Of a stretch of 62,132 nt of DNA, positions 1 through 62,132 are shown in pieces (position 1 is the stretch's first letter; the number at the start of each line of letters is the position of its first letter). This DNA is from Nitrosomonadales bacterium (GTDB lineage: Bacteria > Pseudomonadota > Gammaproteobacteria > Burkholderiales > Gallionellaceae). The translations under genes were made by a program, and so were the position numbers. Where the stretch lies: assembly GCA_016195965.1 (NCBI GenBank), contig JACPYR010000058.1, positions 1-62,132 of the forward strand, given 5' to 3'. A model generated the notes under the pieces. That model had not been told where the DNA came from, ran no database searches, and was given only the letters and a program-made list of their open reading frames with translations.

Positions 1-3000
1 GGTGACGGCGGTGGGGTTGCCGTTGGCGTCGTAGGCCATGCCGATCTGGTGGTTGCCGGCGTCGCTGATGGATTTGAGGCGTCCGTCTCCGGTGCTGTCG
101 TAATAGGCGGTGGTGGTGGCGTTGCCGTTCGGGTCGGTGACGGTGCGCGGTTTGCCTTCCGCATCCAGTGTCCGGGTGATGGCGTGGTTCTGCGCGTCGG
201 AGCGGCGTATCTCATGGTTGGCCAGGTCATAGCCTATGCCCAGGGTGTAGGCGTCCGGGTTGGTGATGGCGATGATGTTGCCGGCGGCGTCGTATTGGTA
301 GGCGGTGATGTTGCCGCCCGCGTCCACGCTGCTCTGTTTGCGATCATTCAAATCATAGCTGGCCGAACGGCTGTCGAGCAGGCTGCCGAGTAGATCGAGC
401 CGCTCGCCGCTGGGGTTGTCGTTGGCGTCGTACTGGTAGCTGCGCAATTTGCCCGCCGCATCGGTCCCCAGGATTTTGTGGTCGGCTGTGTCGTAGCCTG
501 ACTGGATCGGGTACCAGTCGGCATCGATCCCCGCCGTCTGGCGGCCCAGGCTGTCGTAGACGACACTGGCCGTCTGCGTAGTGACCACGAGGTCGCTGTT
601 CTGTTTACCGCTACGCGCAATGGTCGCCGGGTAGAGGCCGTTGGCGTCATAGCTGCGGGTGATGACCGGGCCGGTGGCGCTGCTTGCGGTGGGGCTGGCC
701 ACCTGCGCGGCAAAGTCGCGCACCAGCTTGGTGGCGGTGCGGTTGCCGTAGATGTCGTAGCCATACACCTTCCAGGAAACCATGTCGGCGGCGGCGGGGA
801 CGTAGGTCGCGGGATTGAGCAAGGCGCAATTATTGAGGGTGCAATAAGCCTTGGTTAGATGCAGCTCCTGGGTGAGGTTGCCCTTGGCATCGTACTGGCG
901 CACGGTGTAGTTGCCGTTGGCGTCCTTCACCTTGCCCGGCTGGTTAAAAGCCGTGAAATTGGCATAGGCCACGGTGCTGCCGGACGGATTGGTGACCTGG
1001 GTGATATTGCCCAGGGTATCGTAGGCAAAATTGGTTTTGTAGCCTGCGGGGTCTTGCTTGCCGATGCGGTTGTATACGTTGGCCGGCGCCGCGATGTCGT
1101 ACGTGTAGTTGTGGGTGGCGCCGTTCTCTTCGACGAACTGGGCCGTGTTGCCGTATTGGTCAAAGAAGAACTTGCGGGTGCCGCCGCGCTCGGTGGTCTC
1201 GTCGGTCTCACGCCGGAAATCGTTGTAGGTGTAGGTGCGGGTATATCCCAACGCATCGGTGCGCCGGAACAGCTTGCCGGTGGCGTAATACTCGTAGCCC
1301 ATGCCGTTGCCGCGCGGCAGGGTGTAGCGCTTCAGGGCGTGGTTGAGGTTGGCGCCGTCGGCGAGGGTGAAATACTGGTAGGTCACCGGCTGCTGCTTGC
1401 CCGCGACCGCCAGCGGATTTGCATAGGAGTTCAGGTTGCCGAAGGTATCGGTGTAACCGTATTGGTACTGGCGGCCTGCCCAGTCGCTGATCGCGGTGAT
1501 GTGGTTGACCGGGATGTCGGCGTTGTAGCTGAAGGTCAGCGTGCGGTTCAGGCCGTCCTTGACCGAGCACAGGTTATTGTTGCACGCGGCGGCATAGGTC
1601 AGCGTAAAGGTGTTGCCGTTGCGGTCGCTGATCGAAGCGAGGCGCGCTTTCTGGCCGATCGTGCCCGCCATGTTTTCGAAGGTGTAGGTCATGCCGTCCT
1701 TCTCGACCACCGAATAGGTGCCGTCCGCATTGCGCGTCATGCTGGCGAAAGTGCCGGGCACTGCGGTGAACGCGCTGCCTATCGCCACCCCGGCTGCCGT
1801 GCCTGCCACCTGGAAGAGTTTTTCCCCGCCGGTGCCGTCGGTCCAGCCAACCGACGAGCTGAGGCCGTCGGTGTCAGGTGCGTCCACGATGCCGTTGGCG
1901 TTGTCGTCCTTGAAGCTGAGGTAGTGGTTGAAGCTGTGCGTCCAGCCATAACCGAACGGGCCATTGGTCGGGTTGCGGGAATTGTAGGCGCGCTCGAATA
2001 CCAGCGGTAGGCCGCCGCGCCCGGCGATGGCGATATCTTTTTCGACGCGGAAGACGTTGCCGTTGGCTACGTTGGCGTCGCCATCGATGACCGAATATTT
2101 GGGGTCGTAGCCGTTGTTCAGCCCGCCGCTGTTAGTGGCGTAGGCAAGCCCGGTAGCGGGGTTCACCACAGCGGGATTGGGGGTGACATAGCCGCTGCCG
2201 TTGGCGGCATTGTAGGTGATCATGGGAACGCCTCCGGGTCCGACCTGGCCCACCGGCCTTACCGTGTAACCGCCGGCATACCCTCCGCCGATCATGAAGG
2301 CCGCCTGACTTGTCAGGCCCGTTCCGATGTTGTTCAACGCGCCGACGTACACCGCGCCAATCCAGTCGCCATATTGAATCATGGTGTTTGGCAGTGTAAT
2401 CGTGTAGCCCGCCGAGTACAGTGCCTGGATACTGCTCAGGATACCCGCCGGGTATAAGGTCAAGCTGTTCGGGCAACTGGCGTTGACTACTGTACACAGG
2501 TTGGCGCTGTCTGCCGTCCAACTGGTGGGGCTGGTCATTTTCAGGGTCAGGATGGGGATGCCCGATTCGCTGGCGAACTGCAGCCCGCGCACCGTGGAGA
2601 CTGCATCCATGCGGACGTTTTCGTGCCAGATGTAGTATTCCAGTGCCGATGCACCGTAGCTACCCAGCAGGAAGGTTTTCCAAGCTCCTTGCCCTGTTGT
2701 CAGGTTAGTACTGCGTGAAACCATGCCGGGCATATCCACCAGGAATCCCGTGCGCGCCACCGCGAACGGGATGTCGAACAGATAGACGACCTTCATCGCA
2801 CTGGCCGTCAGGCCAATATTATTGCCCGTCTCGCCGGATTCGCCATCCAGCTGGCCGATACGTTTTTCTTCGTCGGTAACGTAGCGCAGGTACTTCAACC
2901 CGACCAGATTCAGGAACTCGCCTTCCGTGGCATCCAAGTTGCTATTCGGATTGGGAGTCGCCTTCACGTTGGCGAGCAGCAAGGCCGCGCGTTCGGTCAA

Positions 3001-5043
3001 CAGCCGGTCGGAGGCCTGGAAGGCATATCCTTGCAGGGCGTGATAGCCCGCCGCAGTGATGTTGGTATAGGTCCTGGTATTGAGTGTCGGGTTGGCCAAC
3101 TCCGCGAGCGTGATGCTCATCGTGAGCTGGTTGTTGACCGTACACAGGTCCACAGTAGAGGTGGCCGGCAACGATGGGCCAGTCGCGATCGTGGCGCCCT
3201 CTACGCCATTGATGGGGCCTTTCAATACGGGCACCACGCTGATCACATTGCAGGGTGTCGGCGAGGGGGTGGCGGAGGTCAGCGTGCCATCGTTCTGCCA
3301 GGCCGCGAGCGCCGTCTGGTCTGCGGCAGTCACTCCCTGGAACGACAGGGTCACGCGGCTGAGAGCCGTCTGCGGCATGGATAGCGTCGCGCTCAACAAC
3401 TGGGTGCCGGCGCCCTGGCTGACCGTGATATTGAGCTTGTAGCGGTGACTGTCCGGCAGGTCGGCGATCTCGGGCAGGGTCGTGCCGGCCCAAGGCAAAA
3501 ACGCGCTGACGTCATAGGGTGTCGAAGCCGGCAGCACATCCACGGTCAGGGGATTCAGGGTGCCGGTGTAAGGCACGTCCGCCAGGGTATTGTTGGTGTT
3601 GTAGGGCGCGACACCCGCAGCCTGTATGGTCGGCAACACCTGGTTGGCGTAGTACTCGTCCGCCAGGGCATTGGTGCGTTTCGCAAGATAGCCGGTGTAA
3701 TCGAAGGCGACATTGGTGGCAATCCCCGCCTGATAGCCGATATCCTTGAAGCTGGCGTCGAGCGGAATCCAGCGCGACCCGGTGGTGTCCTGTTGCGTGC
3801 CGCGATAGTGGCTGTAGGGCACGCAGGCTTCGACCCAGACATGGGTCAGGGTGATGCCAGTCGCTTGCCCGCTTGCGTTGGTGAGCGCAGCAGCGCCAGG
3901 GTTCCGCCCCGTAGCGAGGATAGCTGCCGCGCCCGCATAGGATTTGGCTCCCACCCAGCGCGCTGCCCGCCCGCCCAGCGCATCCGGCGTGGGATCAAGA
4001 AATTGAATCTGGCCTTTTACGAAGCGCGCGGGAATGTTGGAGGCGCGCAACAGCGCGATCAACAGCGAGGCTTGGTCTGTTGCGCTGCCGGCTTTTGCAT
4101 ACAGTGTGCCCACCGATCCCTTCAGCGATCCGTAATAAGGCTCGAAGCGGATATTCTGGTAAATATATTGGTATATCTTCGCCGGCGAATAATTCAAACT
4201 GGCGGCGAGATCCCTGATCTCCTGGGTGATCTGCACATCCTGAGTCGCCGCGAGAGAAGGATCGTTCGTGGCCAGGATGCCGCAGTTGGTCGGCGCATCG
4301 CTCGGCAGGACAGGCGGCAGAGGCGCCAGCAGGGTGTTGCCCAGGAAGGCGTAGACGTTGCTGCCCGGCGCCCGGTGGTAAGCCATGTATTGCGGAACCT
4401 GCTTGGCCGGCTCTTGCTTGGTCGCAGGTTGGGGTGTTTCAGTCCTCCAGCCCGGCGTAGTTCCAGGCGGAATGCCGCTCTCCCGCATCCTGACATCTTC
4501 GTGCAGCACCCTGAGTTCGGCCTTGGCATGGGACAGTGCTTTCGTCCGGCTCGGCATATCGGTTGCCGTTCTCACTTCCTCCAGAACTTTTTCTACACGG
4601 TCGAAACGATTCTCCACCTTCGCCGACAGGTCATCCCAATCCCTGAATTTGTTTGCCAGGCCCAGCTTGGCAAGCTTGGCGCGGGTCGCGTCTAGCCGCA
4701 CCCGCACTTCCGCGCGCACCGTTTCCAATTCGGCCCGCTTGGCGGAAAGCAGCATGTGTTTGGTCGAGAGTGCGCCCTGACGCGCGGTTTCGGAAGCATA
4801 GGGACGCGCGGCCTCGCGCTCGACATCCTTGAGCAACGTGGCTGCTTCATCCAGATGCGCCGACAGGGTGTTGAACAATGGGTCAGGGGCTGACAGGCGT
4901 TCCTGTACCAACTTTTTCATTACCATGTCATCCACTGGAGCCGGATCGGCATGATCGGCCCTCGCTGAACAGCTGGCCAATCCGAATAGGACGGCGATGC
5001 CGGATGCAATCAGATTGCGCATGCAAATGTTCGATGACCACAT
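1..5043 (-). CDS. Transglutaminase-like/RHS repeat secreted protein (3' partial)
   Basis: The reading frame stays open from 5043 to the window edge, about 1681 codons without a stop. The N-terminus has a hydrophobic signal segment ending in LASC, a good lipobox, so this may be a lipoprotein. A coiled-coil-rich stretch follows (about residues 40-200). A transglutaminase-like domain lies at about 290-425: GSATDQASLLIALLRASNIP then THVWVEACVP and DASF. A DUF6531-type RHS entry domain begins near residue 988 (GPFGYGWTHSFNHYL), followed by many YD repeats (YDANGN) to the edge. Such proteins build a beta-cage shell that often encloses a variable C-terminal toxin or effector; that end is outside the window. 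The start at 5043 has AGGGGA six bases upstream; an in-frame ATG at 5073 has a weaker site. The family is clear; its role here is unknown. Confidence 0.9.
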   Translation of the reverse strand, partial: MWSSNICMRNLIASGIAVLFGLASCSARADHADPAPVDDMVMKKLVQERLSAPDPLFNTLSAHLDEAATLLKDVEREAARPYASETARQGALSTKHMLLSAKRAELETVRAEVRVRLDATRAKLAKLGLANKFRDWDDLSAKVENRFDRVEKVLEEVRTATDMPSRTKALSHAKAELRVLHEDVRMRESGIPPGTTPGWRTETPQPATKQEPAKQVPQYMAYHRAPGSNVYAFLGNTLLAPLPPVLPSDAPTNCGILATNDPSLAATQDVQITQEIRDLAASLNYSPAKIYQYIYQNIRFEPYYGSLKGSVGTLYAKAGSATDQASLLIALLRASNIPARFVKGQIQFLDPTPDALGGRAARWVGAKSYAGAAAILATGRNPGAAALTNASGQATGITLTHVWVEACVPYSHYRGTQQDTTGSRWIPLDASFKDIGYQAGIATNVAFDYTGYLAKRTNALADEYYANQVLPTIQAAGVAPYNTNNTLADVPYTGTLNPLTVDVLPASTPYDVSAFLPWAGTTLPEIADLPDSHRYKLNITVSQGAGTQLLSATLSMPQTALSRVTLSFQGVTAADQTALAAWQNDGTLTSATPSPTPCNVISVVPVLKGPINGVEGATIATGPSLPATSTVDLCTVNNQLTMSITLAELANPTLNTRTYTNITAAGYHALQGYAFQASDRLLTERAALLLANVKATPNPNSNLDATEGEFLNLVGLKYLRYVTDEEKRIGQLDGESGETGNNIGLTASAMKVVYLFDIPFAVARTGFLVDMPGMVSRSTNLTTGQGAWKTFLLGSYGASALEYYIWHENVRMDAVSTVRGLQFASESGIPILTLKMTSPTSWTADSANLCTVVNASCPNSLTLYPAGILSSIQALYSAGYTITLPNTMIQYGDWIGAVYVGALNNIGTGLTSQAAFMIGGGYAGGYTVRPVGQVGPGGVPMITYNAANGSGYVTPNPAVVNPATGLAYATNSGGLNNGYDPKYSVIDGDANVANGNVFRVEKDIAIAGRGGLPLVFERAYNSRNPTNGPFGYGWTHSFNHYLSFKDDNANGIVDAPDTDGLSSSVGWTDGTGGEKLFQVAGTAAGVAIGSAFTAVPGTFASMTRNADGTYSVVEKDGMTYTFENMAGTIGQKARLASISDRNGNTFTLTYAAACNNNLCSVKDGLNRTLTFSYNADIPVNHITAISDWAGRQYQYGYTDTFGNLNSYANPLAVAGKQQPVTYQYFTLADGANLNHALKRYTLPRGNGMGYEYYATGKLFRRTDALGYTRTYTYNDFRRETDETTERGGTRKFFFDQYGNTAQFVEENGATHNYTYDIAAPANVYNRIGKQDPAGYKTNFAYDTLGNITQVTNPSGSTVAYANFTAFNQPGKVKDANGNYTVRQYDAKGNLTQELHLTKAYCTLNNCALLNPATYVPAAADMVSWKVYGYDIYGNRTATKLVRDFAAQVASPTASSATGPVITRSYDANGLYPATIARSGKQNSDLVVTTQTASVVYDSLGRQTAGIDADWYPIQSGYDTADHKILGTDAAGKLRSYQYDANDNPSGERLDLLGSLLDSRSASYDLNDRKQSSVDAGGNITAYQYDAAGNIIAITNPDAYTLGIGYDLANHEIRRSDAQNHAITRTLDAEGKPRTVTDPNGNATTTAYYDSTGDGRLKSISDAGNHQIGMAYDANGNPTAVT

Positions 5044-5087
5044 ATTTTTCCCCTGTATGAATCGCACCTTCATGCACCTGCCCCGAT

Positions 5088-6527
5088 TTAGTTGCGCTGC
5101 CTGCGGGCCATAACGGTGGCAGAACCCATCAGCAGCAGCGCCATGATGATGAATCCCCATTCGGGCAAGGTAGGCACGTCGGTGTCTAAACCAATCTGTA
5201 TTTGCGCACCCGCTGCCGTAGCCAGGTTGGTGGCATCGCTAACGGAGTAACCGAAATTAAAAGTCCCTGCGGTGGTTGGCGTTCCGGTGATCTGTCCGGT
5301 TGCCGCATTCATGGTCAGCCCATCGGGCAGGTAACCAGAAGTGAGTCTCCAAACATAGGGCATCGTGCCGCCGCTGACGGTCAACGTGTAAGCAAACGGC
5401 TGGTTCTGTGTTCCGTACGCGATCAGTTGCGAGGCTGTCAGTCCCGAAACACTTTGTCCATTGCTTCCCACCAGCGTGCGGTTGGGTAACGATGGATTCA
5501 ATCCAAGGTATGTCTCCACTGCATCGGGCACGCCGTTCTTGTTGGCATCAGCTAATGTGCCCGGGGCCAGCATGGGCAGTGTCTGTAAAGCCAATGCGGT
5601 GGCAAGCGGATCGCCTCCCCAGCTGCCGTCCGCATTCTGTTGTGCGACGAGGAAGCCTTGCGCATTGCCAAGCGCCGTGGCATATGTGGCCGGCGCAATC
5701 TGATTTAAAGCCTGGTAAACCAGGGCCGTTTCCAGCACCGTGCTCTGGCCGAAATCGCCAAAGCCGCCATCGACCGCGCTTTGCTTGCCCAGCATCCAGG
5801 TCGCGGCGTTGCTCGCCACGGTATTGAATGTGTACGTCGTCAGAACCCAGACATTGTTCTGCAACTGGTAACATCCATAACTGCTCCAGCCTGTGTTGGC
5901 AGGCGTGGCCTTCAGGGCTAGTGCGGCATAGAGCGTTGGAATCAGCGAACCGCCGGATTGGGTAGGCGACCCGGCAACTCCACTGACCAGGGCGGAAAAA
6001 CTGTTATCGGGGCGCAGCGCCGCCAGTAATCCGTTGCAGAGTGTATTTGCCAGCGTGGTCTTGTTGGCAGTGTTCGTCTGGTACAAGGCGTTTATGGCCA
6101 AAGGGGTATCGGGCAGGCTGCTGCCGTACCCCTTGTATGCACCCCAAGCGTTGTTGCCGTTCTGCCATTGATTGAGTTTGGCCAAGAGCGGGGCGACACT
6201 CAATCCTGCACCGCTGAGCGTCATAATTTGCCGAGACAGGGAGTCCACGCTTGGCGCTTCGGCATTTTGCAGATTGGCTACAGCAGCAGCGTAAGGATAA
6301 CCCTGCTTGACTCCCGCATTAGCCAAGGCCGTGATAGCGGCACTGGTCGGCTGGATCGCAGACCCGTTGCTTCCCTTCCAACTGCCGTCGCCGCTCTGGT
6401 GGGTGAACAGCCAAGCCAGTCCCTTGATGCGGGCTTGGTCAAGCTGGGCAGTGGTCGGAGCCGCCGCCAGACAATTGGCGGCAATGGCAGACAGAACAAA
6501 AAACAGCATCAGACGCGAAAGTGACAT
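5088..6527 (-). CDS. IPTL-CTERM protein with prenyltransferase/squalene-cyclase-like repeats
   Basis: This 479-residue protein has a signal peptide (MSLSRLMLFFVLSAIAANCLA). An alpha/alpha-barrel repeat region follows (about residues 25-330), with QSGDGSWKGSNGSAIQPTSA and QNADGSWGGDPLATALALQT blocks like those of terpenoid cyclases and prenyltransferases. Next is an Ig-like putative-Ig (He_PIG) domain (about 365-440; GLTMNAATGQITGTP). It ends with an IPTL-CTERM sorting signal: VPTLPEWG, a hydrophobic helix, then RRQRN. The signal implies processing at the inner membrane by an exosortase-like enzyme and surface delivery. No DXDD-type cyclase motif is visible, so catalysis is doubtful. The gene starts just upstream of the RHS gene (45-bp gap) on the same strand, so the two are probably co-expressed. 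An ATG at 6530 is also possible, but AGGGGAG is better spaced for 6527. Confidence 0.85.
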   Translation of the reverse strand: MSLSRLMLFFVLSAIAANCLAAAPTTAQLDQARIKGLAWLFTHQSGDGSWKGSNGSAIQPTSAAITALANAGVKQGYPYAAAVANLQNAEAPSVDSLSRQIMTLSGAGLSVAPLLAKLNQWQNGNNAWGAYKGYGSSLPDTPLAINALYQTNTANKTTLANTLCNGLLAALRPDNSFSALVSGVAGSPTQSGGSLIPTLYAALALKATPANTGWSSYGCYQLQNNVWVLTTYTFNTVASNAATWMLGKQSAVDGGFGDFGQSTVLETALVYQALNQIAPATYATALGNAQGFLVAQQNADGSWGGDPLATALALQTLPMLAPGTLADANKNGVPDAVETYLGLNPSLPNRTLVGSNGQSVSGLTASQLIAYGTQNQPFAYTLTVSGGTMPYVWRLTSGYLPDGLTMNAATGQITGTPTTAGTFNFGYSVSDATNLATAAGAQIQIGLDTDVPTLPEWGFIIMALLLMGSATVMARRQRN

Positions 6528-7013
6528 CATGTACTCCCCTGGGTTTGATGGGCGGCATCAGAAATCCCCTCCGCGCATAATGGATAACACCGTAACAGGG
6601 CAATATGACAACTTGATGCTGCAAACCGGGAAATACATGAGCTGTTCGGACTAATCGGCGCCGCAGATTTGTTGCAACCTCGCCGCAAGGATGTAAATCA
6701 TTACGACAACCGCAAGTAACACAGCAATCGACAAGGCCCGCCGCCATACAGGAAATTCAGATTTTCAGGTTCTTGGACATATCAAGTGATTGCTGGGCAG
6801 CGATTACCGGACATGGTAACCTTTCATCTCGCATCCATGCCGATGCAACACTTCTTGCCCGTTTTTCCGGGGCAGCTTGCCATTACAGAGGCCGTTGCGC
6901 GGTATTTATCGACTTGCTGCGAAATGGTTATCGCTGAATAGCACTCTGGAAACCAACCTTCGCGGCAGGCAGTTTTATTCCACGCTCATTATCATCACTC
7001 AAGGAGATCGATC
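6528..7013. other. Intergenic region, no gene seen
   Basis: These 486 bases separate the minus-strand IPTL-CTERM gene from the plus-strand DUF6781/UbiB pair. They must hold two divergent promoters. No convincing coding frame, RNA gene or repeat is seen. The only clear element is the AAGGAG ribosome site just before 7014. Confidence 0.5.
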
Positions 7014-7718
7014 ATGAAGAATGAAACCAGTAGCGATACCAGCATCCTCGAAGCCGAAGTGCGCAAAGTGGTCGAAGAGGGACACGATATACAGGAAAAC
7101 ATCAGAAAGCTCACCCTGAACATCATCAGGTCACGTTCGTTCGATATTCAATCCCTGCAACAAACCGCGACCGCCGTATTACGTGGCGCACAGGCAGGAG
7201 TGCAACATGAGCTGCAGAAAACCTCCGCACAAACCCACATCGCGCGGGACCACCTCAAACAGGCTGTCACCGGCCTGGATGTAGCGCTGGCGCAATTTGC
7301 CGAAGCTGCCAAGCTGGCAGTGGAAGAGGCCGCGAGCCGCGCACAAAAATATTCCAACGAGGACCTCAAGCTGGCGCGCGCAGACTTGGCCAGCCTGGAA
7401 GCAATGTTCCTGGGTACGCTGCAAAGCGCCGCTTCAGCGACCAAGGATGCGGCCGGAGACATCTTGCGCGACCTGACGGCACATACCCGCACCCATGGTT
7501 CCGCCGTCGGCGCGCAGATGAAAGAAACACTGGCCGTCTTTACGCACCAGCTAGGCGCGACAGGACGTGCCCAGGTCGGAGTAGGCATGCATCTCGCGAA
7601 GAACACCTCCGATCTGCTGAGGCAAATCGCAGCCGGGGTGCTCACCGGCCTGGCCGACCACGTCAGGCCTGGCCATAGCAAAGGCCCCGGTGGTGTTTCC
7701 GAAGATCAGGGCAAGTAA
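7014..7718 (+). CDS. DUF6781-like helical protein
   Basis: A 234-residue protein that is almost entirely alpha-helical, Ala/Glu/Lys-rich and without a signal peptide. The first 60 residues (ILEAEVRKVVEEGHDIQENI) and the following amphipathic helices resemble phasin-like or coiled-coil proteins grouped as DUF6781; that assignment is from memory of the family and is moderate. The stop overlaps the next start as TAATG, so translation is coupled to the UbiB-like kinase. The ribosome site AAGGAG lies eight bases before the ATG. Its function is not known. The tight coupling suggests it supports the kinase or acts at membranes or lipid inclusions. Confidence 0.7.
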   Translation: MKNETSSDTSILEAEVRKVVEEGHDIQENIRKLTLNIIRSRSFDIQSLQQTATAVLRGAQAGVQHELQKTSAQTHIARDHLKQAVTGLDVALAQFAEAAKLAVEEAASRAQKYSNEDLKLARADLASLEAMFLGTLQSAASATKDAAGDILRDLTAHTRTHGSAVGAQMKETLAVFTHQLGATGRAQVGVGMHLAKNTSDLLRQIAAGVLTGLADHVRPGHSKGPGGVSEDQGK

Positions 7719-9445
7719 TGTTCTGGCAGGCACTTGCGGCCGGGCGCGACCTCGGGCGGCTGCACGAGATCGCCTCCATCCTGATCCGCTACGGCTTCGG
7801 CGACATGGTGCGGCGGATGGGCTTGGCCAATGCGCTGGAGCGGGCCGGACATGCCTTGCTGTGGAAGCATGCTGACGAGTTGGCCCATCTCGAACCCCCG
7901 GCGCGGGTACGGCGCGCGCTTGAAGAACTGGGGCCGACCTTCGTCAAGCTGGGCCAGGTACTGGCAACGCGCGTAGACCTGTTCGCGCCCGAATGGATCG
8001 CAGAATTCGGCAAGTTGCAGGACAGCGCACCGCCTTCCCCTTATGACGAGATACACCGGCAGCTCACCGAAGAATTGGGCGCTCCGCCCGAAAAAATATT
8101 TGTCACCTTCGATCCCGAACCCTTGGCGGCAGCCTCGATTGCGCAAGTGCACCGCGCCAGCCTCGCGGACGGCAGCCTGGTGGTGGTCAAGGTACGCCGT
8201 CCCGGCATCCGCCCCGTCATCGAAGCCGACTTGCGCTGGTTGATGCGTCTGGCGGAACTCGCCGAGGCGGAAAATCCCGAGCTGCGCAATTTCCATCCGC
8301 AGGAAGTCGTCCAGCAGTTCTCGATGTCACTGCAGCGCGAGCTCGATTTTGCAACCGAATGCCGCAACAGCGAAGGCATCGCCAACAATTTTGCAGACTA
8401 CATCGACCAGGACGCGCCCGCTTCGCCCGGCACCCCGCCCGCGATCATCGTCATCCCGCGCGTATATTGGCAATGGAGCAGCGAGCGCGTGTGCGTCCAG
8501 GAATTTATAGCCGGCATTCCCGGACGCAATCTGACCGCGGTAGACCAGGCTGGCCTGGATCGCAAAGTGCTCGCCCGGCGCGGCGCGAATGCGGTGTTGA
8601 AGATGATCGTCGAAGATGGTTTCTTTCACGCCGATCCGCATCCCGGCAATGTGTTTTATCTGCCCGGCAACCGGATCGCCTTCATCGACTTCGGCATGGT
8701 AGGGCGGCTGACCGGGGAACGCCGCGACCAGTTGATCAGATTGTTGCTCGGCTTGGTGCATCACGAACCGACGCGCATCGCCGACGTGATGCTGGACTGG
8801 ACCGGCGACGGGGTAGTGGATGAAGCCGGCCTGATACGCGAAATACAAATCTTCGTCGACCAGTATCACGGCATACCGTTAAAACAACTCAGCATAGGCA
8901 CGATGCTCAGCGAACTGGTGGCGATACTGCGGTCACACCGGATCGCATTACCCGCCGATCTCGCGTTGCTGATCAAGGCCTTCATCACGCTGGAAGGCAT
9001 GGGGCGCGAACTCGACCCGGATTTCAACATGACCGCTGCGGCTATACCGATATTGCGGCGATCGTTGCGTGCGCGGTATAAGCCAGCCGCGCTGATCAAA
9101 CGCGGCTGGCGCTCGGCAGCCGAAATGCTGGCGCTGGTTGCCGACCTGCCTCACGACCTCTCCCGGCTGCTGCGCGCGGCACGGCGCGGACGGCTGGAAA
9201 TCCACATCGACGTCACCAACCTGAAGCATGTCGGCAACCAGCTCGACGGTGCCGCAAACCGGCTGGTAATCGGCATCATCGTCGCGGCGCTGATCATAGG
9301 CTCCTCTATCGTGATGACCGTGCCCGGCGGCCCCACGCTGCTGGGGCTGCCGATTTTTGGCCTGCTCGGTTACCTCAGTGCGGCGGCTGGCGGCATCTGG
9401 CTGCTGCTGTCGATCTGGAGAAGCAGCAAAGCGGATCGGGAATAA
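7718..9445 (+). CDS. UbiB/ABC1 (AarF) family atypical protein kinase
   Basis: A 575-residue member of the ABC1/ADCK/UbiB family, which supports ubiquinone biosynthesis as an ATPase or atypical kinase at the membrane. Diagnostic features are the KxGQ motif (KLGQ, residues 77-80), the alanine-rich nucleotide loop AAASIAQVH replacing the usual glycine loop, the catalytic loop HADPHPGN (304-311) and the DFG motif near 324. Two hydrophobic helices at the C-terminus (about 515-570) form a membrane anchor. Length fits the family (about 540-580). The start overlaps the DUF6781 stop. The gene is not next to ubiE/ubiJ, so it may be a second UbiB-like paralog rather than the main ubiB. Confidence 0.92.
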   Translation: MFWQALAAGRDLGRLHEIASILIRYGFGDMVRRMGLANALERAGHALLWKHADELAHLEPPARVRRALEELGPTFVKLGQVLATRVDLFAPEWIAEFGKLQDSAPPSPYDEIHRQLTEELGAPPEKIFVTFDPEPLAAASIAQVHRASLADGSLVVVKVRRPGIRPVIEADLRWLMRLAELAEAENPELRNFHPQEVVQQFSMSLQRELDFATECRNSEGIANNFADYIDQDAPASPGTPPAIIVIPRVYWQWSSERVCVQEFIAGIPGRNLTAVDQAGLDRKVLARRGANAVLKMIVEDGFFHADPHPGNVFYLPGNRIAFIDFGMVGRLTGERRDQLIRLLLGLVHHEPTRIADVMLDWTGDGVVDEAGLIREIQIFVDQYHGIPLKQLSIGTMLSELVAILRSHRIALPADLALLIKAFITLEGMGRELDPDFNMTAAAIPILRRSLRARYKPAALIKRGWRSAAEMLALVADLPHDLSRLLRAARRGRLEIHIDVTNLKHVGNQLDGAANRLVIGIIVAALIIGSSIVMTVPGGPTLLGLPIFGLLGYLSAAAGGIWLLLSIWRSSKADRE

Positions 9446-9484
9446 GCGGCACTTTGTAGATTTCCAGCCCGGGCACGCTCCAGT

Positions 9485-10105
9485 TCAACGCTCGCCCTTG
9501 AGCCACTCCGCATAGCTGATCCGCGCGGCATCGAAACGGTCGGTAGTGCGGCAGTAAACGGAAGGTGCGCCGAGCCGACCTATGGGCGCGAAATTATTGA
9601 CATGCAAACGCGGCCCCAACAAATGATCGGCCACATGGAACATCACCACCTCCCCTATCACCAAGGTATTGTTGCCCAGCATTTGCGTACTGTGCAGCCT
9701 GCATTCCAGGCTGGCCTGCGCCTCCGCCACCCGTGGTACCCTGATTTTCACCGAGGGTGCCGCGTGCAGATTGGCCGCGTCCAGCTCGCTCACGTCGGGC
9801 GGAAAATCAGCCGCCGAAATATTCATCGCATCGAACAACTCCTCGGTCACCAGGTTCACGACGAACTCGCCGCCCGCCACAATGTTCTTCGCGGTATCTT
9901 TCATCTCGCCGGCATCGTTCAGGCCGATGCTGATGACGATGTACAGCGGGTTGCCGCTTACCGCGTTGAAGAAACTGAACGGCGCAAGATTGACTACGCC
10001 ATCGGCATTCAGGCTGCTGACCCAGGCGATCGGACGCGGCACCACCAGGCTGGACAGCAGCTTGTAGTTGTCTGAAGCTGGGTGTGACAGGGGATCAATG
10101 TGCAT
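9485..10105 (-). CDS. Flavin reductase-like FMN-binding split-barrel protein
   Basis: A 206-residue protein of the flavin reductase-like (FMN-binding split barrel) superfamily. Key segments are VPRPIAWVSSLNADGVVNLA and PFSFFNAVSGNPLYIVISIG near the N-terminus, which bind FMN, then DTAKNIVAGGEFVVNLVTEE and the late strand HVNNFAPIGRLGAPSVYCRT. Members reduce flavin with NAD(P)H or act as stand-alone oxidoreductases; the substrate cannot be told. It is convergent with the UbiB-like gene (39-bp gap) and appears monocistronic. Confidence 0.88.
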   Translation of the reverse strand: MHIDPLSHPASDNYKLLSSLVVPRPIAWVSSLNADGVVNLAPFSFFNAVSGNPLYIVISIGLNDAGEMKDTAKNIVAGGEFVVNLVTEELFDAMNISAADFPPDVSELDAANLHAAPSVKIRVPRVAEAQASLECRLHSTQMLGNNTLVIGEVVMFHVADHLLGPRLHVNNFAPIGRLGAPSVYCRTTDRFDAARISYAEWLKGER

Positions 10106-10415
10106 ATAGCTCTCTTTCCATGGATAACAAAATCCGGCATCGCAGAATTACCGGCAATACAGCGCCCCACTCGAAAATGCGCAAGCCGGATTGTATCCGC
10201 CGATTGCGCGGGTGCAGCGAAATATGCAGCGGCCAGCGGGTCCGAACGGACACCGTGAAATCTGTTCGAGACCGATCCATATAGTTGTCCCTGCGCCATG
10301 AAACCGCGCGTCTAGTGTCTTCATGAGCGCATACTCTATCTTCACGTCGGGTGTGAATTCCCTACTCGCGGTAAAATGGCGGCCATACCCGTATACCCAA
10401 TCGCAGGATCACCCC
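10106..10415. other. Divergent intergenic region
   Basis: About 310 bases between the flavin reductase gene (minus) and slyX (plus). It should hold both promoters. No RNA gene, long hairpin or coding frame with convincing composition was found. A longer frame reaches the slyX start from 10323, but it has no ribosome site and unlike composition. Confidence 0.4.
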
Positions 10416-10619
10416 ATGAATGAAGAACGTCTGGTCGACATCGAAAGCAAACTTTCCTTCCAGGAAGACCTGATCGAAGAACTGAACAAAACCCTCTACC
10501 AACAGCAGAAAAGGCTGGCGCAGCTCGAAGAAGTTTGCAGAACGCTCGCCGGCCACATCGAATCGCTCTCGGCTGCAAACGAGGGTAAGCCGGTTAACGA
10601 GAGGCCTCCTCACTACTAA
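10416..10619 (+). CDS. slyX: SlyX family protein
   Basis: A 67-residue coiled-coil protein: EERLVDIESKLSFQEDLIEE, then LNKTLYQQQKRLAQLEEVC and a short tail ending PPHY, the typical SlyX C-terminus. SlyX is small, widespread in proteobacteria and without a proven biochemical role. The ATG at 10416 is chosen because AGGA lies seven bases upstream and SlyX proteins are about 70 residues. The downstream region holds a repeat with a dRS3-like hairpin. Confidence 0.9.
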   Translation: MNEERLVDIESKLSFQEDLIEELNKTLYQQQKRLAQLEEVCRTLAGHIESLSAANEGKPVNERPPHY

Positions 10620-10624
10620 AGAGG

Positions 10625-10735
10625 CGATGATTTATTCCGTTCATCCTGTCGAAGGGCTCGTTGAATAAATCGGCGCTTCCCTAAGAAAATTCCAAACTGA
10701 AATGATCTCGACGTTCCCGCGCAAGCGGGAATGCG
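10625..10735. repeat. MITE-like/dRS3-like intergenic repeat, copy 1
   Basis: Between slyX and the TerB-like gene. It contains ATTTATTC (10629-10636) facing GAATAAAT (10663-10670). The sequence that follows closely resembles the right end of the repeat at 26770-26886 (about 25 of 30 bases by eye). A hairpin GTTCCC-N8-GGGAAT lies at 10713-10732, the geometry of the dRS3 repeats known from Neisseria. It may affect transcription or be a nonautonomous mobile element. The hairpin ends 14 bases before the TerB-like start. Confidence 0.6.
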
Positions 10736-10746
10736 ACAATAACACC

Positions 10747-11205
10747 ATGCTGAACAAACTGAACGACTTCCTCTCCACGCTCATCGCCCCCGCCAAAGAT
10801 CATCGTCGCCCGGAGCACACCCTGCAACTGGCCACTGCCGTGCTATTGATCGAGGTGATGCGCTCGGATGCCGAGAGCGCCGAGATAGAACAGGCCGCGA
10901 TACTGAGAATCCTCAAGGAACACTTTCAGCTGTCGGATGCGGAAGTGGCGCAACTGACCGCACTGGGCCACCAGGCGGCGACGTCCACCCACGATCTTCA
11001 CCAGTTCACCTCGCTGATCAACCGCGAACTGGAATTGCCCGAAAAGATACGCATCGTCGAATACCTGTGGCAAGTAGCCTATGCAGACGGGAAAATCAGC
11101 GCGCATGAGAACCACCTGATGCGCAGGCTGGCCGACCTGCTGCACATCTCGCATGGCGACTACGTTGCCGCGAAGATGCGCGCCCAGCCTGCCGGGTTGG
11201 AATAA
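10747..11205 (+). CDS. TerB-like (tellurite resistance TerB family) protein
   Basis: A 152-residue protein with the TerB-like fold: two helical repeats with acidic residues, LATAVLLIEVMRSDAESAEI and IVEYLWQVAYADGKISAHEN. The conserved V(A/M)xADG motif marks metal-binding TerB/DjlA-N-like domains. There is no signal peptide, so it is cytoplasmic. The ATG at 10747 is preferred over an in-frame ATG at 10702 because the upstream stretch would translate the repeat hairpin. A role in metal or membrane stress is suggested by the family name only. It is convergent with hslO. Confidence 0.85.
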   Translation: MLNKLNDFLSTLIAPAKDHRRPEHTLQLATAVLLIEVMRSDAESAEIEQAAILRILKEHFQLSDAEVAQLTALGHQAATSTHDLHQFTSLINRELELPEKIRIVEYLWQVAYADGKISAHENHLMRRLADLLHISHGDYVAAKMRAQPAGLE

Positions 11206-11241
11206 CGACGGGAGCAATCCCGGCATCCTGCGATTTATGTA

Positions 11242-11262
11242 GCGTGCGCGAAAATTGCGCAC
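11242..11262. terminator. Hairpin between convergent genes
   Basis: GTGCGC (11244-11249) and GCGCAC (11257-11262) form a perfect inverted repeat around GAAAATT, located between the convergent TerB-like gene and hslO. There is no T-run, so it may be a weak terminator or RNA-stabilising hairpin only. Confidence 0.35.
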
Positions 11263-11298
11263 TCAATCATCGGGAGTACCTGCCCAAGGCCCCGTGGC

Positions 11299-12210
11299 TC
11301 AATGCACCGTGGCACTGCTGTCCAGCACCACCGCCGAGGCGAATACCTGCTCGGCATCCACCTTGTCGAACCGGTATTGGTGGTTGCAGAACTCGCAGCT
11401 CACCTCCACCATGCCCTGTTCGGCCAACACCGACTGCACCTCGTCCGGCCCGAGCATCCTCAGCATGCGACCCACCTTGTCGCGGGAGCAGGTACACCTA
11501 AACGCCACACGCTGGATGTCGAACAGGCGCACATCTTCCTCTCGATACAGCCTGCGTATCAATTCTTGCGCAGGCAGACCGAGCAGTTCCTCGGGCTGCA
11601 ACGTATCGGCCAGCATCGTCACGCGCGGCCACATGTCGCCATCCAGTCCGTCATCACTTTCGGCAACAAAATTTCCGCCCTCGCCGGGCATCTTCTGCAA
11701 CAACAGCCCCGCCGCGCCCTGCTCATCCGCCGCCAGCCACAAACGCGTCTCTAGTTGCTCCGAACGCAGCATATAGTTCTGCAGCACCTCGGCCACGCTG
11801 CTGCCATCCAGCGCGACGATGCCCTGATAAGTCTGCCCGCCATCGCGCGGATCCAGCGTGATGACAAAACGCCCATCCCCCACCATCTGCGCAAAATCGA
11901 ACCCGTCCAGCTCGCCCTGCCACTTCGCCGTGGCGCGCACATTCAGCTCGCCGTCGCACTCCACCACCAGCAGCGTCACCGGCCCTTTGCCCTGTATCTG
12001 TAGGACCAGCGAACCGCGCAATTTGAGCGTTGCCGCCAGCAGCACCGCTGCCGCCATCAACTCGCCCAGCACCGCGCGCAAGGCCGGGGGATAGTCGTGC
12101 CGCTCCAGCACCGCGCGCCAGGCATCATCGAGATGCACCAGCTCGCCGCGCACATGGGATTTTTCAAACAGGAAACGTTGCAGGGAATCGGGATGGGGTT
12201 TCATTTTCAT
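11299..12210 (-). CDS. hslO: Hsp33 redox-regulated chaperonin HslO
   Basis: A 303-residue Hsp33, a cytoplasmic holdase that is activated by oxidation and binds unfolding proteins. The C-terminal zinc switch shows all four cysteines: CTC (239, 241) and CEFC (272, 275), followed by NHQYRF. The N-terminal core contains ALRAVLGELMAAAVLLAATL and GKGPVTLLVVECDG, as in the family. Length is normal (about 290-300). The start at 12210 is chosen by homology; an ATG two codons later is also possible and no strong ribosome site is visible. It is divergent from the M18 aminopeptidase gene. Confidence 0.95.
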   Translation of the reverse strand: MKMKPHPDSLQRFLFEKSHVRGELVHLDDAWRAVLERHDYPPALRAVLGELMAAAVLLAATLKLRGSLVLQIQGKGPVTLLVVECDGELNVRATAKWQGELDGFDFAQMVGDGRFVITLDPRDGGQTYQGIVALDGSSVAEVLQNYMLRSEQLETRLWLAADEQGAAGLLLQKMPGEGGNFVAESDDGLDGDMWPRVTMLADTLQPEELLGLPAQELIRRLYREEDVRLFDIQRVAFRCTCSRDKVGRMLRMLGPDEVQSVLAEQGMVEVSCEFCNHQYRFDKVDAEQVFASAVVLDSSATVH

Positions 12211-12298
12211 AGGGTGCAATTTTAACATGCAAGCATGGGAGTTTTCGCAGCGCACCTCTTGTATACTTCTCACATATGGATACCCACTGTTGCCCTTT

Positions 12299-13615
12299 AT
12301 GTCTTTAACCAACCCAACCCCCACCGCTGCCCTTGAATGGGCCAATGAATTGATCGATTTTATCGACGCCAGCCCCAGTCCCTGGCACGCGGTGGCGAAC
12401 GCCGAGGCGCGCCTGCAGACGCTGGGCTATATCCGGCTTGAAGAAAACGAGCGCTGGCAGCTCGCGGCAGGCGGGCGCTATTACGCGGTGCGCGGCGGGT
12501 CGTCGCTGATCGCATTCGTGCTGGGCAGCCAGCCCATCGCAGCAACCGGATTGCGCATCGTCGGCGCCCACACCGATTCGCCGGGGCTGCGGCTCAAGCC
12601 GCAAGCCGCCTCGGGCAGCGACGGCCTCGCGCGACTGGCGGTGGAAATCTACGGCGGGCCGATACTGGCCACGTTCGCCGACCGCGACCTGAGCCTCGCC
12701 GGGCGTGTCGTGGTACGCACGGCGGCGGGTCAGCAAACTAGGCTGCTGCGCTTCGAGCGATCATTGGCGCGGCTGCCCAATCTGGCGATACACATGAACC
12801 GCGAGGTCAACGAACAGGGACTGAAGCTCAACAAGCAGACCGAACTGCCGCTGATCCTGGGACAGTTGGGCGTAGGCTGCGACGCGGAAGCGCAATTGAA
12901 GAAGCTGCTGGCCGATGCCGTAGCGGCGGATGCGGCAGACCTGCTGAGCTTCGAGCTGGCCGTCCACGACGTGCAGAAGGGCTGCCTGTGGGGGGCTAAC
13001 CAGGAGTTCATCGCCAGCCGCCAGCTCGACAACCTGTCGTCCTGCCATGCGGCGCTTGCCGCAATGATAGCAACCAAACAGCCAACGGCCACCTGTGTGA
13101 CCGCCCTGTTCGACCACGAAGAAGTCGGCAGCGAAAGCGCCGCAGGCGCGGGCGGCAGCTTCATCGCCGACGTGCTGGCGCGCATCGCGTCCCATGCCAG
13201 GCTGGACGAGGAAGACAGGCGACGCGCGATGGCGCGCAGCTTCTTCATCAGCGCCGACATGGCCCATGCCTATCATCCGAATTTCCCGAACGCCTATGAG
13301 CCCGGCCACAAGGTGAGGGTCAATGGCGGGCCGGTCATCAAGACCAATGCCAACCAGCGCTACACTACCAACGCCGAGACCGCCGCCCGCTTCATCGGAT
13401 TTTGCGAACAGGCCGACGTGCCGCACCAGCAGTACGCACACCGCAGCGACCTGGGTTGCGGCAGCACCATAGGCCCTATCGTGGCGGCGCAGCTGGGGGT
13501 TGCAAGCGTGGATGTCGGTTCGCCGATGTGGGCGATGCACAGCGCGCGAGAAAGCGCCGGGGTGCATGACCAGGCCCATATGATCGCGGCGCTGACGGCG
13601 GCGTTTGCCAGTTGA
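12299..13615 (+). CDS. apeB: M18 family aspartyl aminopeptidase
   Basis: A 438-residue M18 metalloaminopeptidase that removes N-terminal acidic residues in the cytoplasm. Zinc-site signatures appear in order: GAHTDSPGLRLKP (about 107-119), FDHEEVGSES, SADMAHAYHPNF and GCGSTIGPI near the C-terminus. Length matches the bacterial group (about 430). The ATG at 12299 is chosen because family proteins start close to ALEWANELIDFIDASPSPWH; a frame opening at 12227 would overlap the hslO promoter. No operon partner is evident. Confidence 0.92.
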   Translation: MSLTNPTPTAALEWANELIDFIDASPSPWHAVANAEARLQTLGYIRLEENERWQLAAGGRYYAVRGGSSLIAFVLGSQPIAATGLRIVGAHTDSPGLRLKPQAASGSDGLARLAVEIYGGPILATFADRDLSLAGRVVVRTAAGQQTRLLRFERSLARLPNLAIHMNREVNEQGLKLNKQTELPLILGQLGVGCDAEAQLKKLLADAVAADAADLLSFELAVHDVQKGCLWGANQEFIASRQLDNLSSCHAALAAMIATKQPTATCVTALFDHEEVGSESAAGAGGSFIADVLARIASHARLDEEDRRRAMARSFFISADMAHAYHPNFPNAYEPGHKVRVNGGPVIKTNANQRYTTNAETAARFIGFCEQADVPHQQYAHRSDLGCGSTIGPIVAAQLGVASVDVGSPMWAMHSARESAGVHDQAHMIAALTAAFAS

Positions 13616-13748
13616 AACAATAAACTTAATTCTTACCGGCCACACGCTGCATGGCCGCTCATGGCGCACGTTCGAGCCGCACTCGTGCTCCATTCCTGGA
13701 CTTGCCATTAGCAGGCGATCGAGCTCCGCATCACGCGCAGCACCCGCT

Positions 13749-14864
13749 TCAGTCGAGAAATGATTCCGCCGGATGGTAATCCATGCCAAATGCTTCGGCG
13801 ACCTTGCGGTGCGTGACTTTACCTCCGGCGAGGTTAAGCCCGTGCATCAGCGCCGGGGATTTTTTCAGCGCCTGCACATAACCCAGATTCGCCAGCATCT
13901 GCACATAGGGCAAGGTCGCATTGGTCAGCGCCAGGGTAGACGTGACCGGCACGCCGCCGGGCATGTTGGCCACGCCATAGTGGACGATGCCATCGACGAT
14001 GAAGATCGGATTTTCGTGCGTGGTCGGATGCATAGTCTCGACACAGCCGCCCTGGTCGATCGCCACATCGACGATCACCGCCCCCCGCTGCATTATTTTC
14101 AGGTCATCGCGGCGCACCAGCTTGGGCGCGACCGCGCCGGGTATCAATACCGCGCCTATCAAAAGATCCGCGCCGGCGATCTGCTCGATCAGCCGGAGCC
14201 GGTCAGAAAAAACCAGCTGCACATTGGCCGGCATCACATCGCTCAAGTGGCGCAGCCTGTCCAGCGCGACATCGAGCATGACGACCTGCGCACCCAGCCC
14301 AGCCGCCATCTTGGCCGCATTCACCCCGACCACGCCGCAGCCCAGTATCACCACCCTCGCAGGCGGAACACCCGGCACGCCGCCCAACAGAATGCCGCGC
14401 CCGCCGTGCAGCCTCTCCAGATATTTTGCGCCCTCCTGTACCGCCATGCGGCCGGCGACCTCGGACATCGGCGTCAACAGCGGCAGTTCGCGCGACGGCA
14501 GCTCCACGGTCTCATAGGCGATGCAAATCGCACCGGATGCGAGCAGCGCGCGGGTCAACGCCTCGCTGGCTGCGAAATGGAAATAGGTGAAAATCACCTG
14601 CCCGGCCCGGATGCGCGACCACTCGGGCTCCATCGGCTCCTTCACTTTCACGATCATATCCGCCGCAGACCACACCGCATCGGCATCCGGCGCGATCTGC
14701 GCGCCTGCGGCAAGGTATTGCGCATCGGAAAAGCCGCTGCCCAGCCCAGCTGCGGATTCGACGATCACCTTATGCCCTGCCGACACCAGCGCCTCCGCAC
14801 CGGATGGCACGAGCGCGACACGGTTTTCGTTGGTCTTGATCTCTTTCGGTATGCCTATTTTCAT
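13749..14864 (-). CDS. ald: Alanine dehydrogenase
   Basis: A 371-residue L-alanine dehydrogenase that interconverts alanine and pyruvate plus ammonia with NAD(H). The start MKIGIPKEIKTNENRVALVP is characteristic. The nucleotide-binding segment VVILGCGVVGVNAAKMAAGL and the block LIGAVLIPGAVAPKLVRRD follow, with MKPGAVIVD replaced by MQRGAVIVD. The tail PYVQMLANLGYVQAL and PALMHGLNL is typical. Length is standard. It starts one base after the DUF4389 stop, so it is probably read with pncA-pncB. Its presence links NAD salvage with an NAD-dependent catabolic enzyme, which is inference. Confidence 0.95.
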   Translation of the reverse strand: MKIGIPKEIKTNENRVALVPSGAEALVSAGHKVIVESAAGLGSGFSDAQYLAAGAQIAPDADAVWSAADMIVKVKEPMEPEWSRIRAGQVIFTYFHFAASEALTRALLASGAICIAYETVELPSRELPLLTPMSEVAGRMAVQEGAKYLERLHGGRGILLGGVPGVPPARVVILGCGVVGVNAAKMAAGLGAQVVMLDVALDRLRHLSDVMPANVQLVFSDRLRLIEQIAGADLLIGAVLIPGAVAPKLVRRDDLKIMQRGAVIVDVAIDQGGCVETMHPTTHENPIFIVDGIVHYGVANMPGGVPVTSTLALTNATLPYVQMLANLGYVQALKKSPALMHGLNLAGGKVTHRKVAEAFGMDYHPAESFLD

Positions 14865-14865
14865 T

Positions 14866-15144
14866 TCAGTCGCCCGATGGCCAATCGTGGAAAGGGAACG
14901 GCATCTGTTCTGTCGCAAAGGTCAGAAAATTGACGATCTGCTGCAAATAGCGACCCAGGCTACGGCCAAATGAAATGAGCTGCCTATTGGGTGAGGCGTT
15001 CATCAACGCCAGCAAAAATTGTATGACCGTGACAATGCCCACCACGGTGCCGGATACTTGATATATCAAGGCCATCAGCAGCATATATAGACCGCGTATC
15101 CAAATGTTGCGCGGAGTTTCGGGTGTGTCCGGGGTATCGTTCAT
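14866..15144 (-). CDS. DUF4389 domain membrane protein
   Basis: A 92-residue membrane protein with two hydrophobic helices (WIRGLYMLLMALIYQVSGTV and VTVIQFLLALMNA) and a conserved C-terminal helix FGRSLGRYLQQIVNFLTFAT, the pattern of DUF4389. The function is unknown. Its start overlaps the pncB stop by four bases (ATGA), and ald begins right after it. Its place in an NAD-salvage run is the only functional hint. Confidence 0.85.
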   Translation of the reverse strand: MNDTPDTPETPRNIWIRGLYMLLMALIYQVSGTVVGIVTVIQFLLALMNASPNRQLISFGRSLGRYLQQIVNFLTFATEQMPFPFHDWPSGD

Positions 15145-16508
15145 GACGGGTTCTCCTGTGTTTGGGTGGATGCGCGATCGATCCGGGCCGCGAGTTCGTG
15201 CAATGCACCGGCTATTTCCACGCGGTAATTATAAGCCTCATGGAGTTGGCGCAATGGCTCCGGCAACTGCGCCAGATTCGCCGCAGCATGCTTGCGCATA
15301 TCCGCCAGCGTCGCTTGAGCCAGGCGCCGCCCTGCACGCATCACCGGCCTCAGCAATAGCTCGCCAGGCTGCACATCGTTTTCCAGGGTCACGACATCCG
15401 CAGCCATCCGGCCATCTGCATCGTAGCGGCGATACACCTGTTTGCGCCCCGGCCAGGTCTGCTTGCCTTCGGAGCGCTTGCGCCTCCCCGTGCCCGCATA
15501 TTCGGCGAGCTTGTAGGCGCAGTCGAGATAAGGCATGTCGTTCGACGTATCCATGCGCGTGCCGATACCGAAGCCGTCCACCGGCGCGCCTGCCGCCAGC
15601 ATGTCGCGCAGCGCATACTCGTCCAGATCGCCGCTGGCGAATATCGTCACATGTTGCAGCCCGCCCGCATCGAGTATCTGGCGCACCCGGCGGGCATGTT
15701 CGGCGAGATCGCCAGAGTCTATGCGCACGCCCTTGATGCGGATGCCCTCTCGTTCCAGTTTTGGCGCGAGCGCCACCACCTTGTGCGCCGCCGCCTCGGT
15801 GTCGTAGGTGTCGATCAACAGCACGACGTTATCCGGCTGGGCGCGGGCGAAATGCTCGAAGGCCAGCTCCTCGTCGCCGTGCGCCTGCACGAAGGAATGC
15901 GCCATCGTGCCGAACAGCGGGATGCCGAATTGCATGCCGGCCTGCACCGTCGCAGTCCCGTCGAAGCCTGCGATATAGCTGGCGCGCGCAGCCAGCAGCC
16001 CGGCTTCCGCGCCATGCGCGCGGCGCAAACCGAAATCGACCAGCAGCTTGTCCGTCGCGACCAGCTTGATACGCGCCGCCTTGGCAGCGATCAGCGTCTG
16101 GTAATGCAGCAGATTGATCAGCCGCGTCTCGACCAGTTGCGCCTGCGCAATCGGCGCCGTCACGCGCAGGATGGGCTCGTCCGGAAAAAATACCGTGCCT
16201 TCCGGCATCGCGTGCACATCGCCGTTAAAGCGCAGCGTTTCCAGCGTGGCGAGAAATTTTTTGCTGAAGCGTCCCGTGGATGCCAGCCAGGCCAACTCAT
16301 CCGAAGTGAAATGCAGGTTTTCCAGGAATTCCAGCGCCTGCTCAAGGCCTGCCGCGATCAAGAACCCGCGCCCGGGCCGCAGCTTGCGCACGAAAAATTC
16401 AAACACCGCGACCTCTTCCATGCCGGCGTCGTGATAGCCCTGCAGCATCGTCAGCTGGTAGAGGTCGGTCAGCAGCGCGCTGTTGGTATGGTTGCCAGTC
16501 AAGCTCAT
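15141..16508 (-). CDS. pncB: Nicotinate phosphoribosyltransferase
   Basis: A 455-residue enzyme that converts nicotinate and PRPP to nicotinate mononucleotide in the Preiss-Handler NAD salvage pathway. Family segments include ALLTDLYQLTMLQGYHDAGM, VFEFFVRKLRPGRGFLIAAG, DFGLRRAHG, GTMAHSFVQAHGDEELAFEH, the phosphoribosyl site VRIDSGDL and FGIGTRMDTSNDMPYLDCAY. Length fits the long bacterial form. Its start overlaps the pncA stop by one base and its end overlaps DUF4389 by four, so translation is likely coupled. It acts directly after PncA in the pathway. Confidence 0.95.
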   Translation of the reverse strand: MSLTGNHTNSALLTDLYQLTMLQGYHDAGMEEVAVFEFFVRKLRPGRGFLIAAGLEQALEFLENLHFTSDELAWLASTGRFSKKFLATLETLRFNGDVHAMPEGTVFFPDEPILRVTAPIAQAQLVETRLINLLHYQTLIAAKAARIKLVATDKLLVDFGLRRAHGAEAGLLAARASYIAGFDGTATVQAGMQFGIPLFGTMAHSFVQAHGDEELAFEHFARAQPDNVVLLIDTYDTEAAAHKVVALAPKLEREGIRIKGVRIDSGDLAEHARRVRQILDAGGLQHVTIFASGDLDEYALRDMLAAGAPVDGFGIGTRMDTSNDMPYLDCAYKLAEYAGTGRRKRSEGKQTWPGRKQVYRRYDADGRMAADVVTLENDVQPGELLLRPVMRAGRRLAQATLADMRKHAAANLAQLPEPLRQLHEAYNYRVEIAGALHELAARIDRASTQTQENPS

Positions 16509-17101
16509 CAGGCCACCTCGGCCAAGGTGATGCGCTGTGCACCCAGACTGAGCATTTCCTGTTCGGCTCGCTCCCCATCGCCGGGCTGCACATTCACCGC
16601 CCGGATCGCATCGCCCAGCAGCAACACCCGATAACCCAGACCCAGCGCATCACGCACGGTATTGAGCACGCAATAATCGGTGGCGAGACCGCCGATGAAC
16701 AAGCGCCGTATCTTTGCGGCGTACAACAAGGTATCGAGATCGGTATCCTGAAAAGCGGAATAGGCATCCTGATCGACCGCAGTCGCCTTGGAGACGATCG
16801 TAGCGGAAGACGGCAACTGCAGCGCAGCAGCAAACTGCGCGCCTTGCGTGCCCGCGACGCAGTGCGGCGGCCAGATGCCCCCATAAGCCGTGAAAGAACA
16901 ATGCTGCTCGGGATGCCAGTCGCGCGTCGCATACACCGGCAGCGCTGCGAAAATTTTCAGATAACGGTTGAGCACAGTCACCACCTCGTCGCCATGCGGC
17001 ACCGCCAGGCTACCACCGGGCAGAAAATCGTTCTGCACATCGACCATCAGCAGCGCGTCGCCTGCGCAAGGCTGGCAGTCATTCCGATTCGGTGTATCCA
17101 T
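16508..17101 (-). CDS. pncA: Nicotinamidase (pyrazinamidase)
   Basis: A 197-residue isochorismatase-fold nicotinamidase that hydrolyses nicotinamide to nicotinate, feeding PncB. The catalytic triad is visible: Asp21 in MVDVQNDF, Lys105 in VSKATA and Cys144 in TDYCV. Metal ligands are probably Asp61 and His63 (RDWHP) with His80 (WPPHC). A cis-peptide loop GGLATDYCV is conserved. It is the first gene of the minus-strand run pncA-pncB-DUF4389-ald. Confidence 0.95.
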   Translation of the reverse strand: MDTPNRNDCQPCAGDALLMVDVQNDFLPGGSLAVPHGDEVVTVLNRYLKIFAALPVYATRDWHPEQHCSFTAYGGIWPPHCVAGTQGAQFAAALQLPSSATIVSKATAVDQDAYSAFQDTDLDTLLYAAKIRRLFIGGLATDYCVLNTVRDALGLGYRVLLLGDAIRAVNVQPGDGERAEQEMLSLGAQRITLAEVA

Positions 17102-17233
17102 GGTTCACCTCCTCATCCGCTGAGTATGGCGATAGGTTATCAGAATTCGCGGGGGATGAGGGGATTGGAGCTTGCGATTTACTTGAGGCCAACGCTACAG
17201 GTGGAGATTCAATCAGCGGCACCCAGAAATTAA

Positions 17234-18136
17234 CTAACGCATCTCGATGAACTGTTCCAGATGCGCTAGAAAGGCCCGTGTCTTGGCGGGCAGGTAGCGG
17301 CGCATCGGCGTGACAGCCCATGCGGAAACGGCTGGCAAACACCACTTGGGTAATACGCGCACCAGACGTTTCATGCGCACGTCTTCCGCCGCATAGCGAT
17401 CGGGCAGCGCGCCGATGCCCGCGCCATCGAGCAGGAGTTGCATGATCACGTCCATGGAATTCAGCGTGATTCTGCCGTGCGGCGTGCCTTCCCAAACGGA
17501 CTTGTCGCGCAGCAGTTTCCAAGCGACCGGCGTTCCACGTGCCGACATCAATTGCACCGCTTTATGATGCTGCAGATCATCTGGATGCTTGGGTACCGGA
17601 CGCAATGCCAGATAGATGGGACTAGCGTAGAGACCGATGCTTTGTTCGTCTATCTTGCGTGCAGCCAGAGCTGAATCGTCATCCAACTTTCCCATTCGTA
17701 TCGCCAGATCGAAGCGCTCGCCGATCAGGTCGACACGCCGCGATGTGAGATCGAGATCGAACTGTATTTCGGGATAGGCCTCGATGAAAGTGGCGAAGGC
17801 CCGTGAATTCTGCTTGGCATATTCAGCCGGCATCGATACACGCAGGCGACCGCGCGGTCGCTCTTCCTGGCTTTGCACAAAATCGCGGGTGGCGGTCACT
17901 TCTTCGGCCACACGCCGACAATGTTCAAGAAATTCCATTCCGAAGTCGGTGAGCGTTAATCTGCGCGTGGTGCGCAACAAAAGCCGCTGCCCGAGAGCCG
18001 CCTCGAGATTAGCCAGGCGCCGCGAGACAGTGGCCTTGGGCATGCCTAGATGTTCTGCGGCGCGCACCATGCTTTCCTGATCGACGATGGCGACGAACAG
18101 GATGTAGTCATCGGCAGAGATATTTGATAATTCCAT
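17234..18136 (-). CDS. LysR-type transcriptional regulator
   Basis: A 300-residue LysR-type regulator. The N-terminal winged helix-turn-helix is clear (MVRAAEHLGMPKATVSRRLA then NLEAALGQRLLLRTTRRLTL), followed by the effector domain (about residues 90-295). It matches the DsdC/AaeR-like group that often adjoins pirin and quinone-reductase genes. It is transcribed divergently from the FMN reductase-pirin-DoxX run and likely controls it. A candidate operator lies at 18143-18166. The inducer cannot be told from sequence; electrophiles or quinones are plausible. Confidence 0.92.
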   Translation of the reverse strand: MELSNISADDYILFVAIVDQESMVRAAEHLGMPKATVSRRLANLEAALGQRLLLRTTRRLTLTDFGMEFLEHCRRVAEEVTATRDFVQSQEERPRGRLRVSMPAEYAKQNSRAFATFIEAYPEIQFDLDLTSRRVDLIGERFDLAIRMGKLDDDSALAARKIDEQSIGLYASPIYLALRPVPKHPDDLQHHKAVQLMSARGTPVAWKLLRDKSVWEGTPHGRITLNSMDVIMQLLLDGAGIGALPDRYAAEDVRMKRLVRVLPKWCLPAVSAWAVTPMRRYLPAKTRAFLAHLEQFIEMR

Positions 18137-18142
18137 TTGTGG

Positions 18143-18166
18143 GATAGTCTATACCAATTAACTATC
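18143..18166. promoter_or_regulatory. Candidate LysR operator
   Basis: GATAGT and ACTATC form a perfect inverted repeat with a 12-base spacer that contains the T-N11-A type arrangement typical of LysR sites. It lies in the 104-bp gap between the divergent LysR gene and the FMN reductase gene, seven bases upstream of the regulator start, which suits autoregulation. Confidence 0.45.
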
Positions 18167-18240
18167 TTTATCTATCTTTTTGAGCCGCCTATGATGCACT
18201 CACTTTCTAACCGGATAGCTTACCAACAGGAGGACCGATC

Positions 18241-18780
18241 ATGAAGATATTGGCGTTTGCAGCAAGCAACAGCAGGAAGTCGATCAACAAGCAATTGGTG
18301 GCGTATGCAGCCAGCCTGGTCAAGGATGTGGAAATCGAAGTGCTGGACCTGAACGATTACGAATTGCCGTTGTTCAGCGAGGACAGGGAACAGGAGCTGG
18401 GCCATCCTGAGCTGGCGAAAGCTTTCATCGCGAAGATCGCGGCCAGCGATGCGCTGATGATCTCCTTTGCCGAGCACAACGGTTCATACAGCGCGGCATG
18501 GAAGAACCTGTTCGACTGGAGCTCGCGCATCGGCAGGAATGTGTTCCAGGGCAAGCCGATGGTGTTGCTGTCCACCTCGCCGGGCTCGCGCGGAGGCGCA
18601 AGTGTACTGGCTGCGGCCACCAATTCGATGCCGTTTTTTGGCGGCGATGTGAAAGCCAGTCTTTCCATTCCGAGCTTTCACGAGAATTTCGATATCAAGC
18701 GTGGCGTTCTCAGCAACGAGGAGCTGAATGCCAAACTGGTCGAGGCGGTCAGACAATTACAAGAGTTGGTCCCTGCCTGA
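18241..18780 (+). CDS. NADPH-dependent FMN reductase
   Basis: A 179-residue flavodoxin-fold FMN reductase. The phosphate-binding loop AASNSRKSINKQL is near the N-terminus, then DLNDYELPLFSEDREQ, SFAEHNGSYSAAWKNLFDW (the usual PEYNGS-type flavin loop, here AEHNGS) and LLSTSPGSRGGASVL. Such enzymes reduce FMN or quinones with NADPH. The ribosome site AGGAGG lies eight bases upstream. It begins a plus-strand run with pirin (32-bp gap) and DoxX, fitting a two-electron quinone-reduction role. Confidence 0.9.
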   Translation: MKILAFAASNSRKSINKQLVAYAASLVKDVEIEVLDLNDYELPLFSEDREQELGHPELAKAFIAKIAASDALMISFAEHNGSYSAAWKNLFDWSSRIGRNVFQGKPMVLLSTSPGSRGGASVLAAATNSMPFFGGDVKASLSIPSFHENFDIKRGVLSNEELNAKLVEAVRQLQELVPA

Positions 18781-18812
18781 ACCGTACCCTTACTGAAACT
18801 GGAGGAATCATC

Positions 18813-19676
18813 ATGAATACCGATACAGTTGTAAAGAATTATACGCGCGGCATCGAGCGCATCGTTGATGGCATCGCCACATCGGACGGCGCGGGGGTGA
18901 AGCTGACCCGCGTACTTTCCGGCAAGCTGCAGAAACGTCTCGATCCGTTCCTGATGCTGGATGTTTTCAGCAGCGACAATCCAGACGATTACATCGCGGG
19001 CTTTCCCGATCACCCGCATCGCGGCTTCGAGACCGTGACTTATATGCTGGCCGGCCATATGCGTCACCGCGACAGTGCGGGGCACGAAGGTCTACTGAAA
19101 AACGGCGGTGTGCAGTGGATGACGGCGGGTCGCGGCGTGATCCACTCAGAGATTCCCGAGCAGGTGGATGGCCTTATGGAAGGCTTTCAGCTTTGGCTCA
19201 ACCTGCCTGCGCAGCGCAAGTTGGCTGAGCCGTGGTATCGCGATTTCGCAAGCGAAACGATCCCGGAATATGTCACTCGGGAAGGCGTGAAAGTGCGTGT
19301 AATTGCCGGATGCAGCAACGGAGTTGAAGGTGCCGTGACTCGCGAAGTCTCAGAGCCGCTGTACCTAGACATCCATCTGCCAGCCGGTACGGAATATTCC
19401 ACCGCACTGCCGTCCACGCACAACGCTTTCATCTACGTTTATCGCGGCACAGTGACGGTCAACGGTGTGCAGGTGGCGTCGCGCCGCATGGGCATCTTGA
19501 ACAATACGCCGGCAGTTGAAGGCGTGACTCTTTCTGCAACTGAGGATACGCGCCTGATCCTCATCGCAGGCAAACCACTCAACGAACCCATCGTGCAGTA
19601 CGGGCCGTTCGTGATGAATACGCAGCAGGAGATACATCAGGCGCTACACGACTACAACAGCGGGCATTTTGCCTGA
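18813..19676 (+). CDS. Pirin family protein (quercetinase-like bicupin)
   Basis: A 287-residue pirin: two cupin domains, the N-terminal one with the iron-binding signature DHPHRGFETVTYMLAGHMRH and the nearby E of IPEQ. Family blocks LDPFLMLDVF, QWMTAGRGVIHSEIPE and LWLNLP are present. Pirins can act as quercetin 2,3-dioxygenases or redox sensors; the substrate is unknown. GGAGGA lies seven bases before the ATG. It sits between FMN reductase and DoxX genes in what looks like one transcription unit under the divergent LysR regulator. Confidence 0.93.
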   Translation: MNTDTVVKNYTRGIERIVDGIATSDGAGVKLTRVLSGKLQKRLDPFLMLDVFSSDNPDDYIAGFPDHPHRGFETVTYMLAGHMRHRDSAGHEGLLKNGGVQWMTAGRGVIHSEIPEQVDGLMEGFQLWLNLPAQRKLAEPWYRDFASETIPEYVTREGVKVRVIAGCSNGVEGAVTREVSEPLYLDIHLPAGTEYSTALPSTHNAFIYVYRGTVTVNGVQVASRRMGILNNTPAVEGVTLSATEDTRLILIAGKPLNEPIVQYGPFVMNTQQEIHQALHDYNSGHFA

Positions 19677-19706
19677 TCCACTTTTACCAACCCAAAGGAG
19701 TATGAC

Positions 19707-20150
19707 ATGAGCAATACAAATATTTTCAAGCAGTTCAACAACAGCATCGCGAATCTCGTCCACACACCCGCAGTGGGTGCGACGCTGGCGCTCGTCGCGC
19801 GGGTGTTCGCCTCGGCGATCTTCATCACCGCCGGTTATGGCAAGCTAGGCGCTGGCTATGCCGGAACACAAGCTTACATGGCATCGATGGGCGTGCCCAG
19901 CGCGATGCTACCTTTAGTGATCGCGCTGGAACTGGGTGGCGGGATCGCGCTGCTGCTCGGCTTCCAGACCCGCCTGGTGGCATTCCTGTTGGCCGGTTTC
20001 AGCATCATCGCCGGGATGATTTTCCACACCGGCGCCGACCAGATGCAGCAGATCATGCTGATGAAGAATTTTGCGATGGCAGGCGGCTTGCTTGCATTCA
20101 CGATGTTCGGCGCCGGCCGCCTGAGCCTGGACGGTGAAACACCTACTTGA
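19707..20150 (+). CDS. DoxX family membrane protein
   Basis: A 147-residue inner-membrane protein with four hydrophobic helices: VARVFASAIFITAGYGKLGA, MLPLVIALELGGGIALLLGF, LVAFLLAGFSIIAGMIFHTG and MAGGLLAFTMFGAG. This is the DoxX/YphA-like pattern. Members are linked to respiratory chains or quinone redox. AAAGGAG precedes the ATG. It follows pirin by 30 bp. Confidence 0.92.
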   Translation: MSNTNIFKQFNNSIANLVHTPAVGATLALVARVFASAIFITAGYGKLGAGYAGTQAYMASMGVPSAMLPLVIALELGGGIALLLGFQTRLVAFLLAGFSIIAGMIFHTGADQMQQIMLMKNFAMAGGLLAFTMFGAGRLSLDGETPT

Positions 20151-20212
20151 TCAAACAAAGTGTAAGGTCATCCTGATCACCAATCGGTATTGATCTTCAA
20201 TTGGAGCCTGAG

Positions 20213-21013
20213 ATGTCAGCACGTATGCCCGTCATTTTTGTATCACATGGTGCGCCCGATGCCTTGCTAAATGCGCCGGACGCAGTGGCCAGCTGGCGCC
20301 AGATCGCCCGGCAGGTTGCCGAGCCAGCCGCGATACTTGTCGTGTCAGCCCACTGGGAAGCTCGCCAGCCGACAGTCAGTCTCGCCAACTTGCCAGAAAC
20401 CATACACGACTTCTCCGGTTTTTCGCCGAAGCTGTACAGCCTGGAGTATTGTGCTCCGGGTGCACCGGCGCTCGCCGAACGGACCATGTCGCTGCTATCG
20501 AATGCTGGACTGGCGGCTGAACTTCACCCCAGCCGCGGACTGGATCATGGTGCATGGGTGCCGTTATCGGCGATGTACCCGCAGGCCGAAGTGCCGGTCA
20601 CTCAGCTATCACTGATACGGAACGCCGACCCGGCAACCCATTTCGAGCTGGGTCGGGCACTGGCGCCATTGCGGGATGAAGGGGTGCTGATCATTGCTTC
20701 AGGCGCGATCACGCACAACTTCTCGTGGCTGAATTGGCGGGCGGACGCCGAAAGTGCACCTTTGCCGCAGGCGAAAATTTTTACCGACTGGGTGGCCAAT
20801 CGGCTCGCAACGCAGGACATTTCTGCTTTGCTAAATTATCGATCGGCACCCTACGGCAAAGATTCCCATCCTACCGAGGATCACTTCCTGCCTCTGTTTG
20901 TTGCACTGGGTGCAGCGATGGATGATACGCCAGCGCGATATCAACCCCGGTTTACCTATGGCAGCTTGTCCATGGATGCCTATCTTTGGCCGGTTTCAGC
21001 AGTACAATCCTGA
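20213..21013 (+). CDS. Class III extradiol dioxygenase (DODA/YgiD type)
   Basis: A 266-residue class III extradiol ring-cleavage dioxygenase of the 4,5-DOPA dioxygenase type. Metal ligands are in FVSHGAPD near the N-terminus, SAHWEA, and HNFSWLNW; GLDHGAWVPLSAMYP and THPTEDHFLPLFVALGA-like blocks (here SHPTEDHFLPLFVALGAA) are conserved. Members open catecholic rings or have moonlighting cytosolic roles. The ATG at 20213 has GGAG six bases upstream; a TTG at 20201 is in frame but overlaps that site. It follows DoxX by 62 bp and probably belongs to the same aromatic/quinone-handling unit. Confidence 0.92.
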   Translation: MSARMPVIFVSHGAPDALLNAPDAVASWRQIARQVAEPAAILVVSAHWEARQPTVSLANLPETIHDFSGFSPKLYSLEYCAPGAPALAERTMSLLSNAGLAAELHPSRGLDHGAWVPLSAMYPQAEVPVTQLSLIRNADPATHFELGRALAPLRDEGVLIIASGAITHNFSWLNWRADAESAPLPQAKIFTDWVANRLATQDISALLNYRSAPYGKDSHPTEDHFLPLFVALGAAMDDTPARYQPRFTYGSLSMDAYLWPVSAVQS

Positions 21014-21069
21014 GCCTATGGGTATTCGATATTTCTGAAGTCAGGCATCCGATTTACCGAGAGAAGATA

Positions 21070-21747
21070 ATGGTCGTTAGAATTTCCAAAGGCATCGAGT
21101 TGCTGCCGGATGACGGCACCGTCAAGCAGCTGTTTATCCTGTTGCACGGCGTGGGCGCGAATCCGTCAGGCCTGCTGCCGCTTGCCTATCAATTCAGGAA
21201 ATCATTTCCGAATGCTGCGTTTGTACTTCCGGAAGGCAATTCCCAGTTCAATGGCGGTGGAGTCGGCCTGCAATGGTTCTCGATCAGCGAGGTGACTGAA
21301 GAAAATCGACCCTCGCGCGTTGCCGAAGCCATGCCCGCTTTGCATACTTTGGTGAGGCAGGCTCAGGACCGCTACCAGGTCGTACAAACTGACACGGCAC
21401 TTGCCGGATTTTCCCAGGGGGCAATCATGGCGCTGGAATACAGCCTCGCCCATGATGGCGGCGTCGGCAGAGTACTTGCATTTTCCGGGCGATTTGCACA
21501 ACTGCCGGAAAATGCACCCGAGTTAACTACATTGCACTTGATGCACGGAGAAGGTGACCGTGTGATACCGGTATCACACGCTTATTCCGCCTATGCAAGG
21601 CTTACTGAATTGCGAGGAGACGCCACGTTGGATGTCGCTTCATCAGTTGGTCACGAGATACACTCCGCACTTGCCGACCGGGCCATATATCGCCTGCAGA
21701 CTTGCATCCCGCTGCGAAGCTGGAAGCAGGCGTTGAATAATGCGTAA
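21070..21747 (+). CDS. Carboxylesterase/phospholipase-like alpha/beta hydrolase (YpfH type)
   Basis: A 225-residue alpha/beta hydrolase of the phospholipase/carboxylesterase family, resembling esterase YpfH. It shows the oxyanion segment LLHGVGANPSGLLPLA, the nucleophile elbow GFSQG, the acid loop GEGDRVIP and the histidine in VGHEIH. There is no signal peptide. GAGAAGATA precedes the ATG at 21070. A frame open from 20986 overlaps the dioxygenase end but has no ribosome site. It is the last gene of the plus-strand unit. Confidence 0.9.
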   Translation: MVVRISKGIELLPDDGTVKQLFILLHGVGANPSGLLPLAYQFRKSFPNAAFVLPEGNSQFNGGGVGLQWFSISEVTEENRPSRVAEAMPALHTLVRQAQDRYQVVQTDTALAGFSQGAIMALEYSLAHDGGVGRVLAFSGRFAQLPENAPELTTLHLMHGEGDRVIPVSHAYSAYARLTELRGDATLDVASSVGHEIHSALADRAIYRLQTCIPLRSWKQALNNA

Positions 21748-21895
21748 TCAAATATCATCTTGGCCCCAAAAATTACAATGGCATTCATTCCTGAATTCGC
21801 CACGCATGATTTACTGTTGCGTGGTAACTTTCACCAGCATCTGGATGCCCACTTTGTGAGCCATGGCTTAGGAGCTTGGTGAAAAACAAACCGCT

Positions 21896-23326
21896 TCACC
21901 CCTTGATGCAGATCAGCGGTCTCACCCGCGCCACCTTGCGCGCCAGCCCGGCTTGATCGGCGGCGTCCACCACGGCGCTGACATCCTTGTATGCGCCCGG
22001 TGCTTCTTCGGCGACGCCGCGCATCGACGGGCTGCGGATCAGGATGCCATGACCTTCCAGGTCGTCGATTACTTTTCGTCCGTTCCAGTTTCGCAACGCC
22101 TGATGGCGGCTCATCGCTCGCCCCGCACCGTGGCAGGCGGAGCCGAAAGCCTGCTGCATACCCTGCTCCGTCCCTGCCAGAATATAGGAGGCGGTACCCA
22201 TGCTGCCGCCAATCAGCACCGGCTGCCCGACATCTCTCAAGGCAACAGGAAGATCGGGATGCCCTGGCCCAAACGCGCGGGTGGCACCCTTGCGATGTAC
22301 GTGGAGTTTTTTCATGCGCCCATCCACCTGGTGTTCCTCTACCTTGCAGGTGTTGTGCGACACGTCGTACAGCAGCGGCAACCTGGCCTGCGGCAACACT
22401 TGTGCAAAAACTTCGCGCGTCAAATGGGTGAGTATCTGGCGGTTGGCCAGCGCGCAATTGATCGCCGCGCGCATCGCGCCCAGATATTCCTTTCCGAGCT
22501 TTGATTCGATCGGCGCGCAGGCCAGCTCGCGGTCTGGCAACCCGATACCATAGCCGGGCGCAGCGATCACCATCTGCTTCAAAAACTCGGTGCCGATCTG
22601 GTGGCCGAGGCCGCGCGAGCCGCAATGGATGCTGACGACGATGTCGCCCTGCTGCACGCCAAACGCAGCGGCGATTTCCGGCGCATACACGTCGGTCACT
22701 TGTTGTATCTCAAGGTAATGGTTGCCGGAACCGAGCGTGCCCATCTCGTCGCGCTGGCGCTTCTTCGCCTGATCGGAAACCTGTACCGGGTCGGCGCCCT
22801 TCATGCAGCCACCCTCTTCGATACGCGCGAGATCGGCTTCGCTGCCGAAACCGTGCTCCACCGCCCAGCGCGCGCCGCCCTTGAGCATCGCATCCATTTC
22901 CGTAGCATTCAGCCTGATTGCGCCGGTGCTGCCCATGCCTGCGGGTATCGCGTGATATAGCGCATCGGCAAGCCGCACCTTGACCCTCTCGACATCTTCA
23001 ATCCGCAATCCGGTGTGCAGCGTGCGCACGCCGCAGGAAATGTCGAAACCGACGCCGCCCGCCGACACCACGCCGCCTGCTTCGGCATCAAAGGCAGCAA
23101 CTCCGCCGATCGGAAAACCGTATCCCCAGTGCGCATCGGGCATCGCATAAGATGCCGCGACGATGCCCGGCAACATCGCGACATTGGTGACTTGCTCGTA
23201 AACCTTGGCGTCCATCTCACGCAGCAAAGATTCGCTGGCGAAGATCACGCACGGCACACGCATGTTGCCGAACGGCCTGATGTGCCATTCGTATTCGGAT
23301 TTGCGATCGAATCGAGCGATATCCAT
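21896..23326 (-). CDS. rtcB: RNA-splicing ligase RtcB
   Basis: A 476-residue RtcB, the GTP- and Mn-dependent ligase that joins 2',3'-cyclic-phosphate or 3'-phosphate RNA ends to 5'-OH ends. Key segments are GGVGFDISCGVR (metal cysteine), NHYLEIQ, HCGSRGLGHQIG, YDVSHNTCKVE and CHGAGRAMSR, whose histidine is the guanylylation site in the family. The C-terminus YKDVSAVVDAADQAGLARKV and RPLICIKG is normal. The ATG at 23326 has GGGGGGA upstream at good spacing. Archease lies 24 bases upstream in the same direction; no RtcR regulator or sigma54 gene is in the window. Confidence 0.96.
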   Translation of the reverse strand: MDIARFDRKSEYEWHIRPFGNMRVPCVIFASESLLREMDAKVYEQVTNVAMLPGIVAASYAMPDAHWGYGFPIGGVAAFDAEAGGVVSAGGVGFDISCGVRTLHTGLRIEDVERVKVRLADALYHAIPAGMGSTGAIRLNATEMDAMLKGGARWAVEHGFGSEADLARIEEGGCMKGADPVQVSDQAKKRQRDEMGTLGSGNHYLEIQQVTDVYAPEIAAAFGVQQGDIVVSIHCGSRGLGHQIGTEFLKQMVIAAPGYGIGLPDRELACAPIESKLGKEYLGAMRAAINCALANRQILTHLTREVFAQVLPQARLPLLYDVSHNTCKVEEHQVDGRMKKLHVHRKGATRAFGPGHPDLPVALRDVGQPVLIGGSMGTASYILAGTEQGMQQAFGSACHGAGRAMSRHQALRNWNGRKVIDDLEGHGILIRSPSMRGVAEEAPGAYKDVSAVVDAADQAGLARKVARVRPLICIKG

Positions 23327-23349
23327 AGCGTATCCCCCCAGTTGAAGTG

Positions 23350-23775
23350 CTACACATCCACCACACACTGAGCCACCCAGCTTCTATCCGGCTGTTGCGC
23401 CACCTTCAGCTCGGTATAGGTCGCGCCTTTTATTTCGACGGCGGGATGGTGTCGCGCCATTTCAATCGCCTCGCCCCATGCCTGCGCAGTGAGCAGATTT
23501 CCTTCCAGATGCACCGCAAAGCGACTGAACAACATGTTGCGCGTCGCCATCTCGTAAATCAGCACATTGAGCCAATCGACCAGCAGCAACTCAACATCGG
23601 GCGCAGCACAGGAAAGCCGGATCGTTTCCGCAGGTGCCACAATTGCCAGATCGGTGATCACCGCCGTCAGCGCCAAGGCAGCCTGCTCAAAAGCCTGCTC
23701 CAGCGTTGCACCGATACCGCGCACGCCGACATCGGCTTGATGGGGAAAGTGCTCCCAATGTGCATTGATGGTCAT
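23350..23775 (-). CDS. Archease
   Basis: A 141-residue archease, the protein cofactor that speeds RtcB guanylylation and lets it turn over and use other nucleotides. The N-terminal metal motif HQADVGVRG and the terminal VVDV, whose aspartates coordinate metal, are present, as is [20 protein letters not shown]. It precedes rtcB by 24 bp and is surely co-transcribed. The upstream region carries a pair of inverted low-complexity repeats. Confidence 0.93.
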
Positions 23776-24108
23776 ACGCTAACTTCCTTTTTTTGATTGT
23801 GCGCCGATTTTCGCTGCCCGGCAAACTCTCGCCAGCCATGCTAAAGTGCAACGCATACCAGCATGAACCTGAAAAACTTAGTTAGCCACAGAGAACACAG
23901 AGATCACCGAGATAAAACAAACGGTTTGAACAAGAGATTGACACACCCTTTGGGTGAGTAAATGGAAGCGTGTGAAATTGCCGCTCTCTCTGTGTACTCT
24001 GTGATCTCTGATAAAACTACTAGCCATTCCACTAGGCCGCCAAAATACGGCAGCCAAGTGGCTGGTTATGTGGCTTGAATTACGGTTTTTAGCGAAGGGA
24101 ATAACCCG
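23776..24108. repeat. Intergenic region with inverted CACAGAG repeats
   Basis: No gene is seen in these 333 bases. Two related segments rich in CACAGAG, at 23886-23917 and 23980-24016, face each other; each is followed by or ends in a shared ATAAAAC. A small hairpin CACCC-TTT-GGGTG lies between them (23944-23956). Repeats of this composition are common in betaproteobacterial intergenic DNA. The promoters for archease (minus) and the kinase fusion (plus) must also be here. Confidence 0.5.
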
Positions 24109-25707
24109 ATGCCCGCCACTCTGATATCGGCAAACGCCTCAGCGGACTTGTTGCGCCAGCGACAACTGGTGGATGACTTATGCGCATCCGGAATCTTCCC
24201 GCACAGACCCAGAATCGAAGAGACGCACATTTCATGGGTGCTACTGACCGGGCACGATGCCTACAAGATCAAGAAATCCGTCGATCTGGGCTTCCTCGAT
24301 TTTTCCACGCTGGAGGCGCGCCACTTCTATTGCAACGAGGAATTGCGTCTCAATCGCCGACTCGCCCCCGCTCTTTACATCGATGTCGTCGCGATCGGCG
24401 GCACGCCGGAACAACCAGAGTTAAGTAGCGAGCCAGCCATCGAGTACGCGGTGCACATGAAGCGCTTCCCCCAGTCGCATATGATGGATCGCATGCTGGC
24501 GCGCGGGCTGATTACGCCCGGGCATATCGACCGACTCGCCACCGTCATCGCCAGCTTTCACGGCGCGTTACCGCCTGCTGCAGCGAGTTCACCGTTTGGC
24601 ATTATCGCGGCCATACAAGCCGCCGCGCAGCAAAACTTCGAACAACTGCCGCAACTGCTCGGCTCAGCCGATGATCTGGCATTGCTGGAAACGGTGCGTG
24701 TGGCCAGCTCGGCTGAATATGCAGCCTGTGAGCCGCTGTTCCGGCAACGCGCTGCAGCTGGCTTTGTGCGCGAGTGCCACGGCGACCTGCATCTGGGCAA
24801 CATCGTCGTGCTGGACGACATGCCTACCCCATTTGACGGCATCGAATTCAGCATCGCGTTGCGCTGGATCGATGTAATCAGCGAGATCAGTTTCACGGTG
24901 ATGGACCTGTTACGGCGCGGCCAGCCACAACTGGCCTGGCGTTTGCTCGACAAGTATCTGGAAAACACCGGCGACTATCAGGGATGCGGCGTGCTGCGCT
25001 TCTATCTCGCCTATCGCGCGATGGTGCGCGCCAAAATCGCCGCGATACGCGCCGGGCAGCGCGGCACCAGAATGAAAAATGAACTGAAGTCATGCCGCAG
25101 CTATTTGCGCCTGGCCAATAGCTGCCTGACACGCCGCCGCCCCGCGTTGATCATCACCCACGGCCTGCCCGGTTGCGGCAAAAGCACCTTCGCGCAAATC
25201 GCGCTGGAGCGGCTGGGCGCGATCCGCATCCGCTCCGATGTCGAACGCAAGCGTCTGTTCGGATTATCGCCGCTGGCCGACAGCAAGGCGCAGCTCGACG
25301 CGGACATCTACAGCGAAGAAGCGACACGCCTCACCTACGCGCACCTGCATAAGCTGGCGCGCGGCCTGATCGCCGCAGGTTTTCCGGTCATCGTCGATGC
25401 AGCATTCGTGCTCCATGCCGAGCGCGAAAGTTTTCGTGCGCTGGCAAATGAACTTGGTATTCCCTGTGTCATCGCCAGTTTGCAGACCGATGCGGCATTG
25501 CTGGAAGAGCGGCTGGCGCAACGCAGCCATCGGCGCAACGACGCCTCCGAGGCCGATGTTGAGGTATTGAAAAAATTGCAGGTATTTTACGAGCCGCTTT
25601 CCGGCGAAGAACTGGATGCCGCCGTAACCTTCATCAACAACGGCGATGTGGCTGCGCTGCGGGCTGCGGAAGAAACCTGGAAGTCGCTCGATGCACGCCT
25701 ATTATGA
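24109..25707 (+). CDS. Fused aminoglycoside phosphotransferase-like kinase and P-loop kinase
   Basis: A 532-residue two-domain protein. The N-terminal half is APH-like: HGDLHLGNIV near 224-232 (catalytic loop), FDGIEFSIALRWIDVISEIS as the DFD-equivalent region, and a helical C-lobe. The C-terminal half is an AAA_33-type nucleoside/zeta-toxin-like kinase with Walker A GLPGCGKST (352-360), then VERKRLF, VIVDAAFVLHAERESFRALA and SHRRNDASEAD. Proteins of this design are common and uncharacterised; the substrate is unknown and antibiotic resistance should not be assumed from the name. It is monocistronic and convergent with the next gene. Confidence 0.9.
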   Translation: MPATLISANASADLLRQRQLVDDLCASGIFPHRPRIEETHISWVLLTGHDAYKIKKSVDLGFLDFSTLEARHFYCNEELRLNRRLAPALYIDVVAIGGTPEQPELSSEPAIEYAVHMKRFPQSHMMDRMLARGLITPGHIDRLATVIASFHGALPPAAASSPFGIIAAIQAAAQQNFEQLPQLLGSADDLALLETVRVASSAEYAACEPLFRQRAAAGFVRECHGDLHLGNIVVLDDMPTPFDGIEFSIALRWIDVISEISFTVMDLLRRGQPQLAWRLLDKYLENTGDYQGCGVLRFYLAYRAMVRAKIAAIRAGQRGTRMKNELKSCRSYLRLANSCLTRRRPALIITHGLPGCGKSTFAQIALERLGAIRIRSDVERKRLFGLSPLADSKAQLDADIYSEEATRLTYAHLHKLARGLIAAGFPVIVDAAFVLHAERESFRALANELGIPCVIASLQTDAALLEERLAQRSHRRNDASEADVEVLKKLQVFYEPLSGEELDAAVTFINNGDVAALRAAEETWKSLDARLL

Positions 25708-25794
25708 GGCGCGGATTCAATTTTGAAGTGCAACACCCGACTTTAAGAATACATGAACGGGCATTCAGTACGAGTCCCAGGAGGACGGGGCAAT

Positions 25795-26718
25795 TCAACG
25801 CGATTTATCCATGCTGCGTCCAAAAGGCTTCCACCAGTCCGCAATGATATTCCCCACAGCGGGACTCACCATATATCCGTATGAGCGATGGCAATCCAGG
25901 CCTTCATCACTCCGAAATAAGTTGTAGATGCCATGGCTATAATCTTCAATAGACTCCACTAACCCCATCTCCAGCATTTGATGAAAACTTTCCTTGAAAT
26001 GGCTGTTAAGCGCAACAACATCACCTTCTGCCAGCAAATTTATCCAATGTCGAATCAGGTCGGGATAGCTTTCCTCAACACCTTGGCCATTCATGCCAAG
26101 TAAACGATGCTTGATGTAATGCATGCCCAAGGGGCTGCCGAGAGTCAAAAAATCTAACCTGCCTTTCACTCCCTCCTGACGTGAAAGTTCCCATAATGTA
26201 TCGTAGGCGATGACAGAACCGAGACTGTGTCCGATCAATAACACATCATCTTGATTCTCGAGCATGGGGCGCAGTGTCCGCTTTAACAAGCCACGAACTT
26301 CGCTTCCAACATTATCGGTGTTATCAAAATAGCGGCCAATTTCATCGGCGGCACTGCGCACATCTTCGGGAAGCAACGGTATTAGCAATGGAATGTCATC
26401 ACCCATCGTTAAAAGGACACGGCTCAGCCATACTCGCCATGAATTGGCTTCCCGAATGTCCAGCTCAGTGGGTTCGTGTTTGTTGATAAGCACATCAACC
26501 CAGGGAATATCTGTGCTTATATCCTCATGCGAGTGATAATAAAGATCGTTCCAGTCAACAAGATGGAATTGCGCATAGCTGTCCTGTAGTGTGTCGGCAA
26601 AAGCGCTATCAGCACGGCGCACCCCTTCGACGAGAGTGCGCCAGAGTAATTTGCTATGCTGCGCCTCCTCGGGCTTGGGACTCTTTCCCGGGACGAAAAT
26701 TATTTGTTTTGATGTCAT
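25795..26718 (-). CDS. Alpha/beta hydrolase-like protein
   Basis: A 307-residue protein with an alpha/beta hydrolase nucleophile elbow, GHSLGSVIAYDTLWE (about residues 163-177), and an N-terminal IIFVPGKSPKPEEAQH strand-loop typical of serine-hydrolase-like proteins. A likely acid is in LAEGDVVALN and a histidine in EDYSHGIYNLF. There is no signal peptide. The sequence is more AT-rich than its neighbours and lies beside a MITE-like repeat, which fits acquired DNA. The substrate is unknown. Confidence 0.75.
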   Translation of the reverse strand: MTSKQIIFVPGKSPKPEEAQHSKLLWRTLVEGVRRADSAFADTLQDSYAQFHLVDWNDLYYHSHEDISTDIPWVDVLINKHEPTELDIREANSWRVWLSRVLLTMGDDIPLLIPLLPEDVRSAADEIGRYFDNTDNVGSEVRGLLKRTLRPMLENQDDVLLIGHSLGSVIAYDTLWELSRQEGVKGRLDFLTLGSPLGMHYIKHRLLGMNGQGVEESYPDLIRHWINLLAEGDVVALNSHFKESFHQMLEMGLVESIEDYSHGIYNLFRSDEGLDCHRSYGYMVSPAVGNIIADWWKPFGRSMDKSR

Positions 26719-26769
26719 GATAGTTATTACTTCCGAAGTGAACAGAAACTTTACATCTCAAAATGTCTG

Positions 26770-26886
26770 TTAGAAAGACGCTGATTTATTCGTCATCTCC
26801 GCGAAGGCGGTGATCCAGTGCCTTATTTAACTGGGTTCCCGCCTACGCGGGAACGACGAAACCGAATAAATCAGCGTTTCCTTAGA
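26770..26886. repeat. MITE-like repeat with 15-bp terminal inverted repeats, copy 2
   Basis: ACGCTGATTTATTCG (26778-26792) and its exact reverse complement (26863-26877) bound a small element. Inside is GTTCCC-N8-GGGAAC (26835-26854), a dRS3-like hairpin, plus ATCCAGT...ACTGGG. The element resembles the repeat at 10625-10735. It has no coding capacity, so it is either a nonautonomous element or a palindromic repeat family. Its right edge supplies the stop codon of the adjacent frame at 26882. Confidence 0.7.
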
Positions 26887-27196
26887 AAACTCTAATTTTT
26901 TCAAACACTGAAATCCTGCCAAAATCGGGTGCTCGGCAACCCTCATTTTTTCCATCGATTAAATTAATTTCAACAGTGCGGAAATTATGATCACTATTCG
27001 AATATGTACCATCAGGGAATTCCGGAACCGTGCTAAATAAAATATTAGACGGGAAGTGATTGCGGCCTTGCCCGTAGCCAAAAAAAATTTCAAGCATACT
27101 GCGGGCATTTAAAGAGGGATGCCTATGTAAATGCTTTTGATAATCCAACGGAATAGAAAATTGAGGTTCCGTTCCTGGCACTCTGAAGACCCACAA
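26882..27196 (-). CDS. Hypothetical ORF or gene remnant
   Basis: An AT-rich 104-codon frame opening with TTG at 27196, two codons after the stop of the metallo-beta-lactamase gene in the same frame. Its end, TAA at 26882, is inside the right edge of the MITE-like repeat. The translation (for example STVPEFPDGTYSNSDHNFRT) has protein-like character but was not recognised. No ribosome site is seen. It may be a remnant truncated by the repeat or an extension once fused to the upstream gene. Confidence 0.3.
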   Translation of the reverse strand: MWVFRVPGTEPQFSIPLDYQKHLHRHPSLNARSMLEIFFGYGQGRNHFPSNILFSTVPEFPDGTYSNSDHNFRTVEINLIDGKNEGCRAPDFGRISVFEKIRVF

Positions 27197-27199
27197 TCT

Positions 27200-28230
27200 T
27201 TATCTGAAAGCGGTCATTGAAGCTCCGCCAAATGCCGCCTCCACTTCGGCGCGCAGCAAAGCCCTGTCTTCTCCGACATAGCGCGGCGAAAAATGCATCG
27301 CGATGACGCTGCCAACGTGCGCAGCCGGGCGATCTCACCGGCCTGATGCGCGGTCAGGTGGAACTTGCGCTGCCCATGTCCGGCATCGCGTTGCATGAAT
27401 ACCGCCTCGATGTACAACAGGTCGGCGTCGCGTGCCAGGTCGACGATGCGCTTCACGTTGTCCTTGTGCCATGCGACATCGGTGACGTAGGCGATCTTCT
27501 GTCCGGGCACGATGCGCAGCGCGGGCTTCAGTTCGGCCAGTGACACCAGCCGCTCTCGTTGTGTATCACTTTCGCGCCATGCCACTTTTATCTGCCACTG
27601 CTCCGGTTCGTTGCGCAACACCGCCTGCTTCATGTCGCGCAGCCATGCACCCAGCGGCAGGCCGAGTTCCTGCAAACGATTCTTCCACACATTGACGTGC
27701 GCCTGCTCTTGAAGCGCATAAGCCAGGCAGGGGATGCCGCCGTGGTCGAGCAAGGCGCAGCGCACCTGCATCACCGACTCGCGCAGCAGCACATTGTCCG
27801 TACAGATCACGCCGGTTTCATCCACACGGCGGAACGCGCTGTGGCAGCGGAAGCTGGCGCGCCGCCCTGCCCCGTTGCCATCCACCTCGGAAACGTGTAG
27901 CGCAAAGTCTGACACATAGTTATGCACCAGATTCCAAGTGTAGGCGCGCAGCTTGCATTCTACCTGATCGAGAAAGCCGGGCGGGCCGAACAGCTGCAAG
28001 TCCTTTTCCCTTCCGAGCAGGATGCGCAGTAGCCAATCGAAACCGATAAAGTGATCCATATGAGCATGAGTAACGAACACATGGCTGATGCGCATTAGCT
28101 TGCGCGGGGGGAGCGCCTGGATGTCGCCCAGATCGAACAGCAACGCACGATGTTCGAACAGGCAGTCGACGAACAGTACGGGGTCACCCGTCGAACCATT
28201 TATCAGATGGGGATGAAAAGTTGGGCGCAT
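27200..28230 (-). pseudogene. Ribonuclease Z-like MBL-fold hydrolase with a frameshift
   Basis: From 28230 the protein reads as an RNase Z-like metallo-beta-lactamase hydrolase: HAHMDHFIGFDW (metal motif 55-60), LFGPPGFLDQVECKLRAYTW, ICTDNVLL, YVTDVAWHKDNVKRIVDLAR, LYIEAVFM and HLTAHQAGEIA. Near 27330 the frame is lost and the original frame ends at 27214. In the next frame the expected ending continues: AAHVGSVIAMHFSPRYVGED, then RALLRAEVEAAFGG, to TAA at 27200. Restoring one base in the CGG at about 27328-27330 (CGGG) would give an intact gene of about 344 residues. Either it is a recent mutation or a sequencing error. It lies 19 bases downstream of the second TPM gene, likely the same operon. 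Confidence 0.8.
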
Positions 28231-28249
28231 GGCTGCGCGTATCGTGATA

Positions 28250-28762
28250 CTACAACACCACCGGCCTGTCCGGCAATTCATTGGCCGGCATCTCGTTGCC
28301 TTTGCCGCTGCGTGCCGGGAAGTGGTGCGACAGATGCTCGCCCACCGCGTGTATGCCGGTGAGCACGCCCGATTCAAATTCTCCTTTGCGGAACGCCGCC
28401 TCCATCTCGCGGCAGATCGCTTCCCAGGTTTGCTGCCCGAGCCTGACATGTATGCCGCGATCGGCAACGATCTCGACATCATGGTCTGCCAATAACAGAT
28501 AGATCAGCACGCCGTTGTTATGCTCGGTATCCCAGACGCGCAGCTTGGCAAACACCTCGATCGCGCGTTGCTGCGCAGTCTGCCCCGCCAGCAGCGGCGC
28601 CAGTTCCAGCGAGGCCTCGACCGCAAAGCGGATCTGTCCCGCATGTTGCGCTTCGGTTGTCTGTATCGCGCTCTCGATCGCATCCATCGCGCGCGATGGA
28701 AATACGCGCCGCACCGCCGCACGGCCTGTCGATAGATGTCGCATCACTCGCATTAAATTCAT
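28250..28762 (-). CDS. TPM-domain protein (second TPM gene of the lemA operon)
   Basis: A 170-residue TPM_phosphatase-domain protein: SRAMDAIESAIQTTEAQHAG, RAIEVFAKLRVWDTEHNNGV and LIYLLLADHDVEIVADRGIH are the family core. It has no signal peptide or C-terminal membrane anchor, unlike the neighbour. The start at 28762 overlaps the upstream TPM stop (TGATG) and has GGGAG upstream; ATG 28768 is an alternative. LemA-TPM-TPM is a recurring arrangement in proteobacteria; its role in the envelope is not established. Confidence 0.9.
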   Translation of the reverse strand: MNLMRVMRHLSTGRAAVRRVFPSRAMDAIESAIQTTEAQHAGQIRFAVEASLELAPLLAGQTAQQRAIEVFAKLRVWDTEHNNGVLIYLLLADHDVEIVADRGIHVRLGQQTWEAICREMEAAFRKGEFESGVLTGIHAVGEHLSHHFPARSGKGNEMPANELPDRPVVL

Positions 28763-29601
28763 CACCATCTCCCGGAGGCGCCGCCCCCACCAAAGCCACC
28801 GCCCCCGCCGCTGAAGCCTCCTCCACCTCCGAAGCCGCCGCTTCCAAAACCACCACCGCCATAACTGCCAAAGCCGCGCCCACCACCCAGCAGCACGAAC
28901 ACGAACGCCATCAGCCCGACGAACAGCGCGATCAACATCTGCGCGACCACCAGCCAGGCCAACATTCCCAGCGCTCCGCCCATCAGCACGGCGGCGGGCA
29001 AACGCCCGAGCAGCGCACGCAACATGCCGCCCACGACCACCACCAGGCCAAAACCGATAAATAACAGCGACTCGATATCATATTTTCCGCTCGCGGCAGC
29101 ACGCCTGGGGGGCGGCAACGGTTCGCCGTTGACGACCTGCATCATCGCGGCCAGGCCGGTCTCGATGCCGGAATAAAACTCGCCGCGCTTGAAACGCGGA
29201 ACTATGATTTCTTCGATGATGCGGTTCGCGGTCGCGTCGTTCAGCACACCTTCCAGACCGTAGCCCACCTCGATGCGAAGTGCGCGATCGTCCTTCGCGA
29301 CGATCAGCAACGCGCCGTCGTCCACCCCCTTGCGGCCCAGCTTCCACGCCTCGACGACACGAATGCCGAATTGCTCGATGCTTTCCGGCTGGGTGGTCGG
29401 CACGATCAGCAGCGCAAGCTGCGCGCCTTTGTTCTTTTCAAATGCGGCGAGGCGGGATTCCAGTGTCTGTGCTTGCCCCGCATCCAGCGTCGCGGTTAGA
29501 TCGGTGACGCGGTGCGCGAGTGGAGGCACGGGCACATCCGCTCGAACTGCCCCGCTAAAGAGCAGCGCCAGCAGCAGAAACCCAGTACAGAATTTTCTCA
29601 T
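28762..29601 (-). CDS. TPM-domain membrane protein (YgcG family)
   Basis: A 279-residue protein with a signal peptide (FCTGFLLLALLFSGAVRA), a periplasmic TPM domain (about 25-165: VTDLTATLDAGQAQTLESRL, LALLIVPTTQPESIEQFGIR, IEVGYGLEGVLNDATANRII), two or three transmembrane helices (about 180-245) and a C-terminal Gly/Ser/Phe-rich tail (GGGGFSGGGGGFGGGGASGRW-like). The design is that of YgcG/BA_5613-type proteins. ATG 29601 is chosen because GAGG sits five bases upstream; GTG 29607 overlaps that site. It follows lemA across a 170-bp gap that holds an inverted repeat. Confidence 0.92.
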   Translation of the reverse strand: MRKFCTGFLLLALLFSGAVRADVPVPPLAHRVTDLTATLDAGQAQTLESRLAAFEKNKGAQLALLIVPTTQPESIEQFGIRVVEAWKLGRKGVDDGALLIVAKDDRALRIEVGYGLEGVLNDATANRIIEEIIVPRFKRGEFYSGIETGLAAMMQVVNGEPLPPPRRAAASGKYDIESLLFIGFGLVVVVGGMLRALLGRLPAAVLMGGALGMLAWLVVAQMLIALFVGLMAFVFVLLGGGRGFGSYGGGGFGSGGFGGGGGFSGGGGGFGGGGASGRW

Positions 29602-29653
29602 GGGCACCTCGTCATTTATATTTCGATAAACCCGTTCAGATTTCCGTTCGCTC

Positions 29654-29748
29654 CTTCGACAAGCTCAGGACGGACGAATTCGAAGGGTTCACTGCGAACG
29701 GCCATTATGTATCTCAGCGACTGTCCGTTCGTGCTGAGCTTGTCGAAG
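29654..29748. repeat. Inverted intergenic repeat within the lemA operon
   Basis: CTTCGACAAGCTCAG (29654-29668) and its exact reverse complement (29734-29748) are 65 bases apart, flanked by CGTTCG-type sequences. This 15-bp motif is a frequent intergenic repeat in proteobacterial genomes. Transcribed between lemA and the first TPM gene, it would form a long stem that could stabilise or attenuate the message. Confidence 0.7.
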
Positions 29749-29771
29749 CATGAACGGACAATCCGGACATG

Positions 29772-30377
29772 TTATTTGGCCGGAACGGCCTTGGGCGCAT
29801 CGAAACTGACCACGGGCGGGGCCGAAATTGCTTTCTCGTTCTCCACGGTGAATGAGGGCTTCACCTTGTAACCGAATATCATCGCGGTCAGGTTGGTCGG
29901 AAATTCGCGCACCGTGACGTTGTACTCCTGCACCGCCTTGATGTAGCGGTTGCGCGCCACGGTGATGCGGTTCTCGGTGCCTTCGAGCTGTGCCTGCAGG
30001 TCGCGGAAATTCTGGTCGGATTTCAGCTGCGGGTAATTTTCAGATACTACCAGCAAACGGCTCAGGGCCGAAGTCAGCTCGCCCTGTGCGGCCTGAAATT
30101 TGGCGAAAGCCTGCGCGTCGTTGATCAGCTCGGGCGTGGCCTGGATGCTGCCAACCTTGGCGCGCGCTTCGGTCACACCCAGCAACACGGCCTGTTCCTG
30201 TGCCGCATAGCCTTTCACGGTATTGACCAGATTCGGGATCAGGTCGGCGCGGCGCTGGTACTGGTTCAGCACTTCCGCCCAGCTCGCCTTGATCTGTTCA
30301 TCGGTGGTTTGAAAGGTGTTGTAGCCGCAGCCGCTCAATAAAGCAGCCAGTAAAACGATCCATAAGGTACGCATCAT
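29772..30377 (-). CDS. lemA: LemA family protein
   Basis: A 201-residue LemA protein. It begins with a lipobox (LLSGC) giving a predicted lipoprotein, then the helical LemA core: QYQRRADLIPNLVNTVKGYA, EARAKVGSIQATPELINDAQ, SRLLVVSENYPQLKSDQNFR and ENRITVARNRYIKAVQEYN. The tail after FGYKVKPSFTVE is short. The ribosome site AGGAGG lies five bases before the first ATG. It heads the operon lemA-TPM-TPM, probably continuing to the metallo-beta-lactamase gene. The biochemical role is not defined. Confidence 0.95.
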   Translation of the reverse strand: MMRTLWIVLLAALLSGCGYNTFQTTDEQIKASWAEVLNQYQRRADLIPNLVNTVKGYAAQEQAVLLGVTEARAKVGSIQATPELINDAQAFAKFQAAQGELTSALSRLLVVSENYPQLKSDQNFRDLQAQLEGTENRITVARNRYIKAVQEYNVTVREFPTNLTAMIFGYKVKPSFTVENEKAISAPPVVSFDAPKAVPAK

Positions 30378-30441
30378 CGATTCCTCCTATTACAAGTCAA
30401 ACACAAGTAGAAACTATAGCACCATTCCAACCCAATCAGGC

Positions 30442-31572
30442 TTAATCTCCTGACTGGAGTATCACTTGCACCTCGCGGGTTTTCCCTTGCCGCAGCACGC
30501 TCAACTTGACCTTGTCGCCCACCTTGTAGTCATCCAGGAGCGCGACAAGTTTACCGACGCTGTCCACGGGCTTACCTTCAATTGCGGTAATGATGTCACC
30601 TGGGACAATCTCTCCTTTGTTGGTCTGGACTATCCCTTTCAATCCCGCTGCACCGGCTGATGTACCGGGCTGTACCCTTAGAATCACTACACCCTTAATT
30701 TCCAGTATTTCCATCAAACGCGCATTGAGGTTATCGTCGATTTCGATGCCCAGTGCCGGACGGTTATATTTTCCGTTGCGTATGAGTTGTGGCACTACCC
30801 GATTGACCGTATCCACCGGGACGGCAAAGCCGATACCCGCATTTGCACCGTTAGGACTGTATATGGCCGTGTTGATGCCGATCAGCCGCCCTGCCGAATC
30901 GAGCAGCGGCCCGCCGGAATTGCCCGGATTGATCGCCGCATTGGTCTGGATCAGATGCTCGACCATTGCGCCGCTTTCTTCAGTGAGCGAACGATTCAAT
31001 GCAGAAACAATGCCATTGGTCAGCGTCCAGTCCAACCCGAATGGATTGCCTATAGCAAAAACTTTTTGCCCCACTTTTAGATCGCGGCTGGTGCCTATAG
31101 GCAGGGGCGACGAATACTTTTGATTGATGTTGATCTTGAGCACGGCAATGTCATGCATCGGGCTGGTGCCGACCAGGCTGGCTTTGTAAGCCTTGCCATT
31201 CGCCAGCCTGATAGTAGCTTCGCTGGCATTCTGGATAACATGGTAGTTAGTTACCACATGGCCAGAATCATCCCAGAAAAAGCCCGAACCGGAACCACGG
31301 GGAACAGAAAACGTGTTGCGCGACCAAAAGTCCTGCACCTCGGTACTGGTTGTGATGAACACTACCGAGTCACGTGATTTTTCAAATAACTCGATGGTCG
31401 CTTTTTCATCTGAGGCTAATTCACCACGTGGACTAACCGGGCGCGGTGCCGCATCGGCACCATCTGCCGCAGGAATACAAGCCAGCAACACTCCAAACAG
31501 CGCAGTGGCAATCACCCCGACCAATGAGGCGCGGATCAAACGCATGAAATTCAACAAGGAATCACTGGACAA
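30442..31572 (-). CDS. S1C serine protease (HtrA/Deg type, single PDZ)
   Basis: A 376-residue trypsin-like HtrA protease with one PDZ domain. The triad is His111 (NYHVI), Asp141 (MHDIAVLKI) and Ser219 (GNSGGPL). The PDZ domain covers about 275-370 (GVVILRVQPGTSAGAAGLKG, GEIVPGDIITAIEGKPVDSV). The N-terminal hydrophobic segment ends LLAC, so it is either membrane-anchored (DegS-like) or a lipoprotein, acting in the periplasm. The start is a TTG at 31572, chosen because AAAGGAGAG lies ideally upstream; no ATG upstream has a ribosome site. It is divergent from a second HtrA gene with a shared palindromic heat-shock promoter region. Confidence 0.92.
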   Translation of the reverse strand: MSSDSLLNFMRLIRASLVGVIATALFGVLLACIPAADGADAAPRPVSPRGELASDEKATIELFEKSRDSVVFITTSTEVQDFWSRNTFSVPRGSGSGFFWDDSGHVVTNYHVIQNASEATIRLANGKAYKASLVGTSPMHDIAVLKININQKYSSPLPIGTSRDLKVGQKVFAIGNPFGLDWTLTNGIVSALNRSLTEESGAMVEHLIQTNAAINPGNSGGPLLDSAGRLIGINTAIYSPNGANAGIGFAVPVDTVNRVVPQLIRNGKYNRPALGIEIDDNLNARLMEILEIKGVVILRVQPGTSAGAAGLKGIVQTNKGEIVPGDIITAIEGKPVDSVGKLVALLDDYKVGDKVKLSVLRQGKTREVQVILQSGD

Positions 31573-31599
31573 GATAACTCTCCTTTGGCGACATAAATA

Positions 31600-31622
31600 A
31601 TGGCTAAGCAAGCAGTTTCAAG
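31600..31622 (-). promoter_or_regulatory. Candidate sigma32 promoter for the minus-strand HtrA gene
   Basis: On the minus strand CTTGAAA (31622-31616) matches the sigma32 -35 box. A weaker CCAT-containing -10 follows about 10 bases later (31605-31598). It forms one arm of the palindrome TTTCAAG-AGGGG-CTTGAAA. Confidence 0.4.
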
Positions 31623-31627
31623 AGGGG

Positions 31628-31654
31628 CTTGAAATAAAAAAAACCACCCCAACA
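31628..31654 (+). promoter_or_regulatory. Candidate sigma32 promoter for the plus-strand DegP-like gene
   Basis: CTTGAAA (31628-31634), a 12-base spacer and CCCCAACA (31647-31654) match the sigma32 pattern (CTTGAAA, N11-16, CCCCATNT) well. Transcription would begin near 31662, giving a leader of about 125 bases to the ATG at 31787. Confidence 0.55.
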
Positions 31655-31786
31655 TCGCGCCACAGAGTTGATGGATGAGCTGCTGATGAGTAATCCAACT
31701 TCTCTCTTTTTTCAATCAATCTTAATGAAATCGCGCCGGTCAAAACTGCTGCGAATTTATTGAAATTTTTGTCGAAAGGTCACAAT

Positions 31787-33274
31787 ATGAAACTAAATAA
31801 CCTATCTGTAAGTATCCTGCGCTTGCTGGGAATCGGTCTCGTTTCAGTCGCTCTGTCAGCTGGTTTCAGCTATGCTTCACACGATGCATCGACCACAGAA
31901 AAATCATCTCCCAAGTCGAATGAAACTGCGGTTGCCGGATCAACGCAATCCAGATCATCCGGTACGTTGCCAGACTTTAGCGAAATTGCGGAAAAACAGG
32001 GAACGGCTGTTGTGAACATCAGCGTTTCCGGAACTGCCAAGACCGGCATGCAAAGTTTCCAGGGGTTTCCCGGCACGGATCCCGATGATCCGTTTTATGA
32101 ATTTTTCCGTCGATTCCAGATTCCCGCTCCACAAGGAGGACAGCCAACTCATGGCCTGGGTTCTGGCTTTATCATCAGTTCGGACGGGATCATCCTAACC
32201 AACGCCCATGTGGTAGCCGATGCCGATGAGGTGATCGTAAAACTGACCGACAAACGCGAATTCAAGGCAAAGGTGATCGGCGCGGACCGGCCGAGTGACG
32301 TTGCAGTGTTGAAAGTTGATGCCAATGACTTGCCCGTGGTCAGGATCGGCGATGCACAAAAATCCAGAGTGGGAGAATGGGTCGTCGCTATCGGCTCGCC
32401 ATTCGGATTTGAAAACAGCGTCACGGCGGGCATCATTTCAGCGAAATCCCGTTCACTGCCGGATGAAGGCTACGTGCCATTTTTACAAACAGACGCCGCC
32501 ATCAACCCAGGCAATTCGGGCGGCCCGTTGTTCAATATGAGCGGCGAAGTCATCGGCATCAACTCGCAGATTTACACCCGCAGTGGCGGTTATCAAGGAC
32601 TATCGTTTTCCATTCCAATTGATGTAGCGATGAAGGTGGAGAAACAGTTGCTCGACCACGGCAAAGTCAGTCGCGGGCGGCTGGGTGTGATGATCCAGGA
32701 AATCAATCAGGACTTGGCGACTTCGTTCGGGCTTGAAAAGCCAAACGGTGCACTGGTGGCTTCAGTTGAAAAAAACAGCCCCGCGAAGCGCGCAGGCATT
32801 GAACCCGGCGATGTCATTTTAAAATTCAACGGTAAGGAAATCATTCATTCCAGTGACCTGCCTCCGATGGTGGCCGACCTGGTGCCAGGCTCGGCAGCAT
32901 CGTTGGAAATCTGGCACAAGGGCAAGACAACAAATATCTCCATAAACGTAGGCGAGATGAAGGAGGCAACAGCCAAAGCAGAACCGGATAGCGTTGCTAA
33001 AGGTAAACTCGGCCTTGCGGTTCGCCCGTTGACATCTGAAGAGCGTAAGAAAGCTGGCTTGGCAAACGACGAAGGCGTGATCGTCGAGCACCTTGCCGAT
33101 GGCCCTGCTGCACGTGGAGGCATACGCCAAGGCGACATTATTTTATCGGTCAATAGCGAGAAGGTTGGCAGTGCAGAAAAAATGCGTAGCCTGGTGGAAA
33201 AGCACGGCAAGCTTATGGCAATTCGTATTCTGCGCGGTGACATGATGTTGTTTGTGTCCGTCAAAATTGATTAG
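31787..33274 (+). CDS. Periplasmic serine endoprotease DegP/HtrA-like
   Basis: A 495-residue Do-type protease with signal peptide (LLGIGLVSVALSAGFSYA), protease domain and two PDZ domains. The triad is His141 (NAHVV), Asp171 (SDVAVLKV) and Ser244 (GNSGGPLFN). An LA loop with a Gln/Phe-rich stretch precedes it (FYEFFRRFQIPAPQGGQ). PDZ1 starts near 290 (GRLGVMIQEINQDLA) and PDZ2 near 405 (GKLGLAVRPLTSEERKKAGL). It degrades or refolds damaged envelope proteins. The ATG at 31787 is used; a TTG at 31760 is in frame but lacks a ribosome site. It has a strong candidate heat-shock promoter and is followed by hsp20. Confidence 0.95.
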   Translation: MKLNNLSVSILRLLGIGLVSVALSAGFSYASHDASTTEKSSPKSNETAVAGSTQSRSSGTLPDFSEIAEKQGTAVVNISVSGTAKTGMQSFQGFPGTDPDDPFYEFFRRFQIPAPQGGQPTHGLGSGFIISSDGIILTNAHVVADADEVIVKLTDKREFKAKVIGADRPSDVAVLKVDANDLPVVRIGDAQKSRVGEWVVAIGSPFGFENSVTAGIISAKSRSLPDEGYVPFLQTDAAINPGNSGGPLFNMSGEVIGINSQIYTRSGGYQGLSFSIPIDVAMKVEKQLLDHGKVSRGRLGVMIQEINQDLATSFGLEKPNGALVASVEKNSPAKRAGIEPGDVILKFNGKEIIHSSDLPPMVADLVPGSAASLEIWHKGKTTNISINVGEMKEATAKAEPDSVAKGKLGLAVRPLTSEERKKAGLANDEGVIVEHLADGPAARGGIRQGDIILSVNSEKVGSAEKMRSLVEKHGKLMAIRILRGDMMLFVSVKID

Positions 33275-33329
33275 GCAAGGTGTTCAGAATGAAAAATTAC
33301 TACTCATTCCTGCCAGATTTTTTAGGGCT

Positions 33330-33357
33330 CTTGAAAATTAATTAGCCGTACACATAT
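33330..33357 (+). promoter_or_regulatory. Candidate sigma32 promoter for hsp20
   Basis: CTTGAAA (33330-33336), a 13-base spacer and ACACATAT (33350-33357, 6 of 8 positions of CCCCATNT). It lies 55 bases upstream of the Hsp20 start in the 137-bp gap after degP. Confidence 0.5.
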
Positions 33358-33411
33358 TGGGAGACGCGAGAGCACCATTCATTTTATTCAACAAGACTAA
33401 AGGAGAATATC

Positions 33412-33834
33412 ATGGTAAACCTGTTACGTTACAACCCGGCTGACAATACTTTTGACGACCTGTTTCGCGGTTTTTTGATGCGCCCCGTGCGTATGGATAG
33501 CGCTCAGGAAATGCAGATCAAACTAGACGTCAGTGAAGATGACAAAAGCTATACCGTTCATGCCGAAATCCCGGGCGTAAAAAAAGAAGACATACATGTC
33601 ACCATAGACGGCAATCAAGTTTCCATCAGCGCTGAAGTTAAGAATGAAAAAGATGTTAAGGAAGGTGACAAGGTGCTGCGCAACGAACGCTATTACGGAA
33701 AAATATCTCGCGTCTTTACTTTGGCACAGGACGTTGAAAGCGAGTTGTCAGCAGCAAAGTATAACAACGGGGTGCTGGAGTTGACCTTGCCGAAGAAGGC
33801 GACTGCCACGACAAAACGGTTGACCATCAATTAA
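33412..33834 (+). CDS. Hsp20/alpha-crystallin small heat-shock protein
   Basis: A 140-residue small heat-shock protein that holds unfolded proteins in the cytoplasm. The alpha-crystallin domain spans about 37-135: YTVHAEIPGVKKEDIHVTID, VSISAEVKNEKDVKEGDKVL, RNERYYGKISRVFTLAQDVE and YNNGVLELTLPKK, the A-x-x-x-n-GVL-type signature. The C-terminus TKRLTIN has the family's IxI-like end (LTI). AAAGGAGA precedes the ATG. It sits directly after two HtrA proteases in a heat-stress island. Confidence 0.95.
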   Translation: MVNLLRYNPADNTFDDLFRGFLMRPVRMDSAQEMQIKLDVSEDDKSYTVHAEIPGVKKEDIHVTIDGNQVSISAEVKNEKDVKEGDKVLRNERYYGKISRVFTLAQDVESELSAAKYNNGVLELTLPKKATATTKRLTIN

Positions 33835-33953
33835 TGAGGAGGGTACTTTATGGAACAAAAATAAAAATATTTAGTCTTACGCCGGCCCCAATCATTTGGG
33901 AATTGTTGATAGTAATATTTTAACGATTATTTATTTAATGAAGGAGATTAAAA

Positions 33954-34088
33954 ATGAAAGTTGAAAACAACAACACCCTCTTGAAAAATACTGAAGCCAA
34001 GTTTGACCCTGATACGCAGTTCCATGTTGCTCTTGGATGGTTGACAGCGTTGTCAGTATCAATCGCTGCAATAGCGACCGCTGCATAA
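33954..34088 (+). CDS. Small 44-residue protein, unknown
   Basis: A short gene with an excellent ribosome site: AAGGAG seven bases before the ATG. The peptide starts MKVENNNTLLKNTEAKFDPD and ends in a hydrophobic helix (HVALGWLTALSVSIAAIATA) likely to insert in the membrane. It stops at TAA 34086-34088 and is followed 24 bases later by a strong terminator, so it closes the hsp20 transcription unit. No family was recognised. A stress-related membrane microprotein is one possibility. Confidence 0.65.
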   Translation: MKVENNNTLLKNTEAKFDPDTQFHVALGWLTALSVSIAAIATAA

Positions 34089-34112
34089 GGGCGCTGTTTG
34101 CTGCAGATATCC

Positions 34113-34135
34113 AAAGGGCGGTTTAACCGCCCTTT
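34113..34135 (+). terminator. Rho-independent terminator after the small ORF
   Basis: AAAGGGCGG-TTTAA-CCGCCCTTT, a 9-bp perfect stem followed by TGTCATT. It can also serve the converging minus-strand flavoprotein gene, being preceded by A-rich sequence on the other side. Confidence 0.85.
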
Positions 34136-34164
34136 GTCATTCGCAATCATTTTGTATAGGCGCA

Positions 34165-35373
34165 TCAAACAGCCTGCCCTGCCGCATAGCCGGATGCCCA
34201 CGCCCACTGGAAGTTAAAGCCGCCGAGCTGCCCAGTGACATCCACCACCTCGCCGATAAAAAACAGTCCCGGCACTTCCAGGCACTCCATAGTTTTTGAA
34301 GAAAGCGCGCGCGTATCGATCCCGCCGCAGGTCACTTCGGCCTTGCTGTATCCGGCGGTTCCGGACGGGGTGACCTGCCAGTCGTGCAGTTGCGCGGCTA
34401 TCAGTTTGCGTTCCTTGTCGTTGTACTGGTTGAGCGGCCTGTTCTCGATCTGGGTCATCTGCGCGCACCACACATCGGAGAAGTTTTTCGGGAACCATTG
34501 CGTCAAATAATTGCTGAGCAATTTCTTGCTGGCCTTTTGCTCGGTCAACAGGGACAGCATATCGCAATCCGGCAACAGGTTGATATGCAGCGGCTCGCCA
34601 TGCTGCCAGTAGGAAGAAATTTGCAGTATTGCCGGGCCGCTTAGGCCGCGATGCGTGACTAGCATGTTTTCACGGAACGATTGCTTGCCGAAACTCACCG
34701 CCACATCGAGCGATACCCCGGTCAGATCGGCATAAGGCTTCCAGTCGTCCGGCGCAAAGGTCAGCGGCACCAGACCTGGTTTGAGCTTGGTGATCGGGAT
34801 GCCGAATTGTTCGGCGACATGGTAACCGTAAGGGGTCGCACCGGTCTTGGGGATCGACAAGCCACCGGTGGCGATCACCAGCGAAGCCGAGTTGAAATCG
34901 CCGCGCGAGGTGCTGACGTGGAATTTATGTTCTTCCTTTTTCGGTGATTCGTTTTCTGCGGGCGCGGCGTAGTTGATTTCACCAATCTCGCAGCTCATGA
35001 AACGTTTCACGCCCGCCGCTTCGCATTCACCGCGCAGCATCGCGATGATGGCGTCCGATTCGTCGTCGCAAAACAGCTGCCCCAGCGTTTTTTCGTGATA
35101 AGCGATGTGGTGTTTTTTCAGCAGATCGATGAAATGCTGCGGCGTATAGCGCGCCAGCGCCGACCGGCAAAAATCCGGGTTGTTGGAAATAAAGTTGTCC
35201 GGTTTGGTGTTGATATTGGTGAAGTTGCAGCGCCCGCCGCCGGAGATGCGGATCTTCTCCGCAAGCTTCTTGGCATGATCGAGCAACACCACGGAACGCC
35301 CGCGTTGCCCGGCTTGCAAGGCGCACATCAGGCCTGCTGCACCAGAACCGATAATAATCACATCTGTTTTCAT
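34165..35373 (-). CDS. BaiN/HI0933-like NAD(P)/FAD-dependent oxidoreductase
   Basis: A 402-residue flavoprotein of the HI0933/YhiN/BaiN-like family. The N-terminal Rossmann motif IIIGSGAAGLMCALQAGQRG binds FAD; AEKIRISGGGRCNFTNINTK is the family hallmark. Further blocks are LVIATGGLSIPKTGATPYGY, THRGLSGPAILQISSYW and the C-terminal LFFIGEVVDVTGQLGGFNFQ then WAWASGYAAGQ. The substrate is unknown in most members. It is transcribed toward the terminator at 34113-34135. Confidence 0.95.
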   Translation of the reverse strand: MKTDVIIIGSGAAGLMCALQAGQRGRSVVLLDHAKKLAEKIRISGGGRCNFTNINTKPDNFISNNPDFCRSALARYTPQHFIDLLKKHHIAYHEKTLGQLFCDDESDAIIAMLRGECEAAGVKRFMSCEIGEINYAAPAENESPKKEEHKFHVSTSRGDFNSASLVIATGGLSIPKTGATPYGYHVAEQFGIPITKLKPGLVPLTFAPDDWKPYADLTGVSLDVAVSFGKQSFRENMLVTHRGLSGPAILQISSYWQHGEPLHINLLPDCDMLSLLTEQKASKKLLSNYLTQWFPKNFSDVWCAQMTQIENRPLNQYNDKERKLIAAQLHDWQVTPSGTAGYSKAEVTCGGIDTRALSSKTMECLEVPGLFFIGEVVDVTGQLGGFNFQWAWASGYAAGQAV

Positions 35374-35405
35374 AGTTGTTCCGTTCAGCCCATCACGAGC
35401 ATTAA

Positions 35406-36260
35406 TTAATGAGCATATTGTTTGACGAAGGCCCTCACCGCATTGCGGTACTCGACCCAGCCTATCGTGCCGGTGTTGTTGTGTTCACCGCCCTCGATCA
35501 GCACCAGCATTTTCGGTTGCGGCGCGGCGGCATACAATTGTTGCGCCATCTGCGGCGGCACCCTCTTATCCCATGTGCCGTGTATCAACAGCACGGGAAT
35601 TTTAAGCCGGGAAATCTTTTGCAGCGTATCAAAACGCTGGTCGAGCAGCCTATCGACCGGCAGATAACCGTATTCCAGCTTGCCCATCTCGACCATCGAA
35701 GTAAAGGTGCTTTCGGTAATCAACCCGGCTGCTTCGGGGTGATGTACCGCCAGATCAACCGCAATCGCCCCGCCAAGCGAATGCCCGTAGATGAAAGTTT
35801 GCTGCGGCTTGACGCCGCGCGCCTTGAGCAGATATTGCCATGCCCCTTCGGCATCTTCATAAACTTTAACCTCGTTCGGCCTGCCGCCGCTGCTCTTGCC
35901 ATAGCCGCGATAGTCCGATACCAGCACGTTATAGCCGAGCTGATGCAAACGTTGCGTGTGCTCCAGATTGTTGCTGATGTTGCGATAATTGCCGTGCAGA
36001 TAAAGCAGTGTGGGCGCATTCTCCTGCTCGGCAGGAACCCACCAGGCATGCAGCTCGCCCCGATCCGATCCGCTGCCGACCGGGATGTGCAGCTCCTCGA
36101 ATTTCATGCCCAGCCGCTCAGGCGTGGTTTGCAGCACAGGCGACGGCTCGAACACATGATCGAGCTGGGTTGCCCACATATAGGCGCAAGCGGCAACATA
36201 CAACAGCGCTAACATACTGGCGCCGATGGCTATACGGCGCACCAAAACAGATAAGCTCAC
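35406..36260 (-). CDS. Membrane-anchored alpha/beta hydrolase (BEM46/ABHD13-like)
   Basis: A 284-residue alpha/beta hydrolase with an N-terminal transmembrane helix (IAIGASMLALLYVAACAYMW). It has LLYLHGNYRNISNN (oxyanion), SDYRGYGKSSG, the nucleophile elbow GHSLGG, the acid in IHGTWDKRVPP and the histidine in GGEHNNTG. The start is GTG at 36260, which overlaps the dnaQ stop as GTGA and has AAGGGG upstream, so translation is coupled to dnaQ. A GTG at 36284 is also in frame but would overlap dnaQ by 28 bases. Confidence 0.9.
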   Translation of the reverse strand: MSLSVLVRRIAIGASMLALLYVAACAYMWATQLDHVFEPSPVLQTTPERLGMKFEELHIPVGSGSDRGELHAWWVPAEQENAPTLLYLHGNYRNISNNLEHTQRLHQLGYNVLVSDYRGYGKSSGGRPNEVKVYEDAEGAWQYLLKARGVKPQQTFIYGHSLGGAIAVDLAVHHPEAAGLITESTFTSMVEMGKLEYGYLPVDRLLDQRFDTLQKISRLKIPVLLIHGTWDKRVPPQMAQQLYAAAPQPKMLVLIEGGEHNNTGTIGWVEYRNAVRAFVKQYAH

Positions 36261-36955
36261 GCAGCCCCTTCCAGTTTCTTCCACAAACAGGCACCCTTGC
36301 TGGCCTTGTCGATATCGGCCAATTGCTGCGTATGCGCCGCCAACTCTTCATCAGTGGGCAGCAACACGCGCAGCTTGGGGCGCGACGCGTCAGTGTTCAA
36401 CACAGCCGGCTTGCGCTCCATCGGCGCATCATCACCGAGCAGACTCTCCTGGCCGCGAGTCATCGCGAAATAGACTTCGGCGAGCAGCTCGGTATCCAGC
36501 AACGCGCCGTGCAGGCTGCGATGCGCATTGTCGATATCATAGCGGCTGCACAAAGCATCCAAGCTATTTTTCTTGCCGGGATGCATCTCGCGGGCAACCT
36601 TGAGCGTATCCACCACCGTGTTTTGCAGCGGCGGCATACCGATCAATTCCAATTCGTTATTCAGGAAGCCGATATCGAACGGCGCGTTGTGGATGATCAG
36701 CTCGGCACCCTCGACAAATTCAAGAAAGCTGACCGCGATGTCGGCAAACTTCGCCTCGTTCTGCAACCGCTCGTAGGTCAGGCCATGCACAGCCACCGCG
36801 CCCGCATCGATCTCGCGTTCCGGGTTGAGATAGCGATGAAAACGGCGCAGCGACACCTTGCGCCCCTCCAGCTCGATTGCCGCCAGTTCGATGATGCGGT
36901 GCCCCTGCTTGGGGTCCAGCCCGGTCGTTTCGGTATCCACAACTATCTTACGCAT
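36257..36955 (-). CDS. dnaQ: DNA polymerase III epsilon subunit
   Basis: A 232-residue 3'-5' proofreading exonuclease of the replicative polymerase. DEDDh motifs: IVVDTETTGLDPKQGHRI (ExoI), HNAPFDIGFLNNEL (ExoII) and HRSLHGALLDTELLAEVYF (ExoIII with the His). The C-terminal segment after 180 is the alpha-binding tail. Length is normal. It shares strand with rnhA, 83 bases upstream, the usual neighbour in betaproteobacteria. Confidence 0.96.
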   Translation of the reverse strand: MRKIVVDTETTGLDPKQGHRIIELAAIELEGRKVSLRRFHRYLNPEREIDAGAVAVHGLTYERLQNEAKFADIAVSFLEFVEGAELIIHNAPFDIGFLNNELELIGMPPLQNTVVDTLKVAREMHPGKKNSLDALCSRYDIDNAHRSLHGALLDTELLAEVYFAMTRGQESLLGDDAPMERKPAVLNTDASRPKLRVLLPTDEELAAHTQQLADIDKASKGACLWKKLEGAA

Positions 36956-37038
36956 TGCCTGTCTCCTGATGATGCCCGGCCATAACCCGCGACTTGGCGA
37001 GTGTTGTTTGCCCGACTAGTCGAATGGCTAGAAGTGCC

Positions 37039-37488
37039 CTAAAGTTTTTCGGATATCATTTCCACGCCGCGATTCGCCAGCTCATCGGCGCGCTCATTGC
37101 CGTCGTGCCCGGCATGCCCCTTGACCCACACCCACTCGACATGGTGCTGCTCGGCCAGCGCATCCAGCTTGCGCCACAGGTCCTCGTTTTTCACCGGCTT
37201 TTTGTCGGCGGTTTTCCAGCCGCGCTGTTTCCAGCCGTGTATCCATACACTGATACCCTGCTGCACATATTTGGAATCGGTGTGCAGCCGCACCTGGCAA
37301 TGACGCTTCAACGCTTCCAGCGCGGCGATCGCACCCATCAGCTCCATGCGGTTGTTGGTGGTATGCGCCTCACCGCCGAACAGCTCGCGTTCCTTGCCCT
37401 TGCTGCGCAACAGCGCACCCCAGCCGCCGACGCCTGGATTGCCCTTGCAGGCACCGTCGGTAAAAATCTCCACTACATCTTTGCTCAT
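37039..37488 (-). CDS. rnhA: Ribonuclease HI
   Basis: A 149-residue RNase HI that cleaves the RNA strand of RNA-DNA hybrids. The four acidic residues are in [32 protein letters not shown] and [12 protein letters not shown]; the helix with [10 protein letters not shown] carries the catalytic His loop. Its start overlaps the methyltransferase stop by four bases (ATGA), so the two are coupled. Confidence 0.96.
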
Positions 37489-38249
37489 CGGTGTTCTGTC
37501 CCGTTACGCAGGGTAATCCTGTGGTTCAACCTGTTATTTATCCGGGGCCGCACCGGTAGCAGTTTGCTGACCAGCCCCTCGTTCCATTGCGGCTTGATCA
37601 GCCGCATGCCATGCACGCGTTTGACCGCATGCACAAAATACACCCCGCCGCTGACCGCCCACCAGCGGTCGCCTGCCGCCTCCATGAAGGAGAAGCGCTC
37701 CAGCCATTTAGCCTGCTGGAACGGCGGCGCATAGGCGGCAAAGCGGCCTCCCGCCATTTCAAAACTCAGCAACGCCAGCCAATCCTTGAGACGCGGCAGC
37801 GCAATGAAATTGCCATTCCATGGATAACTTTGCTTGTTGCCCAAGGTGCGGCGCAGCCCCCACAGGCTGCGTGGATTCAAGCCGCTGATGATCAGGTTAC
37901 CTTCCGGCCGCAATACCCTGGCTACTTCGCGCAGCACCTGATGCGGGCTTTCGGAAAATTCGAGCACATGCGGCAATACCACCAGATCCATGCTGTCGCT
38001 GTCGAATGGCAATTCCGTGCAAATCAGGCGCACCTCATTTCCATGCTGATTCCCCGCGCTGAAACGCAACGGCATCCGGTTGCCGCGCAAAAAATCATGG
38101 CCCTTCAGACCCAATTGCAGCGCGTTATAGCCGAATATATCGCTCACCGCATGATCGAAGTACTTCTGCTCATGGGCTAGCACGTAATTACCTTGCGGCG
38201 TCGCAAACCATTCGCTCAAATTCCGTGCAGTTGACTTACAATCCGACAT
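37485..38249 (-). CDS. SAM-dependent methyltransferase (type 11)
   Basis: A 254-residue class I methyltransferase-like protein that is a regular partner of rnhA/gloB in betaproteobacteria. It has [20 protein letters not shown] with an [20 protein letters not shown] block, which are motif II/III equivalents, and [17 protein letters not shown]. The glycine-rich SAM motif I is weak. The ATG at 38249 is chosen by the GGAACGGA site upstream. The substrate is unknown. Confidence 0.88.
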
Positions 38250-38271
38250 CGCTTCCGTTCCACCCGTAATA

Positions 38272-39045
38272 ATGTTTACCGCCACAACAGAAATCAGCGC
38301 CATCCCCGCCCTGCAGGACAACTACATCTGGGCGATCCATGACGGCTTGCACGCTGCCGTGGTCGACCCCGGCGAAGCCGGGCCGGTTCTGGCCTTCCTG
38401 AATGCGCACAAGCTGCAATTGGGCGCGATTCTGTGCACCCATCGCCACCATGACCACATCGGCGGCATCGCAAAATTGCGCGAAGTATACAACGTGCCGG
38501 TGTATGGGCGGCGACATCCCAACAATCCGCACATCACCGATGATCTGCGCGAGGGCGACCGGCTCAAGCTGGCTGCGCCCTCCATCACATTCGACATCAT
38601 CGAAATTCCCGGCCATCTCGACGATCATATCGCCTACCTCGCACCCGAAGTCTTATTCTGCGGCGACGTATTGTTCGGCGCGGGTTGCGGCAGGAATTTC
38701 GAAGGGACACCCGCGCAACTGCATCATTCCCTGCAGCGCCTGGCCCAACTGCCCGATGCTACCCGTATCTATTGCGCCCACGAATACACCGCCGCCAACC
38801 TGCGCTTCGCGCAGGCCTGCGAACCGGACAACCTCGCGGTGAAACAGCGCATAGCCGCCACCCGGCAACTGCGCGCGGCGAATTTGCCCACCCTGCCCTC
38901 CAGCATCGCGCTGGAAAAGGCCACCAACCCCTTCCTGCGCTGCAACCAGCCGGAAATCATCCGCACGCTGCAACAGCGCGACTTGCGTGACACCAGCGCG
39001 TTGGGCGTATTCACGGCGCTACGCGAATGGAAGAACCGTTTCTGA
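38272..39045 (+). CDS. gloB: Hydroxyacylglutathione hydrolase (glyoxalase II)
   Basis: A 257-residue glyoxalase II that hydrolyses S-lactoylglutathione, the last step of methylglyoxal detoxification. The binuclear metal motif is THRHHDHIGG (about 56-65). Other blocks are ALQDNYIWAI at the N-terminus, PGHLDDHIAYL, LFCGDVLFGAGCGRNFEGT and YCAHEYTAANLRFA. Length is standard. It is divergent from the methyltransferase across 22 bp. Confidence 0.96.
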   Translation: MFTATTEISAIPALQDNYIWAIHDGLHAAVVDPGEAGPVLAFLNAHKLQLGAILCTHRHHDHIGGIAKLREVYNVPVYGRRHPNNPHITDDLREGDRLKLAAPSITFDIIEIPGHLDDHIAYLAPEVLFCGDVLFGAGCGRNFEGTPAQLHHSLQRLAQLPDATRIYCAHEYTAANLRFAQACEPDNLAVKQRIAATRQLRAANLPTLPSSIALEKATNPFLRCNQPEIIRTLQQRDLRDTSALGVFTALREWKNRF

Positions 39046-39074
39046 TTGCGGCAAAAGACATTATGAGATATCCT
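39046..39074 (+). promoter_or_regulatory. Promoter of tRNA-Ser
   Basis: TTGCGG (39046-39051), a 17-base spacer and TATCCT (39069-39074), followed by GCGCGCC. The GC-rich discriminator is typical of stable-RNA promoters under stringent control. Start would be near 39081, about 64 bases before the mature tRNA. Confidence 0.65.
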
Positions 39075-39144
39075 GCGCGCCCTTTTCGGGAGTGGATAGC
39101 AAATTTGAGCAGCAAAGCATATTCCGAAAAAGTTGATACCTCAC

Positions 39145-39235
39145 GGAGAGGTGGATGAGTGGTTTAAGTCGCACGCCTGGAAAGCGTGTTTAGGGTAATA
39201 CCCTAACGCGGGTTCGAATCCCGCCTTCTCCGCCA
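39145..39235 (+). tRNA. tRNA-Ser (anticodon GGA)
   Basis: A 91-base class II tRNA with encoded CCA. Acceptor GGAGAGG pairs with CTTCTCC (one G-U); the anticodon loop is CTGGAAA, giving GGA; a long variable arm (TTAGGGTAATACCCTAA) and T-arm GCGGGTTCGAATCCCGC are intact. The last 14 bases of the gene are the att core of the integrative element that begins here; the insertion leaves the tRNA complete. Confidence 0.97.
39222..39235. repeat. attL core (tRNA 3' end)
   Basis: CGCCTTCTCCGCCA, the 3' end of tRNA-Ser, is repeated exactly at 46231-46244. Bases outside differ on both sides, so the core is 14 bp. Confidence 0.85.
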
Positions 39236-39280
39236 GCATACCTAGCATTCATGCGGCTTACAGCGTGATTGACAAAAGCA

Positions 39281-39300
39281 GTTCTTACCGTAGTTCTTAC
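39281..39300. promoter_or_regulatory. Arm-type integrase sites, left end
   Basis: Two direct copies of GTTCTTAC, starting at 39281 and 39293 (12-base period), lie 46 bases inside attL. The same pair with the same period occurs near attR (46090, 46102). Confidence 0.65.
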
Positions 39301-39314
39301 TCTGCGACATAGCG

Positions 39315-39347
39315 AAAAAAACCGCCACATCATCCCGAACGTGGCGG
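39315..39347 (-). terminator. Minus-strand terminator at the left end of the element
   Basis: CCGCCAC (39322-39328) pairs with GTGGCGG (39341-39347); on the minus strand the stem is followed by seven T. It ends transcription of the 76-residue ORF before the tRNA gene. Confidence 0.8.
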
Positions 39348-39370
39348 CCCAATGGCAAAACATGTGCGGG

Positions 39371-39601
39371 TTAATGCCCTGCTTCCTGCAATTTTTGGAT
39401 ACCTGAAAAACTGCGGGGCGATGGTTTCCTCCATTTGCGCTGATCTGTCCGATGTAGCGAGGCGGCAAGCGTGACGCATTCGGCGAGCGATAAGTTGCAA
39501 CTTGCGATCCGATCCATAGCGGCTTCCAACTCCCTCAAGCGATCAACTTTTGTCTGGTAGGGCCGCGTTACCAGTCGCCCGTCTATTTCCTTGGTGTGCA
39601 T
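39371..39601 (-). CDS. Small hypothetical protein of the integrative element
   Basis: A 76-residue basic protein (MHTKEIDGRLVTRPYQTKVD start) with a central helix LRELEAAMDRIASCNLSLAE. AAGGGGG lies about nine bases before the ATG and a terminator follows 24 bases after the stop, which support expression. It was not recognised. Its place at the att end suggests accessory cargo or an excision-related role, but no excisionase motif is evident. Confidence 0.55.
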   Translation of the reverse strand: MHTKEIDGRLVTRPYQTKVDRLRELEAAMDRIASCNLSLAECVTLAASLHRTDQRKWRKPSPRSFSGIQKLQEAGH

Positions 39602-40091
39602 AGGGTACCCCCTTCGTATGGTTCGTTCGTTGCTTGCGGATCGTGTGATTCATTTTGTTGCGCTCAAAACGCCCGCCTGTCCACAAATATTTATCGGGCC
39701 GCACAAGCGGGCGCGCGTAAGACATTTTATACCATAGTTAGTGAGTGCTATCAATAAAAGCCATGTAAAACGCCGCATATTTCGATAAAAGCGGGCAATT
39801 CGCCTGTCGTCTTGGGGGGATGAAATAGTCACAGGGTAAGTACTGGGGTAAGAATGACGCAGGATAATCACGCTGTAAGCCGCATGAATGCTAGTTATGC
39901 TGGCGGATCGTATATCCGCCAATGACTCGAAAGATTACGGGTACGTGCCCATATATAGGGGTATTGGATCGAGCATTACTGATTGCTATAGGGGGTACAT
40001 CCCCCATGCCGGGCTTGATATGCGCGGCGTACTCGCCCACACGTTCGTACAATTTCAGCAATACCGCAACGATTGAGCGGATAGCAGACGA
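39602..40091. other. AT-richer non-coding stretch inside the element
   Basis: No convincing gene is present. A 90-codon minus-strand frame (39650-39922) has no ribosome site and a non-protein-like composition. Low GC here compared with the chromosome suits acquired DNA. A further half-site GTAAGAA lies at 39843-39849. Confidence 0.4.
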
Positions 40092-40123
40092 TAAAAACGG
40101 GACAGCCGTTAAGCCATCCCGTT
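40092..40123 (-). terminator. Terminator after the 77-residue gene
   Basis: On the minus strand AACGGGA pairs with TCCCGTT around a loop that itself contains GGCT/AGCC, followed by TTTTA. It lies 22 bases after the stop at 40145. Confidence 0.75.
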
Positions 40124-40144
40124 CAAGTGTACAAATTGAAAATA

Positions 40145-40378
40145 TTATGCTGGCGGCTTATACAGCTCGGTGGCGATATAATCGATTACATCGCCTGCGG
40201 CCTCGCCAATCAATCGCTCCATGTCGATCTGGGCCCGCATCAGGTTTGTTAAATTTCTTTCCATGGCGACCGCGGCTCGGTAGTCCCCATCGGTACTTGC
40301 TATTTCAGCAATGTCAGAATCAGTCAGCTCAAGCAAAATAGTGCCGCCAGGGAATTCGTAAGGCAATTCGTAAATCAT
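40145..40378 (-). CDS. Small acidic hypothetical protein of the element
   Basis: A 77-residue acidic protein: LPYEFPGGTILLELTDSDIA, then GDYRAAVAMERNLTNLMRAQ and DVIDYIATELYKPPA. No domain was recognised. AAAGGA lies seven bases upstream of the ATG at 40378. It follows the 238-residue gene by 38 bp and is the last gene before a terminator. Acidic small proteins in such elements are sometimes phage- or host-interference factors, but nothing specific supports that here. Confidence 0.7.
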   Translation of the reverse strand: MIYELPYEFPGGTILLELTDSDIAEIASTDGDYRAAVAMERNLTNLMRAQIDMERLIGEAAGDVIDYIATELYKPPA

Positions 40379-40416
40379 GATTTGATCCTTTCGTGTAATT
40401 GAATAGAGGTGCGGGG

Positions 40417-41133
40417 TTATCGAGCTTGCGTGACCGTTACGCCGGCTTTCTTGGGCGGCAGTTTCGACATGATTGTTGTGATGCTCTGCCGTTGCCACTC
40501 AGCTTGGGCACTTAATAAGCTCGCCTTAGCTACCTGACCGGGCCTGATGCTCGAGCAATGCTTTGACCATACGTCAGGCAGCACCGCAGTCCATGCAGCG
40601 GGCAAATCGAATCCTAGCGCTTGTATGCGTGTCAAGGCTTGCGCGAAATATAGCTTCTCGCCGCGCTGCATAGCTTCAAGTGTCCGGGTGAGCTCCGGGC
40701 CTTTGAGATCCAAGCAGTGTCGGGCCACGAGCTGGTCATTCATCGCGCCTACCGCATTACTTTCCAATAAGGGCTGCGGGCCATAGGCTTCCCTCGTTGC
40801 TGCTACAAGGTGCGATTCGGTTTGCTGGACCCGTCGTTCTATGATCTCTACGGCTTCACGCGTAATCGGACCTTGCGTTTCGAGCAATTGAGCAAGAGCC
40901 TCCCTGCGGCCAAGGTCGCTCAAACGGTTGTCTACCAGAATGGATTGTCGGCTATTCTCATACTTGGCCAAAACTCCTATCGCGTCGTGTATAGGCGTCT
41001 GATCCACACCAGAGGGGGCATTATTTACGACGAGGGGTTTACCTTCAGATAAGCTAAACAGTTTGCAGCGTCCACCTTCGGCCTCGGAATATGAGATATG
41101 CGGCAGGGTGGACATATCGAATGTGATTTCCAT
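40417..41133 (-). CDS. Hypothetical protein of the element (238 aa)
   Basis: A 238-residue cytoplasmic protein, mainly helical after residue 50: VDNRLSDLGRREALAQLLET, REAVEIIERRVQQTESHLVA and PGQVAKASLLSAQAEWQRQS. It ends in a basic tail (KLPPKKAGVTVTQAR). It was not recognised. The ribosome site AGGAGACT is seven bases before the ATG and identical in sequence to that of the preceding 30-codon gene, with which it is probably co-translated. Confidence 0.75.
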   Translation of the reverse strand: MEITFDMSTLPHISYSEAEGGRCKLFSLSEGKPLVVNNAPSGVDQTPIHDAIGVLAKYENSRQSILVDNRLSDLGRREALAQLLETQGPITREAVEIIERRVQQTESHLVAATREAYGPQPLLESNAVGAMNDQLVARHCLDLKGPELTRTLEAMQRGEKLYFAQALTRIQALGFDLPAAWTAVLPDVWSKHCSSIRPGQVAKASLLSAQAEWQRQSITTIMSKLPPKKAGVTVTQAR

Positions 41134-41144
41134 AATTGAGTCTC

Positions 41145-41237
41145 CTATTTAAGCGGCCAAGTCGGTATGGCTGGCACGGGTTGAGGTTTGGTCGGCTTGA
41201 GCTGGCCTTCGTGGAATTTGCCTTTCGATTTCGTCAT
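41145..41237 (-). CDS. 30-residue peptide of the element
   Basis: A very short frame (MTKSKGKFHEGQLKPTKPQP then VPAIPTWPLK) starting at 41237 with AGGAGACT upstream. The start overlaps the stop of the zinc-ribbon-like gene (ATGA), and its own stop precedes the ribosome site of the 238-residue gene. Good signals on both sides support translation. It is basic and proline-rich; the role is unknown. Confidence 0.55.
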   Translation of the reverse strand: MTKSKGKFHEGQLKPTKPQPVPAIPTWPLK

Positions 41238-41527
41238 AATTGAGTCTCCTTCAAGTTGAGTGCCGCGTTGATACCGCAACGCGGCGAACGGTATTCATTC
41301 CATGCGCGCCAAGGATTGCATCCGGCCCTATACAGACGCGGGGGGTGCGTGTGCTGCATCGGTGCTGGCTTTGCCACAGGTTCGATCAAGTAATACTCGC
41401 CCAAGCCACAATGAGCCTTTCTCGCTTCGTCGTTGCCGACGTCCCGCCTGTGATAATGAAGCGCGCCACAGTGCGGGCACAGCACACTGACCTGTATTTC
41501 GTTCGAACTGATAACCACAGTGTCCAT
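41234..41527 (-). CDS. Zinc-ribbon-like hypothetical protein of the element
   Basis: A 97-residue protein with CPHCGALHYHRRDVG (about 18-32), a CxxC knuckle, then later cysteines (AHCGLGEYY, YRAGCNPWRAW, SPRCGI) that could complete metal binding. GGAGAT lies eight bases before the ATG. It is the first gene after the iteron block and is coupled by ATGA overlap to the 30-residue peptide. It may be a nucleic-acid-binding regulator; this is inference. Confidence 0.7.
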   Translation of the reverse strand: MDTVVISSNEIQVSVLCPHCGALHYHRRDVGNDEARKAHCGLGEYYLIEPVAKPAPMQHTHPPRLYRAGCNPWRAWNEYRSPRCGINAALNLKETQL

Positions 41528-41544
41528 AATTTAATCTCCTATCT

Positions 41545-41767
41545 ATAATTTATAAATTTGCGGCGACCTATCCTCAGCGGTAATTTTGAGGTCGCCGCAA
41601 ATTGCCTATTTATTAAGCAATTTGCGTCGGCTAAAAAAGTGCGGCTGCGGCTACCTTTTCCCTTAAGGAAACTCCTGCGCCGCACCACCCCTTTTGGGGG
41701 GTGTGGCTGCATTGCGGCAGGCTGCGAAATATAGAGGTCGCCGCAGGTCGCCGCAGGTCGCCGCAAA
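41545..41767. other. Iteron-like block, candidate replication origin of the element
   Basis: GGTCGCCGCA occurs in four direct copies (41590-41599, and three in perfect tandem at 41736-41765) and once inverted (41559-41568). The inverted copy and the first direct copy extend to a 14-bp inverted repeat (41555-41568 / 41590-41603). An AT-rich stretch and AATTGC/GCAATT inverted pair lie between (41600-41625). The block directly follows the RepA-like helicase gene and does not encode a plausible protein. Iterons next to a replication helicase are a standard origin layout. Confidence 0.6.
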
Positions 41768-43966
41768 TCAATTTTCCACCCCGATAATACGCAACCCAGA
41801 CGGCGTTAATATCCAGCGCTGCGATAATTTCCGATCAGGCTTTTTATAATCTTCCGGAGTAATATAACCAGCTTTTTGGCAGTCGGAAATTACCGCAAAG
41901 AGCTGGTCTTTGGTCAGGCCTTCTGGGTAATTCGGCTCAAACTGGAGCAATGCAAAAGCGTTGTGAGTCGGGCTAAAAGGAGAGATGCCGATTGAATGCC
42001 CGCGAAGGTGGAAATCGTTTATCACACGCAGCACCGCCAATTTGTCAGCGTGATATTTGAATGGGTTAGCAATATTTGGTGCGACCTTTCCATCGGTCGG
42101 ACAAATGACACACGAAGTAATCGGGTCGCCATCGGCATCAATTCCCAGTTCAACAACTTGCAATTTGAATGGGTGGGCTACACCGTCGATTCCGTCCTTG
42201 GATTTCGCATTAATCCACTCGCGGTAATCCCCGGTGCGGCGAACTTCGATAGCTGCGTCCAAGGCAGCATGCAAGCTTGAATGGCCACGCAGCCCCTTGC
42301 TTGCGTCCTTGCCTGTATGGTGTACCAGCACAACAAGCCCGCCGATTAGCGTGGCCAGTTGCTTCGCACCAGCAATTATTAAACCCATCGCAGCGCTGTC
42401 GTTTTCATCTGCGCCGGGGGCGGCCTGATTTAGGGTGTCGATAATGACTACGCTCGAACCGTTCGCCTTTACCGCCGCCGCAAGTGCGGCTATATCGGCA
42501 GGGTTAAGCAAATTGAACGGTTGCAGAACATAAAAAACATTCTCCGAAGCCGAGCCATACCGTAGGGCATAGGCACCGACTCGGTTTTGCAATCCCGCCT
42601 CACCTTCCAGCGAGACAATCGTTAGTCGGCATTTTTGTGACTTGTAACCGAAGCACGGCTTGCCATCACCTATGGCATTTGCAAGGTCGAGCACTAAAAA
42701 TGATTTTGCAGAGCCAGGGCCGCCGAATATCGCCGCTACTCCTTGCATGGGCAGCACGCCTTTGACCAGCCAATCCTGAGCGGGCAGTTTCCTCAAATCT
42801 CCACTGCTCAGCAGCGTAAACCCGGCAGCCGCTCGCGCAGAGTCACCCACTGGGCGCATGCCAACAGGGGGAGCGCCATGCGTGTTGAATATCTCATGTG
42901 GCATGGGTTCGCGGTCATATCGAGCGACGCTGACCGGCTCCGTGTAAACGGTCTGGCATATCGCCACAGCTTTGCGGATCGTGCGCGGCAGATAGTCCTC
43001 ACGATCATATTTGTCGCGGTTCAATGCGGATCGCTTCATCAATCGTTGAATACGCTCACAATCGCAACCAGTCCAGAATGCTAGATGTTGCGCGAGCGCG
43101 GCATCGGCTTCGGATGCACCGTAGCCAGATGTGCCGTTCGGATCGGGGTAGCTCTTGGCAAGCGCCACAGCATCAGCGGCCCACAGTTGCGCAAGTGTAG
43201 CCTTGCCGCCGAATACAGACGCCGTAGACGGCTTGGCCGCGAGCATTCTGCGGATCAATTCGTCATCGTCGGATGGCCCGGCCCAATCGCTGCGTGGTGC
43301 AGTAGTCCATTCTGCATCGACTGGCGACGATGTGGCGGTCGGTGCGAAATATTTACCGATGATTGGCGCGAGTTGCGAGGTCGCATCGAGCGATGCGTCG
43401 CCAATTGCGCCCGTGCCGAGTGCAATAAAGCGACCTTCGGTATAGAGTTCTAATCCGAACGAAGTATTTTTGCAGGAAAACGGCGGCAGTGTGTCGCTAT
43501 ATTGCCCCCATTTGTGCATGCCCGTTCCACTATTGGATATTTCAGCCGCACCGGGTAATGTTGCGCATATCTCCAATGCGATAGGTGACCACGCATTGTT
43601 CGGCTGCAAGCAGCCGTCTATATCTAGACAGAAAAATGGATCATTGCGAGTTAAAACGAATCCGACACCATAATCTGCGCCGAACATTGATGCGAGCGTA
43701 TACGCCGATTCGTGATCAAGCCAATTCGCCGGATCATGCGCATTAGCTACGATGCCGGATGGCGCACATGGCAATTTGTCGGTCTTACCTGGGCGCGATG
43801 TCGATGGCGCAAATCGGCAGAGTATGAATTGCCGATACGCTCCGAGCGCAGCGAGTGCTGGGGGCAGGCTGCTGTTGACGGATTCGACAGCTTGAGCTAT
43901 GTTATTCGGCAAGTGGGTCGAGGTGTGACGCTGGCAGGCGTCCGCCTCTTTTTTTGTGGGTTTCAT
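41768..43966 (-). CDS. Primase-like/RepA-like AAA ATPase (replication protein)
   Basis: A 732-residue two-part replication protein. The N-terminal third resembles the bifunctional primase-polymerase/D5-N fold of virulence- and phage-associated primases: GVGFVLTRNDPFFCLDIDGC, GAAEISNSGTGMHKWGQYSD and LELYTEGRFIALGTGA. The C-terminal part is an AAA_25/RepA-type helicase: Walker A FGGPGSAKSFLVLDLA (about 413-428), a Walker B strand SVVIIDTLNQAAPGADEND, and VHHTGKDASKGLRGHSSLHA with the sensor arginine region. A winged-helix-like tail follows (KDQLFAVISDCQKAGYITPE). The ribosome site AAAGGGGG precedes the ATG. It likely unwinds and primes the adjacent iteron origin. Confidence 0.85.
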   Translation of the reverse strand: MKPTKKEADACQRHTSTHLPNNIAQAVESVNSSLPPALAALGAYRQFILCRFAPSTSRPGKTDKLPCAPSGIVANAHDPANWLDHESAYTLASMFGADYGVGFVLTRNDPFFCLDIDGCLQPNNAWSPIALEICATLPGAAEISNSGTGMHKWGQYSDTLPPFSCKNTSFGLELYTEGRFIALGTGAIGDASLDATSQLAPIIGKYFAPTATSSPVDAEWTTAPRSDWAGPSDDDELIRRMLAAKPSTASVFGGKATLAQLWAADAVALAKSYPDPNGTSGYGASEADAALAQHLAFWTGCDCERIQRLMKRSALNRDKYDREDYLPRTIRKAVAICQTVYTEPVSVARYDREPMPHEIFNTHGAPPVGMRPVGDSARAAAGFTLLSSGDLRKLPAQDWLVKGVLPMQGVAAIFGGPGSAKSFLVLDLANAIGDGKPCFGYKSQKCRLTIVSLEGEAGLQNRVGAYALRYGSASENVFYVLQPFNLLNPADIAALAAAVKANGSSVVIIDTLNQAAPGADENDSAAMGLIIAGAKQLATLIGGLVVLVHHTGKDASKGLRGHSSLHAALDAAIEVRRTGDYREWINAKSKDGIDGVAHPFKLQVVELGIDADGDPITSCVICPTDGKVAPNIANPFKYHADKLAVLRVINDFHLRGHSIGISPFSPTHNAFALLQFEPNYPEGLTKDQLFAVISDCQKAGYITPEDYKKPDRKLSQRWILTPSGLRIIGVEN

Positions 43967-43978
43967 ATTGCACCCCCT

Positions 43979-44194
43979 TTAAACTGCGCGGGGCAAAGTG
44001 CGCTCAGCCATACGCTGTAAAATCCACTGGTCTATTTCGCTTTCGACAAAAGCTATGCGGCGACCGAGGCGGCAAGGCTGCGGGAATGCACCGCTCGCAA
44101 TCAGTTCGTATATTCTGGATTTACCAAGGCAGGTACGATCCTGCACGTCTGGTTTGAGGGGGATTAAGCGGACTTGCGTGGCTGGGTTTTGCAT
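43979..44194 (-). CDS. AlpA family regulator/excisionase-like
   Basis: A 71-residue AlpA-type MerR-like winged helix protein: QDRTCLGKSRIYELIASGAF then PQPCRLGRRIAFVESEIDQW and IL. AlpA proteins control integrase expression and excision of cryptic prophages and islands. It is 12 bases upstream of the replication gene, so the two are one unit. GGAGAAG precedes the ATG. Its promoter region has an inverted TGCATATAT/ATATATGCA pair (44190-44235). Confidence 0.85.
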   Translation of the reverse strand: MQNPATQVRLIPLKPDVQDRTCLGKSRIYELIASGAFPQPCRLGRRIAFVESEIDQWILQRMAERTLPRAV

Positions 44195-44235
44195 ATATCT
44201 TCTCCGTGGTGGTTGCGACGGAATGAAATATATGC
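44190..44235 (-). promoter_or_regulatory. Inverted repeat at the alpA start
   Basis: TTGCATATAT (44189-44198) faces ATATATGCA (44226-44234). The left arm covers the start codon of the AlpA-like gene, so protein binding or RNA pairing here could repress its expression. Confidence 0.35.
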
Positions 44236-44255
44236 ACCGTGAATCGGTACCCCGG

Positions 44256-44852
44256 CTATTGAGACAACTTTCTGAGTTTCCCTATTTTGGTTGCGAAAGT
44301 GCTGCGCTGTATCCTAGCCGTTTTCCCATTGGCGCGGGTGTATGTGTACGCTGATTTTCTTGGCTCGCTATTGTTGCGCCGCTCTTTGGGTGTGCAACCC
44401 GCATCGCTCAACTCGCTGAAGAGGTGTGGCCATAAATCTGCCGGACGCTCAAAATCCCCAAGCTCATCTTTGCGCCCCGCTAGACGTCCCATTATGTCGG
44501 CAACGGTTTCGGCGTTTTCAAGTTTCCCCCGAGACTTCTGCGCATGGGCGCTTTGAGTGTCCGAGAACGTGTCAGACAAAGGTGCAGCGGCATCAAGCGC
44601 GGTTTGGATCAGTTCAACTATTCGCTTGTAATCAGCAAACTTTTCGACGGTTAAATCTTGCTCCACCTTACGCAGTGCGCATTCGCCGATCAGTTGCTCC
44701 CGCGATAAGTTCAGCCGGGTAATGATTTCGATTTCAGCCACGACGCGCGCTTGACCGGTTGCAGCGCGTGCAGCACTGCTTGTCAAATAAGCGGCGCGGA
44801 ATTCATCAAGCAGACCTGCAACCACTGCAAGTTTGGACTGATACTCACTCAT
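44256..44852 (-). CDS. Hypothetical protein of the element (198 aa)
   Basis: A 198-residue, largely helical protein. The N-terminal half has helices (LAVVAGLLDEFRAAYLTSSA, QLIGECALRKVEQDLTVEKF); the C-terminal half is Ser/Arg-rich and basic (ADLWPHLFSELSDAGCTPKE ... GKTARIQRSTFATKIGKLRK). This last part looks like a DNA-binding module and recalls DNA-binding proteins encoded next to integrases in islands. No domain was firmly recognised. The start overlaps the integrase stop by four bases (ATGA), so they are co-translated. Confidence 0.75.
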   Translation of the reverse strand: MSEYQSKLAVVAGLLDEFRAAYLTSSAARAATGQARVVAEIEIITRLNLSREQLIGECALRKVEQDLTVEKFADYKRIVELIQTALDAAAPLSDTFSDTQSAHAQKSRGKLENAETVADIMGRLAGRKDELGDFERPADLWPHLFSELSDAGCTPKERRNNSEPRKSAYTYTRANGKTARIQRSTFATKIGKLRKLSQ

Positions 44853-46054
44853 GCCGCCCCCCTGACCAGCGCCACCACGTTGCCCCTGCTGGCGCAATAA
44901 TTACCCCAAGCGGTCATCAGCTCCCTGCGCTTATCGAATAAGTCGCTGCGCTGATATGAAGCCTCTACCTCGTTAGGGTTGGTATGTGCCAGCGCTGCCT
45001 CAAGTATCGCGCTCGGGTAGCTTGTGACCTCCGCACCCCACATTCTGAATGATGACCTGAAACCGTGCGTGGTTACATCGGGCGCGACACTGTGCAAGGT
45101 CTTATTCACAGCTACATCGGACAGCAACCCGCCCCGGTCGCTCATGAAGACGCGCTCAGAGTCGCCCAGTCTCCATTCCTGCATCTTGAGCAATATCTGC
45201 ATGGCTTCATCGCTTAATGGTACTCGCTGCATGTTACCCGCCTTCATGCGGTGCGCCGGGATCGTCCAAGTTTTCGCGTTCAAGTCGATTTCACCCCACA
45301 ATGCGCCGCGCACCTCGCCTGAGCGGGCAGCGGTCAGGATCGTGAACCGCAAGCAATAGGCTGAAACAAAATCCTTCTCGCGCAATGCCGACATGATACG
45401 CGGCACATCTGCATACGGTGCGGCTGCATGGTGTACGCGCTTTGTTACCTTACTTGGCTTCGGTAAAACGTGATCGAGGTTGCCTTTCCACCGTGCCGGG
45501 TTATAGCGACCATGCGCGCCTTCGTGGACAGTGGCAAAATCCAGCACCGCTTCGATACGTTGCCGAAGACGTGAGGCGGTTTCTGTTTTGGTAGTCCATA
45601 TCGGCAGCAGGATAGCCTTCACATCGGCAAGCGTCACATCGGCGGGCAATTTTTTGCCGATGGTAGGTATGGCGTATTGCTGGAGAGTCGCTGCCCATTG
45701 CGCCGTATGCTTGGCGTTGCGCCAGCCGCTGCTTTTGTTCTTGATTACCTCGTCCGCGCAATCTTCAAATTTCATCACTTTGGCGATGCGCCTATTCAGC
45801 AATACCGCCGGATTATCGCCATCCGCTAGGGCAGAACGCATCCTGCCTGCCAATTCTCGCGCCTGGGCTAACGAGCGGTCATCCTTCGAGCCGATACCCA
45901 ACTCGCTGACCGCGCCTGCGACCTTGTACCTGAATACCCAAGACCGCGCCCCGCTATCCTTCACGCGCAGATAGAGGTTGCCCCCGTCACTGTGGAAACC
46001 TGCCGCTAATGTGTCCACCTGCCGCGCTGTCAGTATTGCTATTCTCTTCGCCAT
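44849..46054 (-). CDS. Tyrosine-type integrase (DUF4102/P4-like)
   Basis: A 401-residue tyrosine recombinase that integrates and excises the element at tRNA-Ser. The N-terminal DUF4102 arm-binding domain is present (LTARQVDTLAAGFHSDGGNL then YLRVKDSGARSWVFRYKVAG), then a core-binding SAM-like domain and the catalytic domain with Arg244 (TAARSGEVRG), His330-x-x-Arg333 (THGFRSSFR), His357 and Tyr367 (VEASYQRSDLF). Length is full, so it should be active. It lies 177 bases from the attR core, oriented inward as usual for P4-type islands. Confidence 0.95.
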   Translation of the reverse strand: MAKRIAILTARQVDTLAAGFHSDGGNLYLRVKDSGARSWVFRYKVAGAVSELGIGSKDDRSLAQARELAGRMRSALADGDNPAVLLNRRIAKVMKFEDCADEVIKNKSSGWRNAKHTAQWAATLQQYAIPTIGKKLPADVTLADVKAILLPIWTTKTETASRLRQRIEAVLDFATVHEGAHGRYNPARWKGNLDHVLPKPSKVTKRVHHAAAPYADVPRIMSALREKDFVSAYCLRFTILTAARSGEVRGALWGEIDLNAKTWTIPAHRMKAGNMQRVPLSDEAMQILLKMQEWRLGDSERVFMSDRGGLLSDVAVNKTLHSVAPDVTTHGFRSSFRMWGAEVTSYPSAILEAALAHTNPNEVEASYQRSDLFDKRRELMTAWGNYCASRGNVVALVRGAA

Positions 46055-46080
46055 GATGCCCCCCGTTGGTTATCCGTGAG

Positions 46081-46110
46081 GGTAAGAACGTTCTTACCTC
46101 AGTTCTTACC
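46081..46110. promoter_or_regulatory. Arm-type integrase sites, right end
   Basis: A perfect 18-bp palindrome GGTAAGAACGTTCTTACC (46081-46098) plus a further GTTCTTACC copy at 46102. The two direct copies are 12 bases apart, exactly as near attL. They lie in the integrase promoter region, so integrase binding could also autoregulate its gene. Confidence 0.7.
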
Positions 46111-46230
46111 CGATGACACGGATTAGGGCGGATTGTGGCGAACTATCGCGGACGAGTCAAGCGTAAATATCAATGAAATTAAGGTACTTAGTGGACTGTG
46201 GCGACTTACCGCGAACATCGGTTATGCGGA

Positions 46231-46244
46231 CGCCTTCTCCGCCA
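46231..46244. repeat. attR core
   Basis: Exact 14-bp copy of the tRNA-Ser 3' end (CGCCTTCTCCGCCA). Confidence 0.85.
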
Positions 46245-46248
46245 AATG

Positions 46249-46276
46249 CAAAACCGCCCCTCGTGGGCGGTTTTTT
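46249..46276. terminator. Bidirectional terminator, probably the original tRNA-Ser terminator
   Basis: AAACCGCCC-CTCGT-GGGCGGTTTTTT lies six bases beyond attR. Before integration it would have followed the tRNA-Ser gene directly. On the other strand it overlaps the histidine kinase stop. Confidence 0.85.
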
Positions 46277-47636
46277 ATTTGCATTCCAATTGCTTCGGGA
46301 AGGTTACCCGCAGCAGCGCCCCGCCTAAAAGTGCTCCATGGCCGATAGTGATCGAAGCATGATGGTTATGGGCAATTTCTCGGGCGATCGCCAAACCCAG
46401 CCCGCAGCCGTCGACACCCGTCTTATCCAGCCGGTAAAAACGCTCGAATACCCGCTGATGCTCTTCGGGCGGAATGCCTGGGCCGCTGTCTTCGACTTCC
46501 CAATTGACCTGATCTGAGGTGGCGTTGCACCGAACGGTGACGACACCGCCTGCGGGAGTGTAGCGCAGCGCATTATCAACCAGATTGTTAAATAACTCTT
46601 CCAGCCAGACCGGTTCTCCGATCACCTCGGCCGGATGCAACTCAAAACCCAGATCGATGCTGCGCCGCATGGCTAAAGGCATCCAATGCTCTGCCGCATC
46701 CTTGGTCAAACCGGCCAGATCGAGTTGCGTCGCCGATCTCATGTGCCGGGGTTCCAGGCGACTTAAGGTTAAAAGCTGGTGCGCCAGATGGGAAATCCGA
46801 TGTGCTCCAGTAACAATCTTTTGCAGGGATTCAAGCGGGGCGGCGGAACGCAGCGCCATCTCTGCCTCGGCCTGCAACGCTGCAATCGGGGTGCGCAACT
46901 GGTGCGATGCATCTGCGATAAAACGCCGGTTGGCATCCAGCGAGTTAGCGAGACGGGCCAGCAATTCATTGACTTCGGCGAAGATAGGATAAATCTCCTC
47001 CGGAATACCTTGCAGGTGCAACTGGCTCAGATCAGTATGAGTCCGGCGCACCAGCTCTTCACGCAGCGGTTGGATGGACGCCAGCGCATGACGGACACTT
47101 CTGCGTATCATCAAAATAGCGGCAATAATCAACAACCCTTCCGGCACCAGCATCGCCAAGACGATTTCACCCGCAAGCCAGTCCCGTTTCAATTTTGTTT
47201 CTGCGGAGAGGACGATATAGGAGAGACCGTTGTGCTCGGTAGATAAGGCGGCAATCCGCACCGTCTTGCCGTCATGTTTATCATCGTAGTAGAGCTTCCC
47301 GTTTTTAAACGGCTGCGGGGGACGAGGCAATTCGGTATTACCCGCTATTTTTTTGCCATTCGGGTCAACAACTTCATAAAACAATTTATCATAACCATCG
47401 ACCAGCAATACCTTCTCGGCAATAGGAGGCAGCTGCAGATGCAAGTTATTATTTACGACCTCGACCTGACTGGCGAGGGCGAGCGACACGTCCATCAGCG
47501 CCCTGTCATAAGCCACCGTGGCCGCTTTGCGGGCGACAAAATAAACCACGCCGCTCCCGATGATAATAATTGCGGCCATCAGCGGCAGCAGTTGCCAAAG
47601 CAGTTGCCGCGCCAGGCTAGGTTGTCTGCTCTTCAT
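46275..47636 (-). CDS. Two-component sensor histidine kinase (QseC/TctE type)
   Basis: A 453-residue membrane histidine kinase: transmembrane helix about 18-38 (LLPLMAAIIIIGSGVVYFVA), a periplasmic sensor region (about 40-165), second helix (IVLAMLVPEGLLIIAAILMI), HAMP-like linker, H-box DASHQLRTPIAALQAEAEMA, N-box LFNNLVDNALRYTPAGGVVT, D-box DSGPGIPPEEHQRVFERFY and G-box GLGLAIAREIA. The start at 47636 overlaps the response-regulator stop by 20 bases. The divergent efflux operon suggests it senses metal or another envelope stress. Confidence 0.94.
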   Translation of the reverse strand: MKSRQPSLARQLLWQLLPLMAAIIIIGSGVVYFVARKAATVAYDRALMDVSLALASQVEVVNNNLHLQLPPIAEKVLLVDGYDKLFYEVVDPNGKKIAGNTELPRPPQPFKNGKLYYDDKHDGKTVRIAALSTEHNGLSYIVLSAETKLKRDWLAGEIVLAMLVPEGLLIIAAILMIRRSVRHALASIQPLREELVRRTHTDLSQLHLQGIPEEIYPIFAEVNELLARLANSLDANRRFIADASHQLRTPIAALQAEAEMALRSAAPLESLQKIVTGAHRISHLAHQLLTLSRLEPRHMRSATQLDLAGLTKDAAEHWMPLAMRRSIDLGFELHPAEVIGEPVWLEELFNNLVDNALRYTPAGGVVTVRCNATSDQVNWEVEDSGPGIPPEEHQRVFERFYRLDKTGVDGCGLGLAIAREIAHNHHASITIGHGALLGGALLRVTFPKQLECK

Positions 47637-48300
47637 CGGTTCCCATGCTGTAGCCCAGACCTCGCACTGTTCGAATGGACACCCCCGCCCCATCCAGTTT
47701 GGCTCGCAACCTCGAAATCAATTTTTCCACGGTATTCACCGAATTGATATCGTCCTGCCAACCGTACAGAGCCTGCAAGAGCTGCTCTTTGGTGACGATA
47801 CGGCGTGCGCGAATGGCGAGGTACTCCAATGCGGCCAATTCTCTGGAACTTAATTCGATCGACTTATCCTTGACCAAGGCGCGACGGCCAACAGTATCAA
47901 TGCGCAAATCGCCTATGCTTATTTCCGGATCTGCGATGCCATGGCTGCGGCGTATCAGGGATCGGATACGTGCTTCCAGCTCGCTCAGTTCGATGGGTTT
48001 AACCACATAGTCATCCGCACCCAGGTCAAGCAGGCGGACGCGCTCATCCACCGCTTCCCGTGCCGACATCACCAGAACGGGTGTGCGATTGCCGGTATTT
48101 CTAAAACGCTTCAGCACATTGGCACCGTCCCCATCCGGCAACCCCAAATCGAGCAGGATTGCATCGTAGCTCTGGCCTAGCAGCCAACCCTCCGCCTCGC
48201 GGCGGCTGCTGGCCCAATCAACCACATATTTCTCCTGCTGGAGCGCGCGGCATATGACGTCCGCCAAAGGATGGTTATCTTCAACTAGCAGCAAGCGCAT
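47617..48300 (-). CDS. OmpR-family response regulator
   Basis: A 227-residue response regulator: receiver domain with MRLLLVEDNHPLAD, phosphorylation Asp in AILLDLGLPDGDG, MSAREAVDERVRLLDLGADD and the Lys in VVKPIEL; then a winged-helix output domain (ISIGDLRIDTVGRRALVKDK, LSSRELAALEYLAIRARRIV, VNTVEKLISRLRAKLDG, IRTVRGLGYSMG). It is divergent from the efflux genes, and GTCAG direct repeats lie immediately upstream of its start. Confidence 0.95.
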   Translation of the reverse strand: MRLLLVEDNHPLADVICRALQQEKYVVDWASSRREAEGWLLGQSYDAILLDLGLPDGDGANVLKRFRNTGNRTPVLVMSAREAVDERVRLLDLGADDYVVKPIELSELEARIRSLIRRSHGIADPEISIGDLRIDTVGRRALVKDKSIELSSRELAALEYLAIRARRIVTKEQLLQALYGWQDDINSVNTVEKLISRLRAKLDGAGVSIRTVRGLGYSMGTDEEQTT

Positions 48301-48304
48301 AGGC

Positions 48305-48322
48305 AGTCAGGAAGTAGTCAGG
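48305..48322. promoter_or_regulatory. Candidate response-regulator binding site
   Basis: AGTCAGGAAGTAGTCAGG: two direct GTCAG copies 11 bases apart, the helical spacing used by OmpR-type dimers. It lies between the divergent regulator and efflux genes. A near-identical site is at 61556-61571. Confidence 0.55.
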
Positions 48323-48430
48323 TAAATCGTGCATGATATGATTATATGTTGTAATCGAAATTCAGGAATTAAACGAATCCATCCTGCTTGTTTTATTTTG
48401 TCTCTTTTTATTATCACCCGAAAATATTCT

Positions 48431-50026
48431 GTGTCTACTCCCCGATTTCCCTTAGTCCCATTACTGATTTTGGCAATGTTGTCTGGTTGCGCCGCAGGCC
48501 CCGACTTCAAGCGGCCAGTCGCGCCATCCGCCAGCAGCTATGCGCCGGCGAACAATACAGCAGAACCGACTGCATCCGCACCCGTACCGGTCGGAGAGTC
48601 GCAACGCTTTAACCCGGCAGCGGATATTCCGTATGACTGGTGGACATTATTCCGTTCGCCGCAACTCAATGCCTTGATAGAGCATACGCTCAAAGCCAGT
48701 CCCACCATCGAAGCCGCACAAGCCGCATTGCGTCAGGCACATGAAAACGTCGTCACCCAACAGGGATTTTTTTACCCCACGGTCGGCGTAAGCTATGCTC
48801 CCTCGCGCAACATGTTGGCGGGGAATATGGGGGGAAATTCACCCGGCATACAAGGTAATGGCTCCGCCATCCAGACCTACTCCAATCCCGCCGGTCCCGA
48901 CTATAACGGCCCGGCATACTACAACTGGCACACCGCACAACTTTCGGTCGGCTATGTGCCCGATGTGTTCGGTATCAACCGCCGACTCGCCGAATCGGCA
49001 CTGGCTCAAGAACAGTGGCAACAAATGCAACTGCAAGCCACTTATATCACACTCATTTCAAACGTCATCGCAGCCGCTTTCCAGGAGGCCGGCTTGCGTG
49101 CGCAGATCGCGGCTATCAACAACATCATCTCTATTAACCGCGAAAATCTCGAAATTATGCATCGGCAACTTGAACGAGGTTATCTCGCAGAGATCGATGT
49201 GGCGGCACAGGAGGCGCTGCTGGCTCAATCCGAGCAAGCTTTGCCACCGCTCAACAAGCAACTGGAACAAACACGCGACTTGATCCGAGCCTTGGCAGGA
49301 AATCTGCCGGATCAGGAAGTGCCGGAATTTTTTACATTGGCTGATTTTCATCTGCCCGAGGAGTTGCCGTTGAGCCTGCCTTCCACGCTGGTCGAACAAC
49401 GCCCCGACGTACGTGCCGCCGAAGCGCAGCTGCACAGTGCAAGTGCACAATACGGGGTAACCGTCGCCAACAAAATGCCCCAATTCATGGTAACCGCGAA
49501 TGTGGGGGGCATGGCTTCATCACCTGACTGGATGTTTCGTAGCGGGGGTTCATTTTTTAATCTGACCGGCAATATCTCCCAGATAATTTTTGATGGCGGA
49601 ACATTGCGTGCCAAATCTCGCGCCGCCGAGCAGGCGCTGATCCAGGCCGCGGCTCAGTATCGCGGCACGGTTATCACCGCGTTGCAAAATGTGGCCGACA
49701 CCCTGCATGCCATCCGAACTGATGCAGATGCGCTCAAAGCTGCCGCAAAATCCGAGCGCGCCAGCAAAACCGTCCTGGAATTATCAGGCAAGCAATACCA
49801 GCTGGGTTATATTAGTTACCAGAATCTGTTGGCCGCACAGCAAAGTTACCAGCTTGCTGTTATCGGTCTTGCGCAAGCGCAAAGCAGCAGATTAGGCGAC
49901 ACAGCCGCGCTGTATCAATCCCTGGGAGGCGGCTGGTGGAATCGCCCCGAGATGACAGCCACGCAAGACACCGCATCACCCATCGTTCAACCCCACACCT
50001 TGGCACCAGGAGACTCGGCCAAATGA
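48431..50026 (+). CDS. Efflux RND outer-membrane lipoprotein (NodT/CusC type)
   Basis: A 531-residue TolC-like outer-membrane factor. The N-terminus has a lipobox MLSGCAAGPDF, then the NodT start FKRPVAPSASSYAPANN and DIPYDWWTLFRSPQLNALIE. Two OEP repeats follow (about 80-280 and 300-490), with PADL-like LVEQRPDVRAAEAQLHSASA and FDGGTLRAKSRAAEQALIQ. It forms the outer-membrane channel for the adaptor and pump encoded next. The GTG at 48431 is proposed because it gives a proper signal peptide; ATG 48329 would add 34 odd residues. The stop overlaps the adaptor start (ATGA). Confidence 0.9.
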   Translation: MSTPRFPLVPLLILAMLSGCAAGPDFKRPVAPSASSYAPANNTAEPTASAPVPVGESQRFNPAADIPYDWWTLFRSPQLNALIEHTLKASPTIEAAQAALRQAHENVVTQQGFFYPTVGVSYAPSRNMLAGNMGGNSPGIQGNGSAIQTYSNPAGPDYNGPAYYNWHTAQLSVGYVPDVFGINRRLAESALAQEQWQQMQLQATYITLISNVIAAAFQEAGLRAQIAAINNIISINRENLEIMHRQLERGYLAEIDVAAQEALLAQSEQALPPLNKQLEQTRDLIRALAGNLPDQEVPEFFTLADFHLPEELPLSLPSTLVEQRPDVRAAEAQLHSASAQYGVTVANKMPQFMVTANVGGMASSPDWMFRSGGSFFNLTGNISQIIFDGGTLRAKSRAAEQALIQAAAQYRGTVITALQNVADTLHAIRTDADALKAAAKSERASKTVLELSGKQYQLGYISYQNLLAAQQSYQLAVIGLAQAQSSRLGDTAALYQSLGGGWWNRPEMTATQDTASPIVQPHTLAPGDSAK

Positions 50027-51183
50027 TCAAAAATAAAAAAAATGTTATTTCGCTGCTGATTGCCCTGCCCCTGATGGCTGGCGCAGGCTATTGGATATGG
50101 AACAAATATCATACTGCTGACACATCGGCAAACGCTGCAAAACCCGCCCCGCACACAGCTTCCGACACGTTGCATTTCGATGCCAATGCGCCCCAGTTGA
50201 CGTATTTGCATATCAAAGCCGCCGAGGCTTTTCCCGAGCCGTTACTGGAACCGCTTAATGCGCGCATTACCTACGACGACAACTACACTGCGCGGGTATA
50301 TTCCCCGATTTCCGGACGTGTCACAAAAATCGCCGCCGAAGCCGGCCAGCAAGTCAAGGTCGGAGATGTGCTGCTGCAACTGGATTCCCCCGACTACGCA
50401 CAGGCTTCTTCGGATAGCGCCAAGGCCGAGGCTGATCTGTTGCGCAAGCAGCAGGCATTCGAGCGCGCCAGGCAACTGCTGGAGATACAGGGGATGGCAC
50501 GCAAGGATGTCGAATCTGCCGAAGCCGATTGGCATCAGGCTGAGGCTGAAGCACTGCGCGCCAAAGCGCGCCTGAAAAACCTGGCCAGCCATACCACCAC
50601 CACGGAGGGACAATTCATACTGCGCGCACCCCTGGAAGGCACCATCAGTGAACGTCAAGTCAATGCCGGCAGTGAAGTCAGACCCGATGCAACAAGCCCG
50701 TTGTTCGTCATCACCAACCCGCAGCACCTGTGGGCCATCGTTGACCTGCCGGAGATACAACTGGGGAAAATAAAAATTGGGCAACCTGTGTCCATTGAGG
50801 TTGACGCGTATCCCAATGAAGTATTCCCAGGCAGGATCGCCGTTATTGGCGGAACGCTAGACCCGCTTACGCGCCGTATTCAGATTCGCTGTGAACTGGA
50901 AGATGCCAAGCACAAACTTAAACCGGAGATGTACGCGCGCGTCACTCCGAGCGCCGATAGCAAATCCAATTTGCCACGGATTGCAAATTCCGCGCTATTT
51001 ACCCAGGGCGTATCCAGTTTTATTTTCGTGGAACTCTCCCCCGGCGTGTTGCAGCGCCGCCGGGTCTCGTTAGCCCTGCAGGGTCCCGAGTACAGTTATG
51101 TCAAGGAAGGCCTGCATGCCGGTGAACGTGTCGTGACCAGCGGCGCATTGCTGCTGAATTCTGAACTGTCCGGCGAAAACTAA
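50023..51183 (+). CDS. RND efflux periplasmic adaptor (CusB/CzcB-like)
   Basis: A 386-residue membrane-fusion protein: N-terminal membrane anchor (NVISLLIALPLMAGAGYWIW), barrel-sandwich half TARVYSPISGRVTKIAAEAG with QVKVGDVLLQLDSPDYAQA, an alpha-hairpin (about 130-205), the second lipoyl half FILRAPLEGTISERQVNAGS and a beta-barrel TNPQHLWAIVDLPEIQLGKI. CusB-like metal-binding methionines are not obvious, so the substrate may not be Cu/Ag. It links the outer-membrane channel and the pump and is translationally coupled to the channel gene. Confidence 0.93.
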   Translation: MIKNKKNVISLLIALPLMAGAGYWIWNKYHTADTSANAAKPAPHTASDTLHFDANAPQLTYLHIKAAEAFPEPLLEPLNARITYDDNYTARVYSPISGRVTKIAAEAGQQVKVGDVLLQLDSPDYAQASSDSAKAEADLLRKQQAFERARQLLEIQGMARKDVESAEADWHQAEAEALRAKARLKNLASHTTTTEGQFILRAPLEGTISERQVNAGSEVRPDATSPLFVITNPQHLWAIVDLPEIQLGKIKIGQPVSIEVDAYPNEVFPGRIAVIGGTLDPLTRRIQIRCELEDAKHKLKPEMYARVTPSADSKSNLPRIANSALFTQGVSSFIFVELSPGVLQRRRVSLALQGPEYSYVKEGLHAGERVVTSGALLLNSELSGEN

Positions 51184-51185
51184 GC

Positions 51186-54100
51186 ATGCTCAATTCACTG
51201 ATCACCTTCGCACTGCAACAACGCGTTTTTGTACTGGCAGCCAGCCTGTTGCTGGTCGTTTCCGGATGGTTCGCATGGACCAATTTACCCATTGAAGCTT
51301 TCCCTGATATCCAGGACGTGCAAGTCCAGGTCATCACGCTCGCACCCGGCCTGGCCCCGGAGGAAGTCGAGCGCAGCATCACATTGCCGATCGAACGGGA
51401 AATGAGCGGTGTACCGCGCATGATTCAGTTGCGTTCGGTTTCCATCACCGGCCTGTCCATCGTCACACTGACGTTCTCCGATAGCACCGACGATTATTTT
51501 GCACGCCAGCAAGTGCTGGAAAAGCTGCAGAACGTCACCCTTCCACAGGGCATCCAACCGGGTATTGCGCCACTGACCAATGCGGTTGGCGAAATCTACC
51601 GCTATGTGCTGGACACACCCGCCGACATGTCATTGGGCGAAGTGCGCGCCTTGCAGGACTGGGTGATCCGCCCCGCGTTGCGCAATGTTCCGGGCGTGGC
51701 CGACGTGGTCGGTTTCGGCGGCGTCATCAAGGAATATCAGGTGCGCATCAATCCCTATTTGTTGCGCAAATTCAGTGTCACGATCGACCAGGTCGCACAG
51801 GCCCTGACTAACAACAGCGCCAATAGCGGCGGCGGCATTATGCGACGCGGCGACGAATCGCTGGTGATACGGGGCATCGGCCTGCTGCAGAATCTGAATG
51901 ACATAGGCCGGGTCGCGATCGTCACCCGTAACGGCAAGCCTATCCTGGTCAGCGACGTGGCAGAAGTTGCCATCGGGCCACGCCCGCTCTCCGGTATCGT
52001 CGCTTTTAACGAACGCGATAATATCGTGCAGGGCATTGTGCAAATGACCAAAGGGCAAAACGCTACCAAAGTAGTCGATGCTCTCAAGGAAAAGATTGCC
52101 AAGATTTCCCACAAGCTGCCACCCAACGTTAAATTGGTGCCCTATTACGACCGCACCGACCTGGTCAAACACACGGTGCATACCGTAGTTGAAAATCTGC
52201 TGGTAGGCGCATTTCTGGTAGTCGCTGTGCTGATCATCTTTCTGCGCAACTGGCAGGCAGCGGTCGCCGTCGCGGTGGTCATTCCCCTGTCGCTGCTGTT
52301 TGCTTTTGTGTTGATGGATACGCGCGGCGTGTCTGCCAACCTCATCTCGCTCGGCGGCGTGGACTTTGGCATCATCATCGACAGTGCCGTGGTGCTGGTC
52401 GAGGCCCTGATGGTCAAACTGGCGCTCGCCAACGTCGAACAATTCCCGCAGCACGGCCAATACTCCTGGCGCATCCATACGCTAAAAAATACCGTGCTGG
52501 AACTGGGCCGCCCCATCCTGTTTTCCAAAGCCATCATCATTCTCGCCTTCCTGCCCATCTTCACGTTCCAGCGCGTCGAAGGAAAAATATTTTCGCCGAT
52601 GGCCTTTACCCTGACTTTCGCGCTGCTCGGTGCGATTCTGCTGACGCTGACCCTGGTTCCCGCCTTGATCAGCTATGCGATGAAGAACGGCGACATGGCG
52701 GAAAAGCACAGCGACTGGATGCACGCGTTGCAGGAAAGCTATCGCCGCCTGCTCGACTGGTCAAAATCCCGGCGCAATCCCATCGTCGTCATCTCGGTCC
52801 TGTTGCTTACCATCACGCTGCTGCTCGCGCCGCGCCTGGGCAGCGAGTTCCTGCCCAAACTCGACGAAGGCAATATCTGGCTGACCATCACGCTGCCGCC
52901 ATCGACGGCGCTGGAAAAAACCAAAGAGATCGAGCAGCAGGTACGCGCAATCCTCAAATCGTATCCGGAAGTGCATAACATCACGACACAGGTAGGAAGG
53001 CCCGATGACGGCACCGATCCGAAAGGCGTCAATAATCTGGAAATCATGGCGGACCTGAATCCCAAAGATACCTGGCATTTTGCCGATAAAGACGAATTGA
53101 TTTCCAGCATGGAGCAAAAAATCCATGCGATTCCCGGCGTGCCCACCAATTTTTCGCAAGTGATAGAGGACAATCTGGAAGAAGCACTGTCCGGCGTAAA
53201 AGGTGAAATCGCGGTCAAGGTGTTCGGCCCCGACCTGGAAATTCTCGAGAACAAGAGCGACCAGATCGCAGCGGTGCTGCGCGGAATTCACGGCTCCACC
53301 GATGTGGCGGCCATCAAGATCGGCGGTCAAAGCGAACTGAATATTGTGATGAACCGCGAACAGATGTCGCGCTACGGAATCAATGTGTCCGACGTGAACA
53401 GCACCATACAGACCGCCCTTGCCGGCAGCGGAGTGAATGTGTTTTTTGAAGGGGATAAACGCTTCGACATCACGTTGCGCCTGGATTTGCAGTACCGCGA
53501 TGCGGTGGATGATGTCGCCAATTTGCCCATCAACTTGCCGGGCGGCAACGGTACTATCCCGCTGGGAGAAATTGCCAAAGTCGAAATCAAGCAGGGTGCC
53601 GGACGCATAGGCCGCGAAAATGGTGAGCGCATGGTTGCGGTAAAGGCAAATCTGCTCGGTCGTGACCAAGGCAGTTTTGTTGCCGAGGCGATGGAAAAAG
53701 TCGCAGATCAAGTCGTCCTGCCACCCGGCTACAACATCACCTGGGGTGGCCAATTTGAAAACCAGAAACGCGCACTGGCGCGCCTGAAAATCATCGTGCC
53801 GCTCTCGGTGTTGATGATTTTTGTGCTGCTGTTCTGGGTGTTCCGCTCGATGATGAAAGCCCTGCTGGTGATATTGATGGTGCCTTTCACGATCATCGGC
53901 GGCATGGCCGGACTGGGGCTGGCCGGCTTGCATCTGTCCGTTTCTGCGGCAGTCGGCTTCATTGCGGTTGCCGGGATCTCGGTGCAGAACGGCGTGATCA
54001 TGGTCGAACAATTCATGGAGATCATGCTCAATGGCAAGAGTCTGAAAGAAGCAGTGATAGAAGGCGCCGTCCTGCGCTTGCGCCCTATCATGATGACCGC

Positions 54101-54272
54101 CTTGATGGCCGGGTTGGGCCTGCTTCCCGCAGCGCTTTCGCATGGCATAGGCTCGGAAACCCAGCGCCCGTTTGCAGTGGTAATCGTTGGCGGCATCGTG
54201 ACCGGAACTTTGTTCACCTTGCTGTTGCTGCCGTTGTTGTTCCCCTATTTCCACGAGGAAAGCTCCACCTGA
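51186..54272 (+). CDS. Heavy-metal-efflux RND pump (CusA/CzcA family)
   Basis: A 1028-residue RND transporter with two halves of six transmembrane helices and two large periplasmic loops. N-terminal FVLAASLLLVVSGWFAWTNL and PIEAFPDIQDVQVQVITLAP (HME signature start) are clear. The proton-relay motif in TM4 is DFGIIIDSAVVLVEALMVKL, where most CzcA/CusA proteins have DGAVVMVEN; here Gly is Ser and Asn is Ala. Later segments RLKIIVPLSVLMIFVLLFWV and RLRPIMMTALMAGLGLLPAA are typical. It begins two bases after the adaptor stop. The metal is not certain; the altered TM4 motif suggests a divergent subgroup. Confidence 0.93.
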   Translation: MLNSLITFALQQRVFVLAASLLLVVSGWFAWTNLPIEAFPDIQDVQVQVITLAPGLAPEEVERSITLPIEREMSGVPRMIQLRSVSITGLSIVTLTFSDSTDDYFARQQVLEKLQNVTLPQGIQPGIAPLTNAVGEIYRYVLDTPADMSLGEVRALQDWVIRPALRNVPGVADVVGFGGVIKEYQVRINPYLLRKFSVTIDQVAQALTNNSANSGGGIMRRGDESLVIRGIGLLQNLNDIGRVAIVTRNGKPILVSDVAEVAIGPRPLSGIVAFNERDNIVQGIVQMTKGQNATKVVDALKEKIAKISHKLPPNVKLVPYYDRTDLVKHTVHTVVENLLVGAFLVVAVLIIFLRNWQAAVAVAVVIPLSLLFAFVLMDTRGVSANLISLGGVDFGIIIDSAVVLVEALMVKLALANVEQFPQHGQYSWRIHTLKNTVLELGRPILFSKAIIILAFLPIFTFQRVEGKIFSPMAFTLTFALLGAILLTLTLVPALISYAMKNGDMAEKHSDWMHALQESYRRLLDWSKSRRNPIVVISVLLLTITLLLAPRLGSEFLPKLDEGNIWLTITLPPSTALEKTKEIEQQVRAILKSYPEVHNITTQVGRPDDGTDPKGVNNLEIMADLNPKDTWHFADKDELISSMEQKIHAIPGVPTNFSQVIEDNLEEALSGVKGEIAVKVFGPDLEILENKSDQIAAVLRGIHGSTDVAAIKIGGQSELNIVMNREQMSRYGINVSDVNSTIQTALAGSGVNVFFEGDKRFDITLRLDLQYRDAVDDVANLPINLPGGNGTIPLGEIAKVEIKQGAGRIGRENGERMVAVKANLLGRDQGSFVAEAMEKVADQVVLPPGYNITWGGQFENQKRALARLKIIVPLSVLMIFVLLFWVFRSMMKALLVILMVPFTIIGGMAGLGLAGLHLSVSAAVGFIAVAGISVQNGVIMVEQFMEIMLNGKSLKEAVIEGAVLRLRPIMMTALMAGLGLLPAALSHGIGSETQRPFAVVIVGGIVTGTLFTLLLLPLLFPYFHEESST

Positions 54273-54434
54273 TTGCGGTTTGTTGCGCAGATTCCGCGTT
54301 AATCCGGAATCGCCAGGCCTCATCCCGACTCGCCATTTCACTGCCACTATCCGTAACTCGTATAAGCACAAGGGGAACAGCACACAAACTGCCGAGCTTT
54401 TTAATGTATGATATTTCCCTCGGGCTGCTGCAGA

Positions 54435-55253
54435 ATGCTGGAGCGCGCGAATAAAAAAATAATCGGGCAATTCGGGGGAGAGAACAATATTTATAGATTC
54501 AGATCGGGTTTATTAGCACTGGCCATGGTTGCCGGCATGTTTGCAAGTACAGAAGTCATGGCCGCGTCTGCCGATGAAATTCAAGTCTATGATGAAGCCA
54601 TCAACAAGGAAGGTGAGCTTAATGTTGATATTCACATGAACTATGTTCCTTCCGGCCCCCAGGCACCTGCCTACGACGGAGAAATCCCGTCATACCATAA
54701 TTTCAGAATGACGCCGGAATTTGCCTACGGGCTCAGCAACAATCTGGAAGCGGGACTATATGTGCCCTTCATTCGCGATGCCGATGGCCTTTGGTATTCC
54801 GAACTGGCTAAAGTACGCCTGAAGTATATCGGCGACAACCGTGAGCTGGGATTTTATTGGGGCATGAATGTCGAGCTTGGCGCGAGCACGATACGGACTG
54901 CAGAACAACGCTGGAATCTGGAATTGCGCCCCATTCTTGGATACAAGACTGCCGACTGGAATCTCACCGCCAATCCGATTTCAGGCTTCGCCTTATCTGG
55001 CAACTCCCATATCCCTGGCTTTTCCCCATCGGTCAAAATCAGCCGCAAGGCAACTGAAAAAACCTGGTTCAGCTTCGAACACTATGCGGATTTTGGAAAC
55101 ATGAACCACATGCTCAGCCTGAGCCAGGAAACTTATCTGACCACCGATACCGAAATTTTCGGGCATGATTTGCATTTCGGTGCAGGTCACGACTGGATGG
55201 GAGAATCCGGGAACTGGATAATCAAATCAATTTTCAACATCCCTTTAAACTGA
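54435..55253 (+). CDS. Outer-membrane beta-barrel protein
   Basis: A protein of about 250-272 residues with a signal segment (FRSGLLALAMVAGMFASTEV then MAASA) and alternating amphipathic strands (ELGFYWGMNVELGASTI, WNLELRPILGYKTADWNLTA), ending LHFGAGHDWMGESGNWIIKS and FNIPLN, an outer-membrane barrel pattern. It was not assigned to a named family. The start is uncertain: ATG 54435 has no ribosome site, while GGGGGAG at 54475-54481 points to an in-frame ATT at 54489 that would give an ideal signal peptide. It follows the efflux operon by 160 bp. Confidence 0.75.
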   Translation: MLERANKKIIGQFGGENNIYRFRSGLLALAMVAGMFASTEVMAASADEIQVYDEAINKEGELNVDIHMNYVPSGPQAPAYDGEIPSYHNFRMTPEFAYGLSNNLEAGLYVPFIRDADGLWYSELAKVRLKYIGDNRELGFYWGMNVELGASTIRTAEQRWNLELRPILGYKTADWNLTANPISGFALSGNSHIPGFSPSVKISRKATEKTWFSFEHYADFGNMNHMLSLSQETYLTTDTEIFGHDLHFGAGHDWMGESGNWIIKSIFNIPLN

Positions 55254-55390
55254 TCCGGCGGCCTTGTTCGGGCACAACTGCTGCCCGAACGCATCCATGC
55301 CGTATACAGCCTGAGCATCAATGAATATAATAATAACTATCGCCTTGTAACTCATCCTCCGGCACAGGCAACCAACTACCGAGCAAAGCC

Positions 55391-56731
55391 ATGAAAAATT
55401 CTCCAGCCCATATAAAATCCACAAACCAAACAATAATCAGGAAAATGATTCACCGCCTGAACATCGGCGCGCTGATCGGGCTGATTTGCTTTGTGCTGTT
55501 TCCCCACAGCGCCTCGGCCATCCCGGCGTTCGCAAGGCAATACGGCATCAGCTGCTCTACCTGCCATGCAGCCTTCCCGTGACTGAACAGTTTCGGTCGC
55601 AATTTTGTCGAGAATAATTATCGCTTGGAAAACTGGAAAGAAAACGCGCTGCAAACCGGCGACGACATGCTGGCTTTGCCCAAGGTCGTGCCGCTCGCAT
55701 TGCGCATGCAGGCCTATGTGCAATCGCACCAGGCCAACACCCTGGATCCGGCCACCGGCGCAGTAAGCAACGAAACGAACGGAGATTTCCAGTCGCCTTA
55801 CATGCTCAAGCTGCTGTCCTCCGCCCCGCTGTCCGATCACATCTCCTATTACTTCGCGTCTATCGTATCGGAGCTGGGGAACAATGGAACCCTGTTTCTC
55901 GATGACGCGTGGATCAGCCACGATGATATTTTCGGCAGCGGAGTCGGTATGCTGTTGGGTCACTTTCAAATCAGCGATCTGATGTTTCCGCGCGAGACAC
56001 GCATGACCACGCAGGATTTCATGGTCTACCGTATGGCCGGGATAACCTATGAACGCGGAGCGAGCTTCAACCGCGACATCGGGCTGGCAAACGTGGCACT
56101 GGGTCTGGCAAACGGCAACGGCATAGACACCAGCTACTCCGCCAACAGCGCGGGCTTTAACCGCCCTGAGATGCTGTTCGACAACAATAAATCCAAATCG
56201 GTATTTGGCCGCATCGGCACGAGAACCGGCCCGATCAGGGCAGGTTTGTTCGGGCTGGTCGGCAAGCAACCCAGCGGAGGTGCAGCAGCGCTTTACCCCA
56301 CGACGCAAAAGGGGACGCGCGAGACAGACAAGCATGTGCTGGGTCTGGACTTTTCCGCAGATAACGGCCAACTGTACTGGTTCGGCCAACTGCTGTGGAA
56401 CCGCTGGAGTAACTTTCTGGACGACAGTCCGACCACAGACCGCAACTGGAACGGCGGCTTTGTAGGCATGGATTATGTCTACAACGAACGCTGGGCGTAT
56501 TCGCTGCTGTTCAACCGCGCCAGCGCAAACGAATTTCGCGGCACGAATACCGTCTACGAAGGCATTGAGATCAATACCCTCACCGCAACCAGCAGCTATT
56601 ATTTTATGCGTAATGCAAAAGGCATCATCGAGGTCAACCTAGATATGCAACCTATCACCAGCAATGCCAACTTTGTCGGCCATAAAACCAAAGAAGGCTA
56701 TCTGCTGGTAGGCCTGGATGTGGCTTTCTAA
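55391..56731 (+). pseudogene. Cyc2-like monoheme porin-cytochrome, interrupted by TGA
   Basis: One continuous frame of 446 codons is broken only by TGA at 55580-55582 (codon 64). The first part holds a signal peptide (GLICFVLFPHSASA) and IPAFARQYGISCSTCHAAFP with one heme site CSTCH (55-59). After the TGA the expected sequence continues (LNSFGRNFVENNYRLENWKE), then an outer-membrane barrel (about 90-446) ending LLVGLDVAF. N-terminal heme plus barrel is the design of Cyc2-type porin-cytochromes that take electrons from outside the cell (Fe(II) in Gallionellaceae). The family usually has Arg or Lys at this position, so CGA-to-TGA is a simple explanation. A start inside the second part (55625) would make a barrel without heme or signal peptide. 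Confidence 0.8.
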
Positions 56732-56801
56732 AAGGGTATTGAAAGCGCCACCGTATTGGGAACAGTGCCCACACTGATCCCAGTCAAATTTATCTCACCC
56801 G

Positions 56802-56837
56802 GACTGCTGACGACCGGATTTTCGGTCGTCAGCAGTC
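56802..56837. terminator. Long hairpin after the porin-cytochrome gene
   Basis: GACTGCTGACGACCG and its exact reverse complement form a 15-bp stem with a six-base loop GATTTT. It lies 70 bases after the stop at 56731. No T-run follows, so it may be a terminator of unusual type or an RNA-stabilising structure. Confidence 0.5.
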
Positions 56838-56883
56838 ATCCCCTCACCCAGCGGACACGACAACATATTTCATACAAATGCTA

Positions 56884-57000
56884 ATGCAAAAACTTGCCCT
56901 TGTTCTGCTTGCTTTGCTAACGAACCCCGCGCAAGCAGAAGAAGCAACCAAAAAAAATAAATCAGGAAAACTGGAATGCAAAATTCCAGAGTATCCATAG
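56884..57000 (+). pseudogene. Decayed 5' copy of the OprB-like porin gene
   Basis: A 38-codon frame encodes a signal peptide (MQKLALVLLALLTNPAQA) closely like that of the porin at 60185 (MQKIFILVLLALLPHLAQA). The segment 56966-56990 is identical over 25 bases to 60257-60281 in the intact gene, but here it is read in another frame and the frame stops at 57000. It is the truncated, frameshifted start of a duplicate. The mgtA gene lies between the two copies. Confidence 0.7.
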
Positions 57001-57039
57001 CCATCTGGCAATAATATAAATCCAAGCCATAAAATTACT

Positions 57040-57067
57040 TTACGGAAGAATGGCCTTTTGCTATCCT
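57040..57067 (+). promoter_or_regulatory. Promoter of the mgtA leader
   Basis: TTACGG (57040-57045), a 16-base spacer and TATCCT (57062-57067) followed by GCGCGCC. The -10 and discriminator are the same as those of the tRNA-Ser promoter. Start near 57074 would give a leader of about 268 bases. Confidence 0.5.
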
Positions 57068-57073
57068 GCGCGC

Positions 57074-57341
57074 CGTTTCGTTCTGCGGGAGCTCCGTTAT
57101 GGATACTTGTTCAAGTAATAGTAGTCGCTACACCTCATTGGTTGGCATACTCTTAGCCAGATAATTCGCAGCAGCTTCCCCTGCCGCCTATCTCGCTGAG
57201 AATGAGATAGCGGATTCAACCCAGAGCATTTGTTCTCACCGCAATAATTCTCTTAAGCTTTGATGAGAAGCACTGTTTGCTGTCATCGCTGCTTTTATGT
57301 CCGCCTCTTCTGTTTATTTGTTTCAAGCAAGAGGAAAAGTC
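57074..57341 (+). promoter_or_regulatory. Long 5' leader of mgtA with a hairpin
   Basis: The leader between the promoter and the ATG at 57342 contains a 21-codon ORF (57099-57164) and a hairpin CTATCTC-N9-GAGATAG (57188-57210). No known Mg2+ riboswitch consensus was recognised by eye. Enterobacterial mgtA also has a leader of about 260 bases with a short ORF, so attenuation by Mg2+ or translation is plausible. Confidence 0.45.
57099..57164 (+). CDS. Leader peptide upstream of mgtA
   Basis: A 21-codon ORF (MDTCSSNSSRYTSLVGILLA then R) with GGGAG seven bases before the ATG. Its position in the mgtA leader recalls mgtL. It lacks the proline codons of the enterobacterial peptide, but is rich in serine near the start. 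It may couple leader translation to folding of the downstream hairpin. Confidence 0.45.
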   Translation: MDTCSSNSSRYTSLVGILLAR

Positions 57342-60107
57342 ATGAACCAATCATTCTTTAAAGAATTCTTCGCCGGGTTTATTCGCACCCGCGCCATCAG
57401 TCGGCATTTTCGGCGTCTTGCCATACTCGATGCCATCCAAGGCACAACCGTAATCCGCGATATTCCATCCGCGCTCAGCCATACCCTTCAAAGTGCATCA
57501 CATAGTGAAGTTGATCAACTTCTTGTCAATCTTGATAGCCATCTAGACGGATTGAGTGAAACACAGGCCGAACTTATCCGTGCGCGCGTCGGCACGAACG
57601 AAGTCGAGCATGAGAAGCCGCTCCCAGCATGGCTGCATCTGTGGTATTGCTACAAAAATCCATTCAACCTTTTGTTGACCGTACTGGCAACTATTTCTTA
57701 CTTCACCGAAGATATCAAGGCGGCCATTGTGATTTCGGCCATGGTGGTGCTTGCGACGTTCATCCGGTTTATTCAGGAAACGCGCTCAAACAATGTGGCG
57801 GACAAACTAAAGGAGATGGTAAGCAATACGGCCACTGTGCTGCGCCGTGACCCTGCTCAAGATGCCGCTGAGGAGGCACGCCGATACTTTAATGTAGTGC
57901 TCCATCCCAAAGGGCCGCGCAAAGCAGAGGTAGCCATCAAACTTTTGGTTCCCGGTGATCTGGTGCTGCTTTCGGCTGGCGATATGATCCCTGCCGATCT
58001 CAGAATCCTGTCCGCCAAAGATTTGTTTGTCAGCCAGGCGGCCATGACGGGTGAATCCATGCCGGTAGAAAAATTTGCCCTTCAGCGTGTTGCCGATGTC
58101 ACCAATTCCATCGAGCTCGACAACATTCTGTTCATGGGCACCAACGTGGTCAGCGGCTCCGCTACGGCGGTGGTGGTCGCTACTGGCAACAACACTTATT
58201 TTGGCGCATTGGCGCAACGCGTGACCGCGACGACACGCACCCTTACTGCCTTCCAGGCCGGCATCAACAAAGTAAGCTGGTTGCTCATTCGCTTCATGCT
58301 GGTAATGACGCCCATCGTACTGCTGATCAACGGCTTCACCAAAGGCGATTGGCTGGAAGCTTCATTGTTTGCATTGTCAGTTGCGGTCGGTTTAACGCCA
58401 GAAATGCTGCCGATGATTGTCACCACGACCCTCGCCAAGGGTGCAGTACTGCTGTCGCGAAAAAAAGTAATTGTGAAACGTCTGGATGCTATTCAGAACT
58501 TCGGGGCGATGGATGTGCTGTGTACCGATAAAACCGGCACATTAACTCAGGACAAGATTTTTCTGGAACGTCACACCGATGTGTTCGGGCAAGAATCCGA
58601 AGCGGTACTGAATTACGCTTTTCTCAACAGCTACTACCAGACAGGACTGAAAAATCTTCTTGATGTTGCTGTGCTGGAACATGTGGAAGTTCAACAAGAA
58701 CTGGCGATTAACGCGACGTTTCACAAGGTAGATGAAATTCCATTCGACTTCGTGCGTCGCCGTATGTCCGTGGTTGTTGCCGAACAGGATGGGCAACATC
58801 TACTGATTTGCAAGGGCGCGGTAGAAGAAGTCCTTGCTGTATGCAGCCAAGTTCAGCATGGCGACCATGTCGATCCAATGCTGCCAGAAATGCTGGCAAA
58901 AATTCGTTCCATTACCGCAGAGTTAAATGAAGAAGGCTTGCGCGTCGTCGCGGTAGCTGCCAAAGACATTCCATCGACTAATAATTCATACAGCGTTGCC
59001 GATGAACAGGCACTGACGCTGATTGGCTATATCGCCTTCCTTGATCCACCCAAGGAATCGACAGAACCTGCCCTCAAGGCACTCAAAGAACATGGCGTAA
59101 CAGTCAAAGTGCTGACTGGTGACAATGAATTGGTTACTGTCAAAATTTGCCGTGAAGTAGGGCTGCCAATAGAAGGCATACTACTGGGCGCTGATGTCGA
59201 GGCCATGTCGGAGAAAGAGTTGGCAGAAAAGGTTGAGCATTGCAACATTTTTGCCAAACTAACTCCCTCTCACAAAGAACGCATTGTTCAAGCGCTACGT
59301 CGCAATGGGCACGTAGTAGGATTTATGGGGGATGGCATCAACGATGCGCCTGCATTACGTGCTGCTGACATCGGCATTTCAGTCGATACAGCAGTAGATA
59401 TTGCCAAAGAAGCGGCGGATATTATTCTGCTCGAACGCAGCCTGATGGTACTGGAAGAAGGTGTCATTGAAGGGCGCAAGACCTTTGCCAACATGTTGAA
59501 GTACATCAAGATGACCGCCAGCTCCAACTTCGGCAACGTGTTCTCAGTGCTGGTGGCAAGCGCATTCTTACCATTTTTGCCGATGCTGCCGCTGCATTTG
59601 CTGGTACAGAATCTGCTGTATGACTTTTCTCAGACAGCTATCCCGTTTGATAGCGTGGATGAAGAACAAGTTAAGTTTCCACAAAGTTGGAAGCCGGATG
59701 ACATCGGTCGCTTCATGATATTTTTTGGCCCGATCAGTTCCGTCTTCGACATCGCCACTTATTGTTTAATGTGGTTCGTGTTCTCCGCGAACACGGCGGA
59801 TCAACAGACCCTGTTCCAGTCCGGATGGTTTGTTGAGGGGCTGATGTCGCAGACACTCATCGTGCATATGATACGAACACAAAAAATACCGTTCATTCAG
59901 AGCAAGCCAAGCTGGCAGTTGATGAGTGCAACCATACTCATCGTTTCTGCCGGAATTTTCCTGGTGATGGGGCCGTTTGCACATTACTTCAAACTGCAAG
60001 CTTTGCCGCTGATTTACTTTGTGTACCTGTCCATCATCTTGCTTGGCTATATGGTGCTGACTCAAGCCATGAAAGGTATCTACACCCGCAAATACGGCTG
60101 GCAGTAG
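57342..60107 (+). CDS. mgtA: Magnesium-importing P-type ATPase
   Basis: A 921-residue P3B-type ATPase that imports Mg2+ across the inner membrane. Features: MTGESMPVEKFA (actuator TGES), DKTGTLTQDKIFLERHTDVF with phosphorylated Asp396, GDGINDAPALRAADIGISVD (hinge), and MgtA-type SVAVGLTPEMLPMIVTTTLA in TM4. C-terminal helices end LGYMVLTQAMKGIYTRKYGW. The ATG at 57342 has GAGGAAAA upstream; an in-frame ATG at 57297 has no such site. A long leader and small ORF precede it. It lies between an intact and a decayed porin copy. Confidence 0.96.
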   Translation: MNQSFFKEFFAGFIRTRAISRHFRRLAILDAIQGTTVIRDIPSALSHTLQSASHSEVDQLLVNLDSHLDGLSETQAELIRARVGTNEVEHEKPLPAWLHLWYCYKNPFNLLLTVLATISYFTEDIKAAIVISAMVVLATFIRFIQETRSNNVADKLKEMVSNTATVLRRDPAQDAAEEARRYFNVVLHPKGPRKAEVAIKLLVPGDLVLLSAGDMIPADLRILSAKDLFVSQAAMTGESMPVEKFALQRVADVTNSIELDNILFMGTNVVSGSATAVVVATGNNTYFGALAQRVTATTRTLTAFQAGINKVSWLLIRFMLVMTPIVLLINGFTKGDWLEASLFALSVAVGLTPEMLPMIVTTTLAKGAVLLSRKKVIVKRLDAIQNFGAMDVLCTDKTGTLTQDKIFLERHTDVFGQESEAVLNYAFLNSYYQTGLKNLLDVAVLEHVEVQQELAINATFHKVDEIPFDFVRRRMSVVVAEQDGQHLLICKGAVEEVLAVCSQVQHGDHVDPMLPEMLAKIRSITAELNEEGLRVVAVAAKDIPSTNNSYSVADEQALTLIGYIAFLDPPKESTEPALKALKEHGVTVKVLTGDNELVTVKICREVGLPIEGILLGADVEAMSEKELAEKVEHCNIFAKLTPSHKERIVQALRRNGHVVGFMGDGINDAPALRAADIGISVDTAVDIAKEAADIILLERSLMVLEEGVIEGRKTFANMLKYIKMTASSNFGNVFSVLVASAFLPFLPMLPLHLLVQNLLYDFSQTAIPFDSVDEEQVKFPQSWKPDDIGRFMIFFGPISSVFDIATYCLMWFVFSANTADQQTLFQSGWFVEGLMSQTLIVHMIRTQKIPFIQSKPSWQLMSATILIVSAGIFLVMGPFAHYFKLQALPLIYFVYLSIILLGYMVLTQAMKGIYTRKYGWQ

Positions 60108-60184
60108 TTTGAAAGCGTCACAGCAAATAACGATAAGCGGTTAAAATTGCCAGTTAACTACTGAAACAAATTTGGAAATACAAA

Positions 60185-61495
60185 ATGCAAAAAATATTTA
60201 TCCTTGTTCTGCTCGCTTTGCTGCCACATCTAGCTCAAGCACGGGTTACCTCTGAAGAAAACTGGAATGCAAAATTCCAGACCACCTATATCTGGCAACA
60301 CAAACCCGGCTTCAGCTCGGCTTATTCGGGCGCGAACAGCCTGTCACCCGATGCGGAAAACAGCTATACGTTCACTACCGACGCCTTCCTCGGCGTGCGC
60401 ATTGCGCCCGGCAGTGAGCTTTATCTGGTTCCGGAAGTCACCCAGGGCGTGGCCCTCTCCAACCTGAGCGGTTTGGGCGGTTTCACCAACGGCGAAATAA
60501 CGCGCGCATCCGGCACCGATCCGGTCGTCTATCGCCAGCAGTTGTTCCTGCGCCAAACCTGGGGACTGGGCGGTGTTCGCCTGAACAACGAATCCGCCAT
60601 GAATCAATTGGCGGGGGCTATGGACAGCAATCGCTTCGTGTTGACGCTGGGCAATTTTTCAACGCTGAACATTTTCGATAACAACGCCTACGCGCACGAT
60701 CCGCGCACGCAGTTCATGAACTGGTCCAACATGACCCATGCCTCCTACGACTACGCCGCCGATGCTCGCGGCTTCGGCTGGGGCATCGCCGGGGAATGGT
60801 ATCGGGATGAATGGGTGCTCCGCTTCGCCAGGATGACCGGCCCCAGAGACCCCAACATGCTGCAACTGGACTACCAGTTCTTCCAGCATTATGGCGACCA
60901 ACTGGAGATCGAACATAGTCACGAGCTGGCCGGGCAACCTGGCAAGGTGCGCCTGCTGGCCTGGCGCAACCGCGCGATCCTGGCGAATTACCGCGATGCG
61001 ATCAACTACGGCCTCGCCTCCGCGACAGCGCCGGACATCTTCAAGGTGCGTTATCGCGAGCAGATCAAATATGGCTTGGGCATCGACATCGAGCAGGCTA
61101 TCAACGACAATCTGGGTGCTTTTCTGCGCGCGATGCAGTCCGACGGTCACACCGAGACGCTGGCCTTTACCGAGGTGGACAGCTCGATCGCCGCAGGCCT
61201 CTCGCTCAAGGGGACAGGCTGGGGTCGCACACAGGACACCGTGGGGTTGAGCCTGATCGGCAATGGCCTGTCTCAGGACAGGCGCGACTACCTGCAGGCG
61301 GGGGGTATTTCATTCTTCATCGGTGACGGCAAATTAAGCTATCGCCCGGAAACGATTATTGAGAGCTACTACAGCTGGAGCATGACCAAGCATGCCTGGC
61401 TGACCGCAGACTATCAGCATATCGCCAACCCGGCCTACAACGCCGACCGGGGACCAGTGGAGATTTTCGGCATGCGGCTGCATTTCGAATATTGA
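60185..61495 (+). CDS. OprB-like carbohydrate-selective porin
   Basis: A 436-residue outer-membrane porin with signal peptide MQKIFILVLLALLPHLAQA. It matches the OprB/carbohydrate-selective porin pattern: NWNAKFQTTYIWQHKPGFSS, LFLRQTWGLGG, RFVLTLGNFSTLNIFDNNAY, DPRTQFMNWSNMTHASYDYA and a terminal aromatic (MRLHFEY). The solute is unknown; the family takes up sugars or other small molecules. A truncated relic of a copy lies at 56884-57000. Confidence 0.88.
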   Translation: MQKIFILVLLALLPHLAQARVTSEENWNAKFQTTYIWQHKPGFSSAYSGANSLSPDAENSYTFTTDAFLGVRIAPGSELYLVPEVTQGVALSNLSGLGGFTNGEITRASGTDPVVYRQQLFLRQTWGLGGVRLNNESAMNQLAGAMDSNRFVLTLGNFSTLNIFDNNAYAHDPRTQFMNWSNMTHASYDYAADARGFGWGIAGEWYRDEWVLRFARMTGPRDPNMLQLDYQFFQHYGDQLEIEHSHELAGQPGKVRLLAWRNRAILANYRDAINYGLASATAPDIFKVRYREQIKYGLGIDIEQAINDNLGAFLRAMQSDGHTETLAFTEVDSSIAAGLSLKGTGWGRTQDTVGLSLIGNGLSQDRRDYLQAGGISFFIGDGKLSYRPETIIESYYSWSMTKHAWLTADYQHIANPAYNADRGPVEIFGMRLHFEY

Positions 61496-61555
61496 TTGCG
61501 CAGAAATACCCTGCCAAAAAATCGGCCAATCGCCCCTGCACCCCACCATGGCCGC

Positions 61556-61571
61556 GTCAGGAAATAGTCAG
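61556..61571 (+). promoter_or_regulatory. Second copy of the GTCAG direct-repeat motif
   Basis: GTCAGGAAATAGTCAG differs by one base from the site at 48306-48321. It lies 120-130 bases before the formylglycine-enzyme-like gene, suggesting that the same OmpR-type regulator controls this locus. Confidence 0.5.
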
Positions 61572-61699
61572 CCAAGGATAATAAAATGTCACGGTTTGAC
61601 CATAGTTATGGTTTAAGAGCATAAGCAGAACCGGCACCAACAAGGAAAGTTTTTTAGAACAACACTGATTTTTTAATTTCGGACCAAGGTATGCTGAAA

Positions 61700-61993
61700 A
61701 TGATCAAAAAACTTTTGCCGAATAGTATTTTCTGGTTAACGATGACAGCTAGTATCGCCTGCGCTGCGGAACGCCACGTAGTTAAAAAGCATATCGACCA
61801 GCCACGGCTACCGGAAAACATGGTTCTGATCCCGGCAGGTGAGTTCACCATGGGCAGCGACAAGGAAGACGACGATTCCAAGTGGCGCGGAGCCAATGCG
61901 CTTAATCCATACGGTTTCAACGACAAGCTCTACATAGACGAACATCCGGCACACAAAGTCACGCTGCCCGCTTTTCTGATCGATAAATATGAA
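61700..61993 (+). pseudogene. Formylglycine-generating-enzyme-like (SUMF1) gene truncated by an IS
   Basis: The frame encodes a signal peptide (SIFWLTMTASIACA) and the start of a FGE-sulfatase/SUMF1 domain: ENMVLIPAGEFTMGSDKEDD and DEHPAHKVTLPAFLIDKYE. In intact members this continues as VTNAQY and about 200 more residues. Here it meets the left end of an IS30-type element at about 61994 and runs into a stop at 62021-62023. Start at 61700 or 61691. The catalytic part is missing in this copy up to the window edge. Confidence 0.75.
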
Positions 61994-62132
61994 GGCGGAT
62001 TCAAGGATGAAGTGCAATTTTGAGTAATGCCGGTTGGGTGGGCGGGATGCGGTAGCATCCATGCCTTTTTGACCGGCCAGTCGAAATTGCAGAAATGAAC
62101 TACACACATCTCACCCGAGAAGAACGATACCA
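61994..62132 (+). mobile_element. IS30-family insertion sequence, left end (partial)
   Basis: The sequence changes abruptly after the GAA codon of the interrupted gene. The segment runs through a non-coding left end and into a transposase start at 62095. The rest of the element is outside the window, so its other end and target duplication cannot be seen. Confidence 0.7.
62095..62132 (+). CDS. IS30-family transposase (5' partial)
   Basis: The first 12 codons read MNYTHLTREERY, the characteristic start of IS30-family transposases (MNYxHLTxxERYxI). Only this start is within the window. Confidence 0.8.
   Translation, partial: MNYTHLTREERY

Follow-up and report, generated by a model that had tools for sequence, protein, structure and literature searches.

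A Cyc2-like cytochrome-porin gene interrupted by a single in-frame TGA in a Nitrosomonadales draft genome

Introduction

Cyc2 is a fused monoheme cytochrome-porin. In excerpts from PMC8406198, Cluster 1 of the family includes sequences from Zetaproteobacteria, Gallionellaceae, and Chlorobium, with Clusters 2 and 3 also recognized; the signature is given there as AXPXFAR[QK][TY], CXXCH, and PXL four residues downstream, followed by a fused 16-stranded barrel like those of OprP and OprO. Excerpts from PMC10734462 report cyc2 in 83% of iron-oxidizing Gallionellaceae genomes, with several copies in some. A search of the open-licence literature found no paper on a Cyc2 pseudogene with a stop codon in iron oxidation.

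The stretch of DNA considered here (“the window”) is an entire contig (C86) of 62,132 bases, from a draft assembly (2.73 Mb, 95 contigs, 82.9% completeness). It includes a broken gene which resembles Cyc2 in its AXPXFAR[QK][TY] motif, single CXXCH, the P and L of PXL, and a leader peptide, and perhaps in having 16 long strands, as seen in a model of an intact relative rather than of the window protein. It differs in being interrupted by a stop codon at the X of PXL, and its barrel is far from that of the genome's own uninterrupted Cyc2, as judged via the nearest relative (L038). Closer to it, at 44–59% identity and similar length, are uncharacterized Cyc2-like proteins from Thiohalobacter, Thiogranum, Microbulbifer, Chromatiales MAGs, and one Thiobacillus, mostly labelled Gammaproteobacteria; unlike the window gene, the 38 of these used for the tree described below have no internal stop. 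From ordinary nonsense pseudogenes of horizontally acquired genes no difference was seen: these too have one stop, an open remainder, another like gene in the genome, and damaged neighbors. The reading preferred here, with a probability of roughly 0.7, is that the gene is a dispensable second Cyc2-like copy which was acquired and has recently been hit by a nonsense mutation, with an intact Cyc2 encoded elsewhere in the genome.

The interrupted reading frame

An earlier note on this DNA described a 446-codon frame split by a single in-frame TGA, and translation bears this out: the region 55391-56731 on the forward strand reads as 63 codons, the TGA, and 382 codons (63 + 1 + 382) before a TAA at 56729-56731 (Table 1). 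By eye, 55391 and 55445 are equally plausible start positions. The 63-residue 5′ piece consists of a hydrophobic leader followed by AIPAFARQYGISCSTCHAAFP. The 382-residue piece is 44–59% identical to proteins of other genomes, most of the alignments running end to end, and the 63-residue piece can be aligned with the N-termini of 17 of these same proteins. Since both pieces align with proteins of other genomes, the 446-codon frame is not a chance one, and the family sequence does run straight on past the TGA, as the note had said. Within its own genome, the only match to the barrel piece is itself (E up to 10).

Table 1. Coordinates of features at and around the interrupted gene.
Feature	Coordinates	Strand	Basis
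Outer-membrane factor, adaptor, and CusA/CzcA-type RND pump (TIGR00914)	48329..54272	+	Family match, alignment
Stretch of 2,783 bases with no equivalent in congener G019; includes both the 281-aa gene and the broken gene	54245..57027		Alignment to G019
281-aa protein, judged by eye to be of the outer membrane; no match to curated families above cut-off	54408..55253	+	Family scan, by eye
5′ piece: leader peptide and heme-binding region AIPAFARQY-GIS-CSTCH-AAF-P	55391..55579	+	Translation, alignment, Cyc2 motif (excerpts from PMC8406198)
In-frame TGA at X of PXL; the 44 readable relatives have Arg or Lys	55580..55582	+	Translation, alignment
3′ piece: 382 codons, predicted outer-membrane beta-barrel, open to TAA	55583..56731	+	Alignments; 16 long strands in model of an intact relative
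Relic, 5′ end of OprB-type gene; two short matches to 60202-60281	56898..56990	+	Sequence match
MgtA-type P-type ATPase (TIGR01524)	57297..60107	+	Family match, alignment

Judged from its sequence, the broken gene is a Cyc2-like fused monoheme cytochrome-porin in plan and signature; the label “porin-cytochrome” given earlier was correct, and Cyc2-like is the sharper name. The motif AIPAFARQY lies three residues ahead of the single CXXCH (CSTCH), with equal spacing in the genome's uninterrupted Cyc2; excerpts from PMC8406198 put this spacing at 5 residues, which may reflect a different way of counting. Set against the signature in those excerpts, the N-terminal piece ends in P, stop, L, with the P and L in the right places, so the TGA is the X of PXL. 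Cyc2 is a single polypeptide, fused porin included, with a length of 365 residues or more, whereas the translation table 11 product here stops at 63 residues, making this a broken member of the family at most.

A Pfam and NCBIfam scan of both pieces and of five intact relatives brought no family above its cut-off. A structure model was made of the intact relative L006, from an alignment of 27 relatives plus the window barrel. The model has 16 long strands (our own count of DSSP elements) and a mean pLDDT of 75.5, with values below 50 in two short loops and in the heme region (residues 27-36 and 40-51). Its matches in the PDB are porins, led by the general porins OmpU and OmpC; OprP (2o4v) comes 16th (E 1.6e-11) and OprO (4rjw) 40th (E 3.5e-10).

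The two pieces could conceivably now be separate genes, one for a short heme peptide and one for a porin, and an open frame for the second does exist, from TTG at 55625 to 56731. Past the TGA and up to 55900, however, eight start codons are in frame, none of them associated by eye with a leader or a clear ribosome-binding site, and a split version is absent among the relatives read; such an arrangement is highly improbable. The longest frame past the stop encodes a 368-residue porin without the heme motif, so the number of cyc2 genes counted in a genome is sensitive to one base, a caution for marker-gene surveys.

Relatives and the residue at the stop site

A total of 49 related loci was assembled: 36 from a genome_contigs scan, most of them labelled Gammaproteobacteria and including several Microbulbifer and one Thiobacillus, and 13 from 369 genomes of the class, with the gene's own genome excluded. 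The stop site could be read in 44 of these (40 in a first pass, with 34 Arg and 6 Lys, plus four opposite-strand loci, with 3 Arg and 1 Lys); L027, L029, L037, L048, and L050 were left out as incomplete or without the motif in the scan. The residue aligned with the TGA is Arg in 37 cases and Lys in seven, and in none is it a stop. The matched part of the barrel is free of stops in all 13 of the other class genomes with the gene, as are all 38 relatives in the tree. Most of the relatives are one residue short at the C-terminus in the alignments and tree, which does not affect the stop site.

Complete relatives are 425–463 residues long, and the best identity over the barrel is 59%, to L038. In the tree (39 rows) the window sequence adjoins L038, though support is weak (91/40), and its end branch measures 0.75. 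Plasmid sequences gave no match and IMG/VR none that was confirmed. In the neighboring stretches examined, no 281-aa protein like that of the window was found beside the relatives' genes; some have weakly similar neighbors of common kinds (two-component genes, P-type ATPases, pieces of RND systems), and the neighborhood of one relative, L115, has no evident electron-transfer partner.

Among the three explanations offered in the earlier note, a recent nonsense mutation (CGA to TGA) is the best fit, with Arg or Lys in the relatives read and the rest of the frame open, and to that extent the interpretation in the note is partly supported. A single substitution can suffice to turn an Arg codon into TGA.

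The main rival is that the TGA is absent from the cells, or present in some of them only, the gene being whole and the stop a consensus error or minority strain variant. Because one draft genome alone shows the stop, an error or strain mixture could explain it: the assembly is incomplete, a single base decides the matter while the rest of the frame is open, and the stop is repeated in no other genome searched. On the other hand, UbiB, the M18 aminopeptidase, NAPRTase, HtrA, the RND pump, and MgtA are all uninterrupted in the window, with near full-length family matches, so its consensus is not generally poor; substitution errors are rare in assembled consensus sequences. We consider this explanation unlikely, if still deserving of some weight, and infer that the stop is fixed in the cells.

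Possible decoding of the UGA codon

The genome includes a tRNA-Sec(UCA) (69.3 bits, cut-off 47) and SelB (483.2 bits, cut-off 242.25), at loci L130 and L123 (G000:C81), and probably makes selenoproteins. With this machinery present, it is fair to ask whether the TGA is a selenocysteine codon. The loop of a SECIS element lies 14–37 bases past the codon; within these limits, the best hairpin has a predicted energy of -2.6 kcal/mol, vs. -12.6 for E. coli fdhF handled alike, and no SECIS-like hairpin was found just downstream of the TGA. None of the 44 readable relatives has Cys, Sec, or TGA at the aligned site, which belongs to a heme motif and is not a redox cysteine. On the weak hairpin and the Arg/Lys column, selenocysteine was rejected, its probability being close to nil.

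Low-level read-through by near-cognate tRNA-Trp would give some full-length protein beside the short heme peptide. The stop is preceded by a Pro codon and followed by C, a slow and leaky context in E. coli, and the barrel frame is open, as expected of a gene still used in this way. The Pro and Leu flanking the stop are conserved in the family, however, so that this context need not have been selected. No UGA suppressor was found: there is no UCA anticodon among 29 tRNA matches (ARAGORN) in this incomplete genome, the sole UCA found being that of tRNA-Sec. The tRNA-Trp(CCA) looks ordinary, and with its 5-bp anticodon stem, A9, and G24 (our own numbering) lacks the features tied to UGA read-through in excerpts from PMC13092985. 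TGA also terminates 16 of the 27 window genes checked, and folding around the stop is like that of shuffled sequences (z = +1.55, -0.53, and -0.12). Taken with the 44 relatives readable at the site, none of which has the stop, these results leave the read-through control suggested earlier unsupported, with no positive evidence for regulation; uncontrolled read-through is itself improbable. A terminator-like stem at 55579-55600 was considered as a hairpin signal at the stop and rejected, three such stems being found against a mean of 3.5 in shuffles.

A stop that is real and has been kept might mean that the main product of the gene is a heme peptide of ~20 residues after export (IPAFARQYGISCSTCHAAFP, with cleavage judged by eye), accompanied by a little full-length Cyc2-like protein through leaky termination at Pro-UGA-C. 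This seems very doubtful; if true, it would represent a second route of electron uptake, kept low beside the main Cyc2.

Genomic setting

The gene was found in its own genome only, whether among 61 genomes (E up to 1e-10), 76 of the genus (E up to 1e-5), or 399 of the order (E up to 1e-10), three sets that overlap. Transfer of a Cyc2-like gene into this lineage is the simplest reading. At locus L065 of the congener G019, genes for an outer-membrane factor, adaptor, and RND pump are followed by an MgtA-type ATPase leader and gene and an OprB-type porin (85, 90, and 41% identity to the window for RND, MgtA-type ATPase, and porin, respectively), and the aligned blocks flanking the stretch without counterpart are only 154 bases apart. 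The left limit of this stretch is approximate, as the alignment stops 28 bases short of the end of the RND gene. The 2.8 kb seem to have been gained here rather than lost in G019, the evidence for insertion being this one congener, which alone cannot separate gain from loss, and the lack of the gene in all 75 remaining genus genomes.

There is damage nearby, in the form of the OprB relic and a cut gene at the contig end. The intact OprB-type gene of the window is at 60185-61495; in two other congeners, an OprB-type gene is found downstream of RND by ~0.35 kb (L066) and 1.3 kb (L069). The cut gene, of FGE-sulfatase type (61691-62132), has 110 codons, covers profile positions 3-43 of 255, and ends shortly past IDKYE. 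In one frame the final bases of the contig read MNYTHLTREERY, which we take to resemble the beginning of IS30-type transposases. The FGE-type gene was probably interrupted by an insertion element that also brought the contig to its end. In two congeners, an RND pump gene has a single in-frame TAG (G033 C62:10661-13744 and G031 C93:3506-5350).

Elsewhere in the window are a tRNA-Ser(GGA) (39145-39235) and genes for a primase/helicase-like protein (41768-43966) and a tyrosine integrase (44849-46054); the region 39145-46054 is probably an integrated element or phage satellite, and relatives of the integrase occur in two of 75 congeners (E up to 1e-60). Arrival of the broken gene with this element is not claimed. 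G+C content is 0.50–0.57 beyond 40 kb, yet it is 0.48–0.51 at 30–34 kb as well, so there is no clean drop; congeners have their own versions of the two-component genes (75–77% in G005) and efflux genes; and the tRNA end was not found a second time before the contig end.

A second Cyc2, and the age of the stop

With the cytochrome domain of L038 as query (E up to 0.001), Cyc2-type domains were found in 65 of 76 genus genomes, including this one. Its second such place, on contig C46, is an uninterrupted 491-codon Cyc2 gene with AIPAFARQTGMACSACHQQHFPALNSFGRAF, which fits the signature in the PMC8406198 excerpts. In a BLASTP comparison to L038, this protein has one real segment, 122 columns at the N-terminus with 32% identity. 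Given this Cyc2 and the distribution described in excerpts from PMC10734462, the organism is likely to have an iron-oxidizing life style and its genus to be like those of the Gallionellaceae.

A possible history can be proposed. When whole, the accessory Cyc2-like gene, with signal peptide, one c-type heme domain, and 16-stranded barrel, would have encoded a protein passing electrons across the outer membrane, and we infer that it once worked in electron transfer. It probably arrived jointly with the gene for the 281-aa protein, at a site flanked by mgtA and the metal-efflux pump gene. Its heme domain would then have acquired a single nonsense substitution, leaving a product of 63 residues, perhaps ~20 after export, with a CSTCH site and no barrel; with an uninterrupted Cyc2 still present on a different contig, the loss may have been tolerated. 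This one example suggests that Cyc2-like genes of other lineages can enter Cyc2-bearing genomes and then be lost again.

If the gene is now unconstrained, the stop should not be old, since the barrel frame is still free of any further stop: for a neutral frame of this kind, counting substitutions only, this becomes unlikely (P < 0.05) beyond ~0.10 changes per site. Among 109 columns that 97% or more of the relatives conserve, the barrel departs at 9, the second-highest count in the 39 rows. Scaled to end-branch length, which was entered for 11 of these rows, this comes to 12.0 departures per unit, compared to 7.5, 5.5, 3.4, and 1.7 for four other long-branch rows, but below the short-branch L038 (16.7) and L040 (12.9). 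At a 90% threshold, the window has 14 departures in 142 columns, or 18.7 per unit branch, against 11.2–19.9 for the four long-branch rows. In a smaller set (17 relatives), at the strict threshold, it was highest (8/95 columns, followed by L032 with 8/103), but once the set was enlarged to 38 relatives and branch lengths were taken into account it did not clearly stand out, and relaxed constraint on the barrel is not established. The further-stop estimate and the column departures are both compatible with a recent stop, and neither is proof of one. Two or three Cyc2-type domains are present in several congeners (G444 C113, G437 C26, G006 C68, and G428 C42), some of them neighbors ~1.6 kb apart.
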